Below are positions 1 to 39,528 of a stretch of 39,528 nucleotides of DNA, piece after piece. The stretch is from a virus: the IMG/VR virus record IMGVR_UViG_3300021405_000029, positions 1-39,528 of that record. One strand, 5' to 3'. The notes beneath the pieces were generated by a model that was not told the origin of the DNA, searched no databases, and saw only the letters and a program-made list of their open reading frames with translations. Numbering within the stretch: position 1 is the stretch's first letter; every line of letters starts with the position of its first letter. The translations under genes were made by a program, and so were the position numbers.

Positions 1-140
1 AATTATCACAAAAGTAATAATCGTGAACAATATAGATTGTTGTTTTACAGCATCTGCTTACGGTCATAAATGTCTCAGACAATAAAAAAAATCCCCTACC
101 GGACAGAGGGGAAAAGCCACCTTACAAGGAATTTTACGAT
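1..140. repeat. Terminal direct repeat, left copy
   Basis: These 140 bases recur at the right end of the window (39389-39528) with three differences, at positions 13, 133 and 138. The two copies mean the window is a closed circle of about 39,388 bp opened at an arbitrary point, or a terminally redundant packaged molecule. The repeat carries the leftward terminator at 86-120 and the start of the zinc-ribbon gene that is read from 39470. In the circular form only one copy would exist. The mismatches sit near the two edges of the repeat, which fits read-end error or strain mixture at the contig ends better than two diverged loci. That explanation is inference. Confidence 0.85.
86..120 (-). terminator. 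Rho-independent terminator (leftward)
   Basis: On the minus strand a TCCCCT...AGGGGA hairpin with a nine-base loop is followed by a run of eight T. It lies 14 bases past the stop of the small membrane protein at 134-316, so it should end transcription of that gene and the VRR-NUC gene upstream of it. In the circular genome the lysis genes (39470 leftwards) begin immediately after it. They must therefore use read-through or their own promoter. The hairpin is repeated at about 39474-39508 because it lies in the terminal repeat. Confidence 0.85.
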
Positions 141-316
141 TTCGTATGGGAAATTTTTTCTAGCAGTTCATTCAGCTTTGCTTTGATATCAGCCAAGTGA
201 TCTTTAATATCGAGAAAATGTGACCAAGCGGGATGTTGCTTGAATAGGTTTAACGCTACTAAGTAGACAAGGGATAGGCAAATGCCAATAGCTAATCCGC
301 AAATAAATTCCATCAT
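134..316 (-). CDS. Small membrane protein
   Basis: A 60-residue protein with one hydrophobic segment (about residues 4-24) followed by a charged, probably helical tail (residues 35-55) rich in Lys, Asp and Leu. A GAGGT Shine-Dalgarno motif lies about seven bases before the ATG; a second Met directly follows. It starts about ten bases beyond the end of the VRR-NUC gene and is followed by a strong terminator, so the two form the end of an operon. The topology (one TM then a short coiled tail) is seen in small phage accessory or lysis-related membrane proteins, but I recognise no family. Being placed just before the lysis genes in the circle is suggestive only. Confidence 0.6.
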   Translation of the reverse strand: MMEFICGLAIGICLSLVYLVALNLFKQHPAWSHFLDIKDHLADIKAKLNELLEKISHTKS

Positions 317-325
317 TCCATGACC

Positions 326-751
326 TCAAATTCTATTATTTACATAATCCGTGTAAATTTTAATGGCATGGTCGCAACCATACACATAAGTAGCATAATG
401 CCCTCTTTTTAAAAGACGTGCAATCCATCCGTCTTGCTCGGGTTTCTTTTTTTCATCGCGCTGGTCTATGCGCTTAAACTCAAGCCAGAGCCCATGATAT
501 TTATCATTCGCTACGATGTAATGGTAATCAAGCAATCCCTTCCGAAATCCTATTGCGTAAAGGGCTTTGATAAACCAATGAGTGTCACCCATTCTTTCGT
601 TAGCATTTTTAATCAGATCGTCATCAAATCCTTTAAGGCAAGCATATTGCCAGAACGCTTTGCACTCCTGATATTCACTTGGGACAAGGGTTTGGGTCTT
701 CTGGTTTAGGATTGGCCTCTTGCCTATCCTCCTCTGTCGGGCTCCTATCAT
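326..751 (-). CDS. VRR-NUC domain nuclease
   Basis: A 141-residue protein whose second half matches the VRR-NUC fold of the PD-(D/E)XK nuclease superfamily. An Asp in the GLLDYH segment is followed by the core LEFKR (E-x-K) and then KPEQDGW, a Gln-Trp helix typical of this family, and a GHYATYVYG strand. Phage VRR-NUC proteins are short stand-alone nucleases thought to process branched DNA during replication or packaging. An ATG 15 bases further upstream exists, but GGAGG lies eight bases before the Met-Ile-Gly-Ala start used here, while the upstream ATG has no ribosome-binding site. It is co-oriented with the small membrane protein downstream. Confidence 0.8.
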   Translation of the reverse strand: MIGARQRRIGKRPILNQKTQTLVPSEYQECKAFWQYACLKGFDDDLIKNANERMGDTHWFIKALYAIGFRKGLLDYHYIVANDKYHGLWLEFKRIDQRDEKKKPEQDGWIARLLKRGHYATYVYGCDHAIKIYTDYVNNRI

Positions 752-910
752 CTTTGCTTCCTCCATGAAGCTTTTTCAATGAATCAAAATACTTTGCCCT
801 ATCCGCTAGGTTAAATGTTATCTTCTTTCGCATTTTGTCCTCATTGTTCTACGTGTAACATTATGATAGCCTTCCCTGTCTTTTTTTCAACTATTTACAA
901 GGATATGAAA

Positions 911-1054
911 ATGGCTAAAGCACCACAATATGCATTGAAGCGCGATCTTGAAGCGTTCAAGAAAGAAGTTAAAAAGTTGATTCGTGAAGCGACCAAAAAG
1001 CCTGCACTCAAAAAGGCGATCAAAGTTGTGAAAAGGCGTAAAAAGGCGAAATAG
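911..1054 (+). CDS. Small lysine-rich protein
   Basis: A 47-residue strongly basic protein (about 18 Lys/Arg) with a predicted amphipathic helix and a KRRKKAK tail. AAGGA lies eight bases before this ATG. The longer reading from 815 adds a Cys-rich, unrelated-looking stretch without a ribosome-binding site, so I used the internal start. It is one of the few rightward genes in this part of the genome and runs towards the helicase-loader gene. Such tails suggest nucleic acid binding, but no family is recognised and the function is unknown. Confidence 0.5.
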   Translation: MAKAPQYALKRDLEAFKKEVKKLIREATKKPALKKAIKVVKRRKKAK

Positions 1055-1057
1055 TTT

Positions 1058-1097
1058 CAAAGGGTGTCGCCCAACTTTGCAAAGAGTGTCACCCTTG
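1058..1097. terminator. Stem-loop between convergent genes
   Basis: AAGGGTG at 1060-1066 pairs with CACCCTT at 1090-1096, and the loop contains the small palindrome CTTTGCAAAG. It lies exactly between the stop of the rightward lysine-rich gene and the stop of the leftward helicase-loader gene. The position fits a bidirectional terminator, but no long T run follows on either strand, so termination is inferred from location and structure only. Confidence 0.35.
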
Positions 1098-1460
1098 TTT
1101 CAATGTAGAACCCCCGCGAAGTTTGGCAGTGATCTCATCCATTGCTCGACGTGCAACCGCAGGGTCTCCTCTTCTAGCATTTCCCTCATAGTTAATATGG
1201 ATCTTGGCTTCACCTTTAGCGTACCGAAAGAACTCCAGAAAATTAGGGGGCATTGCAGAATTGCTTTGAGCTGCTCGTTTGAGAAAGACCAATGCACCTC
1301 GTATTTGTTCATAGGTTAAACCTTGTAATGCTGACTGCCAGCGCGTCTTTTCGATTGATTCCATATTGGGGCGTTGTAATGGCTTCGTCCATCTTTCTCC
1401 GTAAAACTCAGCCATGCAGTTAAACAGCTTATCGATCCATTCCATTGGTGGCTTATCCAT
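1089..1460 (-). CDS. Putative replication protein P (helicase loader)
   Basis: A 123-residue protein resembling the lambda replication protein P family. It has an N-terminal WIDKLFNCMAEFYGERW segment, a central LTYEQIRGALVFLKR helix and the AMPPNFLEFFRYAKG motif, which corresponds to the family's conserved Pro-Pro-x-x-x-x-Phe region. Lambda P recruits the host replicative helicase DnaB to the origin. It is shorter than lambda P (233 aa), which is common in phage variants. AGGAG lies seven bases before the ATG. Immediately upstream is the AT-rich region with DnaA boxes proposed as the origin, and beyond it the Rep gene, so all three probably act together. The family call rests on motif memory, not an alignment. 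Confidence 0.6.
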   Translation of the reverse strand: MDKPPMEWIDKLFNCMAEFYGERWTKPLQRPNMESIEKTRWQSALQGLTYEQIRGALVFLKRAAQSNSAMPPNFLEFFRYAKGEAKIHINYEGNARRGDPAVARRAMDEITAKLRGGSTLKQG

Positions 1461-1489
1461 GAGCGCTCCTGCTCTTAAGCTTTTGATCT

Positions 1490-1760
1490 TGCTTTTAATA
1501 TAAACAAAAAAACAAAACCTAGTAAATCTTTTCTTATCTTCTTTAGTGCTTGAAGGAACACTTATTTAAGTTTTAAGAACACTTATTCACAGAAAATGTG
1601 GATAAGTTGTGTAAATAGATTGGCACGCACGAAAGTTGGCAAAACCAGTAGGCTTCTGCCAACAAATTCTGATAATAAAGTGAACAAAATATGGTTTTAG
1701 ACAATAGGAGGATGAAGTTGGTGTCTTTAGAGGTCAGGTTGGAGTTGGTTCCTATAGATG
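1490..1760. other. Candidate replication origin
   Basis: About 270 bases without a gene between the helicase-loader candidate and Rep. It contains an AT-rich tract (1498-1560), two copies of GAACACTTATT 21 bases apart (1556 and 1577), and two DnaA-box matches: TTATTCACA at 1583-1591 and TGTGGATAA (the exact consensus on the other strand) at 1597-1605. It also has a GTTGGCA/TGCCAAC inverted repeat (1635-1641 and 1657-1663). DnaA boxes next to direct repeats, an AT-rich tract and an initiator gene are the usual make-up of a plasmid origin. Which repeats the Rep protein binds is not shown by sequence. Confidence 0.65.
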
Positions 1761-1770
1761 TCAGTTAGGA
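1717..1770. repeat. Two adjacent 27-bp direct repeats
   Basis: Positions 1717-1743 and 1744-1770 are head-to-tail copies of one 27-base unit, with 21 of 27 bases identical. Each starts with GTTGGT and contains a TAGA-GTCAG core. The second copy runs over the stop codon of rep. They could be Rep-binding iterons forming one edge of the origin. Confidence 0.6.
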
Positions 1771-2714
1771 GGGGCTTGGCTCTTTCGTAGCAATTCTACA
1801 GCCTCAGCAACGCTATATCCTTTCGACACTAAGAGATTAAGTTTATCGCGTATTTCTATGCCCCGCCCTTTGTCAACCGCTTGTGGGCGCTTTGTCAACG
1901 CTGAGAGGCGTTTGGTGAGGTTTTGTAGTTGTGGCTGCAAAGTTGCGTTTATTTTATTGGGATTTGGGGCTTTAACTGGGGTTATTGACGGTTTTCTGTA
2001 GATTTCACGTTTTTTTCTATTTTTCTCTAATCTGGATTGCTTTTCGTGGAACCTTTTTGCAATTGTTTCACGGTCTTTTAAGAATTCTGGCATTAGCTCT
2101 AGCATTTGGAAGATTTTATCGGTGAGATCAATTCTTACTTCGGTGGTTCTCCAACTACCATCATTATTCTGTTCTCGGATGGTCTGGACTTTAATGATTC
2201 CGTAATCCTGTAGAAGCTTCATCTCTCTTTTTACGCGGGCATAATTCTGGTCGGTAACGTTTTCTATGTAAGCGAAATTGTAATAGTGGAATTTGTTCTG
2301 GTTATCGTAGAATCCACATGACATCCGGTGTATATCAAGTGAGTGGATAATTGTAGGGAGAGCCAAGCATAAAGATCCCTCCACGCTTTCAGATCGTCTA
2401 CGACGGCCTTTCTCTTCTTTAAGCGGATGATAAAAAATTTGCGTGAATTCCGGGAAGGCGTAAATGTTTGTAATAGCTTGGTCAATTCTTCGTTTTGCTT
2501 CTTCCAAGACATGAGGTCTACGTTTAGCTTTTTTATTAAAGTTAGGTCTTTTGAGATTATTTTTATCATGTCCACAACGATTGCCCACCTTAAGTACTTG
2601 CGTACCTAATACGTTATTGATATTCTCGCCCTGTAAAAGGCATTCGTTACCGCCTGCGATATGATCCCCGACCAAAGGTACAATATCGCAGGCGGGCATC
2701 CTTCCCGATTCCAT
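1761..2714 (-). CDS. Replication initiator, RepA (IncFII-like)
   Basis: A 317-residue basic protein whose middle (about residues 80-230) resembles IncFII-type RepA. It has a long helix near RRPHVLEEAKRRIDQA, an Arg-rich KGRRRRSESVEGSLCLAL segment, a winged-helix-like TDQNYARVKREMKLL stretch followed by QDYGIIKVQTIREQ, and then a Leu/Phe segment (LTDKIFQMLELMPEF). RepA proteins open the plasmid origin and recruit host replication factors. The C-terminal 80 residues are Pro/Lys-rich and probably flexible. AAGGAAG lies six bases before the ATG. The gene has a 300-base structured leader upstream and the origin candidate downstream. The assignment is by pattern, so a more distant Rep family is possible. 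Confidence 0.65.
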   Translation of the reverse strand: MESGRMPACDIVPLVGDHIAGGNECLLQGENINNVLGTQVLKVGNRCGHDKNNLKRPNFNKKAKRRPHVLEEAKRRIDQAITNIYAFPEFTQIFYHPLKEEKGRRRRSESVEGSLCLALPTIIHSLDIHRMSCGFYDNQNKFHYYNFAYIENVTDQNYARVKREMKLLQDYGIIKVQTIREQNNDGSWRTTEVRIDLTDKIFQMLELMPEFLKDRETIAKRFHEKQSRLEKNRKKREIYRKPSITPVKAPNPNKINATLQPQLQNLTKRLSALTKRPQAVDKGRGIEIRDKLNLLVSKGYSVAEAVELLRKSQAPPN

Positions 2715-2730
2715 AAAAACTTCCTTTAAA

Positions 2731-3015
2731 TTAGCCCGCTAATCCGTGCAGACTTAGAAATAGAATTTAGTGGTCGTCTCTCCGACCTGTCCCACTGTTT
2801 TGTAATCTGCTTGAGTCGAGTAGAGACCCACTTATTGGTGTGATTACTTCCCCCCAACCCTTTACTGGTTCGGTTTGGGCTGCCTTCCCTTCTCTGGTCT
2901 AAGACCTTGAATGATCCAGCGACACAATCTGGTTAACGCATACGCAAAGACTACTCCCCTCCTAAATTGAAAGTCAATACCATAAGTCATTGAATTGACT
3001 TACAAAAGATGCTGT
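2731..3015 (-). promoter_or_regulatory. Structured leader upstream of rep
   Basis: No gene of useful length lies in this roughly 300-base stretch. It contains a long stem-loop in which GTGG-tc-GTCTCT (2770-2781) pairs with AGAGACCCAC (2822-2831). There is a second imperfect hairpin near 2851-2881, the small inverted repeat TTAGC-CC-GCTAA (2731-2742) just before the rep Shine-Dalgarno, and AAGTCA/TGACTT arms near 2984-3002. In IncFII plasmids the corresponding region makes an antisense RNA and a leader that limit RepA synthesis. A similar copy-number control is a reasonable inference here but no antisense promoter could be assigned with confidence. Confidence 0.45.
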
Positions 3016-3042
3016 CATGCTGGCAAGCCAGCATGCTGGCTT
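3016..3042. repeat. Partition-site candidate, downstream cluster
   Basis: CATGCTGGC at 3016-3024 is followed by an 18-base perfect palindrome at 3025-3042 built from GCCAGCATG and its complement. It starts five bases beyond the stop of the ribbon-helix-helix gene, between the par genes and the rep leader. The same nonamer occurs twice in front of parA. Repeated short inverted motifs flanking a ParA/RHH pair are the expected look of a centromere and operator. Confidence 0.7.
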
Positions 3043-3047
3043 CTAGG

Positions 3048-3254
3048 TTAATCTATAAATTTCAAGATCATAGCGTTTAAAAACTCATTTGCATTTGTGT
3101 TCTCTTCAAGCAATTTTTTTTTGAACTTTTTTAATATATGAGTAGGAATGCGAATGGTAAATTTTGTCCTATCCATATTTTCTGACATTTTTTTGAGCTT
3201 TTGATATTTTCTTTCTTTTTCGGCTTTTGCTTCTTCAGCATTAATCAGAGCCAT
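3048..3254 (-). CDS. Ribbon-helix-helix partition protein
   Basis: A 68-residue basic protein. Residues 1-27 are a charged flexible N-terminus ([17 protein letters not shown]), and residues 29-68 form a ribbon-helix-helix unit: the strand RTKFTIRIP, then two helices ([28 protein letters not shown]). This is the layout of the small DNA-binding partners of short ParA proteins (ParG/Omega type), where the flexible N-terminus stimulates the ATPase and the RHH binds the centromere and represses the operon. The start overlaps the parA stop by 14 bases and has GGAG seven bases upstream. The longer upstream reading in this frame is inside parA and is not supported. Confidence 0.75.
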
Positions 3255-3882
3255 CGATCTTCTCCCACAATTCTTGCGCGATTTTTTCAATTTCTTTACA
3301 AGCTTCCGTACCATAAAATTCTCCATCTAAAACGGTTAATCCTTTCTCCACACTAGTTGCATAGGCAACTCGCTGCGAAGTTGAATTTACAAACGTAGGC
3401 AATTCCAATTTGTCTAGCTCATTTGTAACCTCCTTACTCAGATTGGTGTTGGTTATTTTTCGGCTAACCACGAAAAAAACTTTTAGCTTTCCTTCCGTAA
3501 TTACTTGGCGATCTTTGGCGTGCCTAACAATATCCTCGCTTGCCCATATATCGTATGGGGATGGTTGAACGGGAATAAGCACTATATTTGACATACGAAC
3601 TGACATAACGGTTAAAGGAGAAATTCGAGGGATGCCATCTATAAAGATATAGTCATACATGGATAGATATTTTTGAATGTCTTTTTCTATGGTAACGGTA
3701 GCCAAACATGCGACATCAACTAAGTCTGCATTAGCACGGACGTGCCATTGGGTAGCCGATCCTTGGTCATCTGTATCAACTAAGAGTGTTTTCTTTCCTT
3801 GGCGTGTAAAGGCTCTAGCTAAGTTTACTGCGAGGGTCGTTTTTCCTACCCCTCCTTTTTGATTTAGAATGGATATTATCAT
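3241..3882 (-). CDS. parA: ParA-family partition ATPase
   Basis: A 213-residue Walker-type ATPase. The deviant Walker A motif KGGVGKTT is at residues 9-16, VDTDDQGS at 35-42, and a hydrophobic strand ending in Asp-Gly ([10 protein letters not shown]) gives the Walker B region. It lacks an N-terminal HTH domain, so it belongs to the short (type Ib-like) ParA group, which segregates low-copy plasmids with a small DNA-binding partner. That partner is encoded directly downstream with overlapping translation. AAGGAG lies seven bases before the ATG. Repeated GCCAGCATG motifs lie upstream and beyond the partner gene. Stable maintenance of an extrachromosomal prophage is the likely role. Confidence 0.93.
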
Positions 3883-3901
3883 TTTTGCTCCTTAAATAAG
3901 T

Positions 3902-3942
3902 GCCAGCATGCCAGCTAGCTGGCTTGACAGCTTGCCAGCATG
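3902..3942. repeat. Partition-site/operator candidate, upstream cluster
   Basis: GCCAGCATG occurs at 3902-3910 and 3934-3942, and between them lies a perfect 14-base palindrome (GCCAGC-TA-GCTGGC, 3910-3923). The cluster sits about 20 bases upstream of the parA start and overlaps a rightward promoter candidate, so binding of the RHH protein here could both repress transcription and serve as a centromere. Confidence 0.7.
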
Positions 3943-3952
3943 ATGGCTTAAT
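3924..3952 (+). promoter_or_regulatory. Rightward promoter candidate in par operator
   Basis: A perfect -35 box TTGACA (3924-3929) is followed after 17 bases by CTTAAT (3947-3952). It lies inside the repeated GCCAGCATG cluster and points to the small rightward gene at 4043. Just downstream a hairpin (AAAGCC/GGCTTT with an inner AGTAG/CTACT stem, about 3971-4003) would fold in its leader. A leftward parA promoter must also be in this stretch but no convincing -10 was found for it. Confidence 0.5.
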
Positions 3953-4042
3953 GTCAACCGAGCAAAAAGCATAAAGCCCAAGTAGAAGGACGCTACTCAG
4001 GCTTTACTAACCCCAATATTCTGACTAGGAGATATTGAAGCT

Positions 4043-4237
4043 ATGGATATTAAAGCAAAAGATAATGAGTTGTACTACCTTGGATGTGTGTTATCTGAGG
4101 CGATTGAAAAATTAGAAAGTTTTTTACAAAATAATCTTGTCACTGTTCCTGATATTCTGTACGATGCGCGCTTTCGCTTTCTACTTAACGTCAAAGCTAA
4201 GTGGGTCGCTAAGGCTAGAGAAACTGAATTCGTTTGA
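4043..4237 (+). CDS. Hypothetical protein, divergent from parA
   Basis: A 64-residue protein, mostly helical by composition, with an acidic N-terminal half and a basic C-terminus (LLNVKAKWVAKARE). AGGAG lies eleven bases before the ATG, a little far. A good promoter candidate lies upstream within the par operator, so its expression may follow partition control. Its last 57 bases overlap the end of a leftward reading frame. No family recognised. Confidence 0.55.
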   Translation: MDIKAKDNELYYLGCVLSEAIEKLESFLQNNLVTVPDILYDARFRFLLNVKAKWVAKARETEFV

Positions 4238-4387
4238 CATTATTTGCCTACCCAAATTTATTTCACGGAAAAGGATATCAGCCGCAGAACCTTGAGGAGT
4301 AGGTTCAACTTCGATTGCTTTGTAATTTTCATTAATAAGAAAAGTTTTTAATCCATGTTTAGGTACATCGAAGATCGCTATTAGCAT
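4181..4387 (-). CDS. Hypothetical protein, start uncertain
   Basis: The clearly protein-like part of this frame is a C-terminal stretch: MLIAIFDVPKHGLKTFLINE, then a Glu/Pro segment and FREINLGRQIM. The open frame continues upstream to 4591, but that part overlaps the membrane protein gene by about 150 bases. The ATG used here gives 68 residues yet has no good ribosome-binding site, and protein-like sequence (PPGSICVDLAAAHN) precedes it. A non-standard start just after the previous stop, or a frameshift from the upstream gene, would explain this better. Function unknown. Confidence 0.4.
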   Translation of the reverse strand: MLIAIFDVPKHGLKTFLINENYKAIEVEPTPQGSAADILFREINLGRQIMSNEFSFSSLSDPLSFDVK

Positions 4388-4439
4388 GTTATGTGCAGCC
4401 GCCAGGTCAACGCAAATTGAGCCCGGCGGTAATTTTAGA

Positions 4440-4886
4440 TCAAGTACAATTTGGGAACACGGTCGGGTTGAAAATTTCTGTATTGAGTTTCTTAGCGCCT
4501 TCTGGTTTCGCTTTGAGATACTCTTCCATGATATTTTGGTACGCTTTTTCATAGAAAGCTCGCGCTTTTCGGTATTCTTCACGGTCTTCATCTAGCTTTC
4601 CTTTCATCTCAATTTCTTTAATGAAGCGTAGGTGTTGCTTATCACCCATTATCTCACCCCAGTATTTGCAACAAAAGCAAAGAGTCCATAAAAGGTTGGA
4701 AGTAAATGCTCCTAGTCCAAAACCAAATCCAGCAGAAGCACTTCCGTTTGCATATATCAACCACCAAGTATTCCAACCGATACCGGCTACATTTACTACA
4801 ACCATGCATATCTGAGATATCATTGCTTTCTTGGTATATTTAATCGAACATTCTAAACTTTTTTTCTCGCCATCAAGCCACGCCAT
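4440..4886 (-). CDS. Two-TM membrane protein
   Basis: A 148-residue protein with two hydrophobic segments (about residues 20-46 and 50-73, Trp- and Cys-rich) and a highly charged helical tail (residues 75-148) likely in the cytoplasm. The chosen ATG overlaps the preceding stop codon and has GAGG nine bases upstream. The frame remains open further upstream into the previous gene, which I regard as chance. It could be a superinfection-exclusion or other envelope-acting accessory protein, but no family is recognised. Confidence 0.6.
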   Translation of the reverse strand: MAWLDGEKKSLECSIKYTKKAMISQICMVVVNVAGIGWNTWWLIYANGSASAGFGFGLGAFTSNLLWTLCFCCKYWGEIMGDKQHLRFIKEIEMKGKLDEDREEYRKARAFYEKAYQNIMEEYLKAKPEGAKKLNTEIFNPTVFPNCT

Positions 4887-5499
4887 CTTCATATTCCTCT
4901 TCAGGTTGTTTAGGTTGTACATCGAATTTTTCACGTTGTTCTGCTGTCATTTGTGAAACGGGCATATAAGTGGTTCCATACACGGGATGAGGTTCTACTT
5001 CACGATAACGGGCAACAATAAGATAATCATAATCGAACACAAAAGTAGACTCTGATATTGCAAATGTTTGACCATATAACGTTCGCATTATTAAATCTGT
5101 ATCGCAATCTCTAAAACAACTTGACAAAAAAGGAGGACAATCTGGCAGAAAAGAGAAGACAACATCAGAATCAGGATGAGAATTCATTATTTCGATGAAC
5201 TCTTTCGCTGATTTTTCTATTTCCTGATGAAAATCCTCGTCAAAAAAAGCTTCAATTCTTTTTGATTTAACATCTGATAAATTTTTATTATGTACGACTA
5301 TTTTCCCAGTAACCGCATCCAATTGATGAGGATGCTCCCTGGTAAGATCAAGATATTTTCCAACCAACCCCAATGTTGCGCCACAAGTTGGTTTGTAATC
5401 CAAAATGTCAAACTCATTTTTCTCTAAAACATACAAAAAATAAGCCATCGCACAACGATTGATAATATCTAATGACTGCTGATTATACTTAATACTCAT
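4873..5499 (-). CDS. Hypothetical protein, 208 aa
   Basis: A soluble, acidic 208-residue protein with a hydrophobic N-terminal helix region (CAMAYFLYVLEKNEFDILDY), several scattered Cys (PDCPPFLSSCFRDCD) and an acidic tail. AAGGGA lies six bases before the ATG. It is followed by the membrane protein gene with a short overlap, so the two are probably co-translated. The bulk of the protein has no motif I can assign. Confidence 0.7.
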   Translation of the reverse strand: MSIKYNQQSLDIINRCAMAYFLYVLEKNEFDILDYKPTCGATLGLVGKYLDLTREHPHQLDAVTGKIVVHNKNLSDVKSKRIEAFFDEDFHQEIEKSAKEFIEIMNSHPDSDVVFSFLPDCPPFLSSCFRDCDTDLIMRTLYGQTFAISESTFVFDYDYLIVARYREVEPHPVYGTTYMPVSQMTAEQREKFDVQPKQPEEEYEDGVA

Positions 5500-5514
5500 A
5501 AAAATCCCTTTAAA

Positions 5515-5532
5515 CGCCCCATTTAAGGGGCG
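5515..5532 (-). terminator. GC-rich hairpin after secreted-protein gene
   Basis: CGCCCC and GGGGCG flank the six-base loop ATTTAA. The hairpin lies eight bases after the stop of the secreted-protein gene and before the next gene's Shine-Dalgarno. The following bases on the minus strand are TTTAAAGGGATTTTT, so the T tract is broken. It may act as a partial terminator or an mRNA 3' end stabiliser inside the operon. Confidence 0.45.
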
Positions 5533-5539
5533 CCATTTA

Positions 5540-5986
5540 TTAATTAACGGTCAAAGTAGCATGATCAAAACTGCAAGCACTGCTATTGCCCACACAAGTC
5601 ATAGATTCAATTTTCCATGAACCTCTTTCGTTTGCAGGGTAATCCAGATAAGCGTTCTCAGAAAAACTTTTATTACCGTGAGGAGGCAATGAAAATCCCC
5701 AGCCTTTCTTATATTCTTTGCCATTCACTTTACAGGTTTCTGCGACTAAATAATTTTTCATAGAGCCTGAATCATTGGTGACATTGAATGAATGATAGGT
5801 TTTTATCTTAATGGTTTGCCCAAGACTACCACTTGCATTATCAGTACGAGTGGTTGAATAATCCGCTGATAATTGCGGCGCATTTTCAAAATTAACCATT
5901 GCATTTGTTTCTACATTTCCATCTTGCGCAAAGGCACTTATCGATAAAGCACTCATTGCGATTAAAGCTAAAACTTTAACTTTCAT
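5540..5986 (-). CDS. Secreted protein with signal peptide
   Basis: A 148-residue protein with a textbook Sec signal: a Lys-containing start, the hydrophobic core VLALIAMSALSISAFA and a probable cleavage after Ala-Phe-Ala. The mature part is Ser/Thr/Asn-rich and beta-rich with three Cys (ETCKV, MTCVGNSSACSF), suggesting one disulfide and a small beta-sandwich in the periplasm. AAGGAG lies seven bases before the ATG. A secreted gene inside a phage early operon looks like a host-altering accessory gene (a moron, or a superinfection-exclusion factor). Its function is not evident. Confidence 0.75.
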   Translation of the reverse strand: MKVKVLALIAMSALSISAFAQDGNVETNAMVNFENAPQLSADYSTTRTDNASGSLGQTIKIKTYHSFNVTNDSGSMKNYLVAETCKVNGKEYKKGWGFSLPPHGNKSFSENAYLDYPANERGSWKIESMTCVGNSSACSFDHATLTVN

Positions 5987-6275
5987 TTACTAACTCCTTA
6001 GTATTTCTTTGTTGGAACGGTTCACTTAAAAAGCCTATCGGCCACTTTTCGCCTGTTGACATCGTGAGAGTTACAATATGGGTAAACCATCCAATTCGGG
6101 CATCAAAATTATTTTCTGCGTCGGGATATGGTTCATATTTCATCTCTTGAATATCAAAAGGATCAAACTCCATAGTCAGCAATATTTTTGCTAACAGATT
6201 ATGCATTGAATCTACAATTACAGTTGTTTTAAGCGATTCTTCAAGACCGCCTCGGTGGAATCTAAACAAGGGCAT
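5976..6275 (-). CDS. Conserved phage protein, unknown function
   Basis: A 99-residue protein beginning MPLFRFHRGGLEESL and ending with ARIGWFTHIVTLT...WPIGFLSEP. I recall this layout from short phage hypothetical proteins, but no function is known to me. GGAG lies nine bases before the ATG. It overlaps its upstream neighbour by 14 bases and its downstream neighbour by 11 bases, so it is part of a tightly coupled operon. Confidence 0.7.
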   Translation of the reverse strand: MPLFRFHRGGLEESLKTTVIVDSMHNLLAKILLTMEFDPFDIQEMKYEPYPDAENNFDARIGWFTHIVTLTMSTGEKWPIGFLSEPFQQRNTKELVNES

Positions 6276-6633
6276 CGTTGAAGGCTCCAGCTTTCATTAG
6301 TTCGATATAGATGCACATTTCAGCACGTTCTAGCGCAGGACTTCCTTCGCGATTTGGATAACCTAGACTGTCATACTTTCTTGCAGTTAATCCGGGGTAA
6401 TATTTTTCTATAATCAAAAGTACTTCTTGAGCTATTTTTTGTACGTTAGCAGGTAAGGAATTTATCATTTTCTCCTCGGGTTTTGTAAAAGTTATAGTCT
6501 CTTTGTCAATGTGATAGTGTTCAACGTACTGCACGAAGCAGCCTAAAAACTGACAATAGGTTTTCTGTTTTTTTAAATGTTCGGTTATTTGTATTTTAAA
6601 TCGTTCGGTTGCTTCTTTTATTTCGTCATCCAT
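6262..6633 (-). CDS. Hypothetical protein, 123 aa
   Basis: A mainly helical 123-residue soluble protein (EIKEATERFKIQITEHLKKQ at the N-terminus, QKIAQEVLLIIEKYYPG in the middle). GGAG is about eleven bases before the ATG. It directly abuts the upstream gene and overlaps the downstream one. No family recognised. Confidence 0.65.
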   Translation of the reverse strand: MDDEIKEATERFKIQITEHLKKQKTYCQFLGCFVQYVEHYHIDKETITFTKPEEKMINSLPANVQKIAQEVLLIIEKYYPGLTARKYDSLGYPNREGSPALERAEMCIYIELMKAGAFNDALV

Positions 6634-6921
6634 TTATACTTTAACTCCATTGACAGAGTTACGATCAAAGCCTGTAGCGTGCCAATCAGTAAGTGGAGTA
6701 GTTTTTTGCATGGATTCACCATAAGAATGGTAAATAAGTTCAGAAATCATGGGAACAATCTGGCTTATGATTCTTTCAGGATCATTTCCTTCAATTAATC
6801 TGCAATCGATGGCAGCATAACTAGTATCTTTTTCGGGATTTCCGCTAAACTCTGTATCAAGATAGAGAGCGAAAACGGGGATGCCATTTGGTGCTTCAAT
6901 TATCTGACTAAATATTTTCAT
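6634..6921 (-). CDS. Hypothetical protein, 95 aa
   Basis: A 95-residue protein with alternating strands and helices (IPVFALYLDTEFSG, then an Ile-rich helix PERIISQIVPMISELIYHSY). AGGAG lies six bases before the ATG and lies within the end of the tiny membrane-peptide gene upstream. No family recognised. Confidence 0.7.
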   Translation of the reverse strand: MKIFSQIIEAPNGIPVFALYLDTEFSGNPEKDTSYAAIDCRLIEGNDPERIISQIVPMISELIYHSYGESMQKTTPLTDWHATGFDRNSVNGVKV

Positions 6922-6922
6922 A

Positions 6923-7006
6923 TTAATCTCCTAGTATCATCGCAATAAAAACCGCTGCGCCTGCTATCACGCATACGCTAGCAAAGAAAGCTTCAGGCCA
7001 GTTCAT
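6923..7006 (-). CDS. 27-residue membrane peptide
   Basis: A very short reading frame encoding MNWPEAFF followed by a hydrophobic helix (ASVCVIAGAAVFIAMILG) and a terminal Asp. Its ATG overlaps the preceding stop (ATGA) and GGAG lies five bases upstream. Its own end contains the Shine-Dalgarno of the next gene. The compact fit between two real genes, with no gap, supports translation. It is likely an inner-membrane micropeptide of unknown role. Confidence 0.6.
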   Translation of the reverse strand: MNWPEAFFASVCVIAGAAVFIAMILGD

Positions 7007-7206
7007 ACATACTCCACACTTCCATTTTCCAATCTAAAACAATTCGTACACCAATATTCCATGTTTTTTGGTTCTATGCGATAAAGTTTATCTCCAATCT
7101 TTGCTGCCCTAAATTCCATTGACGTTCCTGCTACGCATTGATATCGTTCATAAACCGGCTTATCGCTTTTTCCGCAATTGTGACAAGGTTTTCCAGTACA
7201 AGGCAT
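7003..7206 (-). CDS. Zinc-finger-like small protein
   Basis: A 67-residue protein with two Cys pairs, PCHNCGK near residue 10 and WCTNCFR near residue 54, which could bind one zinc ion as a treble-clef or ribbon. The middle holds a beta segment (FRAAKIGDKLYRIEPK). GAGG lies eight bases before the ATG. It is coupled by ATGA to the membrane peptide downstream. Function unknown. Confidence 0.65.
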   Translation of the reverse strand: MPCTGKPCHNCGKSDKPVYERYQCVAGTSMEFRAAKIGDKLYRIEPKNMEYWCTNCFRLENGSVEYV

Positions 7207-7237
7207 ATCCCTTTCCTCATTTTTCCAGTAACTGTTA

Positions 7238-7456
7238 TTACTGGCATTTAAAATTCAAAGCTGCATAAGCCAAAGAATCAGCAACTGTTTTCATCATTGT
7301 TTCTTTGTCATACATAATTAAATTTTTATCTTCACAGATTTCTTTGACTTTTGACGAAATCTCTCGCAAAGCATTAATGCAGTTATCAAAATGCTCAGGG
7401 AATGCCTTTTTAATTAAAATAGATAATATTGCTCTTAATTCATCATGATCAGTCAC
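7238..7456 (-). CDS. Hypothetical protein, GTG start
   Basis: A 72-residue helical protein (ELRAILSILIKKAFPEHFDN, then a Lys-rich middle). It starts with GTG that overlaps the end of the upstream gene (GTGACTGA), with AGGTGA six bases before it. Strong coupling to the upstream gene supports the GTG choice. No family recognised. Confidence 0.65.
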   Translation of the reverse strand: MTDHDELRAILSILIKKAFPEHFDNCINALREISSKVKEICEDKNLIMYDKETMMKTVADSLAYAALNFKCQ

Positions 7457-7646
7457 GAATAATCACCTTTTTTATATCAGGCCAATAACTTTTTTTATCC
7501 ATTAATGTAACCATTGAAGATAAAGTTTCGTTTAGCTTTTCAAGCGTATAACCTTCTCTATTACTTGTAAGGTCATAGATAGCTCTAGTGCAAAATTCGA
7601 ATCCTTGTCTAAATTCTTCGGTTGTTTCTCGCATTACAATCGACAT
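7449..7646 (-). CDS. Hypothetical protein, 65 aa
   Basis: A 65-residue protein with an acidic N-terminal helix (RETTEEFRQGFEFCTRAIYD). The ATG is joined to the upstream stop as TAATG, and GGAG lies eight bases before it. No family recognised; part of the coupled early operon. Confidence 0.65.
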   Translation of the reverse strand: MSIVMRETTEEFRQGFEFCTRAIYDLTSNREGYTLEKLNETLSSMVTLMDKKSYWPDIKKVIIRD

Positions 7647-7828
7647 TATTTCACTCCCAAAGTTTCCTCATCAAAGTGAGTCTCAGCTTCAAGATGATGC
7701 AAAGATGTTAAATGTCCTTTAGCTGCTTGCAATAAAATCCATCCAGAGGATGCGCCAACATAAAACTCTTGAATTCTTTTAATCTCATCCATACAATCTT
7801 TAAGTCTTTTTATGCGATTTTCTTTCAT
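7646..7828 (-). CDS. Hypothetical protein, 60 aa
   Basis: A 60-residue protein with a basic helical N-terminus (MKENRIKRLKDCMDEIKRI) and a His/Glu-rich C-terminus. Its start overlaps the preceding stop (ATGA) with AAGGA about ten bases upstream. No family recognised. Confidence 0.65.
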   Translation of the reverse strand: MKENRIKRLKDCMDEIKRIQEFYVGASSGWILLQAAKGHLTSLHHLEAETHFDEETLGVK

Positions 7829-8109
7829 GGAGTATATTCCTTTGCTATCGTTCTGCTTGAGAAACGAATAATTCTTATCTTTTTTCCTGTTGCTTTTGCT
7901 ATTTTCTCAACGCTGTCCATAATTTTTTTCTTGTCTTGAGGTGTGCCACCAACCATAGGATTTAAAATTACTGTTCCAGGATATTCCGGGTTAACACATG
8001 CAGCAGCGACTAAACCTTCTTCACCGTTTTCATCAATCGCAACACCAACATAAAAATCATTCATTTTTGAATAGTTTTTGTTGTGGTCTATAACTTTAAA
8101 ATCACTCAC
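7825..8109 (-). CDS. Hypothetical protein, GTG start, 94 aa
   Basis: A 94-residue alpha/beta protein: the strand DFYVGVAIDENGEEGLVAAA, a Gly-rich turn (NPMVGGTPQDKK), a helix and a basic strand KKIRIIRFS. The GTG start is supported by GGAG eight bases upstream and by overlap with the previous stop. The pattern is like a small regulatory or binding fold, but no family is recognised. Confidence 0.65.
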   Translation of the reverse strand: MSDFKVIDHNKNYSKMNDFYVGVAIDENGEEGLVAAACVNPEYPGTVILNPMVGGTPQDKKKIMDSVEKIAKATGKKIRIIRFSSRTIAKEYTP

Positions 8110-8402
8110 TTAATATTCTCCGATGCTTGTTGAATGTAGCAATTAAAAATATCCTGACACTCTTTTAAGAAGAAAAACTTTTCAGAATTATCTAACATCA
8201 ACTCCAAAAGACCAGTAATCGTTTGACCAGCAAAACCTAACGAAGCATCTCTCAACGTGATAAATATTTCATTATTAGTACAACTCTGATTTAGTCGAAC
8301 AAACGCCTTTTGAACTTCATGCAAGTCTTTTGTAAGCTCACAAATAAGCTTTTCTTCTTTAGTTTTAGGATCGGTTATTTTGAATTTAGGCTGATACTTC
8401 AT
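8106..8402 (-). CDS. Hypothetical protein, 98 aa
   Basis: A 98-residue protein, basic at the N-terminus (KYQPKFKITDPKTKEEK), with Phe-rich helices towards the end (SEKFFFLKECQDIFNCYI). It overlaps its upstream neighbour by 17 bases and its downstream neighbour by four. The ribosome-binding site is a weak AGAAG. No family recognised. Confidence 0.65.
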   Translation of the reverse strand: MKYQPKFKITDPKTKEEKLICELTKDLHEVQKAFVRLNQSCTNNEIFITLRDASLGFAGQTITGLLELMLDNSEKFFFLKECQDIFNCYIQQASENIK

Positions 8403-8790
8403 CTTCTTCTCTCGCTTGTTTTCTTAAAGCTTCATCAATCTCATCTTGCTGTTCTTGTCTGCAACTTTTGCAAGGCTGATCTACTTCTCCAAGAAGAAAC
8501 TCAACATCTACAACTTGGCAGTCTATTATTGCGTTAAAATTTTCTTCAATGTATTTATGAGCTGTTGTCATGGTTCGTGCGCTATCACGCCATTCATCCC
8601 ATGATCTTGCGGAATGCCAAGGAGCCTCAATTGAAACTAACATAACGCATGGATAGCTAAATCCATATCCTGCTTGTTTCATAAGAAAAGCCTGATCAGT
8701 ACTGTCAGGCATCATTTTTATTGCCCAAGCTGGGATGCAAGTCGCCCTATCTCTAATTTCAACCATTTTTATAAGGTTCTTCATCATCAT
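8386..8790 (-). CDS. Conserved phage protein, unknown function
   Basis: A 134-residue protein with a pattern I recognise from uncharacterised phage proteins: VEIRDRATCIPAWAIKM at the start, KQAGYGF, a WDEWRDSARTMTTAHKYI segment, and VVDVEFLLGE followed by a Cys pair (PCKSC). The true start may be an internal Met, because three Met codons are adjacent and MVEIRDR fits the conserved N-terminus. The start is joined to the upstream stop as TAATG. Function unknown. Confidence 0.7.
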   Translation of the reverse strand: MMMKNLIKMVEIRDRATCIPAWAIKMMPDSTDQAFLMKQAGYGFSYPCVMLVSIEAPWHSARSWDEWRDSARTMTTAHKYIEENFNAIIDCQVVDVEFLLGEVDQPCKSCRQEQQDEIDEALRKQAREEDEVSA

Positions 8791-8972
8791 TAGATTTCTA
8801 TGACCTCATTCGGATCCCGCGTAATAATATCTTTTACGATGAACATCAGAGTTTGAACAGCGCTATCAATCATTGCTTGCGATGGAGCATTTTGATATTT
8901 AGTAAAGTGAACTTCATGCCACTTTTTAATAATGCCAACCAAGTAGTCAGCTTGTTGTTGTGTAAAAGTCAT
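8790..8972 (-). CDS. Hypothetical protein, 60 aa
   Basis: A 60-residue helical protein (TFTQQQADYLVGIIKKWHEV). AGGA lies six bases before the ATG, which overlaps the previous stop (ATGA). No family recognised. Confidence 0.65.
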   Translation of the reverse strand: MTFTQQQADYLVGIIKKWHEVHFTKYQNAPSQAMIDSAVQTLMFIVKDIITRDPNEVIEI

Positions 8973-9367
8973 TTGTGTCCTAATTTTTTAGTTTTGTTTG
9001 ATTTGTCTTTTGTAATTGCAATTAAAATTCTTGCAAAAACATTCGCTAAGTTTTCATCTTCTTTTAAAGACGTTTCCGCATAATCAGAAGTACGACCAAA
9101 ATCAAAACCCCATTCGTTTTCGTTTCTGACCATTCGAAAATATTTCGGAAAGAGATCAATAAAATCTTGAGCCGTAAATGCAGCACAATGCGTGTCTGTT
9201 TCATCAAAATAATCAGACCAGCAAACTTCCCAGATTTCGTTCTTTTCATCGTAAATCCAGTGAAAATAAGTATCTTGTCGGATACCTATTTCACGAAGTC
9301 TTTGTGCCCATTTAAGACTACAAACGTGCTTATCAAGGCTTCGGAACGTCAATTTTATGGTTTGCAT
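8969..9367 (-). CDS. Hypothetical protein, 132 aa
   Basis: A 132-residue Trp-rich soluble protein (LKWAQRLREIG, TYFHWIYDEKNEIWEVCW) with a basic C-terminus (DKSNKTKKLGHK). AGGAG is twelve bases before the ATG, which lies inside the end of the upstream zinc-binding gene. No family recognised. Confidence 0.65.
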   Translation of the reverse strand: MQTIKLTFRSLDKHVCSLKWAQRLREIGIRQDTYFHWIYDEKNEIWEVCWSDYFDETDTHCAAFTAQDFIDLFPKYFRMVRNENEWGFDFGRTSDYAETSLKEDENLANVFARILIAITKDKSNKTKKLGHK

Positions 9368-9623
9368 CTTTGACGAATGCTCCTAAGAAATTGTTAATAA
9401 CCCATTCACGATTGAAAGCCTTTTCTTTACATCCCGGCATATCGACACAATATTTTACGTTGATAAACATAACGCCGGTTTCGGATCCAAATAGCTGAGA
9501 AATATCATGCGCTGTGACTTTAATGTATTTGTCTGTGCGTTCTTGCTTGCAACACGGACATTTCCAAACCATCTTATCGAAGTCAGGTGGAGTTGGTTGA
9601 AATGGATTATTTTGACCGTTCAT
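9333..9623 (-). CDS. Putative zinc-binding protein
   Basis: A 96-residue protein with WKCPCCKQER near residue 20 and two later Cys (KYCVDMPGCKEK) that could complete a zinc site. The N-terminus is Pro/Asn-rich. GGAGG lies six bases before the ATG, the best ribosome-binding site in this part of the operon. Function unknown. Confidence 0.65.
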   Translation of the reverse strand: MNGQNNPFQPTPPDFDKMVWKCPCCKQERTDKYIKVTAHDISQLFGSETGVMFINVKYCVDMPGCKEKAFNREWVINNFLGAFVKDANHKIDVPKP

Positions 9624-9867
9624 CTTTAACCTCCTTAATTGCGTTCTCTATCTTCTTTAACAAAATATCCCAATTACCCTTTTGATGATAATCGCAAGGG
9701 CGCATCCCTTTTAATTCAGGATTTGGAATCTCAAACCATAATCGTGCCTTATTCTCATCGCCCTGGAACCACGAAGTTATTAGGGATAATAATTTTTGGG
9801 GTACTGGGTGCAGTTTTCGCTTCGTTAAGGAGTTTGTCTGCGTCTTCTTTTTTGACGAGGATTTCAT
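9607..9867 (-). CDS. Xre/MbcA-antitoxin-like short protein, start uncertain
   Basis: The C-terminal 60 residues (SWFQGDENKARLWFEIPNPE, then LKGMRPCDYHQKGNW) match the C-terminal domain of DUF2384 (MbcA/ParS/Xre) antitoxins: a helix, a WFE turn, Asn-Pro, and the Gly-x-x-Pro loop. Phages carry many such stand-alone short versions of unknown role. This domain begins just at the end of the preceding gene, but no ATG/GTG/TTG lies near there in frame. The start used here (AAGG nine bases upstream) overlaps the preceding gene by 113 bases. A rare start codon is an alternative. Confidence 0.5.
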   Translation of the reverse strand: MKSSSKKKTQTNSLTKRKLHPVPQKLLSLITSWFQGDENKARLWFEIPNPELKGMRPCDYHQKGNWDILLKKIENAIKEVKDERSK

Positions 9868-10252
9868 CTTGTGTAACCTTCCGTTCAGAACCGTCTGGCA
9901 TGGTAATGATAGCGAAACCTTTTTCACGTATATCTTTAATCTGTTCAACAGTTAAAGGCAGCATACGTTCTTTAGGGTTGTAATCTTTGATCTTTTCAAA
10001 CGAATCGATCAAAGAGTTAGAAAGTTTTGCTTTCATGAAATCAAAATCAAGCGGGGTTGTAGGAAGTATTTGCTTAGCGCTATAATAAATATTAGTGCTT
10101 ACCGCCATCGTCAAGTTCATAATCATGATGACAACATCAGCATCGGTTAAGCTCCCTGAAGGTTTAGAATTCAAATAATCATGCATTTTCTCGTGATAAA
10201 CACGCATAATTGCTTGAGAAATATCTTTGAAATCCTTTTCTTGATCAGACAT
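9755..10252 (-). CDS. Hypothetical protein, 165 aa
   Basis: A 165-residue soluble protein. Residues 1-95 are mostly helical (MSDQEKDFKDISQAIMRVYH, DADVVIMIMNLTMAVSTNI), and residues 100-145 are a basic/acidic mixed segment. GGGAAG lies a few bases before the ATG. It overlaps the upstream gene slightly. No family recognised. Confidence 0.65.
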   Translation of the reverse strand: MSDQEKDFKDISQAIMRVYHEKMHDYLNSKPSGSLTDADVVIMIMNLTMAVSTNIYYSAKQILPTTPLDFDFMKAKLSNSLIDSFEKIKDYNPKERMLPLTVEQIKDIREKGFAIITMPDGSERKVTQDEILVKKEDADKLLNEAKTAPSTPKIIIPNNFVVPGR

Positions 10253-10427
10253 CTTTCTTCCCCTTAATTTCTGAGTAATAAAGTTTTTCTAATGCAGAGC
10301 TCAGTTTTTGATATTGTTCTTCAATTAGTTCAACGCCATCCACATCTTGCTTTATGACTAAATAACCTCGAACTTGAGTTAATAAACAATAAGACATTCC
10401 TAGCAGAAAATTAACATCGTTTATCAT
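10245..10427 (-). CDS. Hypothetical protein, 60 aa
   Basis: A 60-residue protein with a hydrophobic first half (NDVNFLLGMSYCLLTQVRGY) and a helical second half (EEQYQKLSSALEKLYYSEI). The ATG overlaps the previous stop (ATGA) and AGGAAG precedes it. No family recognised. Confidence 0.6.
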   Translation of the reverse strand: MINDVNFLLGMSYCLLTQVRGYLVIKQDVDGVELIEEQYQKLSSALEKLYYSEIKGKKDV

Positions 10428-10981
10428 GCGGCTTCCTTTTCACCAATTAATTGATCAATGAGATTTTTGCACTGCTTTTCCATATATTTGTATGTTCTAA
10501 CCTTCTCATTTCTTGAAAATTCTCTGATGGGTTCAAAACATGAACTTAATGCTTTCATGCAATCTTCGCCATAATATTTAGCGTGTTTTTCCCAATCTTT
10601 TCCATCTTGATAATGAGCCGCATCGAAACCAAGCCATACATCTTCACACAGAGGTTGATTAGGAAATAATCTCTCTAGTAAATGAGTTCCTTTACCATGA
10701 AATGTTATTCCACCATGGACTAGAAGTTCATAAGGCTCTGGTGGGCTATTAGAAGTTAACTCCAAGTCTTCATCAGAAAGAGGATGATCTGGAGGCAAAG
10801 CAACATAACCACATCGATGCGCACATCCAGTAAAGGTAATAAGATAGTGATACCCTTTGTATTCCCCACCACCTTCAACAGTTAAACCATGATCCGCTCT
10901 TTCACGCTTGTTTTCAGGATCAATGATAGGTAAGAACTCCTTATCGCCCTTTAGCTCAAGTATTTTAGGTATACAACTCAC
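10424..10981 (-). CDS. Conserved phage protein, unknown function
   Basis: A 185-residue protein with a conserved core I recognise from many phage hypotheticals: CGYVALPPDHPL, ELLVHGGITFHG, VWLGFDAAHYQDG, and a C-terminal TYKYMEKQCKNLIDQLI helix. The clustered His, Asp and Gly suggest a metal or ligand site, but the family has no assigned activity that I know of. The GTG start has GGAGG seven bases upstream and overlaps the stop of the HTH gene. Confidence 0.75.
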   Translation of the reverse strand: MSCIPKILELKGDKEFLPIIDPENKRERADHGLTVEGGGEYKGYHYLITFTGCAHRCGYVALPPDHPLSDEDLELTSNSPPEPYELLVHGGITFHGKGTHLLERLFPNQPLCEDVWLGFDAAHYQDGKDWEKHAKYYGEDCMKALSSCFEPIREFSRNEKVRTYKYMEKQCKNLIDQLIGEKEAA

Positions 10982-11178
10982 GAAACGCCTCCTATGTTTT
11001 GTTTATCCATCCAGCTTTGAAACTTCTCTAAATCAAAGAATAACCGGCGTCCAACGCGGACAATGCACTCCCTTACGCCGTTTCTATTCTCATGAATAAT
11101 ATGCCTTAGCGAACCTACGCTAAAGAACGGGTAGAAACTGGGCATTTCTTTTACAGTTGCGTATTTTTTAATCTCCAT
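10978..11178 (-). CDS. HTH regulator, AlpA/Xis-like
   Basis: A 66-residue basic protein with a winged-helix/MerR-type layout like AlpA or Xis: VKEMPSFYPFFSVGSLRHII forms the helix-turn-helix, followed by CIVRVGRRLFFDLEKFQSWM, the strand-and-helix wing of this family. GGGGAG lies about five bases before the ATG. It is the first gene of the long leftward operon, next to its promoter region, so autoregulation or control of the early/lytic switch is likely. With no integrase in the window, a regulatory role is more likely than excision. Confidence 0.75.
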   Translation of the reverse strand: MEIKKYATVKEMPSFYPFFSVGSLRHIIHENRNGVRECIVRVGRRLFFDLEKFQSWMDKQNIGGVS

Positions 11179-11191
11179 AATATCTCCCCTT

Positions 11192-11210
11192 TTAATAATC
11201 GCGGTATTAA
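11192..11210. promoter_or_regulatory. Inverted repeat, operator candidate
   Basis: TTAATA (11192-11197) and TATTAA (11205-11210) flank a seven-base spacer just before the Shine-Dalgarno of the HTH gene. It overlaps a possible second leftward -10 box (TTTAAT with TTGTGG 17 bases upstream). Regulator binding here could control the leftward operon. Confidence 0.4.
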
Positions 11211-11250
11211 ATCACTGATCCTTCTTTCCCACAAGGTCTATTTCAACCAT

Positions 11251-11280
11251 ATAGTATCAGGTTTTATCATCGTCTTGCAA
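11251..11280 (-). promoter_or_regulatory. Leftward early promoter candidate
   Basis: On the minus strand TTGCAA (11275-11280) and TACTAT (11251-11256) are separated by 18 bases, and point into the operon of small genes headed by the HTH regulator. The match is moderate (four of six at each box). Confidence 0.5.
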
Positions 11281-11286
11281 CAAGAG

Positions 11287-11315
11287 TTGACTTCTTTCAT
11301 TGATTAACGTATTCT
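11287..11315 (+). promoter_or_regulatory. Rightward early promoter
   Basis: TTGACT (11287-11292) and TATTCT (11310-11315) with 17-base spacing, about 50 bases before the first gene of the recombination operon. With the leftward promoter beside it, this is the divergent control region between the two early operons. Confidence 0.6.
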
Positions 11316-11364
11316 TTCCCTTGTGTTCAACATTAACTTAAATTTCCTGCTACGGAGAAACATT

Positions 11365-11613
11365 ATGAGTAACCAAGATTTCGATTTTTGCCCTGAAGGT
11401 GACATGCATTACGGCATTTGGAGCGAGCGTTCTGTAATAGCTGATTGTTTGAGTGACCTTGGAATGAAAGACCTTTCAACGGAAGCGGTTAAACCAAGCA
11501 CAAGTCAGGAGCTAATAAGTAAGTTTTTGAATATAATTCAAAGGGAGGCCAATAAACTCAAAAGACATGATGTCATAGAGCGGCTTCAATTCGCTGGCTT
11601 GATCTACGGTTAA
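11365..11613 (+). CDS. Hypothetical protein, 82 aa
   Basis: An 82-residue acidic protein (SNQDFDFCPEGDMHYGIW at the start, then two helices ending KLKRHDVIERLQFAG). GGAG lies eight bases before this ATG. The frame extends 42 bases upstream, but that start would precede or overlap the transcript start and lacks a ribosome-binding site. It is the first gene of the rightward operon. No family recognised. Confidence 0.65.
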   Translation: MSNQDFDFCPEGDMHYGIWSERSVIADCLSDLGMKDLSTEAVKPSTSQELISKFLNIIQREANKLKRHDVIERLQFAGLIYG

Positions 11614-11624
11614 GGAGAACTGAG

Positions 11625-12017
11625 ATGAGCATAGTACCAAGAGATTTATATACCAAAGAAATTAAGCGTTGCATTAGCGATTTAATCTGCTTTGATGACG
11701 CAAAAGACTTCTACACCCTAGACGAAATTCATCAAGACGAATTGGTTTCATTAGGCATTAAAGCCTTTGGTTGCGATATTGAAATTATTATCGGATCCGA
11801 TGCAAACCACCATCTCGCAAAACTATTAACATCACATGATCGTGATGACGAAATTGAATTGATTAAATGCATCAAGGAATCTGCTCGCGAAAAATTAAGC
11901 AGTTACTTTGATTACATGATTCAAGAAGCGTTGACCGACAGGTTGGTTGATAGCTATTACGAAGCTGGCAAGAGACGTCATGTTGACCAAATCAATGGGG
12001 AGGTTAGATATATATGA
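11625..12017 (+). CDS. Hypothetical protein, 130 aa
   Basis: A 130-residue acidic, mainly helical protein. Two Asp/Glu-rich stretches (DDAKDFYTLDEIHQDE, TSHDRDDEIELIKCIKE) are followed by a Tyr-rich C-terminus. AAGGAG lies seven bases before the ATG. It precedes Bet in the operon. No family recognised. Confidence 0.65.
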   Translation: MSIVPRDLYTKEIKRCISDLICFDDAKDFYTLDEIHQDELVSLGIKAFGCDIEIIIGSDANHHLAKLLTSHDRDDEIELIKCIKESAREKLSSYFDYMIQEALTDRLVDSYYEAGKRRHVDQINGEVRYI

Positions 12018-12127
12018 TTGATTACGTCACAGCGAAAGATAGAAAGATTAACTTTAATTTTTCAAAACCTAACTTAATTCAAACTTTAAAGAAGAGGATT
12101 CGATCATGGCTCTTGCAAATCAAGTAA
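12014..12127 (+). CDS. Possible 37-aa basic peptide
   Basis: A short frame starting at an ATGA overlap with the previous stop, with GGGGAGG about ten bases upstream. It encodes MIDYVTAKDRKINFNF and a basic tail (LKKRIRSWLLQIK), and overlaps the start of bet by 22 bases. It could simply be a coupling leader for bet translation. Protein function unknown and existence uncertain. Confidence 0.35.
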   Translation: MIDYVTAKDRKINFNFSKPNLIQTLKKRIRSWLLQIK

Positions 12128-13044
12128 TGAATAAACAAGTTCCTGCTTTAGCAGCTATTCAAACCGAGGAGAACACATTTCGTGTTCTTCAGGAAACACT
12201 TTACCCGGGATCCACAGACCAAGAAGTCGCGATGATTCTTGGATACTGTAAAGCACGTAGAATTGATCCTATTTTAAAGCCCGTTCACTTAGTTCCAATG
12301 AGTGTAAAGACTGACAAAAAAGATCGAGACGGAAAATTCATTTACGAACGTAAGAACGTAATTATGCCCGGTATCGCTTTATATCGAATTGACGCCTCAC
12401 GCAGCGGTCAATACGCCGGTGTTTCTGAGCCTGAATTTGGCGAAGAAGTCACAAAAGAATTTGGTGACAAAGTTAAACGTAAGGTCACATTTCCAAAATG
12501 GTGCAAAGTTACCGTTAAGAAAATAATTGCAGACGGCAGCATCGCAGAGTTCACCGCTAAAGAATTCTGGCTAGAAAACTACGCATCCAAATCTAAGTTT
12601 GACGATACTCCAAACGATATGTGGGAGAAACGCGCTTATGGTCAACTTGCTAAATGCGCTGAGGCACAAGCACTTCGCAAGGCTTTTCCTGACGTCGTTG
12701 GTAATGAGTACACCAAAGAAGAAATGGAAGGCAAAAACTACCATCACGAAGTTCACGAAGCACCAAAAGCAAAAAGCGACAACCGAACTTTCGAACATGA
12801 AAAATCTGAACCGACTCCAGAACCTGTAGCAGCGCATGAAATTGAAAAAGATTTAATGGATATTTCATGGTCTGAAACGGTTGAACAACTTCAAGAAGTT
12901 TACACCGTAGCTTACAAATACTGGATGAACTTAAAGAACAAGGCAAACATGACCAAATTGGTTGAAGCGAAAGACAAGCGTAAAGCTGAAATCGAATCAG
13001 AACCAAAAGGCGATGTTGATCCTGAAACCGGTGAGGTGAAGTAA
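12106..13044 (+). CDS. bet: Bet/RecT single-strand annealing recombinase
   Basis: A 312-residue protein of the phage recombination protein Bet (RecT) family. The core includes ILGYCKARRIDPILKPVHLV, MPGIALYRIDASRSGQYAG, WCKVTVKK and the Arg/Ala-rich AEAQALRKAFPDVVGNEYT, with a charged C-terminal tail from about residue 215. Such proteins anneal complementary single strands during phage recombination. No paired lambda-type exonuclease gene follows, so partner activity may come from the DnaQ-like nuclease two genes on, or from the host. GAGG lies nine bases upstream of the ATG. The stop is joined to the next start as TAATG. Confidence 0.9.
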   Translation: MALANQVMNKQVPALAAIQTEENTFRVLQETLYPGSTDQEVAMILGYCKARRIDPILKPVHLVPMSVKTDKKDRDGKFIYERKNVIMPGIALYRIDASRSGQYAGVSEPEFGEEVTKEFGDKVKRKVTFPKWCKVTVKKIIADGSIAEFTAKEFWLENYASKSKFDDTPNDMWEKRAYGQLAKCAEAQALRKAFPDVVGNEYTKEEMEGKNYHHEVHEAPKAKSDNRTFEHEKSEPTPEPVAAHEIEKDLMDISWSETVEQLQEVYTVAYKYWMNLKNKANMTKLVEAKDKRKAEIESEPKGDVDPETGEVK

Positions 13045-13541
13045 TGAGCGCGATAAGATTATACGAGATAGCTGACCAATATCAATTTTTGCTAAGCGAT
13101 CTTTATGACCACGAAACAGGTGTCGTCGATGAGACGGCACTTGCGAAATTAAACGAAATTCAAGATTCACTTGAAAATAAATGCATCAACATTACTCGGC
13201 TTTTCAAATCAATTGAAGCTGCTCAAGAGGCAATTGAGAAGGAACGCAAAGCAATGGCTGCACGTGAGAGTGCATTTAAAAACCAAGTGAAACGACTAAA
13301 AGAATATCTTTTAAGCAATATGGAGCGGTGCGACATCAAGAAAATTGAATGTCCCCAGTTCGTTATTGCCGTACAAAAGAATCCACCATCGGTTCAGATA
13401 GATGATGTAAATTTAATCCCATCTGAGTTCGATAAGGTCACAGTTGAGAAAGATATATCCAAAATTAAAGAAGCACTGAAAAATGGAGTTGTCATCCCGG
13501 GTGCGCGTCTGGTACAAGGTAACAGTTTACGTATCAGATAA
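13044..13541 (+). CDS. Siphovirus Gp157-family protein
   Basis: A 165-residue protein matching the Gp157 family. It has the N-terminal IRLYEIADQYQFLL, a long coiled-coil (about residues 55-95, with ERKAMAARESAFKNQVKRLK), and a C-terminal beta part ending with VVIPGARLVQGNSLRIR. Members have been linked to phage resistance in streptococci, but their molecular role is unclear. In many phages the gene sits next to RecT/Bet or single-strand binding protein genes, as it does here, suggesting a DNA metabolism link. Translation is coupled to bet. Confidence 0.85.
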   Translation: MSAIRLYEIADQYQFLLSDLYDHETGVVDETALAKLNEIQDSLENKCINITRLFKSIEAAQEAIEKERKAMAARESAFKNQVKRLKEYLLSNMERCDIKKIECPQFVIAVQKNPPSVQIDDVNLIPSEFDKVTVEKDISKIKEALKNGVVIPGARLVQGNSLRIR

Positions 13542-13545
13542 CCCT

Positions 13546-13626
13546 GGAGAGGTGTGTGAGCGGCAAAACAGGCAGACTGTAAATCTGTTGCCTCCGGCTA
13601 CGTAGGTTCGAGTCCTACTCTCTCCA
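13546..13626 (+). tRNA. tRNA-Tyr (GUA anticodon)
   Basis: An 81-base cloverleaf with a long variable arm as in bacterial tRNA-Tyr. Acceptor GGAGAGG (13546-13552) pairs with TCTCTCC (13619-13625), with one G-U at the base. The anticodon stem GCAGA/TCTGT has loop CTGTAAA (anticodon 13579-13581), and the T arm is GTAGG-TTCGAGT-CCTAC. The discriminator is A and the CCA end is not encoded. It lies just after the Gp157 stop inside the rightward operon. All usual conserved positions look intact, so it should function and decode UAU/UAC. Confidence 0.93.
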
Positions 13627-13644
13627 CAAATAAAAGGACGCTTT

Positions 13645-14346
13645 ATGGAGAACATTGTAATACTGGACACTGAGACAACGGGACTCGACGCTGCCAAAGG
13701 TAAAGTCCTTGAAGTCGCAGCTGTTTTTTATAATATACCGACTAGGAGTATTATTTCTCAAGTTTCTACACTTTGTTATGCGGAAGAAAACCCTGCTTAC
13801 GAAATCAATAGAATTGAGGTCAAATCCTTAAAATATACGCCTCCGATCATGGAGAATATGGCAATTGAACTTGTTAAATTAATGATGAGTAAGGCCGATG
13901 CTATCGTCGCGCATAATGCAGAGTTTGATAAAAAGTTTCTCGACACCGTTGTGGCTCTTCAGGAAGTTAGTCGCAACAAAAAGTGGATATGCACTCGTAA
14001 TGACGTGCAGTGGCCTATTAGAAAGGGTGTTCCGCTTAATCTTGTGCATATTTGCGTTGACCTTGGTGTGCCTATCGTCAATGCTCACCGCGCTTTGTCT
14101 GACTGTTTATTACTTGTTAATGCTCTTGAGTGCGTGGAGGACATGGAATTCTTCCTTGATAAATCGGGTAAAGGACGAATCACGTACCACGCAAAAGTGA
14201 ACTACGAACAAAGGCAAATTGTTAAAGAGGCCGGATTCCTGTGGGACAACCTCAATAAGGTCTGGCACGCCAAATTAACGCCCGAACAAGCAGCCACAAT
14301 GCCTTTCATGGTTTATCCAGCGGAAAACACTTGCTTATCGCAATAG
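13645..14346 (+). CDS. DnaQ-like 3'-5' exonuclease
   Basis: A 233-residue protein. Residues 1-165 form a DEDDh exonuclease: ExoI DTETTGLD (Asp8, Glu10), ExoII HNAEFD (residues 90-95, Asp95) and ExoIII HRALSD (His148, Asp153), so all catalytic residues are present. A short C-terminal module (about 175-225: ITYHAKVNYEQRQIVKEAGF...) with a Trp/Lys pattern resembles small appended domains on phage exonucleases. It may trim DNA ends for Bet-mediated annealing or proofread replication. AAAGGA lies about seven bases before the ATG, directly after the tRNA. Confidence 0.9.
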   Translation: MENIVILDTETTGLDAAKGKVLEVAAVFYNIPTRSIISQVSTLCYAEENPAYEINRIEVKSLKYTPPIMENMAIELVKLMMSKADAIVAHNAEFDKKFLDTVVALQEVSRNKKWICTRNDVQWPIRKGVPLNLVHICVDLGVPIVNAHRALSDCLLLVNALECVEDMEFFLDKSGKGRITYHAKVNYEQRQIVKEAGFLWDNLNKVWHAKLTPEQAATMPFMVYPAENTCLSQ

Positions 14347-14394
14347 TTCGCAGTAAAAAGATTTCAGCAATAAAATAATACCGTAGCAGGATTA

Positions 14395-14413
14395 TGGGGT
14401 GCTTGCCACCCCA
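14395..14413 (+). terminator. Stem-loop after exonuclease gene
   Basis: TGGGGTG and CACCCCA (14395-14401, 14407-14413) enclose the five-base loop CTTGC, with weaker outer pairing (AGCA/TGCT). It lies in the 104-base gap between the exonuclease and the small secreted protein. No T tract follows, so it may be a partial terminator or an mRNA structure. Confidence 0.4.
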
Positions 14414-14450
14414 ATTGCTGACCTCTCTATAGCCACAAGGAATGTGTGTT

Positions 14451-14657
14451 ATGAAAAAGTTAATTGCTATATTGTTTATAATTTTTGCCCTTCCCGCTTA
14501 TGCCGATTCAATCAAATGTTATTCTCACGGAAAACTCATCTATTCACGCCATGTTTATGATGTGACGTATACAGGAGAAGTCTACGTCTTCATTGAAGAA
14601 GCTAGCGATAAAATGGTAATTTTTAATGGCGATTGTGTTGCCAAAATTTACGGTTAG
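14451..14657 (+). CDS. Small secreted protein
   Basis: A 68-residue precursor with a clear Sec signal peptide (MKKLIAILFIIFALPAYA, cleavage after Ala-Tyr-Ala) and a mature part of about 50 residues with two Cys (SIKCYSHG, NGDCVAKIY), likely a single disulfide. AAGGA lies ten bases before this Met. An in-frame ATG nine bases earlier has no usable spacing. A small periplasmic protein of this type recurs in phages, but I know no function. Host envelope modification is a guess. Confidence 0.65.
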   Translation: MKKLIAILFIIFALPAYADSIKCYSHGKLIYSRHVYDVTYTGEVYVFIEEASDKMVIFNGDCVAKIYG

Positions 14658-14665
14658 GAGGCTTT

Positions 14666-14815
14666 ATGCCATTAAACAAAGGTAAGAGTAAGAAGGCTAT
14701 TTCTCAGAACATTAAAACTGAAATGGCTGCGGGTAAACCCCAAAAACAGGCGGTGGCTATTGCTTTAAACACCGCCCGTAAATCAGGTGCTCACATTCCT
14801 AAAAAGAAGAAGTAA
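14666..14815 (+). CDS. DUF6496-like small basic protein
   Basis: A 49-residue basic protein with a pattern I recognise from DUF6496: MPLNKGKSKKAISQNIKTEM, then PQKQAVAIALNTARKSG and a Lys-rich tail. The family is common in phages and mobile elements and uncharacterised; the repeated helix with Lys patches suggests nucleic acid binding. TAGGAGG lies five bases before the ATG. The longer upstream start is inside the previous gene. It ends directly against the convergent coiled-coil gene. Confidence 0.8.
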   Translation: MPLNKGKSKKAISQNIKTEMAAGKPQKQAVAIALNTARKSGAHIPKKKK

Positions 14816-15115
14816 TTAAGCAGCATCTTCTAATTTAGGTGAAAGTTCATCGACTTTCGCTTGAAGGTCAGCTTTTGCTTTTTCTAAATCTGCACATCTT
14901 TCATGAAACATTGCAACTTCTTGGTGTAACTTTTTGCATTGTTCTTCCATCAAAATGGTGCTAGCACGCAGATTAATATTTGCGTTAAAGAACTCATCGA
15001 GCGCTTGTTTTTGCGCTCTTAAGGTTCCCGAGAAGGAATGAACGGTTTGCTGCAATTGTGCATTTTCAGCTTGCAAGTGTCTAATTTTTTCATCTTTCAA
15101 AGCATGTTCTGACAT
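14816..15115 (-). CDS. Coiled-coil protein at end of fibre operon
   Basis: A 99-residue protein that is almost entirely a heptad-like coiled coil (HLQAENAQLQQTVHSF, CADLEKAKADLQAKVDELS). AAGGA lies upstream of the ATG. It is last in the leftward virion operon, after the fibre genes, and could be a fibre chaperone, trimerisation factor or minor structural protein. This is inference from position only. Confidence 0.65.
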   Translation of the reverse strand: MSEHALKDEKIRHLQAENAQLQQTVHSFSGTLRAQKQALDEFFNANINLRASTILMEEQCKKLHQEVAMFHERCADLEKAKADLQAKVDELSPKLEDAA

Positions 15116-15141
15116 AACAATTCCTTATGTTTAATTTAAAA

Positions 15142-16386
15142 TTAAGCTACTCGTTGTACCAATACAGAAATATTTACAGTACCTGTACCCCAATCGGTGG
15201 TGCCTCCAGAATATACCGCATAGATTGCAGCGCCTGCAACGCTAGATGTATTCATTGCAACTGCACCTGCTAATGGGTTACCTGTTCCGCCCCAGATGGT
15301 ATTAATTGGTGTTCCAAGTAATGCAGCGGTAATCCCAGCATTATTGAATACGGTTGTACCATCGGTAACGGTTACCAATCTATCACCACCACCAGAGAAA
15401 CCTGAAGCACTATAGTTCACGCGAATATCACGAACCTTATATTGCTTGGATCCACTGGAAGCTTGAATCGCGATATGGCCAGAAGTAGCAAGACCTGCAG
15501 CTGTCAAAGGAACATCAATCCACACTAGATCGGAAATAGCATCTGGTGAGGTTAATGAAGAGGTTTGTACGTTAGCTGCTGCGAAACCTGCGTCTTGAAC
15601 TAAACCTGCAGTGCCTGAAGCTTTAACCAAGTTTCCGTTAACTAATGCTGCAGGAGCCAATACAAAGTCAGCTGTAGCAGTAGCAGGATCAGGAATAGAA
15701 ATTACAGATGCTTGACCCATCGCAACGTTTGTTACGGTGGTGTTTGTATTTCCTGTATTTGCAGCGGCTAAGAATATTAACGAACCTTTAGCAGCTGTCG
15801 TTGGGAATAATTGAACCTGAGCATTATTGCCACCTGCAGCGGAACCGCCGACAAAATTACCTAATGTCGCGATAAAACTACCGGTTGCAGCAGTAATACC
15901 AAAACCTGTGGTTGTAGTCGTGCTTGGGTTTCCGATAGTTCCTGCGGTATCTAAGAATACAGCTAACCCGTTATTTGTAACGGCAGCGCTTGCCATAACA
16001 ACTTTTGTTTTAGCAGCGTTAGAAGGAGAATAACCAGAATCCTTAATCTGTCCGCCAGTTCCATTGAAGTTAGCGAAATCATTGGAAACCACAGGAAGTA
16101 AAACGTTACCTGGGTTATCCCAAATCACCAATGTATAGCCAGATGCTTGACTATAGGTAAGCTGGAATATTCCAAATGTTCCAAGCTGTGTGGCAGGATT
16201 GTAATTGTATAACGCTTCAAAAATATCAGTTGGGAATATAGGATTTCCCAAAACGTTTTGATTATTGAGATATCCTGCAGTTGTAATCGTTGCAAGGTTA
16301 TCAGTTGTAACCATTGTATTTCGACGTGGATTTACTTGATCGCCAGTTAAACCCGTAACATTCACATTAAACGATAAAATTCCCAT
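15142..16386 (-). CDS. Putative tail fibre / receptor-binding protein 3
   Basis: A 414-residue Gly/Ala/Thr-rich, beta-rich protein. The N-terminus (MGILSFNVNVTGLTG, then VTTDNLATITTAGYLN) looks like a short virion-attachment part. The C-terminal 140 residues form a defined module (YKVRDIRVNYSASGFSGGGD, then VTVTDGTTVF and WGTGTVNISVLVQ), similar to C-terminal binding domains in other phage fibres. AAGGAG lies seven bases before the ATG. It follows two other fibre genes, consistent with a set of alternative or co-assembled receptor-binding proteins. Confidence 0.7.
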   Translation of the reverse strand: MGILSFNVNVTGLTGDQVNPRRNTMVTTDNLATITTAGYLNNQNVLGNPIFPTDIFEALYNYNPATQLGTFGIFQLTYSQASGYTLVIWDNPGNVLLPVVSNDFANFNGTGGQIKDSGYSPSNAAKTKVVMASAAVTNNGLAVFLDTAGTIGNPSTTTTTGFGITAATGSFIATLGNFVGGSAAGGNNAQVQLFPTTAAKGSLIFLAAANTGNTNTTVTNVAMGQASVISIPDPATATADFVLAPAALVNGNLVKASGTAGLVQDAGFAAANVQTSSLTSPDAISDLVWIDVPLTAAGLATSGHIAIQASSGSKQYKVRDIRVNYSASGFSGGGDRLVTVTDGTTVFNNAGITAALLGTPINTIWGGTGNPLAGAVAMNTSSVAGAAIYAVYSGGTTDWGTGTVNISVLVQRVA

Positions 16387-16409
16387 TTTGAAACTCCTTT
16401 TTCAAAAAA

Positions 16410-18281
16410 TTAACCTAGTAAGTAAATCCCCATTGTGGTTGAACCAGCATTTGCAGCACCGGTCGTCAAATTGATATTTTTTGTAGCATGACCTGCAACA
16501 ACTAAGTGAGGTTGCAATGTATCGCCAGCAGTACAGTTAACCGCAACTGTGGTTGTAAATACATATTCACCTGATGCTTGAATTCCATGCAAAGTTGTTA
16601 ACTGAGTTAGATAATATCCATTTGTCGTACTTCCGGTTCTAGCTAAGTAAACTTGCAGCGTGGTGTTATCGTTAGCTAAGTTCCCTAAATCCATACCGAG
16701 AGTAACAAGATAAATACCAGTTACAGGCGCTGTGAATATGCCAGATGCAAAGTCACTATTTCTGTCGGTACTAGCCGTCATAACAATTGGATAGTCTGTG
16801 CCATCCCCTGTCACACCAGATGCAGTGCCGTTTAGGTATGCATAAACAAGTGATTTCATAACAGCACCACCTGCAGAAACAGGATAGCTAAGCGCTATTG
16901 TTCCAGTAGATGTAATCGTGCCACCAGTTAAACCTGTACCTGCAGTAATGCTTGTTACAGTTCCTCCATTACCAAATTTCAAGAAATTAAAACTTGTAAC
17001 GTCAACAGCAACAATTGTATTAGTGTTATACCATCCTGTTCCTGCTAATGTATTACCGTTTTGAACAACAATAACACCCGTGTCATTAATTTCTGTCGGT
17101 GTATCATAATCAGTATCACGAGTTAACACCCAGTTAGTCGCCCCAGATCCAGCATTTGTGACAACATAAATTCCTTCATTTGCTGCTGTCATTCCTGTAG
17201 CTGTATTTTTAATTAAAACGCTAGAACCAACAGGTGGATTAACACCATCTAATGCGAAAGTTGCTTGAGTACCTGCATTAGTAAGAGTTGCTCCAACACC
17301 AGCTCCTACTTGTGTTACGGTTCCAAGTGTTGCTGCGGATGCTGCATAAACGGAAGTTCCTGACAGTGAATTATTATCAACATAATTTTTTGTCGCTGCA
17401 TCTTGTGGATTTGTAGGATCGACAACATTAATTATGGTATGCGTACCCATATTTAATGTTTGTCCTAGTGTTCCCAATGCTGTGATATTTCCTTGAACCG
17501 CAGCAGGAAGTGTTGAACTAATTGCAGGGATGCCGCCTGCGCCGGTAATCAATACTCCATTGTTTGCTGTTGCCAATCCTGCAACAACGTTTGCAGATGA
17601 AGAATAGAGAAGTTGATTGATTGTGGTGGTTAACGGATAAGCAGCAGTTGACCATGCAGGTGTTCCGCTTGCTGTTGCAGAGAGGAAAGTTCCCGTTGTT
17701 CCTGATCCTGCTAAAATAGAAGGAACGCCCGTATTACTTGTAACTAATACACCACCATTTCCTGTCGCTAAACCCGTAACCGTATTCGTTCCAGAGGAAT
17801 AGAGAAGTTGATTGATTGTGGTCGTAGTTGGGTAAGTGGCAGTTGTCCAACCGGGAGCTGTCGTTCCTGTGGATTGGAAGATTTGCCCTGAAGAACCTAC
17901 TGCAGAAATTGCCATTGCAGAAGCACCGGAGTAAACAACACCACCCGCAGCTGCTGTTAACGCCGCACCCGTTCCACCTTGTGCCAAAGAAACAGGGATT
18001 GTGATATCAGATGCTGCCATCCATACAGCTGTTGCTGCGTTACCACTTGTCGTACAGACATAGAGAATGTGATTCGTAGTATCCCAACACATCTGGTAAA
18101 TAACACCAGCCACAGAACCGTTAGGATTTCCAGCGTTATTCAAAACCATATTGGCTAAGAACAATGTGAAAACCTGTCCTAATGTTTCCTGTACCGACGT
18201 TCCTGCTTGAACAGCTGCAATAATATCCGCAAGGTTCGCATTAGTAACCGTGGGTAATTGACTAAATTTTTCATTTGCCAT
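16410..18281 (-). CDS. Putative tail fibre with C1q-like tip 2
   Basis: A 623-residue protein. The N-terminal about 90 residues (FSQLPTVTNANLADIIAAV...) form the probable attachment module, then come low-complexity Thr/Gly/Ala repeats. Two near-identical units of about 65 residues (each with TINQLLYSS...GLAT.N.GVL) are encoded by DNA with an exact 26-base repeat at 17602-17627 and 17797-17822. Residues 470-623 resemble a C1q/TNF-like trimer (SDFASGIFTAPVTGIYLVTL). AAGGA lies seven bases before the ATG. Role: host surface recognition. Confidence 0.75.
   Translation of the reverse strand: MANEKFSQLPTVTNANLADIIAAVQAGTSVQETLGQVFTLFLANMVLNNAGNPNGSVAGVIYQMCWDTTNHILYVCTTSGNAATAVWMAASDITIPVSLAQGGTGAALTAAAGGVVYSGASAMAISAVGSSGQIFQSTGTTAPGWTTATYPTTTTINQLLYSSGTNTVTGLATGNGGVLVTSNTGVPSILAGSGTTGTFLSATASGTPAWSTAAYPLTTTINQLLYSSSANVVAGLATANNGVLITGAGGIPAISSTLPAAVQGNITALGTLGQTLNMGTHTIINVVDPTNPQDAATKNYVDNNSLSGTSVYAASAATLGTVTQVGAGVGATLTNAGTQATFALDGVNPPVGSSVLIKNTATGMTAANEGIYVVTNAGSGATNWVLTRDTDYDTPTEINDTGVIVVQNGNTLAGTGWYNTNTIVAVDVTSFNFLKFGNGGTVTSITAGTGLTGGTITSTGTIALSYPVSAGGAVMKSLVYAYLNGTASGVTGDGTDYPIVMTASTDRNSDFASGIFTAPVTGIYLVTLGMDLGNLANDNTTLQVYLARTGSTTNGYYLTQLTTLHGIQASGEYVFTTTVAVNCTAGDTLQPHLVVAGHATKNINLTTGAANAGSTTMGIYLLG
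17602..17822. repeat. Repeated unit in fibre gene
   Basis: An exact 26-base match at 17602-17627 and 17797-17822, 195 bases (65 codons) apart and in frame, with weaker similarity over the rest of the unit. Such in-frame units can expand or shrink by recombination and so change fibre length. Confidence 0.75.
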
Positions 18282-18294
18282 ATTAACATCCTTG

Positions 18295-18441
18295 TTAATT
18301 CGTAATTAAAAAGTTTCCATCTTCCGTAATTAAATTTTTACTATCCTCTGTTATCAAATAAGTTGATATCGGAGGCAGTTGTGAACTTGTCAATTTATCC
18401 TGTCCCACAAAAAGTGAATCAGTCAAAACATTAAAGTTCAC
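18295..18441 (-). CDS. 48-aa ITEDG-repeat peptide
   Basis: A short frame starting at GTG, 16 bases after the stop of the 114-aa gene. It encodes NFNVLTDSLFVGQDKL, then YLITEDSKNLITEDG and a final ITN. The ITED(G/S) repeat also appears in the gp10-like protein of this genome (about residues 433-470), where the units run ITEDG-KK-YITEGG-PIFFTTEDG-EILITEDG. The frame stays open upstream through the end of the 114-aa gene in the +1 frame, so a C-terminal extension by frameshifting is another reading. The ribosome-binding site for the GTG is poor. Confidence 0.45.
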   Translation of the reverse strand: MNFNVLTDSLFVGQDKLTSSQLPPISTYLITEDSKNLITEDGNFLITN

Positions 18442-18457
18442 CCCAAATGTAAAAAAG

Positions 18458-18802
18458 TTACGGGACTGCATAGAGTGCTATCCCCACATCTTGTCCAGTT
18501 GCATTGTTATTAAAGCAACTGATCGTATCACCTGCTTTGACTTTCAATTGCGCTGGCAATAAGAATGAGTTGGTACTTGCAAATGTAGAACCTGCAGGAG
18601 CCGCCGCTGTATGATTAACAGAAACCCAAATATCAGAACCGGGCTGAAATGAAAACACTGCAATCCAATTTTCATTACTGGATGGAACCGTAATACTTTG
18701 CGCAACACCCGATGCAATCGTTGCTGAATACATCAAATCAGACAATGCAGGTGCATACGCAGGATAACCCTGCACATCTCTTCCAAAATTTAATTGGATC
18801 AT
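18458..18802 (-). CDS. Small virion-type protein
   Basis: A 114-residue beta-rich protein (SITVPSSNENWIAVFSFQPG, SDIWVSVNHTAAAPAGSTF, LKVKAGDTISCFNN). The pattern is like small structural proteins near fibre genes in other phages that form beta-sandwiches. AAGGA lies twelve bases before the ATG. It sits between fibre genes 1 and 2, so a fibre-associated or decoration role is likely but unproven. Confidence 0.65.
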   Translation of the reverse strand: MIQLNFGRDVQGYPAYAPALSDLMYSATIASGVAQSITVPSSNENWIAVFSFQPGSDIWVSVNHTAAAPAGSTFASTNSFLLPAQLKVKAGDTISCFNNNATGQDVGIALYAVP

Positions 18803-18818
18803 AGTAAAGTCCTTTTAC

Positions 18819-20693
18819 TTATAATTTGAAAAATACATTCCCAAATGTTGTCGGTTGTAAAACATTAAATGGCGTACTACTTCCTGTAGACGATGTTGTT
18901 GTATTTGAGCTATTCGTATCGTTATGTCCGCCACCGGAACTTAAAATATTTGGAACCAAAGAAATCGGAACCGTATGCGTATGTGCAACAAGTTCTGCAA
19001 GAGTCATCTGGTGAGCGCTTTCACCCATATAGATGCCAAGTGCAGGCACCACACTATTCGTTCCACTTCCGTTAGAACTAAATGTAACGAGTGGTGAACC
19101 TGCATTCGCATTAATAAGATTTGCTGCTAACTGAATGGCAGTCGTACTATTTGTTGGGTTATAGACATAATAAATTGTATTAGCGGATAACCCTGTAGGT
19201 AATCCACCTGTTGTTGTTAACTGTAAAGCCGTACCGGTTGTTAAAATAATTCCAGCAGGATTTGTTAAATTCAATATTGTATTGCTCGTACCGAATGCGA
19301 CTGTAAATACGAGAGCTGTGTTAAATGCAGGATTTAATCCCGCAACAACACGGCCTAAATTTCTTGTTAAAGTTATCGTTTTATTCGCGGTGAAATCAGT
19401 ATAAGCGGCAGCGGTAGTATTTCCCGGAGAAGTTCTTCCCCCAGATACTGGCGCCCAGTTATCTAAAACACTTGTGTAAATTAAATTGTAAAGAGGCCAC
19501 GTATCATTATTAGCCCTTGATGTTGCAGATGATGAACTATTGCCAATCGTTCCGTCATTCGCTGGAACCCAACCAAACGGAAGAAATGAATTTAAACTTG
19601 TTCTATAGTCACCTGTTCTTGGTGAATCGATAACCGTTCCGATTTGATCGTAAGTATCAAAATCATTATCAGGAACCGTATCACTTAAATAGATTGATGG
19701 CTTTGTGTGGTTAATATTACAAGTAACCGCTAAAGGATACTGAACTTGAATGAAGTAAGCATCATCACCACCAGCACCTAAACTTGCAGTTGATGCATCA
19801 GGAAATGTGAATGGCACTATGAACTTCTGAAAATCATTATTTAAAATGATCCTCTTAATTAAAACCGGAGCAGGCTGTGAAAGCGCACCTGTTCCTAAGA
19901 ATTGATAGATGTAAAGATCAAGATAATTATTTGGATTTCCCGCAACATTCTGAGCTTGAATTACAAGAGAAGCTGTTACGTTCTGTAATTGTTTTACATG
20001 CAAGGATACAGGATATTGAATACACTTTTGTGTTTCACCTGCTTGCGCACCATTACATTGAAATCCTAAGAAAAATTCTGGAGTAATGTCATTATCAAGT
20101 TGTTCTGTCATCAAACTAAATGCTATTGCATCGTTTGCGCCTGTCACATTCTTCAAGAAACGAATATCACCATTCGTATAACCATCATGCTGGCTAGGCG
20201 CAATAATTTGATTTAGTACGTTAGTAGCATTCAAAGAACCAATATTACGCCAGTAAGTATTATTGATAATGTAATTGCGAAACGTAGGAGATGTTGCCGT
20301 TGGCGAAACATTCGATGGCGTGAACGGAAAGTTTTCTCGCGTAAATTGCAACGTAGCAGGATTACCGTTTGAGTCCACACTATAAACTGTTATGTAATAA
20401 GCTTCAGGCGTATTCTCATCACTTTCTTCAAACGGGTAATAAAATGGAATTACGTCATTTCCGTTTGGATCTTGAATCGTTCCAACAGAACTTAAGGAAA
20501 GAGGGTTATCTAAGGGAATGTAAGTATAAGCGCCCGGTGTTCCTGTTTGGTAATACCAGTTCTTGTAGGTCTGTCTTGCCGTATCAACGAATAGCGATAC
20601 GATGCCGCCTGCCAATGGAGTACCGAGGACTTTGTCCACGATATAATCCTGTAGCATCGGTGCAGCAATAAGTAAATCTGGATTAATAGCCAT
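18819..20693 (-). CDS. Tail fibre with collar-like C-terminus 1
   Basis: A 624-residue protein. The N-terminal 130 residues (PDLLIAAPMLQDYIVDKVLG...YKNWYYQTGTPGAYTYIPL) fit a virion-attachment domain. A middle beta-rich region (150-350) resembles carbohydrate-binding folds, and the C-terminal 75 residues (YMGESAHQMTLAELVAHTHT, a Ser/Thr/Gly-rich loop, FNVLQPTTFGN) match the phage tail-collar type of T4 gp12-like fibres. GGAG lies eight bases before the ATG. It directly follows the ejection proteins and is probably the first of three fibres. Confidence 0.75.
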   Translation of the reverse strand: MAINPDLLIAAPMLQDYIVDKVLGTPLAGGIVSLFVDTARQTYKNWYYQTGTPGAYTYIPLDNPLSLSSVGTIQDPNGNDVIPFYYPFEESDENTPEAYYITVYSVDSNGNPATLQFTRENFPFTPSNVSPTATSPTFRNYIINNTYWRNIGSLNATNVLNQIIAPSQHDGYTNGDIRFLKNVTGANDAIAFSLMTEQLDNDITPEFFLGFQCNGAQAGETQKCIQYPVSLHVKQLQNVTASLVIQAQNVAGNPNNYLDLYIYQFLGTGALSQPAPVLIKRIILNNDFQKFIVPFTFPDASTASLGAGGDDAYFIQVQYPLAVTCNINHTKPSIYLSDTVPDNDFDTYDQIGTVIDSPRTGDYRTSLNSFLPFGWVPANDGTIGNSSSSATSRANNDTWPLYNLIYTSVLDNWAPVSGGRTSPGNTTAAAYTDFTANKTITLTRNLGRVVAGLNPAFNTALVFTVAFGTSNTILNLTNPAGIILTTGTALQLTTTGGLPTGLSANTIYYVYNPTNSTTAIQLAANLINANAGSPLVTFSSNGSGTNSVVPALGIYMGESAHQMTLAELVAHTHTVPISLVPNILSSGGGHNDTNSSNTTTSSTGSSTPFNVLQPTTFGNVFFKL

Positions 20694-20743
20694 TCCTTGA
20701 CTCCATTACATCCACATCAATCCGTTGATAGCTAGAGTATAAA

Positions 20744-22297
20744 CTATCTCTTTAAATATTTTGACAACATTTCCATCCCTTTCGGAGCATTCATAAGCAT
20801 ACCACCTGCAATGGCTCCCGGTACTCCACCCATAAGGCCGCCACCTAATGCACCCGTTAAAGTTTTAGCGTGCTTTGAGGCAAAATTTGCATACTTAGAT
20901 CTCTTAAGCATTTTATTTGCCCATGCTTCCATATCGGATGAAACGATCTTGTCAAATCCCTTGGTCTGCTTAAGATCGAGAATTGTTTTAGCCATTCCTT
21001 CTGCATCACCTTCAGGCACTTTCATTAGTGCGTTATAGAGAACATTACGCGCGCCACTCGGTCCGATATCTTGCAAAATCTTTTGAGTGTTAACGTTAGG
21101 TCTTCCAAATGTTTTAGTAACCTGTTCAGGTGTAACTTCGTTTATACGTTTTGGATCCAATAACTTTTTAATCGTCGTTCCAGCCTCTTCGTAAGGAGCA
21201 ACATTTTTCGCATATTTAGTTCTGAACTCTGTTTCAAGGTTCTGCATTTTATCGGGCAACGTTTGCATGAAGTTTTCTTTGTCAGACAATAGATTTTGTC
21301 TATTAGCAGATAACGCTTCCAGTTTAGCTTCGCCTGCATCATCAATTGTTTTAGCCTTAACGCGAGACTCGAGAGTTCTAATTCTTTTACCTAATGCAGA
21401 TTGCAATGCGTCGTAGTTAGCAAGATTCGGGGTATCTTCAAAAGCATTATGCAACTGCAAAAGCTTTCCACGTGAACCATACATATCGGTAACGCCTTCT
21501 TCTCCAAAATATGCACTATTTCTTTTGGTAGGCATTAACAGAGCGTCTTCAATCTTGGACGCCGCTTTCTCAGATAGTTCTGGAATGTTGAATATGTCCT
21601 CACTCTTTTCAAGGAACGAGTCAACACTTCCGGTTTTTCGATAATCTTTGAGGGCTTTGGCTAACGCTGCCGATTGACTTTCGCCAAACTCAGCACCCGG
21701 TTCAACCATATGAGCAATTTTAGGGAGATTCCCTTCAGGAAGATTAGCCTTGTTCACATCAAAGATGTTCGTCTTTCCCTCTTGACTGTAAAGTTCGTTC
21801 TTAGGAATTAAAGCCTCTTGTTTTGCAGACTCTTTTCCCATTTGAACGCGTTTACCTAATTCGTTAATATTCTCGGTGCTAGTTCCTTCGCCCAACGTTC
21901 CACGGAATTCTTCGGCTGCCTTGCCTGCTTGAGATGGCCTAAAATAATTGATGCCCTTAGCAATAATAGGCTTAGCCATTGCAGCACCTTCGCCTAATAA
22001 CTTCATGCCCGGACCACCTGCGGCAGCACCGATCATTTCATCAAGCATCTTCTTATTTTCAGGCGTTCCCGGTTGGAATTGCGGCATATGACGCGGCATT
22101 TTTCCGAGAAAAGTATCTACCATCTCACCTTGATCAGGTGGTTGTTTTCCTAGCGGTTGATCGCGGTGGAATTGATCGCCTTGATCTTCCATTGCTTGCG
22201 CGCCGCCTTTTCCTGAAGGAGGAGTAGGATTTTGCTGGTTTTTATAAACACCCCAGTCAATATCATCATTGAAATCACCCATTGCGCCGCTCATCAT
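20744..22297 (-). CDS. Ejection (internal virion) protein 3
   Basis: A 517-residue protein. The N-terminus is disordered and Pro/Gly/Gln-rich (residues 20-75), followed by charged helices and coiled coil (residues 300-370), and a C-terminal Gly/Ala hydrophobic stretch (LTGALGGGLMGGVPGAIAGG) that could insert in membranes. It sits where P22 encodes its ejection proteins gp20/gp16, after the gp7-like gene, and its composition fits proteins ejected with DNA to form a channel through the envelope. Direct homology is not visible, so the call is by position and composition. Its ATG overlaps the previous stop. Confidence 0.65.
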   Translation of the reverse strand: MMSGAMGDFNDDIDWGVYKNQQNPTPPSGKGGAQAMEDQGDQFHRDQPLGKQPPDQGEMVDTFLGKMPRHMPQFQPGTPENKKMLDEMIGAAAGGPGMKLLGEGAAMAKPIIAKGINYFRPSQAGKAAEEFRGTLGEGTSTENINELGKRVQMGKESAKQEALIPKNELYSQEGKTNIFDVNKANLPEGNLPKIAHMVEPGAEFGESQSAALAKALKDYRKTGSVDSFLEKSEDIFNIPELSEKAASKIEDALLMPTKRNSAYFGEEGVTDMYGSRGKLLQLHNAFEDTPNLANYDALQSALGKRIRTLESRVKAKTIDDAGEAKLEALSANRQNLLSDKENFMQTLPDKMQNLETEFRTKYAKNVAPYEEAGTTIKKLLDPKRINEVTPEQVTKTFGRPNVNTQKILQDIGPSGARNVLYNALMKVPEGDAEGMAKTILDLKQTKGFDKIVSSDMEAWANKMLKRSKYANFASKHAKTLTGALGGGLMGGVPGAIAGGMLMNAPKGMEMLSKYLKR

Positions 22298-23676
22298 AAT
22301 GGTTTAGCTCCTTTTCTGAAGGCAGACTCAACCTTCCCTTTCTTAATTGGCATCTGAACATAACCCCCTTTTCCATCGGGAACGTTCATCATGAATACAT
22401 TTTTTTCGCTCTTGCTTGGACTATAAGTGCCGGTTGCTTGAATCGAGGCGATTGCTTTCGGTGTAGTGTAAAGAGGCCAATTCCCGAGATTGCTTCCCTG
22501 ATAACTTTTGCCATCTGAAGAAATCAATGGGAAGTCTTGCTGATAAGCAGACCACAATAAATCAGCATCCGTTTTCTTAGCACCGCTTTGGGGATTACCC
22601 AACGTGGAGAGAAATTTGCTTTTCTCCATGATTCGATCATTCACGCCATTCACCCATTGGGTTTGTGTAGCGCGCGCATCATCCGTCATGGTTCTATCAA
22701 ACTTCATTTTGGATGCCATGTTCATATCAAGGTTTGAGAACCGTGCAGAACCCATCGCATCTTTCAATGTCTCTATAGCAGAGGGCAACATTTGTAATGC
22801 AGAACGGTCTGCGGTTTGCTCAGGTGATAGATCACCGGGCGGTGATAGAAATCCAGAGCTAGGCGCGTGCCCTAAACGAGATCCCTTATAGAATGATTTA
22901 TCCATAGCTTGGTTAAATACGCTAATGGCTTGGTTCATTGAATTAGCTGCATTCGCTTCTTGAATAGAGCTAGCTAATCCCTTCTGGAATTGGTCATATT
23001 GATCTTGCTGTTGTTTCTTGGCATTTTCCATTTTAGGCGTGAACGTATCCATGCCTAACATCATTTTATTAAAGATGTCTGCTTGCGTTAGTTGCGGCGT
23101 TTGAATGCCATAAATTCCATTAGGAGACGCAGGCGCCTGCATGCCTTGAGGTTGTGTAGCCGCTCCACCTCCCATTGCAGGAGACGATCCACCTGTAGGC
23201 TGCATTCCGGGTTGACCCATACCTCCACCACCACCTGCAGCCGCGGCACCTGTTTGTCCGTTTTGACCAAGCTGAGCTTTTAAATAGTTCAACTTCAATA
23301 AATTCTGTTGTGCTTCAATAGAGGCTTGTTGGGTTTGTGCGTTTTGTAAGGCAATATCCGATGCAGTTTTCTTGCCATACCATTGGGTTTGCTGGTTAGC
23401 TAAACCTGTTTGAGCGCCTCTTAATCCAATTTCGGATTGCCAGATTTTAGGGTTCCATTGATTTTCCTGTTGGGCTTTGGTTAAAGCCTGACCTGCCATT
23501 GGTTCTGCATACTTGGCCTGAACTGCTGCTATTTGATTAGCCAGTATCTTTGCCTGCATATCTTGAGGAAACATCATGGCGCTTTGCCCGAGCTTTTGCC
23601 CACGCTCCATTCCCACCAGCATAGGGTTCGCTTCATCAAAACTGATTCGCTGAAAGTCTGGGAATTGAATAGCCAT
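22294..23676 (-). CDS. Ejection (internal virion) protein 2
   Basis: A 460-residue protein. The N-terminal helical part (residues 1-130) is Gln/Ala-rich with repeated NAQTQQ-like runs. A Gly/Pro/Gln-rich linker at about 140-185 is encoded by a GC-richer segment, and the C-terminal half is mixed alpha. It lies between the gp7-like gene and the 517-aa gene, the place of P22 gp20. Its start overlaps the stop of the gp7-like gene. Role: injected with DNA, probably forming part of the periplasmic conduit. Confidence 0.65.
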   Translation of the reverse strand: MAIQFPDFQRISFDEANPMLVGMERGQKLGQSAMMFPQDMQAKILANQIAAVQAKYAEPMAGQALTKAQQENQWNPKIWQSEIGLRGAQTGLANQQTQWYGKKTASDIALQNAQTQQASIEAQQNLLKLNYLKAQLGQNGQTGAAAAGGGGGMGQPGMQPTGGSSPAMGGGAATQPQGMQAPASPNGIYGIQTPQLTQADIFNKMMLGMDTFTPKMENAKKQQQDQYDQFQKGLASSIQEANAANSMNQAISVFNQAMDKSFYKGSRLGHAPSSGFLSPPGDLSPEQTADRSALQMLPSAIETLKDAMGSARFSNLDMNMASKMKFDRTMTDDARATQTQWVNGVNDRIMEKSKFLSTLGNPQSGAKKTDADLLWSAYQQDFPLISSDGKSYQGSNLGNWPLYTTPKAIASIQATGTYSPSKSEKNVFMMNVPDGKGGYVQMPIKKGKVESAFRKGAKPL

Positions 23677-24371
23677 TACATGCTTCCCCCTACGCCTTTA
23701 CCGATGTTCCATCCTGCCATAGCGCCTGTCGGACCCCCAAACATTCCGCCTGCAACAGCGCCCGCACCGCCTAACAGAGTGCCCCACATACCGCCGCTGT
23801 GCTGATTTTCTGCGTTCTGGCTCTCATAGGCTAGCTTCGCTTTTTGAGCCAGTATAGAGGCCATATCTTCGCCCATAGCCATTCCGGTTTTGGCACCCGT
23901 ATCGTATAGACCTTGTTGGCCTTGTAAGCCTGTGCCGTACATGCCTAAAGCATGGCCTAACCATTGGTTGTAATCTTGGTTCGCAAGCCCTGTCGCAACG
24001 CCCATATTTTGTTGTTCGTGCTGGGGAGACCCTGCCATACCACCTGCGGCTGCGGCGTGATTTCCACCTTGAAGAGCTTGCTGGAGGGCAAATTGAAAAC
24101 CGGGTGATTGATGATAACCTGCGCCAATCTCATTGAGACGGGCGCCGGGATCGTTAATTAATTTACCGTATTGATCTTGAAGACCGGGCAGAGCTTTCTG
24201 CCCAGCATTGATATAGGGACTTAAATACTTATCCAACATGCCTGGCATTTGGTTCATGTAATCCATGCCAGCATCGCCTGGGTTTTTCCAGTTACCGCCT
24301 AGCATGCCCATAGCACCCGTGGCGAGTCCTGCGCCTCCTGCGGTCATCCAATTAGCTAAATCACTAGGCAT
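23676..24371 (-). CDS. gp7-like DNA transfer (ejection) protein 1
   Basis: A 231-residue protein with a signature I recognise from phage DNA-transfer proteins: YLSPYINAGQKALPGLQDQY, then HQSPGFQFALQQALQGGNHA, AAAGGMAGSPQHEQQ and QDYNQWLGHALGMY. The protein ends in Gly/Ala hydrophobic stretches at both termini (GAGLATGAMGMLGG; GAGAVAGGMFGGPTGAMAG) suited to membrane insertion. In P22 gp7 leaves the virion first and, with gp16 and gp20, extends the tail through the cell envelope. Its location after the tail accessory genes agrees with P22 gene order. Confidence 0.75.
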   Translation of the reverse strand: MPSDLANWMTAGGAGLATGAMGMLGGNWKNPGDAGMDYMNQMPGMLDKYLSPYINAGQKALPGLQDQYGKLINDPGARLNEIGAGYHQSPGFQFALQQALQGGNHAAAAGGMAGSPQHEQQNMGVATGLANQDYNQWLGHALGMYGTGLQGQQGLYDTGAKTGMAMGEDMASILAQKAKLAYESQNAENQHSGGMWGTLLGGAGAVAGGMFGGPTGAMAGWNIGKGVGGSM

Positions 24372-24383
24372 ACGTAATTCCTT

Positions 24384-24704
24384 TTACGTTAGAGTGAAGG
24401 TCTTGGTCGCAGTTACAATAGGCGGACCAATAGATGATAATATAATACCTTTAAAAGCATTATTGGTACTATCATATATTATGTTACCAATTGCAGAGCT
24501 AATACCTCCAAGCAGTGCAATATTCGATGCACTCTGAGGAGGAACCACAATCCCTTCTGGCTTAAAGTTGGTCTGTAAAGCCATTGTTAATTGTTGAAAA
24601 TATAAAACCCACTGTGAAGTCATATAGCCGTTTTTATCCACCACTTGTGTGTCTCGTGGTAGATCAGGAAATATGGCTTGTTGTTTATTCGTTTGTGTTG
24701 TCAT
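24384..24704 (-). CDS. Small virion protein (gp26/gp14 position)
   Basis: A 106-residue protein starting MTTQTNKQQAIFPDLPRDTQ, then NGYMTSQWVLYFQQLTMALQ, a pattern frequent in short podovirus structural proteins. The start used overlaps the stop of the gp10-like gene (ATGA). The longer reading lies inside that gene and is not supported. In P22 this slot holds the tail needle gp26 and gp14. It is too short, and lacks the long coiled coil, for a needle, so the exact role is open. Confidence 0.6.
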   Translation of the reverse strand: MTTQTNKQQAIFPDLPRDTQVVDKNGYMTSQWVLYFQQLTMALQTNFKPEGIVVPPQSASNIALLGGISSAIGNIIYDSTNNAFKGIILSSIGPPIVTATKTFTLT

Positions 24705-26386
24705 TGTCTTACGTTTACGACTCCATCCGTTATTACAAAACGTCCTATTCCCCAAAACCTAAACTGGCATACCAAATCATTTGCTATTCCTAATTGCCAC
24801 CACGCAAGCTTGTTTTTACGCTGTCCAATAGGAGGTAGATATTGAGCATCATAGCTACTGAAATGCTCGCCACCATCAATCGAAATCGATAGATCAACAC
24901 GTGGTACCGTATGCTCAATAAAGTCTTGCTCTGAAATAAGATTAAAGAAATCAGTCGTGTCAACTTGTTGGGATACAAGGTTTTGTCCATCCTCTGTTAT
25001 TAGTATTTCACCGTCTTCAGTCGTAAAGAAAATCGGACCACCTTCGGTAATATATTTCTTACCATCTTCCGTAATTAAATAAATTGGACCGAGGTCTTGA
25101 TCAAGATAATTTGTGTTACCCGACTCAATCGTAAAACCAATATCATTTGCGATAAAATATTCTTGTTTGTTATTCCGAATCGCTTTGCAAGTTCTTATAC
25201 GTGGAATTTCTTTACCGTCATAAGTCGTGAAGATAGTATCGAAAGCATATAAATTACCGTTGTTTTTCGATATAAAATAATATTGATTATTGAAGAACGC
25301 CACTTCTGCTGCAATGAAGTAATTATTAAGCTCATCACATGCATGATAAATTTTAAATGAACCGTCTTTTAGAAAATCCACGAAGAAAGACAAATTATCC
25401 GAATAGAAATTAATGTGATAAAAGATATGACCATCTTGCCTAAAAATAAAACCTTGAGAATCCTGTGGGTTTTGCAAATTCGATAAAACGTAATCAAAAC
25501 CATCCGTTGTAATTTGCTGTGGCATTCCACCATCAGAATACATAAGAACCGGACCCGCTTTCTCATTAATAGAAAGCCATACAACAATTTCATCCATCGA
25601 TGCAATTGTTGCAGGATTCAAACATCCATAATCCACATTGAATGATGTGTTTCTTTGGTAAGGGAACAGTTGATATCCAACGTCAAACCAAGGTTCTGTA
25701 ACCGTTCGACCAAACACAAAGATCATATTACCTTTGCTTGGGAACCTAACAACAGCTTGGGTATTATCGGGTTTTGTTTGTAGCAGACCAATGCTTGCTG
25801 CATCATCAGGCCATGATAATCCGTTGTTTTGTGCTGACAGGCGCCACGTATTATTTGCAGGAGGCGAATAGAAGCCATCTGCACTAGCAGCGCATAGAAA
25901 ATAAGTATCATGAAAATCAATAAATCCCGGAATAAAGGATGTCGTAACAACCTGAAAACTTGGGCTTTGAGTCGGGTCATAAATATAAAGTGAGTTGCTA
26001 TCAGAAAAAAGAATTTGAGGCTTATTATTCTCTGCTATATAGACAACACCTTTCGTTGTTTGCAGTTCACCAATCTTCGTTACTTGGCTTGACGTTACAA
26101 CTTGTTGCTGTTGATCAAAGGTTAAATTCACCAAATAAACATTGCTATCAACAACAGTAATTAATCGACCTAATTTAACACTCGAATGAATTCCTCTACC
26201 CTGTTTTCCACCACCAAATACACTTGCAGCAATGGCTAGTTGATATCCCGCATAGGGAACCATCCATCCATCAGAGATAAACATATTGTAAGTTTTTTCA
26301 ATCGAGATTTTTGGATAGCGACCGAAGGTGGAAGAACCTACTATGTTTAAAGGCATTTCGATATGGGTTTGAGACCTATTTATCAT
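24701..26386 (-). CDS. gp10-like tail accessory / DNA stabilisation protein
   Basis: A 561-residue protein resembling P22 gp10 (packaged DNA stabilisation), which plugs the portal after packaging. Shared features are repeated beta-propeller-like strands with Tyr/Asp turns, a KGNMIFVFGRTVTEPWFDVG segment like the family's Gly-Ser/Thr-x-E-x-Phe core, and a C-terminal LVCQFRFWGIGRFVITDGV. It is about 90 residues longer than gp10 (472 aa), in part from an ITEDG-repeat insert (about 433-470). The start is at TAATG with GGAGG five bases upstream, which is better than the slightly longer reading. Confidence 0.75.
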   Translation of the reverse strand: MINRSQTHIEMPLNIVGSSTFGRYPKISIEKTYNMFISDGWMVPYAGYQLAIAASVFGGGKQGRGIHSSVKLGRLITVVDSNVYLVNLTFDQQQQVVTSSQVTKIGELQTTKGVVYIAENNKPQILFSDSNSLYIYDPTQSPSFQVVTTSFIPGFIDFHDTYFLCAASADGFYSPPANNTWRLSAQNNGLSWPDDAASIGLLQTKPDNTQAVVRFPSKGNMIFVFGRTVTEPWFDVGYQLFPYQRNTSFNVDYGCLNPATIASMDEIVVWLSINEKAGPVLMYSDGGMPQQITTDGFDYVLSNLQNPQDSQGFIFRQDGHIFYHINFYSDNLSFFVDFLKDGSFKIYHACDELNNYFIAAEVAFFNNQYYFISKNNGNLYAFDTIFTTYDGKEIPRIRTCKAIRNNKQEYFIANDIGFTIESGNTNYLDQDLGPIYLITEDGKKYITEGGPIFFTTEDGEILITEDGQNLVSQQVDTTDFFNLISEQDFIEHTVPRVDLSISIDGGEHFSSYDAQYLPPIGQRKNKLAWWQLGIANDLVCQFRFWGIGRFVITDGVVNVRQ

Positions 26387-27087
26387 TATGGCCTCCAACC
26401 GTGTCCGATATTCACATCTCCGAAGTTAATGCCGGAACCGCGCGTTAGGATTGAACTCTTACGAATTGAAAGATCAGGAGGGCTCACATCCATAAGTTGT
26501 CTTTCGATTGCTTTTAGAATCCCTTTAGACTCTGGGTTCATAATGATCCCATATTCAGAACACATGTATTGCGCCAAAGCATAGCGCAAATATTCCAAAT
26601 AGGATGGGTCATAGGTTAGGAGCATGTTCGTATCAAGGCTTACGTCTTGAAGACCGAATTTACCCATAATCTTGATGGGGTAATTTCCTTGCGGCAAGAA
26701 ATACATATAAATCGAGCCGCCACCCAGAGAACGATTGAAGTACCAATTTGATGGCAAGCTATCGATATTATCGATACGGCCTGTACCAAAATAGGAACTT
26801 CGTGTCGTAAAGTCTGTCGGGTAGCGAACCTGATCAATATTAAAAGTCAGTGTTTCAACCGCGAATAAATTCGGGATGAAATACTGCTCTTGCCCAATAA
26901 CTGCGGGAAACTCGTAATACGTCCAGTACGGAATCAAATCAATCTGTATAGACTTCCAGTCCAGTAACGCATTTAAAAGAAAAAGGCCATCCGTGGCTTG
27001 GTCACCCGTAACGCCTTGCAGCCTACGGGCGACTATCCCTGAAAGAAACCAAGAACGCGTTATCAATTGACGTGCTGTATAAGACAT
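26386..27087 (-). CDS. gp4-like tail accessory / head-completion protein
   Basis: A 233-residue protein whose helical start (TARQLITRSWFLSGIVARRL, then ATDGLFLLNALLDWKSIQID) and later helices (LEYLRYALAQYMCSEYGI, KGILKAIERQLM) fit the P22 gp4 fold that attaches to the portal bottom. A beta-rich segment (residues 60-140) inserts between the helical parts, making it longer than P22 gp4 (166 aa). It lies directly before the gp10-like gene, as in P22. Confidence 0.7.
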   Translation of the reverse strand: MSYTARQLITRSWFLSGIVARRLQGVTGDQATDGLFLLNALLDWKSIQIDLIPYWTYYEFPAVIGQEQYFIPNLFAVETLTFNIDQVRYPTDFTTRSSYFGTGRIDNIDSLPSNWYFNRSLGGGSIYMYFLPQGNYPIKIMGKFGLQDVSLDTNMLLTYDPSYLEYLRYALAQYMCSEYGIIMNPESKGILKAIERQLMDVSPPDLSIRKSSILTRGSGINFGDVNIGHGWRP

Positions 27088-27115
27088 TGATAGCCATCCT
27101 TGAGTTACCTAAAAG

Positions 27116-27877
27116 TTAAGAAAGCGTCACGTAATATCCATTAATCAATATCGAGACGGCATCGCTTGAACTGGTAACCTTATAATCGATTTCTGGTTTG
27201 CTCGAACCCACACCAACATTAAGAACAATGTTGTTTGTCTGAGCAACGCCCGCTGCAATACCCACAATCGTCGGTAAATTAGCTGTCGTTCCGGTATAAC
27301 CTGTAGGTCTGAAAGTAACCACATCGCCTGCAGCTGCAGGAATGAAAGTAACCGTCGCTACGGCAATAACGAAAGGATCGGTCGTTGTTGGGATTGGAGT
27401 CGACAAGTCAACTGCAGTAAAGCTCGTAGCATTACCACCGCTTAGAACACTAACCGCAGGTTGTAAGAAATAACCTTTGTAGTAGTTAGCATTTAAGACA
27501 GAAGCTGCTTGAAAGTTGCTGCTAGAAGTTGTGACCATACCAATCAAGCGACGTGAGTCGTAACCTAATGGTAATAAAGGCGCAACGTTAGCTTGCAAGC
27601 TTATCAGCCCAGATGGTGGATGCTTGTTGCTTGAATCTGCAATAGCCCAGAGATTGTAATTTGCAGCGGCAAGGATTGTTCCAAAGTCCAATCCGCCCGC
27701 ACCATTTACCGCTGAATTCAAGTAAAGTGGTACGTCGTATTCCATATCAATATTGTCATTAAAGTCTCGGCACATGCCAGGGGCAATAGCCATAACCGTG
27801 TTTGACGCAACTGATACGTTCATCCCGCTGATATACAAGTGGGGAATCTGTTCTACCGGTAAATTTTGAATCGTCAT
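27116..27877 (-). CDS. Virion structural protein, unknown role
   Basis: A 253-residue protein. Residues 1-120 resemble phage structural proteins with a conserved LYISGMNVSVASN start, then GMCRDFNDNIDM and LGYDSRRLIGMVTTS. Residues 150-253 form a beta-rich Val/Thr/Gly domain that may be surface-exposed. AGGAG lies six bases before the ATG. Placed between coat and gp4-like genes, it may be a head decoration or fibre-anchoring protein; I cannot decide. Confidence 0.65.
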   Translation of the reverse strand: MTIQNLPVEQIPHLYISGMNVSVASNTVMAIAPGMCRDFNDNIDMEYDVPLYLNSAVNGAGGLDFGTILAAANYNLWAIADSSNKHPPSGLISLQANVAPLLPLGYDSRRLIGMVTTSSSNFQAASVLNANYYKGYFLQPAVSVLSGGNATSFTAVDLSTPIPTTTDPFVIAVATVTFIPAAAGDVVTFRPTGYTGTTANLPTIVGIAAGVAQTNNIVLNVGVGSSKPEIDYKVTSSSDAVSILINGYYVTLS

Positions 27878-27899
27878 CGTAATCTCCTAAATTAGTCTA

Positions 27900-29243
27900 T
27901 TAAGCCTGAGTTAAGGGAATGATGACGCGCATGGAGTAGATATCTACTACAAGCGAACCGTGAGTTTCGTCATAGATAATACCCTTCTGGTTGGCGCCCA
28001 AAATAGAACCGTAAGTCATACGAAGAGAAACGGCTGTTTCAGGATCGTATTCGTTTGCGGTATCGAATGGACGTTGATCAGGTAATTGTGGCATTGCAAT
28101 GTAGAATGCATCACCGCCTACTACTAAACCTGCTCTGTGCGAAGGAACAACGGTAATTTGCATACCGGGTTGCAACGCTTGGTTCAAGTTTTGTGTTTGG
28201 CCGCCTGCCCAATTCAACGGAGGATTGATATTGATGGTGACATTACCAGAGGAGTTGGAACCCGCATCTGCTAAGGCACGCATTTGGACTTTATTTGCAG
28301 ACACTTTGTGACCGATATAGGTCAGGTATCGCATGTTGTTAAAGCCTGACACGCCATCATTGAACTGGAATAAGTCACCAGATTTGATTGCGTTAGCATC
28401 GGATGCTGAAGCACCAGAGAATGTTAACTGAGTAACATTTTGTCCGCTTGGGTCGTTCACACTAACCAAGGTTAAAACCGTACCGTTATTACCTACGTTT
28501 CCAGCGAAGTGGATAGGTAATAAGTTTGATTGGTAGTATTTAACGCGAGGCGTACCGAACTCACCCACTTCCCAAGACATAGCAATTTCATTGTTACGTT
28601 CTGGTGCGAATTGATTTAAACCGGTACCAACGATAGCAGGATAAACCGTATCTGGCAGATAAACCTTAATACCGTGTTGTACGGAACCAAAGTTTTTGAA
28701 GAGCATTATCATTTGAGCCAGCTGATTATAGCTGGTCAATTGAACCTGTCCGTCGCCGAAATAGCGGAAAGGACCAGACTCAGTATGCAATGCACCTGTT
28801 GGGACTGATTGACCTTGTGAGTTAACCGTCATAACAGGAACCGCTGATACTGCGTTCAGAGCCAAGTTGCCTTCAACTTCGTTTGCAAGTTCTGTTAGGA
28901 ACGATTTGCCGAATACTTCAATGTATTCATCTTCGCCTTTTTCCAAGTTGAAGATACGTTGTTGGGCGGTAACGGTGAATGAAGAGTTGAATGCCTGATC
29001 GCAAGTAAGCGTTTGAACTTGTTGTACAGCGGGTTGCCATGCAACGACCAAACCTGCGGAGGTGGTAGCTCTTGGAGGTGTGTCAAAGGTAACACTGGAT
29101 CCAAGGTTAGCCTGAATCTTTTCGAAGTCTTTAAACTTGGTGTTTGCAGTAGCTACAAAACAGCACAAGTTTTGCAACAAGCCTAGAGACGATCTTTGAT
29201 ACGTCTGTACTTGTTGTAAAATATTATCTGCGTATAAAGCCAT
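27900..29243 (-). CDS. Major capsid protein (P22 coat-like)
   Basis: A 447-residue protein of about the length of P22 coat gp5 (430 aa), immediately downstream of the scaffold gene. The strongly structured C-terminal third (MQITVVPSHRAGLVVGGDAF, YIAMPQLPDQRPFDTANEYD, then SLRMTYGSILGANQKG and VIIPLTQA) fits an HK97-fold coat. The central region (GDLFQFNDGVSGFNNMRYLT) lies where P22 carries its insertion domain. AGGAG lies eight bases before the ATG, next to a small hairpin (AACTAT/ATAGTT, 29257-29278) that may tune translation. Confidence 0.85.
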   Translation of the reverse strand: MALYADNILQQVQTYQRSSLGLLQNLCCFVATANTKFKDFEKIQANLGSSVTFDTPPRATTSAGLVVAWQPAVQQVQTLTCDQAFNSSFTVTAQQRIFNLEKGEDEYIEVFGKSFLTELANEVEGNLALNAVSAVPVMTVNSQGQSVPTGALHTESGPFRYFGDGQVQLTSYNQLAQMIMLFKNFGSVQHGIKVYLPDTVYPAIVGTGLNQFAPERNNEIAMSWEVGEFGTPRVKYYQSNLLPIHFAGNVGNNGTVLTLVSVNDPSGQNVTQLTFSGASASDANAIKSGDLFQFNDGVSGFNNMRYLTYIGHKVSANKVQMRALADAGSNSSGNVTININPPLNWAGGQTQNLNQALQPGMQITVVPSHRAGLVVGGDAFYIAMPQLPDQRPFDTANEYDPETAVSLRMTYGSILGANQKGIIYDETHGSLVVDIYSMRVIIPLTQA

Positions 29244-29296
29244 TGTAATTGCTCCTAACTATCATTCCATGAATAGTTCGGATAATTACGGCGTGC

Positions 29297-30097
29297 TTAT
29301 ACTCTGTATTTCCTACGATAGTCACTTACAGAGAGCGCACCTTTATTATCCGTTCCGGCGTTAGAAGGTCGCATCTGACTTAGTGGTTCATTAGGAGCTT
29401 TGAAATTGGCGCCTTGTGCATTCGTCTTGATAGACTCTGACAAGCGTCTCATTTCGGCCATTGCAAGGTTGGGTTGTCGACCCGCTCTCATGTCAATGTC
29501 GATTAGGTTTTGAATCGATCCAATCTTGGAGGGATTCTTAACCAGTTCGAGCATGACTTCTCTTGTATTATCCACCATGTTCGCTAATTGAACGTGATAG
29601 GGAATACTGCGTAAGTCTAAACCTGATTCTTGTACCGTTTTCTCGAAGGCTTGCATACCGCCTTCACCTGCACCGATCTTTGTGAAGAACTCAGAAGCAA
29701 TCCGTTGCGCGTTTTGTTCCTCCGCACTCCGTTGCGACTCTTGTTGCCACTCATTCCTTAAGCGCTGAGCCTCTTCCGCAGCCATTCGCCTGAACTCGTG
29801 TTCTGACATTCCATTGTACTGAGACGATTGTTGCGGCTGCTGCCCCTGCGGTTGCTGATAAGGCGTCTGCTGGTGCTGCGGCGTTTGGGGTTGTTGATGC
29901 GAAGACATTGCTGTCTCACGTCTAAACCTTTCAATTGCCTCGGACTTTGCACGTCCTACAAGTTCATTTACTTCTGACTGTTTAAAAGTTCGTTCTGCTT
30001 CGGCTGGCGCTTGTGATGGCGAAGACGAAGGTGTTACAGGTACTCCGGCACTAGAACCTTGAAAATTCTGGCCTTCTCCATTTACCATTTCTGTCAT
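29297..30097 (-). CDS. Scaffolding protein
   Basis: A 266-residue hydrophilic protein with a disordered N-terminus (residues 15-35 Ser/Pro/Ala; residues 70-90 Gln/Pro-rich), a long charged helix (residues 95-135), and a basic C-terminal end (SVSDYRRKYRV), the part that in P22 gp8 binds coat protein. Length and location before the coat gene match P22 gp8 (303 aa). A GAAGGGA Shine-Dalgarno precedes the ATG. The 190-base leader upstream carries two copies of a structured element. Confidence 0.85.
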   Translation of the reverse strand: MTEMVNGEGQNFQGSSAGVPVTPSSSPSQAPAEAERTFKQSEVNELVGRAKSEAIERFRRETAMSSHQQPQTPQHQQTPYQQPQGQQPQQSSQYNGMSEHEFRRMAAEEAQRLRNEWQQESQRSAEEQNAQRIASEFFTKIGAGEGGMQAFEKTVQESGLDLRSIPYHVQLANMVDNTREVMLELVKNPSKIGSIQNLIDIDMRAGRQPNLAMAEMRRLSESIKTNAQGANFKAPNEPLSQMRPSNAGTDNKGALSVSDYRRKYRV

Positions 30098-30110
30098 GTG
30101 ATTCCCTTCT

Positions 30111-30281
30111 GACTGTTAACCCCGTCACGGTATTGCCTCTCATATCGCAAGAGTCTCGACTAGTTTATCGTCATGATAGGCATAGTTGCCTTGGCTGTTA
30201 CCCCGCCACGGTTATAGGCTCCGTTAGCTAACTTCGCCTGCCTCACATATCGCATGAGTCTCGTCTATTTATCCCCGATAG
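30111..30281 (-). ncRNA. Duplicated structured RNA element in scaffold leader
   Basis: Two copies of one element lie between the capsid promoter and the scaffold start: 30111-30179 and 30193-30281. Each has three small hairpins in the same order on the transcribed strand: TATC/GATA; a seventeen-base hairpin with outer stem CTCA/TGAG or CTCT/AGAG and shared loop core; and CCGTGRCGG. In the second hairpin the fourth pair is A-U in one copy and U-A in the other (30137-30153 versus 30242-30258), a compensatory change. The second copy has an insert with palindrome GTTAGCTAAC. No open reading frame explains this. Confidence 0.6.
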
Positions 30282-30294
30282 ATCGGTTATTAAT

Positions 30295-30323
30295 ACTTTA
30301 AATCTTGACAACCTATTAGTCAA
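30295..30323 (-). promoter_or_regulatory. Capsid-gene promoter
   Basis: On the minus strand TTGACT (30318-30323) and TAAAGT (30295-30300) with 17-base spacing. The transcript would start near 30287, giving a leader of about 190 bases before the scaffold ATG that contains both structured RNA copies. It allows scaffold and coat to be made independently of the packaging genes upstream. Confidence 0.55.
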
Positions 30324-30349
30324 CATATAGCTTAGGCGCTTTTTCGTTT

Positions 30350-30514
30350 TCAAGATGTGACTCTATCCCAAATCTTATTAATGATATCTGCTTGCTTTGG
30401 CGAGAAGTGCGTGTGGCATTCCATATCTGAAATAAAAGTTATTTCCCAGTCGGATAAATCTTCTTGTCTATTAAGAATATCCGCCACCATTGTCTCTAAT
30501 TCACTATGATCCAT
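30350..30514 (-). CDS. Small phage protein, 54 aa
   Basis: A 54-residue acidic protein: MDHSELETMVADILNRQ, then DLSDWEITFISDME and SPKQADIINKIWDRV. The layout (a Trp-Glu-x-x-Phe core followed by Ser-x-Lys-Gln and a final Ile-Trp-Asp-Arg-Val) is like small phage proteins I have seen, of unknown role. The ATG overlaps the stop of the DUF3310 gene by eleven bases, and AAGGA is about eleven bases upstream. It is the last gene before the capsid promoter. Confidence 0.6.
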   Translation of the reverse strand: MDHSELETMVADILNRQEDLSDWEITFISDMECHTHFSPKQADIINKIWDRVTS

Positions 30515-30959
30515 TCTTCAAGCGTTCCTTAATTTCGTCTTGGATATACCAAATTGCCTTGCGTAAGTCCTCAATGCTTGCGCCTTTGTGGTCGCAACGC
30601 CAAAGGTACTTTATTGCGTTACCAACATTGAATGAATGGTGACGGGTTATATCTATGCATTCAATACGACGCCCACATTCGCATTTAGCAGGACTATTAT
30701 TATAATGCGGAGGATGGTTAACATTATCTTGGGCTTGCATTTTGTAATGAGGATCTCCTACATATTCTTTTGCTAAAGGTCCGGGTTCACAAGATAAGCC
30801 ATTAATGCTTCTTTGATTGTGAACAATATCGTCCTCTACTGATAAACGGTCACGCGACAATCCCATATCTTCTTCCTTAACTCTGTTTCCACAATTCCCA
30901 CAAAAGTCCTTGGTGAACCATATGGGCACCTTATAATCATTACAAAAAGAACAAGTCAT
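30504..30959 (-). CDS. DUF3310 protein with N-terminal zinc site
   Basis: A 151-residue protein. Residues 1-25 carry two Cys pairs (CSFCNDY, CGNCGNR) that form a likely zinc ribbon. Residues 80-145 match DUF3310: VNHPPHYNN, IECIDITRHHSFNVGNAIKY, then LWRCDHKGAS and EDLRKAIWYIQDEI. A CECGRR insert occurs inside the domain. DUF3310 proteins are common in phages and often annotated loosely as nucleotide kinases, without clear evidence. The chosen Met lies four bases beyond the upstream stop. Confidence 0.85.
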   Translation of the reverse strand: MTCSFCNDYKVPIWFTKDFCGNCGNRVKEEDMGLSRDRLSVEDDIVHNQRSINGLSCEPGPLAKEYVGDPHYKMQAQDNVNHPPHYNNSPAKCECGRRIECIDITRHHSFNVGNAIKYLWRCDHKGASIEDLRKAIWYIQDEIKERLKNGS

Positions 30960-30963
30960 TTCG

Positions 30964-31152
30964 TTACTTTTTCTTATGTAAGCCTTTAAGCGTTTTAGCA
31001 AGGGATGCTTCCTTACGAATGGTGGGGTTTTTACTATGTTCGGCTTTTTCCATCTTCTTAGCGGGGATTTTCTTGCCTTCAGGAACGCCTAACTCACGGT
31101 GTAGTTTTCCGGGATGCTTGATAGCTCCCTTGATCCATTTCTTCTCTGCCAT
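30964..31152 (-). CDS. Small basic phage protein
   Basis: A 62-residue Lys-rich protein: KWIKGAIKHPGKLHRELG, VPEGKKIPAKKMEKA, then a basic tail. I recognise the pattern from short phage proteins of unknown function. It is one of four tiny basic proteins in this genome (see 911, 14666, 31285). AAGGAAG precedes the ATG. Confidence 0.7.
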   Translation of the reverse strand: MAEKKWIKGAIKHPGKLHRELGVPEGKKIPAKKMEKAEHSKNPTIRKEASLAKTLKGLHKKK

Positions 31153-31285
31153 TGTGTTCTTCCTTATTCGCTATTCGCGAATCGCAAATACTATCTTCAT
31201 ACCAACCAGCTCCTATCTTTCCACCACGCAACTCGGGAGGAAGCGTAGGTTTCTGCTTGGGCATTTTAAAACTGCCATTGACCAT
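31094..31285 (-). CDS. Possible small protein, 63 aa
   Basis: A frame that begins at a TAATG junction with the preceding gene. The first part (MPKQKPTLPPELRGGKIGAG) looks protein-like, while the last 20 residues are read from DNA that also encodes the start of the next gene (59-base overlap). No strong ribosome-binding site. Existence uncertain; function unknown. Confidence 0.4.
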   Translation of the reverse strand: MVNGSFKMPKQKPTLPPELRGGKIGAGWYEDSICDSRIANKEEHNGREEMDQGSYQASRKTTP

Positions 31286-31443
31286 TATTTCTTACGAGAT
31301 CCAATCTTGGCATGTGTGCTTTTGATATTCGGACCATCTAGTGGTTTGCCTTTATCTGATGTTGAATGTGGCTTAACAGGACGCATGGGTTCTTCATATG
31401 ATGGTTTTACAGCTTTACTTGGCATAGGGCTTTTCTTTCGCAT
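31285..31443 (-). CDS. Small basic protein, 52 aa
   Basis: A 52-residue Lys/Pro-rich protein (MRKKSPMPSKAVKPSYEEPM, tail HAKIGSRKK), likely unstructured. AAGGAG lies six bases before this Met; the longer reading lies inside the preceding gene and is rejected. Unknown function, possibly DNA- or virion-associated. Confidence 0.65.
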   Translation of the reverse strand: MRKKSPMPSKAVKPSYEEPMRPVKPHSTSDKGKPLDGPNIKSTHAKIGSRKK

Positions 31444-31453
31444 TTTAATCTCC

Positions 31454-31663
31454 TTAGTTAACTTTAACGACCCAGTCGGTGGCTTGTAAATCATCGACAC
31501 TCGGAGTGTAGGTTTGAACGTTCGGTTCAACCGTCTTCCCTGTAGATGCTATCAACCAAATGTAACTTTGATTTGATAATACCGTAGCATAATATCCAGA
31601 CCACGCAGGGCGAATCAATTTCTTTCCCAATAGCATATTATTTAATGCATCTGAAAATATCAT
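31454..31663 (-). CDS. DUF2829 protein, Tad2-like (possible anti-Thoeris)
   Basis: A 69-residue protein matching DUF2829: FSDALNNMLLGKKLIRPAW at the start, a central aromatic/hydrophobic strand (YIWLIAS), and the C-terminal TPSVDDLQATDWVV typical of the family. Some DUF2829 members (Tad2) block Thoeris defence by sequestering its cyclic ADP-ribose-type signal. At 69 residues it is near the short end for the family. Its start overlaps the portal stop (ATGA) with GAGGG upstream, so it would be co-expressed with the packaging genes. Family membership is fairly clear; the anti-defence role is inference. Confidence 0.7.
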   Translation of the reverse strand: MIFSDALNNMLLGKKLIRPAWSGYYATVLSNQSYIWLIASTGKTVEPNVQTYTPSVDDLQATDWVVKVN

Positions 31664-33819
31664 TGTGCCCTCGCTCTTTCAGCTCTGTCTTCTTTAGAAG
31701 AATGAATGTTGTGATGAACTTCAATGGCCTCTTTGAAGTGCCTGTGCGTCATATCGTGTTTCTTCATGGCCAAGTCTACTTGTCTTGAGAATCGTTCCGC
31801 CTCGGCCTTTATTCTTTGCGTTAAGCTATTCTCTTTAGCGATAGCCATATCCGATAATACTTTCAATTGATCCTGCTTTAATTTCTGCATATCAATTTGC
31901 AACTGGCCTTGATGCATTTGCCCTTTCATTTGGGTTTCTTGTTGCTTTTGTTGAAGCTTCGCCATCTCAATTTGGTTCTTAACGACTTGAGGATTGTTCT
32001 GCATTTCTTGTTGTTGCTGTTGTTGCATCATTGCCTTTTGCTTAGCCAACTCTTGCTGCCAGTCTTCGACCATCATCTTCAATTGATCGATACCGCGTAT
32101 TTCGATGTTATCAAGCAATACGCTTAAGCCCTTCTCGTTCATGAACTGCGCGAACAATGGTGATGCTTGTTGTAATGCAATCAACTGCTGTAATGCGCGA
32201 GACTTTTGAATTTGGAAGGAAACACCGGCTTCAACGCGAACGTTAAGTACATTCGTGTCGTAGAACATATCAACGCCTTTGTCCTGATTAATTTTCACGT
32301 AATCAGCTTTACCATCAATTCCCATAACAGGAATGGTTCGAGGCGTTTTGTAATACTTCGGAATGAGATCGACGATTATTTCAGCAACTCTTTGCAAGCC
32401 TTGTAAAAAGCCCACGATGTAAGGCATAGCAGCGGAATTAGATTGAGTTGCGGCCTCCACAATTGCCACGCCACTAAGCTGATTGTCATTAATCCCGAGA
32501 GAAGCATCGTAGCTTCCCAAAATGTTCTGTATGAGGGAATCGGTAGATGCAAAAGTCTGCACAACTTCAGGAGGAGTCGGTACACGCTGTATTTCCCTTA
32601 TTGGATTCGGTATTGGTTTGTCGGGGTCTTGTTCAAAGAACGCATTAAACACCATGTTAGATGGCTTCTGCATATCCTTATAGGAATTGAGCCAGTCCAT
32701 TTCTTTTGGCAACGCTTCTTTAGCGACAAGGAATTTGTGCTGGACGATATTTTCCATTTCGTTAGCAAGCGTGATACCTGAGAAGTTCTTAAGTTTTTGT
32801 GCGCCTTTAGCATGGTAAACATAAGGACGTGTGAACTGCTGAACGGCACCCGATGTTTTCGGGTTCTTTAACATGATGGAATTACCATCGAAGAACACTA
32901 GCGGGAAGAAGGTGAAATCAGTTTCAACATACTCAATAACCTCTGTTTCAATACAACGATAACGACATACCGTTTCAAGGTTCGTCCATCGCATTTTACC
33001 TTTCGTAGCAGGAGGCATATCAATACGACCTGAACGATCCCACTCTTCAAGCAGCGCTTCATATTCTTTTACCGTCATGACTTGGTTATTCACCAATTGA
33101 ACGATCTTAACTTCACGCTTTTTCTTCTCGTAGTAGTCGGCAACAATTAGAATCTTTTCATTACCGTTTAGATATGACCAATTGAACCCACCAAATGAAC
33201 GGTTAAAGCTAACCTTATCAACGCGAATCTTTGGGTTTTCTTCTTTGAATGTTTCTAGTTCTCTAGGGAACAATTCAAATTGATATCTCCCGTCACCTTT
33301 ATGTGAATAGCGTGCTAATTGATCCCATCCGCATAAGGTTGGATCAAATACCCTGTCCCAGTTTATGACTTGATTAAAAGCATTCGGACCGATGGGAGCT
33401 GCGTAATCCGTCCAGAGTTTAGCGGCTGAAAAACCTCCGCTATAAATATCTTTCATGATTTCCCATCTACTGTGATGGTTCTTGTTGTCGCGCAATAGAT
33501 GACGAACATGCGCCTCTACAACGTGAACGGTAGTAGGATCGGCTTGATCTTCGTCTTCCGCTCCAACCGAAATAGAAGGTTCCTGCTTTGAGAATTCACC
33601 CATTAAACGCGATATGTAAGCCTCGGTCACATTGAACTCTATTTGAGGTTTAGATAGCTGCGTTAGGAGAGTTATATCGTCTTGGGTAAGAGAGGTTTCA
33701 AAGATGAAACGTCGGAATTCATGATAGCGCTCATAGTTAGGCTTAAAAGCCTCGTAAGAATTCTTTACATTCTTTTTGATGCGCTCAAGTTGGTCTTGAT
33801 GAGTTTTAGCCACTTCCAT
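31660..33819 (-). CDS. Portal protein (P22-like)
   Basis: A 719-residue protein, near the length of P22 gp1 (725 aa). Residues 30-100 carry the family pattern (FRRFIF, LSKPQIEFNVTEAYISRLMG, EFSKQEPSISV). The middle holds the stem and wing regions, and residues 600-719 form a long Gln/Lys/Met-rich helical region (QQQQQEMQNNPQVVKNQIEM...) comparable with the P22 barrel. The portal is the dodecameric channel for DNA entry and exit and the base for tail assembly. It starts 14 bases inside the end of the terminase gene with AAGGA upstream. Confidence 0.9.
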   Translation of the reverse strand: MEVAKTHQDQLERIKKNVKNSYEAFKPNYERYHEFRRFIFETSLTQDDITLLTQLSKPQIEFNVTEAYISRLMGEFSKQEPSISVGAEDEDQADPTTVHVVEAHVRHLLRDNKNHHSRWEIMKDIYSGGFSAAKLWTDYAAPIGPNAFNQVINWDRVFDPTLCGWDQLARYSHKGDGRYQFELFPRELETFKEENPKIRVDKVSFNRSFGGFNWSYLNGNEKILIVADYYEKKKREVKIVQLVNNQVMTVKEYEALLEEWDRSGRIDMPPATKGKMRWTNLETVCRYRCIETEVIEYVETDFTFFPLVFFDGNSIMLKNPKTSGAVQQFTRPYVYHAKGAQKLKNFSGITLANEMENIVQHKFLVAKEALPKEMDWLNSYKDMQKPSNMVFNAFFEQDPDKPIPNPIREIQRVPTPPEVVQTFASTDSLIQNILGSYDASLGINDNQLSGVAIVEAATQSNSAAMPYIVGFLQGLQRVAEIIVDLIPKYYKTPRTIPVMGIDGKADYVKINQDKGVDMFYDTNVLNVRVEAGVSFQIQKSRALQQLIALQQASPLFAQFMNEKGLSVLLDNIEIRGIDQLKMMVEDWQQELAKQKAMMQQQQQQEMQNNPQVVKNQIEMAKLQQKQQETQMKGQMHQGQLQIDMQKLKQDQLKVLSDMAIAKENSLTQRIKAEAERFSRQVDLAMKKHDMTHRHFKEAIEVHHNIHSSKEDRAERARAQ

Positions 33820-35341
33820 GTGCTTTCCTTCTTAAGTAGTCTACATGCTGCTGTCCTTGCATCATGCTGGAGGCCAATTGATTATAGTCTACCTTTGTCG
33901 CCACTTGGTGAACTATTATTTTATCAATGAAAGCCGCATTAACCGCATCGTAACAGGTATCCGCTATATCATCGAACTTGTGCGTATTGTTTGCCGTGAT
34001 ATCTGTCATATGGTCTAAACACATTTTCGTATGTTTTGCAAGCAATGGCAATGAAACTTGTTTAGCAGCGATATATTGCTGCATGTCAATGAAACGTTGG
34101 GTCTTAGAACCTGACTTAACGGTTCTGTCTATGCCGATTACCTTAAGCCCTTGAGTGTTTTTCAGTACGGAGACTAGGGTTACCCCTGTAGATTTCTTTT
34201 CTATTATTGCGCATTGTGGTTTAACCGTGAACGACATGCAGCTTGACCAGAAATCCAAGAACTCTCCTTCTAGGTCTTTAGGTTCGATTTGAAGCTGGCG
34301 GCAATCCAACCAATGCAACGCATAAAGGTTATCGACCTTGACATTCTTGTGCTTTATTTCGTATAGACCCCAGAATGAGAACACTGTCTTGTCGTTCCAT
34401 TCCTTCTCAGTTTCGGAAGTATCAACGGTAATGAATGTCGCAAGGATATCGGGGAACTTTTCAAGTAAGGGGAAATACTCATCCTTGTAGAGACCACCAC
34501 CTGCAGGTATTGGGTCTTGCTGGTATTGTGATGCGAAAACGTAAGGCTTGAACTGCTTCATCTTAATAAGCGTTTCACGCGGCATCACTTCTGGATAGCG
34601 AGCGTTGCCCGCATCATCCAAAGCCTTAATATTTACGTGGTTCCACTTATTACCGTCTTCACCATTTAAGAGGTAAGTGAATAAATCGTCTTGGTGGAGC
34701 CTTTGCCCAATAACAACGATGGGGACACTGTGACCACGACAACGTGGGGCAATTGTTTCGATGAAATTTCTTTTGACCTTTTCTCGGATAACGTCACTAT
34801 GTATTTCGTCTGGTTTATGGATATCGTCAACAAAAACACCTCCTGAGTAACGATCCAAACCAGGTAAACCAGCATCACGACCTGTAACCGGACCAGAAGA
34901 GCCGAAAGCAGCGACAGCACCACCGTTGATGGTCTTAAAGAAATCCTTCGCAGAGCTTTCACGGTTGATCTCAACATTAAATAATTTCCTGTATATGGGT
35001 AACATCATCGTTTGTTTAATGGTGTGAGTATGACTTGACGCTAGTTCATGGGCAAAAGAAATGTAGAGTTCATTGCTATCGGGATACCACGCTTTCGCCC
35101 AGCAAATGAAGTTCTTAATCAATTCGCTTTTAGACCAACCGGGAGGACAATTAATAAGAAGATGCGTAACGCGCCCAAAGAAAACATCTTCAAGCGCACG
35201 ACATATTTCAAGAAAGTGCGACTCATTAGAAACGGGATTGCTAATGATAAAGTCGCGCCCCGTTCTCTCCTTAAATATGAAGCGATTGAAAAGAAAGAAA
35301 TCAGACAGCAAATCAACCCGGAGTTGATGTAGATCGTCCAT
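33806..35341 (-). CDS. terL: Terminase large subunit
   Basis: A 511-residue packaging motor. The ATPase half has a Walker A-like NCPPGWSKSE (residues 64-73) and Walker B VFVDD (169-173). The nuclease half has the strand ATFITVDTSETEK (Asp307) and Asp residues in HKFDDIADTCYDAV (family RuvC-like nuclease). The type fits P22/Terminase_6-like headful packaging. An upstream ATG gives two more residues but lies only three bases from AAGGG; the start used has proper spacing. It overlaps terS by 29 bases. Confidence 0.92.
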   Translation of the reverse strand: MDDLHQLRVDLLSDFFLFNRFIFKERTGRDFIISNPVSNESHFLEICRALEDVFFGRVTHLLINCPPGWSKSELIKNFICWAKAWYPDSNELYISFAHELASSHTHTIKQTMMLPIYRKLFNVEINRESSAKDFFKTINGGAVAAFGSSGPVTGRDAGLPGLDRYSGGVFVDDIHKPDEIHSDVIREKVKRNFIETIAPRCRGHSVPIVVIGQRLHQDDLFTYLLNGEDGNKWNHVNIKALDDAGNARYPEVMPRETLIKMKQFKPYVFASQYQQDPIPAGGGLYKDEYFPLLEKFPDILATFITVDTSETEKEWNDKTVFSFWGLYEIKHKNVKVDNLYALHWLDCRQLQIEPKDLEGEFLDFWSSCMSFTVKPQCAIIEKKSTGVTLVSVLKNTQGLKVIGIDRTVKSGSKTQRFIDMQQYIAAKQVSLPLLAKHTKMCLDHMTDITANNTHKFDDIADTCYDAVNAAFIDKIIVHQVATKVDYNQLASSMMQGQQHVDYLRRKAHGSG

Positions 35342-35780
35342 GATCATCGCCCTTTAATTTAGTAACCTCTGAGCGTGCTTTCTCTAAAGATGAATCGACA
35401 CTATCATCTTTAACATCATTGTTAACCCGACCATATTCAGAAGGATGCCTACGTTCTAATTTCCAAGCAGCAGCCTGCCAATGTACATCTGCCGCGTTAT
35501 CAATCTTCTCAAGCCATTTCAATGCAGCATAAGATTCAACGCGTTTTACATCGCAATAAAACTCGTAATAAATTCTATCAGGATGAAATTCAATTTGTTC
35601 TTCGAATAGATGAGCAAGAGGTTCTCCCTTCTTCATCCAATCACGGAATGTTTGATAGGCAATACCTGCATATCCGCAGGCAAGTGTATAGGTAGCGCCT
35701 TTAGCAAGCGCTGTCAGTATTTTCTCTTTCACGCCCGGCTTTTGAAGCTTAAGCGGTTGTCCCTTTGTTGTTTCTTCCAT
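35313..35780 (-). CDS. terS: Terminase small subunit
   Basis: A 155-residue protein with an N-terminal helix-turn-helix (KEKILTALAKGATYTLACGY, AGIAYQTFRDWMKKGEP), a central helical part (VESYAALKWLEKIDNAADVH) and a charged C-terminal tail, the usual layout of small terminases that bind the pac site and hand DNA to TerL. It lies directly before terL and starts 32 bases inside the end of the methyltransferase gene, with AGGAAG six bases upstream. Confidence 0.8.
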   Translation of the reverse strand: MEETTKGQPLKLQKPGVKEKILTALAKGATYTLACGYAGIAYQTFRDWMKKGEPLAHLFEEQIEFHPDRIYYEFYCDVKRVESYAALKWLEKIDNAADVHWQAAAWKLERRHPSEYGRVNNDVKDDSVDSSLEKARSEVTKLKGDDHGRSTSTPG

Positions 35781-37026
35781 TGGCTACTTCCTCAAACGAT
35801 AATCCATTCGTTTCGAGTACGGCTTTCTCACCGGTGAAATCCTGCCACCGCTTAATAATAACTTCGCAATAGAGCGGTGATATCTCCATCATAAGGCATT
35901 TTCGATTATGTTTCTCGCACGCAATCATTGTCGTGCCTGAACCACCGAATGGATCATAAACATAATCGCCGGGCTTGCTGTTGTTTTGTATAGGGCGCGC
36001 CATGCACTCTATTGGTTTTTGGGTGCTATGCCCCCATGTCTTCTCTGCAGCTCCACCAAAGGCATTATTGTTTAGTATATCCCACGCAGTTGATTGATCC
36101 CTTGCGCCTTGCCAATTGTGCTTTTGACCCTTTCTAACCGCATACCAGCATGGTTCGTGCTTCCAATGATAATCGCCACGGCTTAGCGCAAAGTGCTGCT
36201 TAACCCATATGATTTGGGAAGCTAGCTCGAAACCACAGTTTTGAAGATGTGCGCCAACATCGCCAGCAAACAAGCCAGCGTGCCAAACATAGCAAACGTC
36301 GCCAGGAAAAAGAGAATATGCATCTGTCCAATCCACGCGATCATCATTTTCAACTTTTCCTTTAGAACGCTCACCCACGCCGAGGTTTGCTTCATCACGC
36401 CATTCAGCATCGTATTTCACTCCATAGGGTGGATCGGTAACCATTAAGTTTGGCTTAAACTCTTTGCACAATTCTTGAACATCTAGCGGATTAGTTGAGT
36501 CACCACACCGCAAACGATGCCCACCCAAAATCCAATTGTCGCCGCGTACAATGACAGGGTAATGATCCACTGTGGGAATAGCGTCATCATCTTTTAAGCC
36601 TTCATTGATTACTTCAGGATTGATTAACGCTTCGATTTCCTTGTCTTCGAAACCTGTCTTAGATACATCAAACCCGGCGTCTTTCAATTCCTGTAATTCT
36701 ATTTTCAATAACGTGTGATCCCATCCTGCGTTCAACGCAATCTTATTATGAGCTAGCACATAAGCCTTCTGCTGCTCGCGTGTAAGGTGACCCAATTGAA
36801 TAGTCGGAACTTCTGAGTAGCCGAGGAGTTTAGCGGCCTCAAGGCGTCCGTGACCCGCAATGACTCCGTTTAGCATATCGATTGCTATCGGATCATTAAA
36901 ACCGAACTCTTTCATGCTCGATGCAATTTGCGCTATTTGCTCGTCCGTGTGAGTGCGAGAGTTATTAATGTAAGGAATTAATTTCTCAATTGGAATATTG
37001 AGGATTTTTAAAATAGGTAATTTCAC
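35749..37026 (-). CDS. ParB-domain DNA methyltransferase
   Basis: A 425-residue fusion. Residues 10-100 are a ParB/Srx nuclease-like domain (IEKLIPYINNSRTHTDEQ, with GHGR at 58-61). Residues 165-405 are a beta-class adenine/cytosine-N4 methyltransferase with catalytic DPPYG (198-202) placed before the SAM site DPFGGSGTT (358-366). Such fusions often sit beside terS in temperate phages and probably protect phage DNA from restriction or mark packaging sites. No endonuclease partner is present. The GTG start has AAGGA eight bases upstream; a TTG start 39 bases earlier has none. Confidence 0.88.
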   Translation of the reverse strand: MKLPILKILNIPIEKLIPYINNSRTHTDEQIAQIASSMKEFGFNDPIAIDMLNGVIAGHGRLEAAKLLGYSEVPTIQLGHLTREQQKAYVLAHNKIALNAGWDHTLLKIELQELKDAGFDVSKTGFEDKEIEALINPEVINEGLKDDDAIPTVDHYPVIVRGDNWILGGHRLRCGDSTNPLDVQELCKEFKPNLMVTDPPYGVKYDAEWRDEANLGVGERSKGKVENDDRVDWTDAYSLFPGDVCYVWHAGLFAGDVGAHLQNCGFELASQIIWVKQHFALSRGDYHWKHEPCWYAVRKGQKHNWQGARDQSTAWDILNNNAFGGAAEKTWGHSTQKPIECMARPIQNNSKPGDYVYDPFGGSGTTMIACEKHNRKCLMMEISPLYCEVIIKRWQDFTGEKAVLETNGLSFEEVANGRNNKGTTA

Positions 37027-37119
37027 GGTAAATATCCTTTTTCCGCTTCTTACGTTTTTTGACAACAGGAAACATTTGCCCGTAATCAGACGTAGCTAAT
37101 GTGCCATCAAAGTAAAATA

Positions 37120-37138
37120 CTTTCGCGTCCTGCGAAAG
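37120..37138 (-). promoter_or_regulatory. Strong hairpin before methyltransferase gene
   Basis: CTTTCGC (37120-37126) and GCGAAAG (37132-37138) form a perfect seven-pair stem with loop GTCCT. It lies about nine bases after the stop of the 24-aa peptide and about 95 bases before the methyltransferase start. On the minus strand TATTTTAC follows, so it could attenuate transcription or shape translation. Confidence 0.45.
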
Positions 37139-37146
37139 AAAAACGA

Positions 37147-37221
37147 TTACTTCTTTTTCTTTGGCTTTGCCATCATGTGCTTTGCGCATTTGCCTTTTTT
37201 GCATTCTTTGCATTCTTTCAT
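37147..37221 (-). CDS. 24-aa Cys/Lys-rich peptide
   Basis: A very short frame with the best ribosome-binding site in this region (AAGGAG, six bases before ATG). It encodes MKECKECKKGKCAKHMMA and a Pro-Lys tail: three Cys and a His that could bind one metal ion, followed by a basic end. It lies between the 69-aa gene and the methyltransferase. The start and spacing make translation likely. Role unknown; it may also be a leader peptide for the downstream hairpin. Confidence 0.55.
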   Translation of the reverse strand: MKECKECKKGKCAKHMMAKPKKKK

Positions 37222-37231
37222 GACTTGCTCC

Positions 37232-37441
37232 TTAATAACGGTTATGAGGCACGAACAACATGCGCTCGATAAGGGTGACACATTCTGGGTGAAGTTTATC
37301 CAGACCTTCTTTGAATTTCCAAAGCAAATCTAGAGCGGTTTTCATATCTTCTTTTTGGTCTCGCGCCCATCTTTCATCGGGTTTTGGGGCGCAGCATTGG
37401 AGAGCTTCATTAACGTTATTCGAGCGTAGTTGACCTAGCAT
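37232..37441 (-). CDS. Hypothetical protein, 69 aa, first of packaging operon
   Basis: A 69-residue protein with Cys and Trp (EALQCCAPKPDERWARDQ) and a helical second half (MKTALDLLWKFKEGL). AAGGA lies five bases before this Met. The longer reading from 37477 would begin at or before the predicted transcript start, which rules it out. It is the first gene after the strongest promoter of the genome. No family recognised. Confidence 0.65.
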   Translation of the reverse strand: MLGQLRSNNVNEALQCCAPKPDERWARDQKEDMKTALDLLWKFKEGLDKLHPECVTLIERMLFVPHNRY

Positions 37442-37479
37442 ACTAATCCTTAAGTGAGTTGTTCCATTCTTGCTCATTA

Positions 37480-37507
37480 ATTATACACAGCATTAATCTT
37501 AGGTCAA
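37480..37507 (-). promoter_or_regulatory. Strong leftward packaging-operon promoter
   Basis: On the minus strand TTGACC (37502-37507) and a perfect TATAAT (37480-37485) with 16-base spacing. Transcription would start near 37473 and run through the methyltransferase, terminase and portal genes. A palindrome TATCC-TCA-GGATA (37517-37529) lies just upstream of the -35 box. Confidence 0.75.
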
Positions 37508-37560
37508 CCTTTTTTTTATCCTCAGGATAATACTCTGAGCACACTACGCGCACATTGGAT

Positions 37561-37589
37561 TTTACTCGGTGTGCTTACAGTGTTACTAT
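37561..37589 (+). promoter_or_regulatory. Rightward promoter overlapping operator
   Basis: TTTACT (37561-37566) and TACTAT (37584-37589) with 17-base spacing, in front of the small rightward operon. The promoter core is covered by the inverted repeat at 37569-37597, so binding there would block it. Confidence 0.5.
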
Positions 37590-37597
37590 AAGCACAC
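37569..37597. promoter_or_regulatory. Inverted-repeat operator
   Basis: GTGTGCTTA (37569-37577) and TAAGCACAC (37589-37597) are perfect inverted arms around an 11-base spacer, with a nested CAGTGT/ACACTG pair. A half-site AGCACAC recurs at 37538-37544. It lies between the two divergent promoters. A likely binder is the ribbon-helix-helix protein of the operon it precedes. Confidence 0.65.
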
Positions 37598-37621
37598 TGA
37601 ACAACTGACTAGGAGTTTCAG

Positions 37622-37864
37622 ATGATATTTAGCGAACACCAATTAAAACTTACATACAATTTCATCTCTCAAGCGGACGAAACCAATATCCAAGCGGTTC
37701 TTGCAGGGATTAAAACCGACCAATTAAAGAAGCTTCTTAAAACCGTAGAACGGTATATCAGAAACCGAGATCCCTTATCTGAATGCCTTTGTTCTATGTG
37801 TCATCGTCATGCTGTGAATGTGGAGGATGGCATTGAAGTTTGTGATTCATGTCTAGCAGAATAA
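37622..37864 (+). CDS. Small zinc-ribbon-type protein
   Basis: An 80-residue protein. The N-terminal two thirds are helical (LTYNFISQADETNIQAVLAG; LKKLLKTVERYI), and the C-terminus has two Cys pairs (CLCSMCHRH and EVCDSCLAE) forming a probable zinc ribbon. AGGAG lies six bases before the ATG. First gene of the rightward operon controlled by the inverted-repeat operator. Function unknown. Confidence 0.7.
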   Translation: MIFSEHQLKLTYNFISQADETNIQAVLAGIKTDQLKKLLKTVERYIRNRDPLSECLCSMCHRHAVNVEDGIEVCDSCLAE

Positions 37865-37873
37865 GGATAGAGA

Positions 37874-38065
37874 ATGGCAACGACAACCGCACGCAGGACG
37901 TCACTGTGCTTAACCAAAGAAACCGAAAGGCAAGTTCATCAACTATGTGAATTATTCGGAGAGAACCCGAGCCAAATAATGATAAGAGCAGTTCAAATGC
38001 TTCATTATTCGTTAAGGTTCCCCAATATACCATTGACTAAACCACCATCAGGTGAGGAGACTTAA
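37874..38065 (+). CDS. Ribbon-helix-helix regulator
   Basis: A 63-residue protein with a CopG/Arc-type ribbon-helix-helix: strand RRTSLCLT, helix KETERQVHQLCELFG, and helix NPSQIMIRAVQMLHYSL, then a Pro-rich tail. Such dimers bind short inverted repeats. The nearby GTGTGCTTA operator is an obvious candidate target, which would give autoregulation and control over the divergent packaging promoter. A weak AAGGA lies upstream. Confidence 0.75.
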   Translation: MATTTARRTSLCLTKETERQVHQLCELFGENPSQIMIRAVQMLHYSLRFPNIPLTKPPSGEET

Positions 38066-38380
38066 ATGAGAGCGAGCATTACATTTGATACATTAGAATA
38101 TATGGACGAATTGAAGAGGTCAGGGATGAAACAAGAGGAAGCCGAAGCAATTACGAAAGCAACTGCAAAAGCATTCACTCAAATGTTAGATACAAAGGAG
38201 GTGGCGGTAAAAAATGATTTAAAAAGTTTAGAGCTTGCAGTAAAGAAAGATCTTAATGATACAAAACTAGAAATGATGAAGTGTATTAGTGAAACTATGT
38301 GGAAAACTATCGGTATTCTCGCAACATTTCAAACTTTAATTATCGGCGTTTTTGGAATTCTTAGCTATCTTATCAAATAG
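38066..38380 (+). CDS. DUF1640-like coiled-coil membrane protein
   Basis: A 104-residue protein. The N-terminal FDTLEYMDELKRSGMKQEEA region and following helix (EAITKATAKAFTQML) match the DUF1640/CCDC90-like family, then comes a charged coiled coil (residues 45-70) and one C-terminal TM segment (GILATFQTLIIGVFGILSYL). GAGGAG lies six bases before the ATG. The family is widespread in bacteria and phages, with no established phage role. Confidence 0.8.
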   Translation: MRASITFDTLEYMDELKRSGMKQEEAEAITKATAKAFTQMLDTKEVAVKNDLKSLELAVKKDLNDTKLEMMKCISETMWKTIGILATFQTLIIGVFGILSYLIK

Positions 38381-38392
38381 GAAATATATCTT

Positions 38393-38569
38393 ATGCAATA
38401 TTATTTAGGCTTCATAATTATTCTTTGGCTTATGCTACATGAATTTGAAATTGATTTTTTATTCTTAAAATTATTATTTTTCCCGATTACTTTATTCGTT
38501 ATGGCTTATTCATACCTTTCTGCACGATTGAATGAATACCAAAACCAAACAGTACATAAACCAGATTGA
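38393..38569 (+). CDS. 58-aa membrane protein, convergent with holin
   Basis: A 58-residue frame with two hydrophobic stretches (YLGFIIILWLML and FLFLKLLFFPITLFVMAYSY) and a short polar tail. AGGA lies about eleven bases before the ATG. Its last 71 bases overlap the 3' end of the holin gene on the other strand. It directly follows the DUF1640-like gene. It could be a second small lysis or envelope protein; no family recognised. Confidence 0.5.
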   Translation: MQYYLGFIIILWLMLHEFEIDFLFLKLLFFPITLFVMAYSYLSARLNEYQNQTVHKPD

Positions 38570-38909
38570 GAATATCGTCGGGTTTAATAGGAAACTGAGT
38601 AACGACTCCGGTCTCGTAGCAATTGGATCCCCAGATTATGGTGGCAATAATAATCTGTGGTGCGTAGTAGAGAAGTATCAGAAAACCGGAAGTCCATCCC
38701 ATCAAAGGTTGCCACCCGGAATTGAATAAATTACTGGATAAAGCCAGCGTGCGGTTCACTTCAAGCTGAGCTAGTTGGGGCTTTTCGAGGGTTTCAGTGA
38801 GCTTTTGCTCCCCTTCTAGGCGCTCTTTGTCGGTTGTATAGAGGTTACTGACCGCATTAATCGGTTTTGCAATCTCATCACCTATTCCAAGCCAGCTCAT
38901 AATTCCCAT
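38499..38909 (-). CDS. Holin, 3-TM family
   Basis: A 136-residue protein resembling the 3-TM holin family seen in gene transfer agents and phages: MSWLGIGDEIAKPINAVSNL start, LEGEQKLTETLEKPQLAQLE, then NSGWQPLMGWTSGFLILLYY and a C-terminal TM ending GFGIHSIVQKGM. Such proteins are thought to make inner-membrane pores that release the endolysin. Its start is joined to the lysozyme stop as TAATG with AGGGA upstream, so lysis genes are co-translated. Confidence 0.8.
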   Translation of the reverse strand: MGIMSWLGIGDEIAKPINAVSNLYTTDKERLEGEQKLTETLEKPQLAQLEVNRTLALSSNLFNSGWQPLMGWTSGFLILLYYAPQIIIATIIWGSNCYETGVVTQFPIKPDDILNLVYVLFGFGIHSIVQKGMNKP

Positions 38910-39334
38910 TAGATATTCCCTGTTCTAATGATTGCGGCAAGACAAGTAGCACGTTCCCCCACTTGTTCTGACCACTTTGAATTTAACATTTCATCCGCTG
39001 CTTTTTCATAATCACCCGCTTTAAGCGCTGCGATCATTTCTTCGAAAGCCAAAAATCCCTGTACACCAAGGTTAAAACACATATCAACAAGAGCAATTTG
39101 GCGATTTTCGGACAAGTCGGCGAAAAATGGGAGATAGTGATTGAGCTTAGAAGTGAAATATACAATATCTTCGTCAAGAAGGGCGAAAGCTTCGGTCGTC
39201 GATACGCCTCGATCAGTGAGGTTCCGGCCAATACCGATAGTGAGATGTCCAGTAGTATCTGAATATGGAAATTGTCTATAAGACTCATGTTGCACCAATA
39301 AGTTCTTGAGCTTCTGACGGATTTCTGGAGTCAT
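38909..39334 (-). CDS. Endolysin, GH24 muramidase
   Basis: A 141-residue T4-lysozyme-type (GH24) enzyme that cuts peptidoglycan glycan chains. The catalytic triad is visible: Glu17 in QHESYRQ, Asp26 in YSDTTG, Thr32 in HLTIGIGRNL, with the usual spacings. LVDMCFNLGVQGFLAFEEMI follows as the family helix. There is no signal peptide, so it needs the holin for release. AAGGA lies about nine bases before the ATG. No spanin genes were identified. Confidence 0.93.
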   Translation of the reverse strand: MTPEIRQKLKNLLVQHESYRQFPYSDTTGHLTIGIGRNLTDRGVSTTEAFALLDEDIVYFTSKLNHYLPFFADLSENRQIALVDMCFNLGVQGFLAFEEMIAALKAGDYEKAADEMLNSKWSEQVGERATCLAAIIRTGNI

Positions 39335-39470
39335 CGCTGTAATCCTTTACTAGCCTAGATGAATCCATTGTAGCACAGCATAAATGACAATTATCACAAA
39401 CGTAATAATCGTGAACAATATAGATTGTTGTTTTACAGCATCTGCTTACGGTCATAAATGTCTCAGACAA
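39285..39470 (-). CDS. Small zinc-ribbon protein of lysis operon
   Basis: A 61-residue protein with four to five Cys (SRCCKTTIYIVHDYYVCDNC, then HLCC) that probably bind one zinc ion, like short phage zinc-ribbon proteins next to lysis genes. It begins inside the terminal repeat, just after the terminator. The start may instead be the internal Met at residue 6, which has GAG six bases upstream. It overlaps the lysozyme start by 50 bases. In the circular genome there is only one copy; the left end of the window holds just its first part. Confidence 0.6.
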   Translation of the reverse strand: MSETFMTVSRCCKTTIYIVHDYYVCDNCHLCCATMDSSRLVKDYSDDSRNPSEAQELIGAT

Positions 39471-39528
39471 TAAAAAAAATCCCCTACCGGACAGAGGGGA
39501 AAAGCCACCTTACAAGGAATGTTACAAT
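39389..39528. repeat. Terminal direct repeat, right copy
   Basis: This copy matches positions 1-140 at 137 of 140 positions. It contains the same leftward terminator (about 39474-39508) and the first part of the zinc-ribbon gene. See the left copy for interpretation. Confidence 0.85.

Follow-up and report, generated by a model that had tools for sequence, protein, structure and literature searches.

The question raised by this locus is what kind of RNA precedes the capsid scaffold gene of an uncultured P22-like phage, and what that RNA does for the gene it precedes. The stretch analyzed, referred to here as the window, is a 39.5-kb virus record in which the leader transcript lies on the minus strand. 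Its gene neighborhood is a P22-like head module with a terminase large subunit (33806-35347; PHROG 38), a portal (31660-33819; PHROG 156 and Pfam P22_portal, PF16510, E 1e-80), a scaffold ORF and a major head protein. The scaffold gene (266 aa; 29297-30097, minus strand) is found directly downstream of the leader, between the P22-like portal and the coat gene, and the gene for the 447-aa major head (coat) protein (27900-29243, minus strand; PHROG 283, E 5e-15) is the next of the operon. PHROG/Pfam-type searches returned no convincing direct family match for the ORF at 29297-30097, and its identity as a scaffold gene is taken from its position and its conserved place ahead of the coat gene. The head module also holds an unusual gene between the portal and the scaffold gene, an ORF (30504-31001) with matches to DUF3310 and phage nucleotide kinase families in its C-terminal part. 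Adjoining the terminase small subunit is a fused gene (35749-37065) whose 438-aa product has a ParB-like nuclease part (residues 19-160) and a DNA methyltransferase part (PHROG 498, E 7e-142), and a plus-strand tRNA gene (13546-13626; Rfam, 54 bits) is flanked by a RecT-family gene region and a gene for an RNase T-like exonuclease.

A sequence-only reading of the window had described a three-hairpin element, present twice ahead of the scaffold gene, at 30111-30281. The site was right, with the true extent slightly longer (about 30111-30286), and the duplication holds: one RNA unit occurs twice on the minus strand, as unit 1 (30193-30286) and unit 2 (30111-30190), between a promoter at 30295-30323 and the scaffold gene, and the copies share a 32-nt core (30134-30165 and 30239-30270) that is 88% identical. 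A covariance model matches both units, at 30193-30289 (E 4.6e-10) and 30111-30185 (E 1.8e-9), with no further credible match anywhere in the 39.5-kb window. The three-hairpin form has to be redrawn, as the outer hairpins are H-type pseudoknots in which the loop pairs with a downstream segment and both helices covary.

Read from its 5' end, unit 1 is predicted to begin with an H-type pseudoknot, PKa (30264-30286, minus strand), of the form CCGA [UCUA] UCGG - GGAUAAA - [UAGA], both helices of which covary among homologues. It is followed on the same strand by a hairpin (30240-30260), GA-CUCA-UGCGAUAUG-UGAG-GC, whose pairs covary among 58 distinct copies, by an insert stem-loop (30216-30239) with AGCUAAC in its loop, and by a second pseudoknot, PKb (30193-30212; ACCGUGGCGGGGUAACAGCC), with two C-G pairs as S1 and GGC/GCC as S2. 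The insert, correctly seen in the sequence-only reading as a palindrome in one copy, belongs to the window's own clade only, where the loop is kept in most members and the stem varies (L005, L006, L008, L010, L012, L039 and L180). Unit 2, also on the minus strand, repeats the order with PKa at 30159-30190 (GGCA [ACUA] UGCC - UAUCAUGACGAUAAAC - [UAGU], with a small UAUC/GAUA hairpin within the long loop), the hairpin at 30135-30155 (GA-CUCU-UGCGAUAUG-AGAG-GC), and PKb at 30111-30131 (ACCGUGACGGGGUUAACAGUC), the 3' end of which abuts the Shine-Dalgarno sequence (SD) read at 30103-30110 on the minus strand (AGAAGGGA).

The observation that had first drawn attention to RNA structure, an A-U to U-A swap beneath an unchanged loop, is confirmed: the hairpin stem is CUCA/UGAG in copy 1, with A30255-U30245, and CUCU/AGAG in copy 2, with U30150-A30140, and the loop is UGCGAUAUG in both. 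PKb provides a second compensatory change between the copies, its S2 being GGC/GCC in copy 1 and GAC/GUC in copy 2. Nevertheless, the window alone proves little; one swapped pair is weak evidence, and the proof comes from homologues. Single-sequence folding of the window leader (MFE z-score -1.06) is not informative, because the folding tool cannot form pseudoknots.

Homologues were collected with a coat-protein search, which gave 80 related viral loci, and with a pattern taken from the 3' part of the element, which gave 95 stretches, for a total of 109 distinct leaders from 108 viral loci. Structure played no part in extracting the first set of upstream regions, and in this set the layout is unchanged down to coat proteins about 47% identical. 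A related scaffold gene follows the element in 99 of the 108 loci, with 5-24 nt (mostly 10-17) between the end of PKb and the scaffold ATG across the 108. A coat relative (38-100% identity) lies downstream in 100 of them, starting 742-914 nt past the element, and the other eight contigs end ahead of the coat gene, which means that it is present wherever there is enough sequence (100/100). The three genome contigs with a relative are metagenome bins assigned to unrelated genera (Sulfuricurvum, Legionella and Flavobacterium) and so point to no one host. Where enough upstream sequence is available, two PKb-like modules are present in 29 leaders and a single one in 74; in the more distant coat group all 22 members have one module, by the definition used. 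In some loci, among them L032, L146 and L169, the first unit's PKb runs directly into the hairpin that follows, such that one pseudoknot ends one unit and opens the next. In several loci (L035, L109, L142, L160 and L023) the units are preceded by an additional conserved hairpin, GUAGACYYGUGACNNAUAGCRRGG, which looks like a variant of the unit hairpin with a longer loop. One contig bearing a scaffold leader also has five tRNA genes in a row on its minus strand (L176:289-673).

Across these leaders the order is PKa, hairpin, and PKb, with PKb ending right before the SD. PKa has a stem of 3-4 bp, and nearly all of that stem's loop forms a second stem of 4 bp with a segment located 5-7 nt further along, beyond an A-rich loop, as in ACGCA[GCUA]UGCG-GAAAAA-[UAGC]. 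PKb has the form ACCGUGACGGGG-xAAYA-GUC, with C2-G12 and C3-G11 as stem 1 and GAC/GUC as stem 2; this stem 1 is the one of four pairing schemes compared that fits both main types, and the register seems to be shifted in the AGCG..GGCG variant. The helices are only 2-5 bp long, with the exception of the clade-specific insert stem.

A first automatic pseudoknot parse found the correct PKa in most single-unit leaders and a wrong one where loop 3 is long, as in the window's clade, and its real scores exceeded the shuffled 95th percentile in only 35%. As a result, we relied on sequence alignment with slid and shuffled controls: 48 diverse single-unit leaders were aligned by sequence with MAFFT, and the named structure was then counted. 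In the 48 leaders, 95.5% of cells pair, a percentage raised by most of the leaders having been picked for a clean PKa by complementarity parse, compared with 16-43% in slid controls and 79% in shuffles. The covariation score is 0.468, compared with 0.030-0.098 for slid and 0.162 for shuffled alignments, and 10 of 13 pairs change on both sides, including 8/8 PKa pairs, four in each crossing helix. PKb S2 variants outside the alignment also pair (GGC/GCC, AAC/GUU, AGC/GCU, GAU/AUC and GGU/ACC). Although the alignment did not include the window's own two units, both are found by the model, and inspection shows their PKa helices to be complete. Within the hairpin, pairs 2-4 covary and are 84-100% paired over the 58 distinct copies, pair 2 being mostly U-A or C-G, pair 3 C-G or U-A, and pair 4 A-U, G-C or U-A; the swap between the window copies is one case of the variation at pair 4. 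PKa and the hairpin keep their structure while their sequence varies, and PKb is nearly invariant in sequence. By comparative sequence evidence, the predicted pseudoknot-hairpin-pseudoknot structure is beyond reasonable doubt. Selection for RNA structure, which the sequence-only reading had proposed and had staked on covariation in further homologues, is upheld by both PKa helices, and that covariation is very strong. A leader peptide was also considered, from a short reading frame seen by eye across the leader, and was rejected on the indels and structure-preserving changes in relatives.

The sigma-70-type promoter at 30295-30323 (minus strand; -35 TTGACT at 30318-30323, 17-nt spacer, -10 TAAAGT at 30295-30300) had been called a good one; its placement upstream of the element agrees with relatives, but its match at 9 of 12 consensus positions is by itself no better than chance in the region. 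It gains weight from near-consensus promoters, TTGACA-N16/17-AATAAT, at the equivalent place in relatives. In single-unit leaders with good promoters the -10 hexamer ends 6-12 nt before PKa, and an extra 5' hairpin or unit lengthens this distance to about 31-45 nt. The window's -10 box ends at 30295, its first PKa begins at 30286, and transcription would be expected to start near 30288, just upstream of the element rather than downstream of it. With the promoter just upstream of PKa, the RNA should begin with structure and have little else before the SD, and the structure would fill the 5'UTR of the scaffold mRNA.

This arrangement is also what recommends the main rival explanation, a ligand-free 5'-terminal mRNA stabilizer and ribosome-site insulator, in which the 5' pseudoknot would block 5'-end-dependent decay and PKb would keep the SD free, leaving the late operon mRNA long-lived and well translated. 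An RNA that begins with structure, as the 6-12 nt spacing implies, a PKa kept in structure rather than sequence, tandem copies that would add protection, and sister phages that place another pseudoknot at the 5' end are all as this explanation would have them. Gene 32 transcripts are the most stable T4 mRNAs (PMC3014915), and stabilization could be the main or a joint function here. On the other hand, the near-invariant sequence of PKb and the absence of the element elsewhere in related loci suggest specific recognition, and we consider a pure stabilizer possible but doubtful.

A leader at the start of a transcript that would cross the late genes might instead act on the polymerase. The put RNAs of HK022 are structured RNAs near transcript 5' ends, and a put-like or EAR-like processive antiterminator would have the nascent leader modify RNA polymerase for read-through of the long late operon. 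We regard this as unlikely, given that a scan of the operon over 20600-30100 showed no convincing terminator on the minus strand, that such an element would not need to adjoin the SD, and that the leader has no Rfam match of any kind. A packaging signal, which the sequence-only reading had also suggested, finds no support, as this is a DNA phage and what is conserved is an RNA, located where an mRNA is predicted to begin.

How specific the element is to this position was assessed by running the model on 55 related loci (668 kb), where all 59 reported matches fell at the scaffold leader and no second site was found. Against 4227 Rfam models, including riboswitches, ribozymes and leader motifs, the leader had no match at the gathering score, and relaxing the threshold to E 10 produced nothing credible, with a snoRNA (E 2.8) as the best hit; leaders from five further loci likewise had no Rfam match. 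Similarity searches of cultured phages with the window leader, its coat protein and a relative's leader found no match, none of the annotated phage records matches the leader, and the window model has no credible match in cultured P22-like phages. No paper describing the leader RNA was found in the searchable literature, which has most subscription journals outside its reach. By Rfam and the searchable papers the family is undescribed, in agreement with the sequence-only reading, which knew of no named RNA family of this form.

The same searches bear on catalysis and processing. A compact pseudoknotted fold in a phage might be a self-cleaving ribozyme, and RNA processing had been proposed for this site in the sequence-only reading, a proposal that finds no support. 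Even at relaxed thresholds there is no match to Rfam ribozyme families, the leader has no long, mostly continuous duplex of the kind found at RNase III sites, and a pseudoknot at the transcript start leaves nothing 5' to trim. Both possibilities are very improbable.

What these loci have in common is a conserved structure, in a conserved position, restricted to the scaffold gene. The reading that we favor, to which we give a probability of roughly 0.4, is that the element controls scaffold synthesis at the level of translation, plausibly in an autogenous manner; of the three suggestions in the sequence-only reading, control of scaffold/coat translation is the best. Under this reading, transcription of the scaffold-coat operon would begin just upstream of the first pseudoknot, each unit would fold as pseudoknot-hairpin-pseudoknot, and the last pseudoknot would abut the scaffold SD. 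The near-invariant PKb would be recognized by a protein, most plausibly free scaffold and possibly coat, or by the 30S subunit. Initiation at the scaffold start would then depend on the state of the leader, and scaffold output would be matched to capsid assembly, as in the post-transcriptional control reported for P22. Several observations point this way. The terminal PKb keeps its distance from the scaffold start in all 108 loci, with the coat relative next wherever sequence allows, and in sister P22-like phages the equivalent place is taken by another covarying pseudoknot. That neither the window nor the 668 kb of related loci contains a further credible site is unlike a general stabilizer or enhancer, and a PKb that is near-invariant while PKa and the hairpin vary in sequence is as expected of a recognized site. 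That PKa, at the 5' end, is conserved in structure and PKb, at the SD, in sequence suggests two jobs, a 5' cap-like block and a recognized site. Free scaffold would be the natural ligand, since P22 scaffold is reported to be autoregulated and the T4 gene 32 pseudoknot operator is autogenous.

With the SD outside the pseudoknot, repression by occlusion is not built in. An anti-SD switch formed by the hairpin arm was tried and rejected, as cognate arms pair with the SD at -2.81 kcal/mol, compared with -3.08 for mismatched and -2.94 for shuffled arms, and across leaders the arm and the SD show no sign of coadaptation. An RNA-binding domain was sought by sequence in the scaffold protein, and none was found. 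The lack of such a domain, together with the lack of an alternative SD pairing, is why the mechanism is held at the probability given above. A small-molecule or temperature riboswitch for scaffold translation would share the compact pseudoknots beside the SD and the sequence-conserved PKb; we think it quite improbable, as the element is seen with one viral gene only in the viral loci searched, the alternative pairing of the hairpin arm and SD is not favored, and no Rfam riboswitch matches.

The sister phages mentioned above are cultured P22-like phages whose portals are about 20-22% identical to that of the window. They are without the window element, and their scaffold leaders begin with a different pseudoknot, found by reading the leaders by eye: [S1] UA [CCAGUG] [S1'] UU [CACUGG] in BA3, X14, Vibrio phages and VvAW1, and AGGU-A-CGCG-ACCU-UAU-CGCG in 234P9. 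This marine type lies upstream of the scaffold gene at L188:11040-11117, L189:11120-11183, L204:5050-5110, L209:990-1045 and L210-L242. With 35 more viral loci added, 15 distinct versions were compared. In these, all stem-1 pairs, as well as stem-2 pairs 2 and 3, change on both sides, and 98% pair, whereas shuffling the partners gives 71% (84% at most); the pseudoknots were placed with an anchored pattern and a degree of hand selection. The evidence for this predicted covarying pseudoknot is strong but secondary. Like the window leader, the marine leaders (BA3, X14, VvAW1 and 234P9) place a covarying H-type pseudoknot before the scaffold gene, shortly after a promoter-like sequence. Unlike it, their S2 is usually longer (6 bp), their loop 3 is shorter, they have no PKb, and the SD is in a hairpin loop, with several having it in the loop of the following hairpin, e.g., CGUAUA-GGAACA-UAUACG. 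Pseudoalteromonas phage H6/1 (L202:5560-5634) has the marine-type pseudoknot followed by a PKb-like ACCGUAAUGGGG just before the scaffold start codon, and its leader is possibly an intermediate between the two types.

The present leader thus represents a large, strongly covarying RNA family of uncultured P22-like phages that is tied to one gene, the capsid scaffold, and the analogous leader in cultured marine relatives makes it testable there. Its chained layout, with one pseudoknot shared by two units in some leaders, is a compact natural RNA building block. More tentatively, it may stand for a cis-regulatory RNA of a new class, built as a modular chain of H-type pseudoknots that fills the 5'UTR of phage scaffold mRNA and reads assembly status through free scaffold or coat, in which case P22-like phages would have evolved at least two leader pseudoknots for one job.

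One of the closest known systems is P22. Its scaffolding protein (gene 8) is reported to be autoregulated (Wyckoff and Casjens 1985, as cited in PMC5744158). P22 has the scaffold gene and the portal-scaffold-coat order in common with the window, but it is without such a leader, with a gap of only 13 nt between gene 1 and gene 8. A gap of this size has no room for the leader, and the autoregulation of P22 must therefore work differently. We know of no RNA target for it. The present family gives a defined RNA target for the scaffold-autoregulation question published for P22 in 1985 (cited in PMC5744158). The mRNA pseudoknot of ribosomal protein S15 (rpsO) is a translational operator (PMC3014915); unlike the window leader it belongs to a cellular gene and is a single pseudoknot, and the Rfam searches found no similarity between the two.

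Another close parallel is gene 32 of phages T4, T2 and RB69, where, as in the window leader, an H-type pseudoknot occupies a 5' position in a phage mRNA leader and is kept across related phages. The pseudoknot of the T4 gene 32 leader is an autogenous translational operator; it is a single pseudoknot, separated from the start, which lies 67 nt downstream, by an unstructured A+U-rich tract (PMC3014915). The window leader likewise has an H-type pseudoknot backed by comparison (8/8 PKa pairs, at the covariation score given above), situated between the predicted transcription start and the ribosome-binding site. It differs in that the gene is a capsid scaffold and in that a chain of several pseudoknots and a hairpin reaches up to the SD, with the hairpin and PKb occupying the space that the unstructured spreading tract has in gene 32, such a tract being absent here. 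The leader pseudoknot operator is a known kind of working, of which the scaffold leader, by analogy, is a candidate member.
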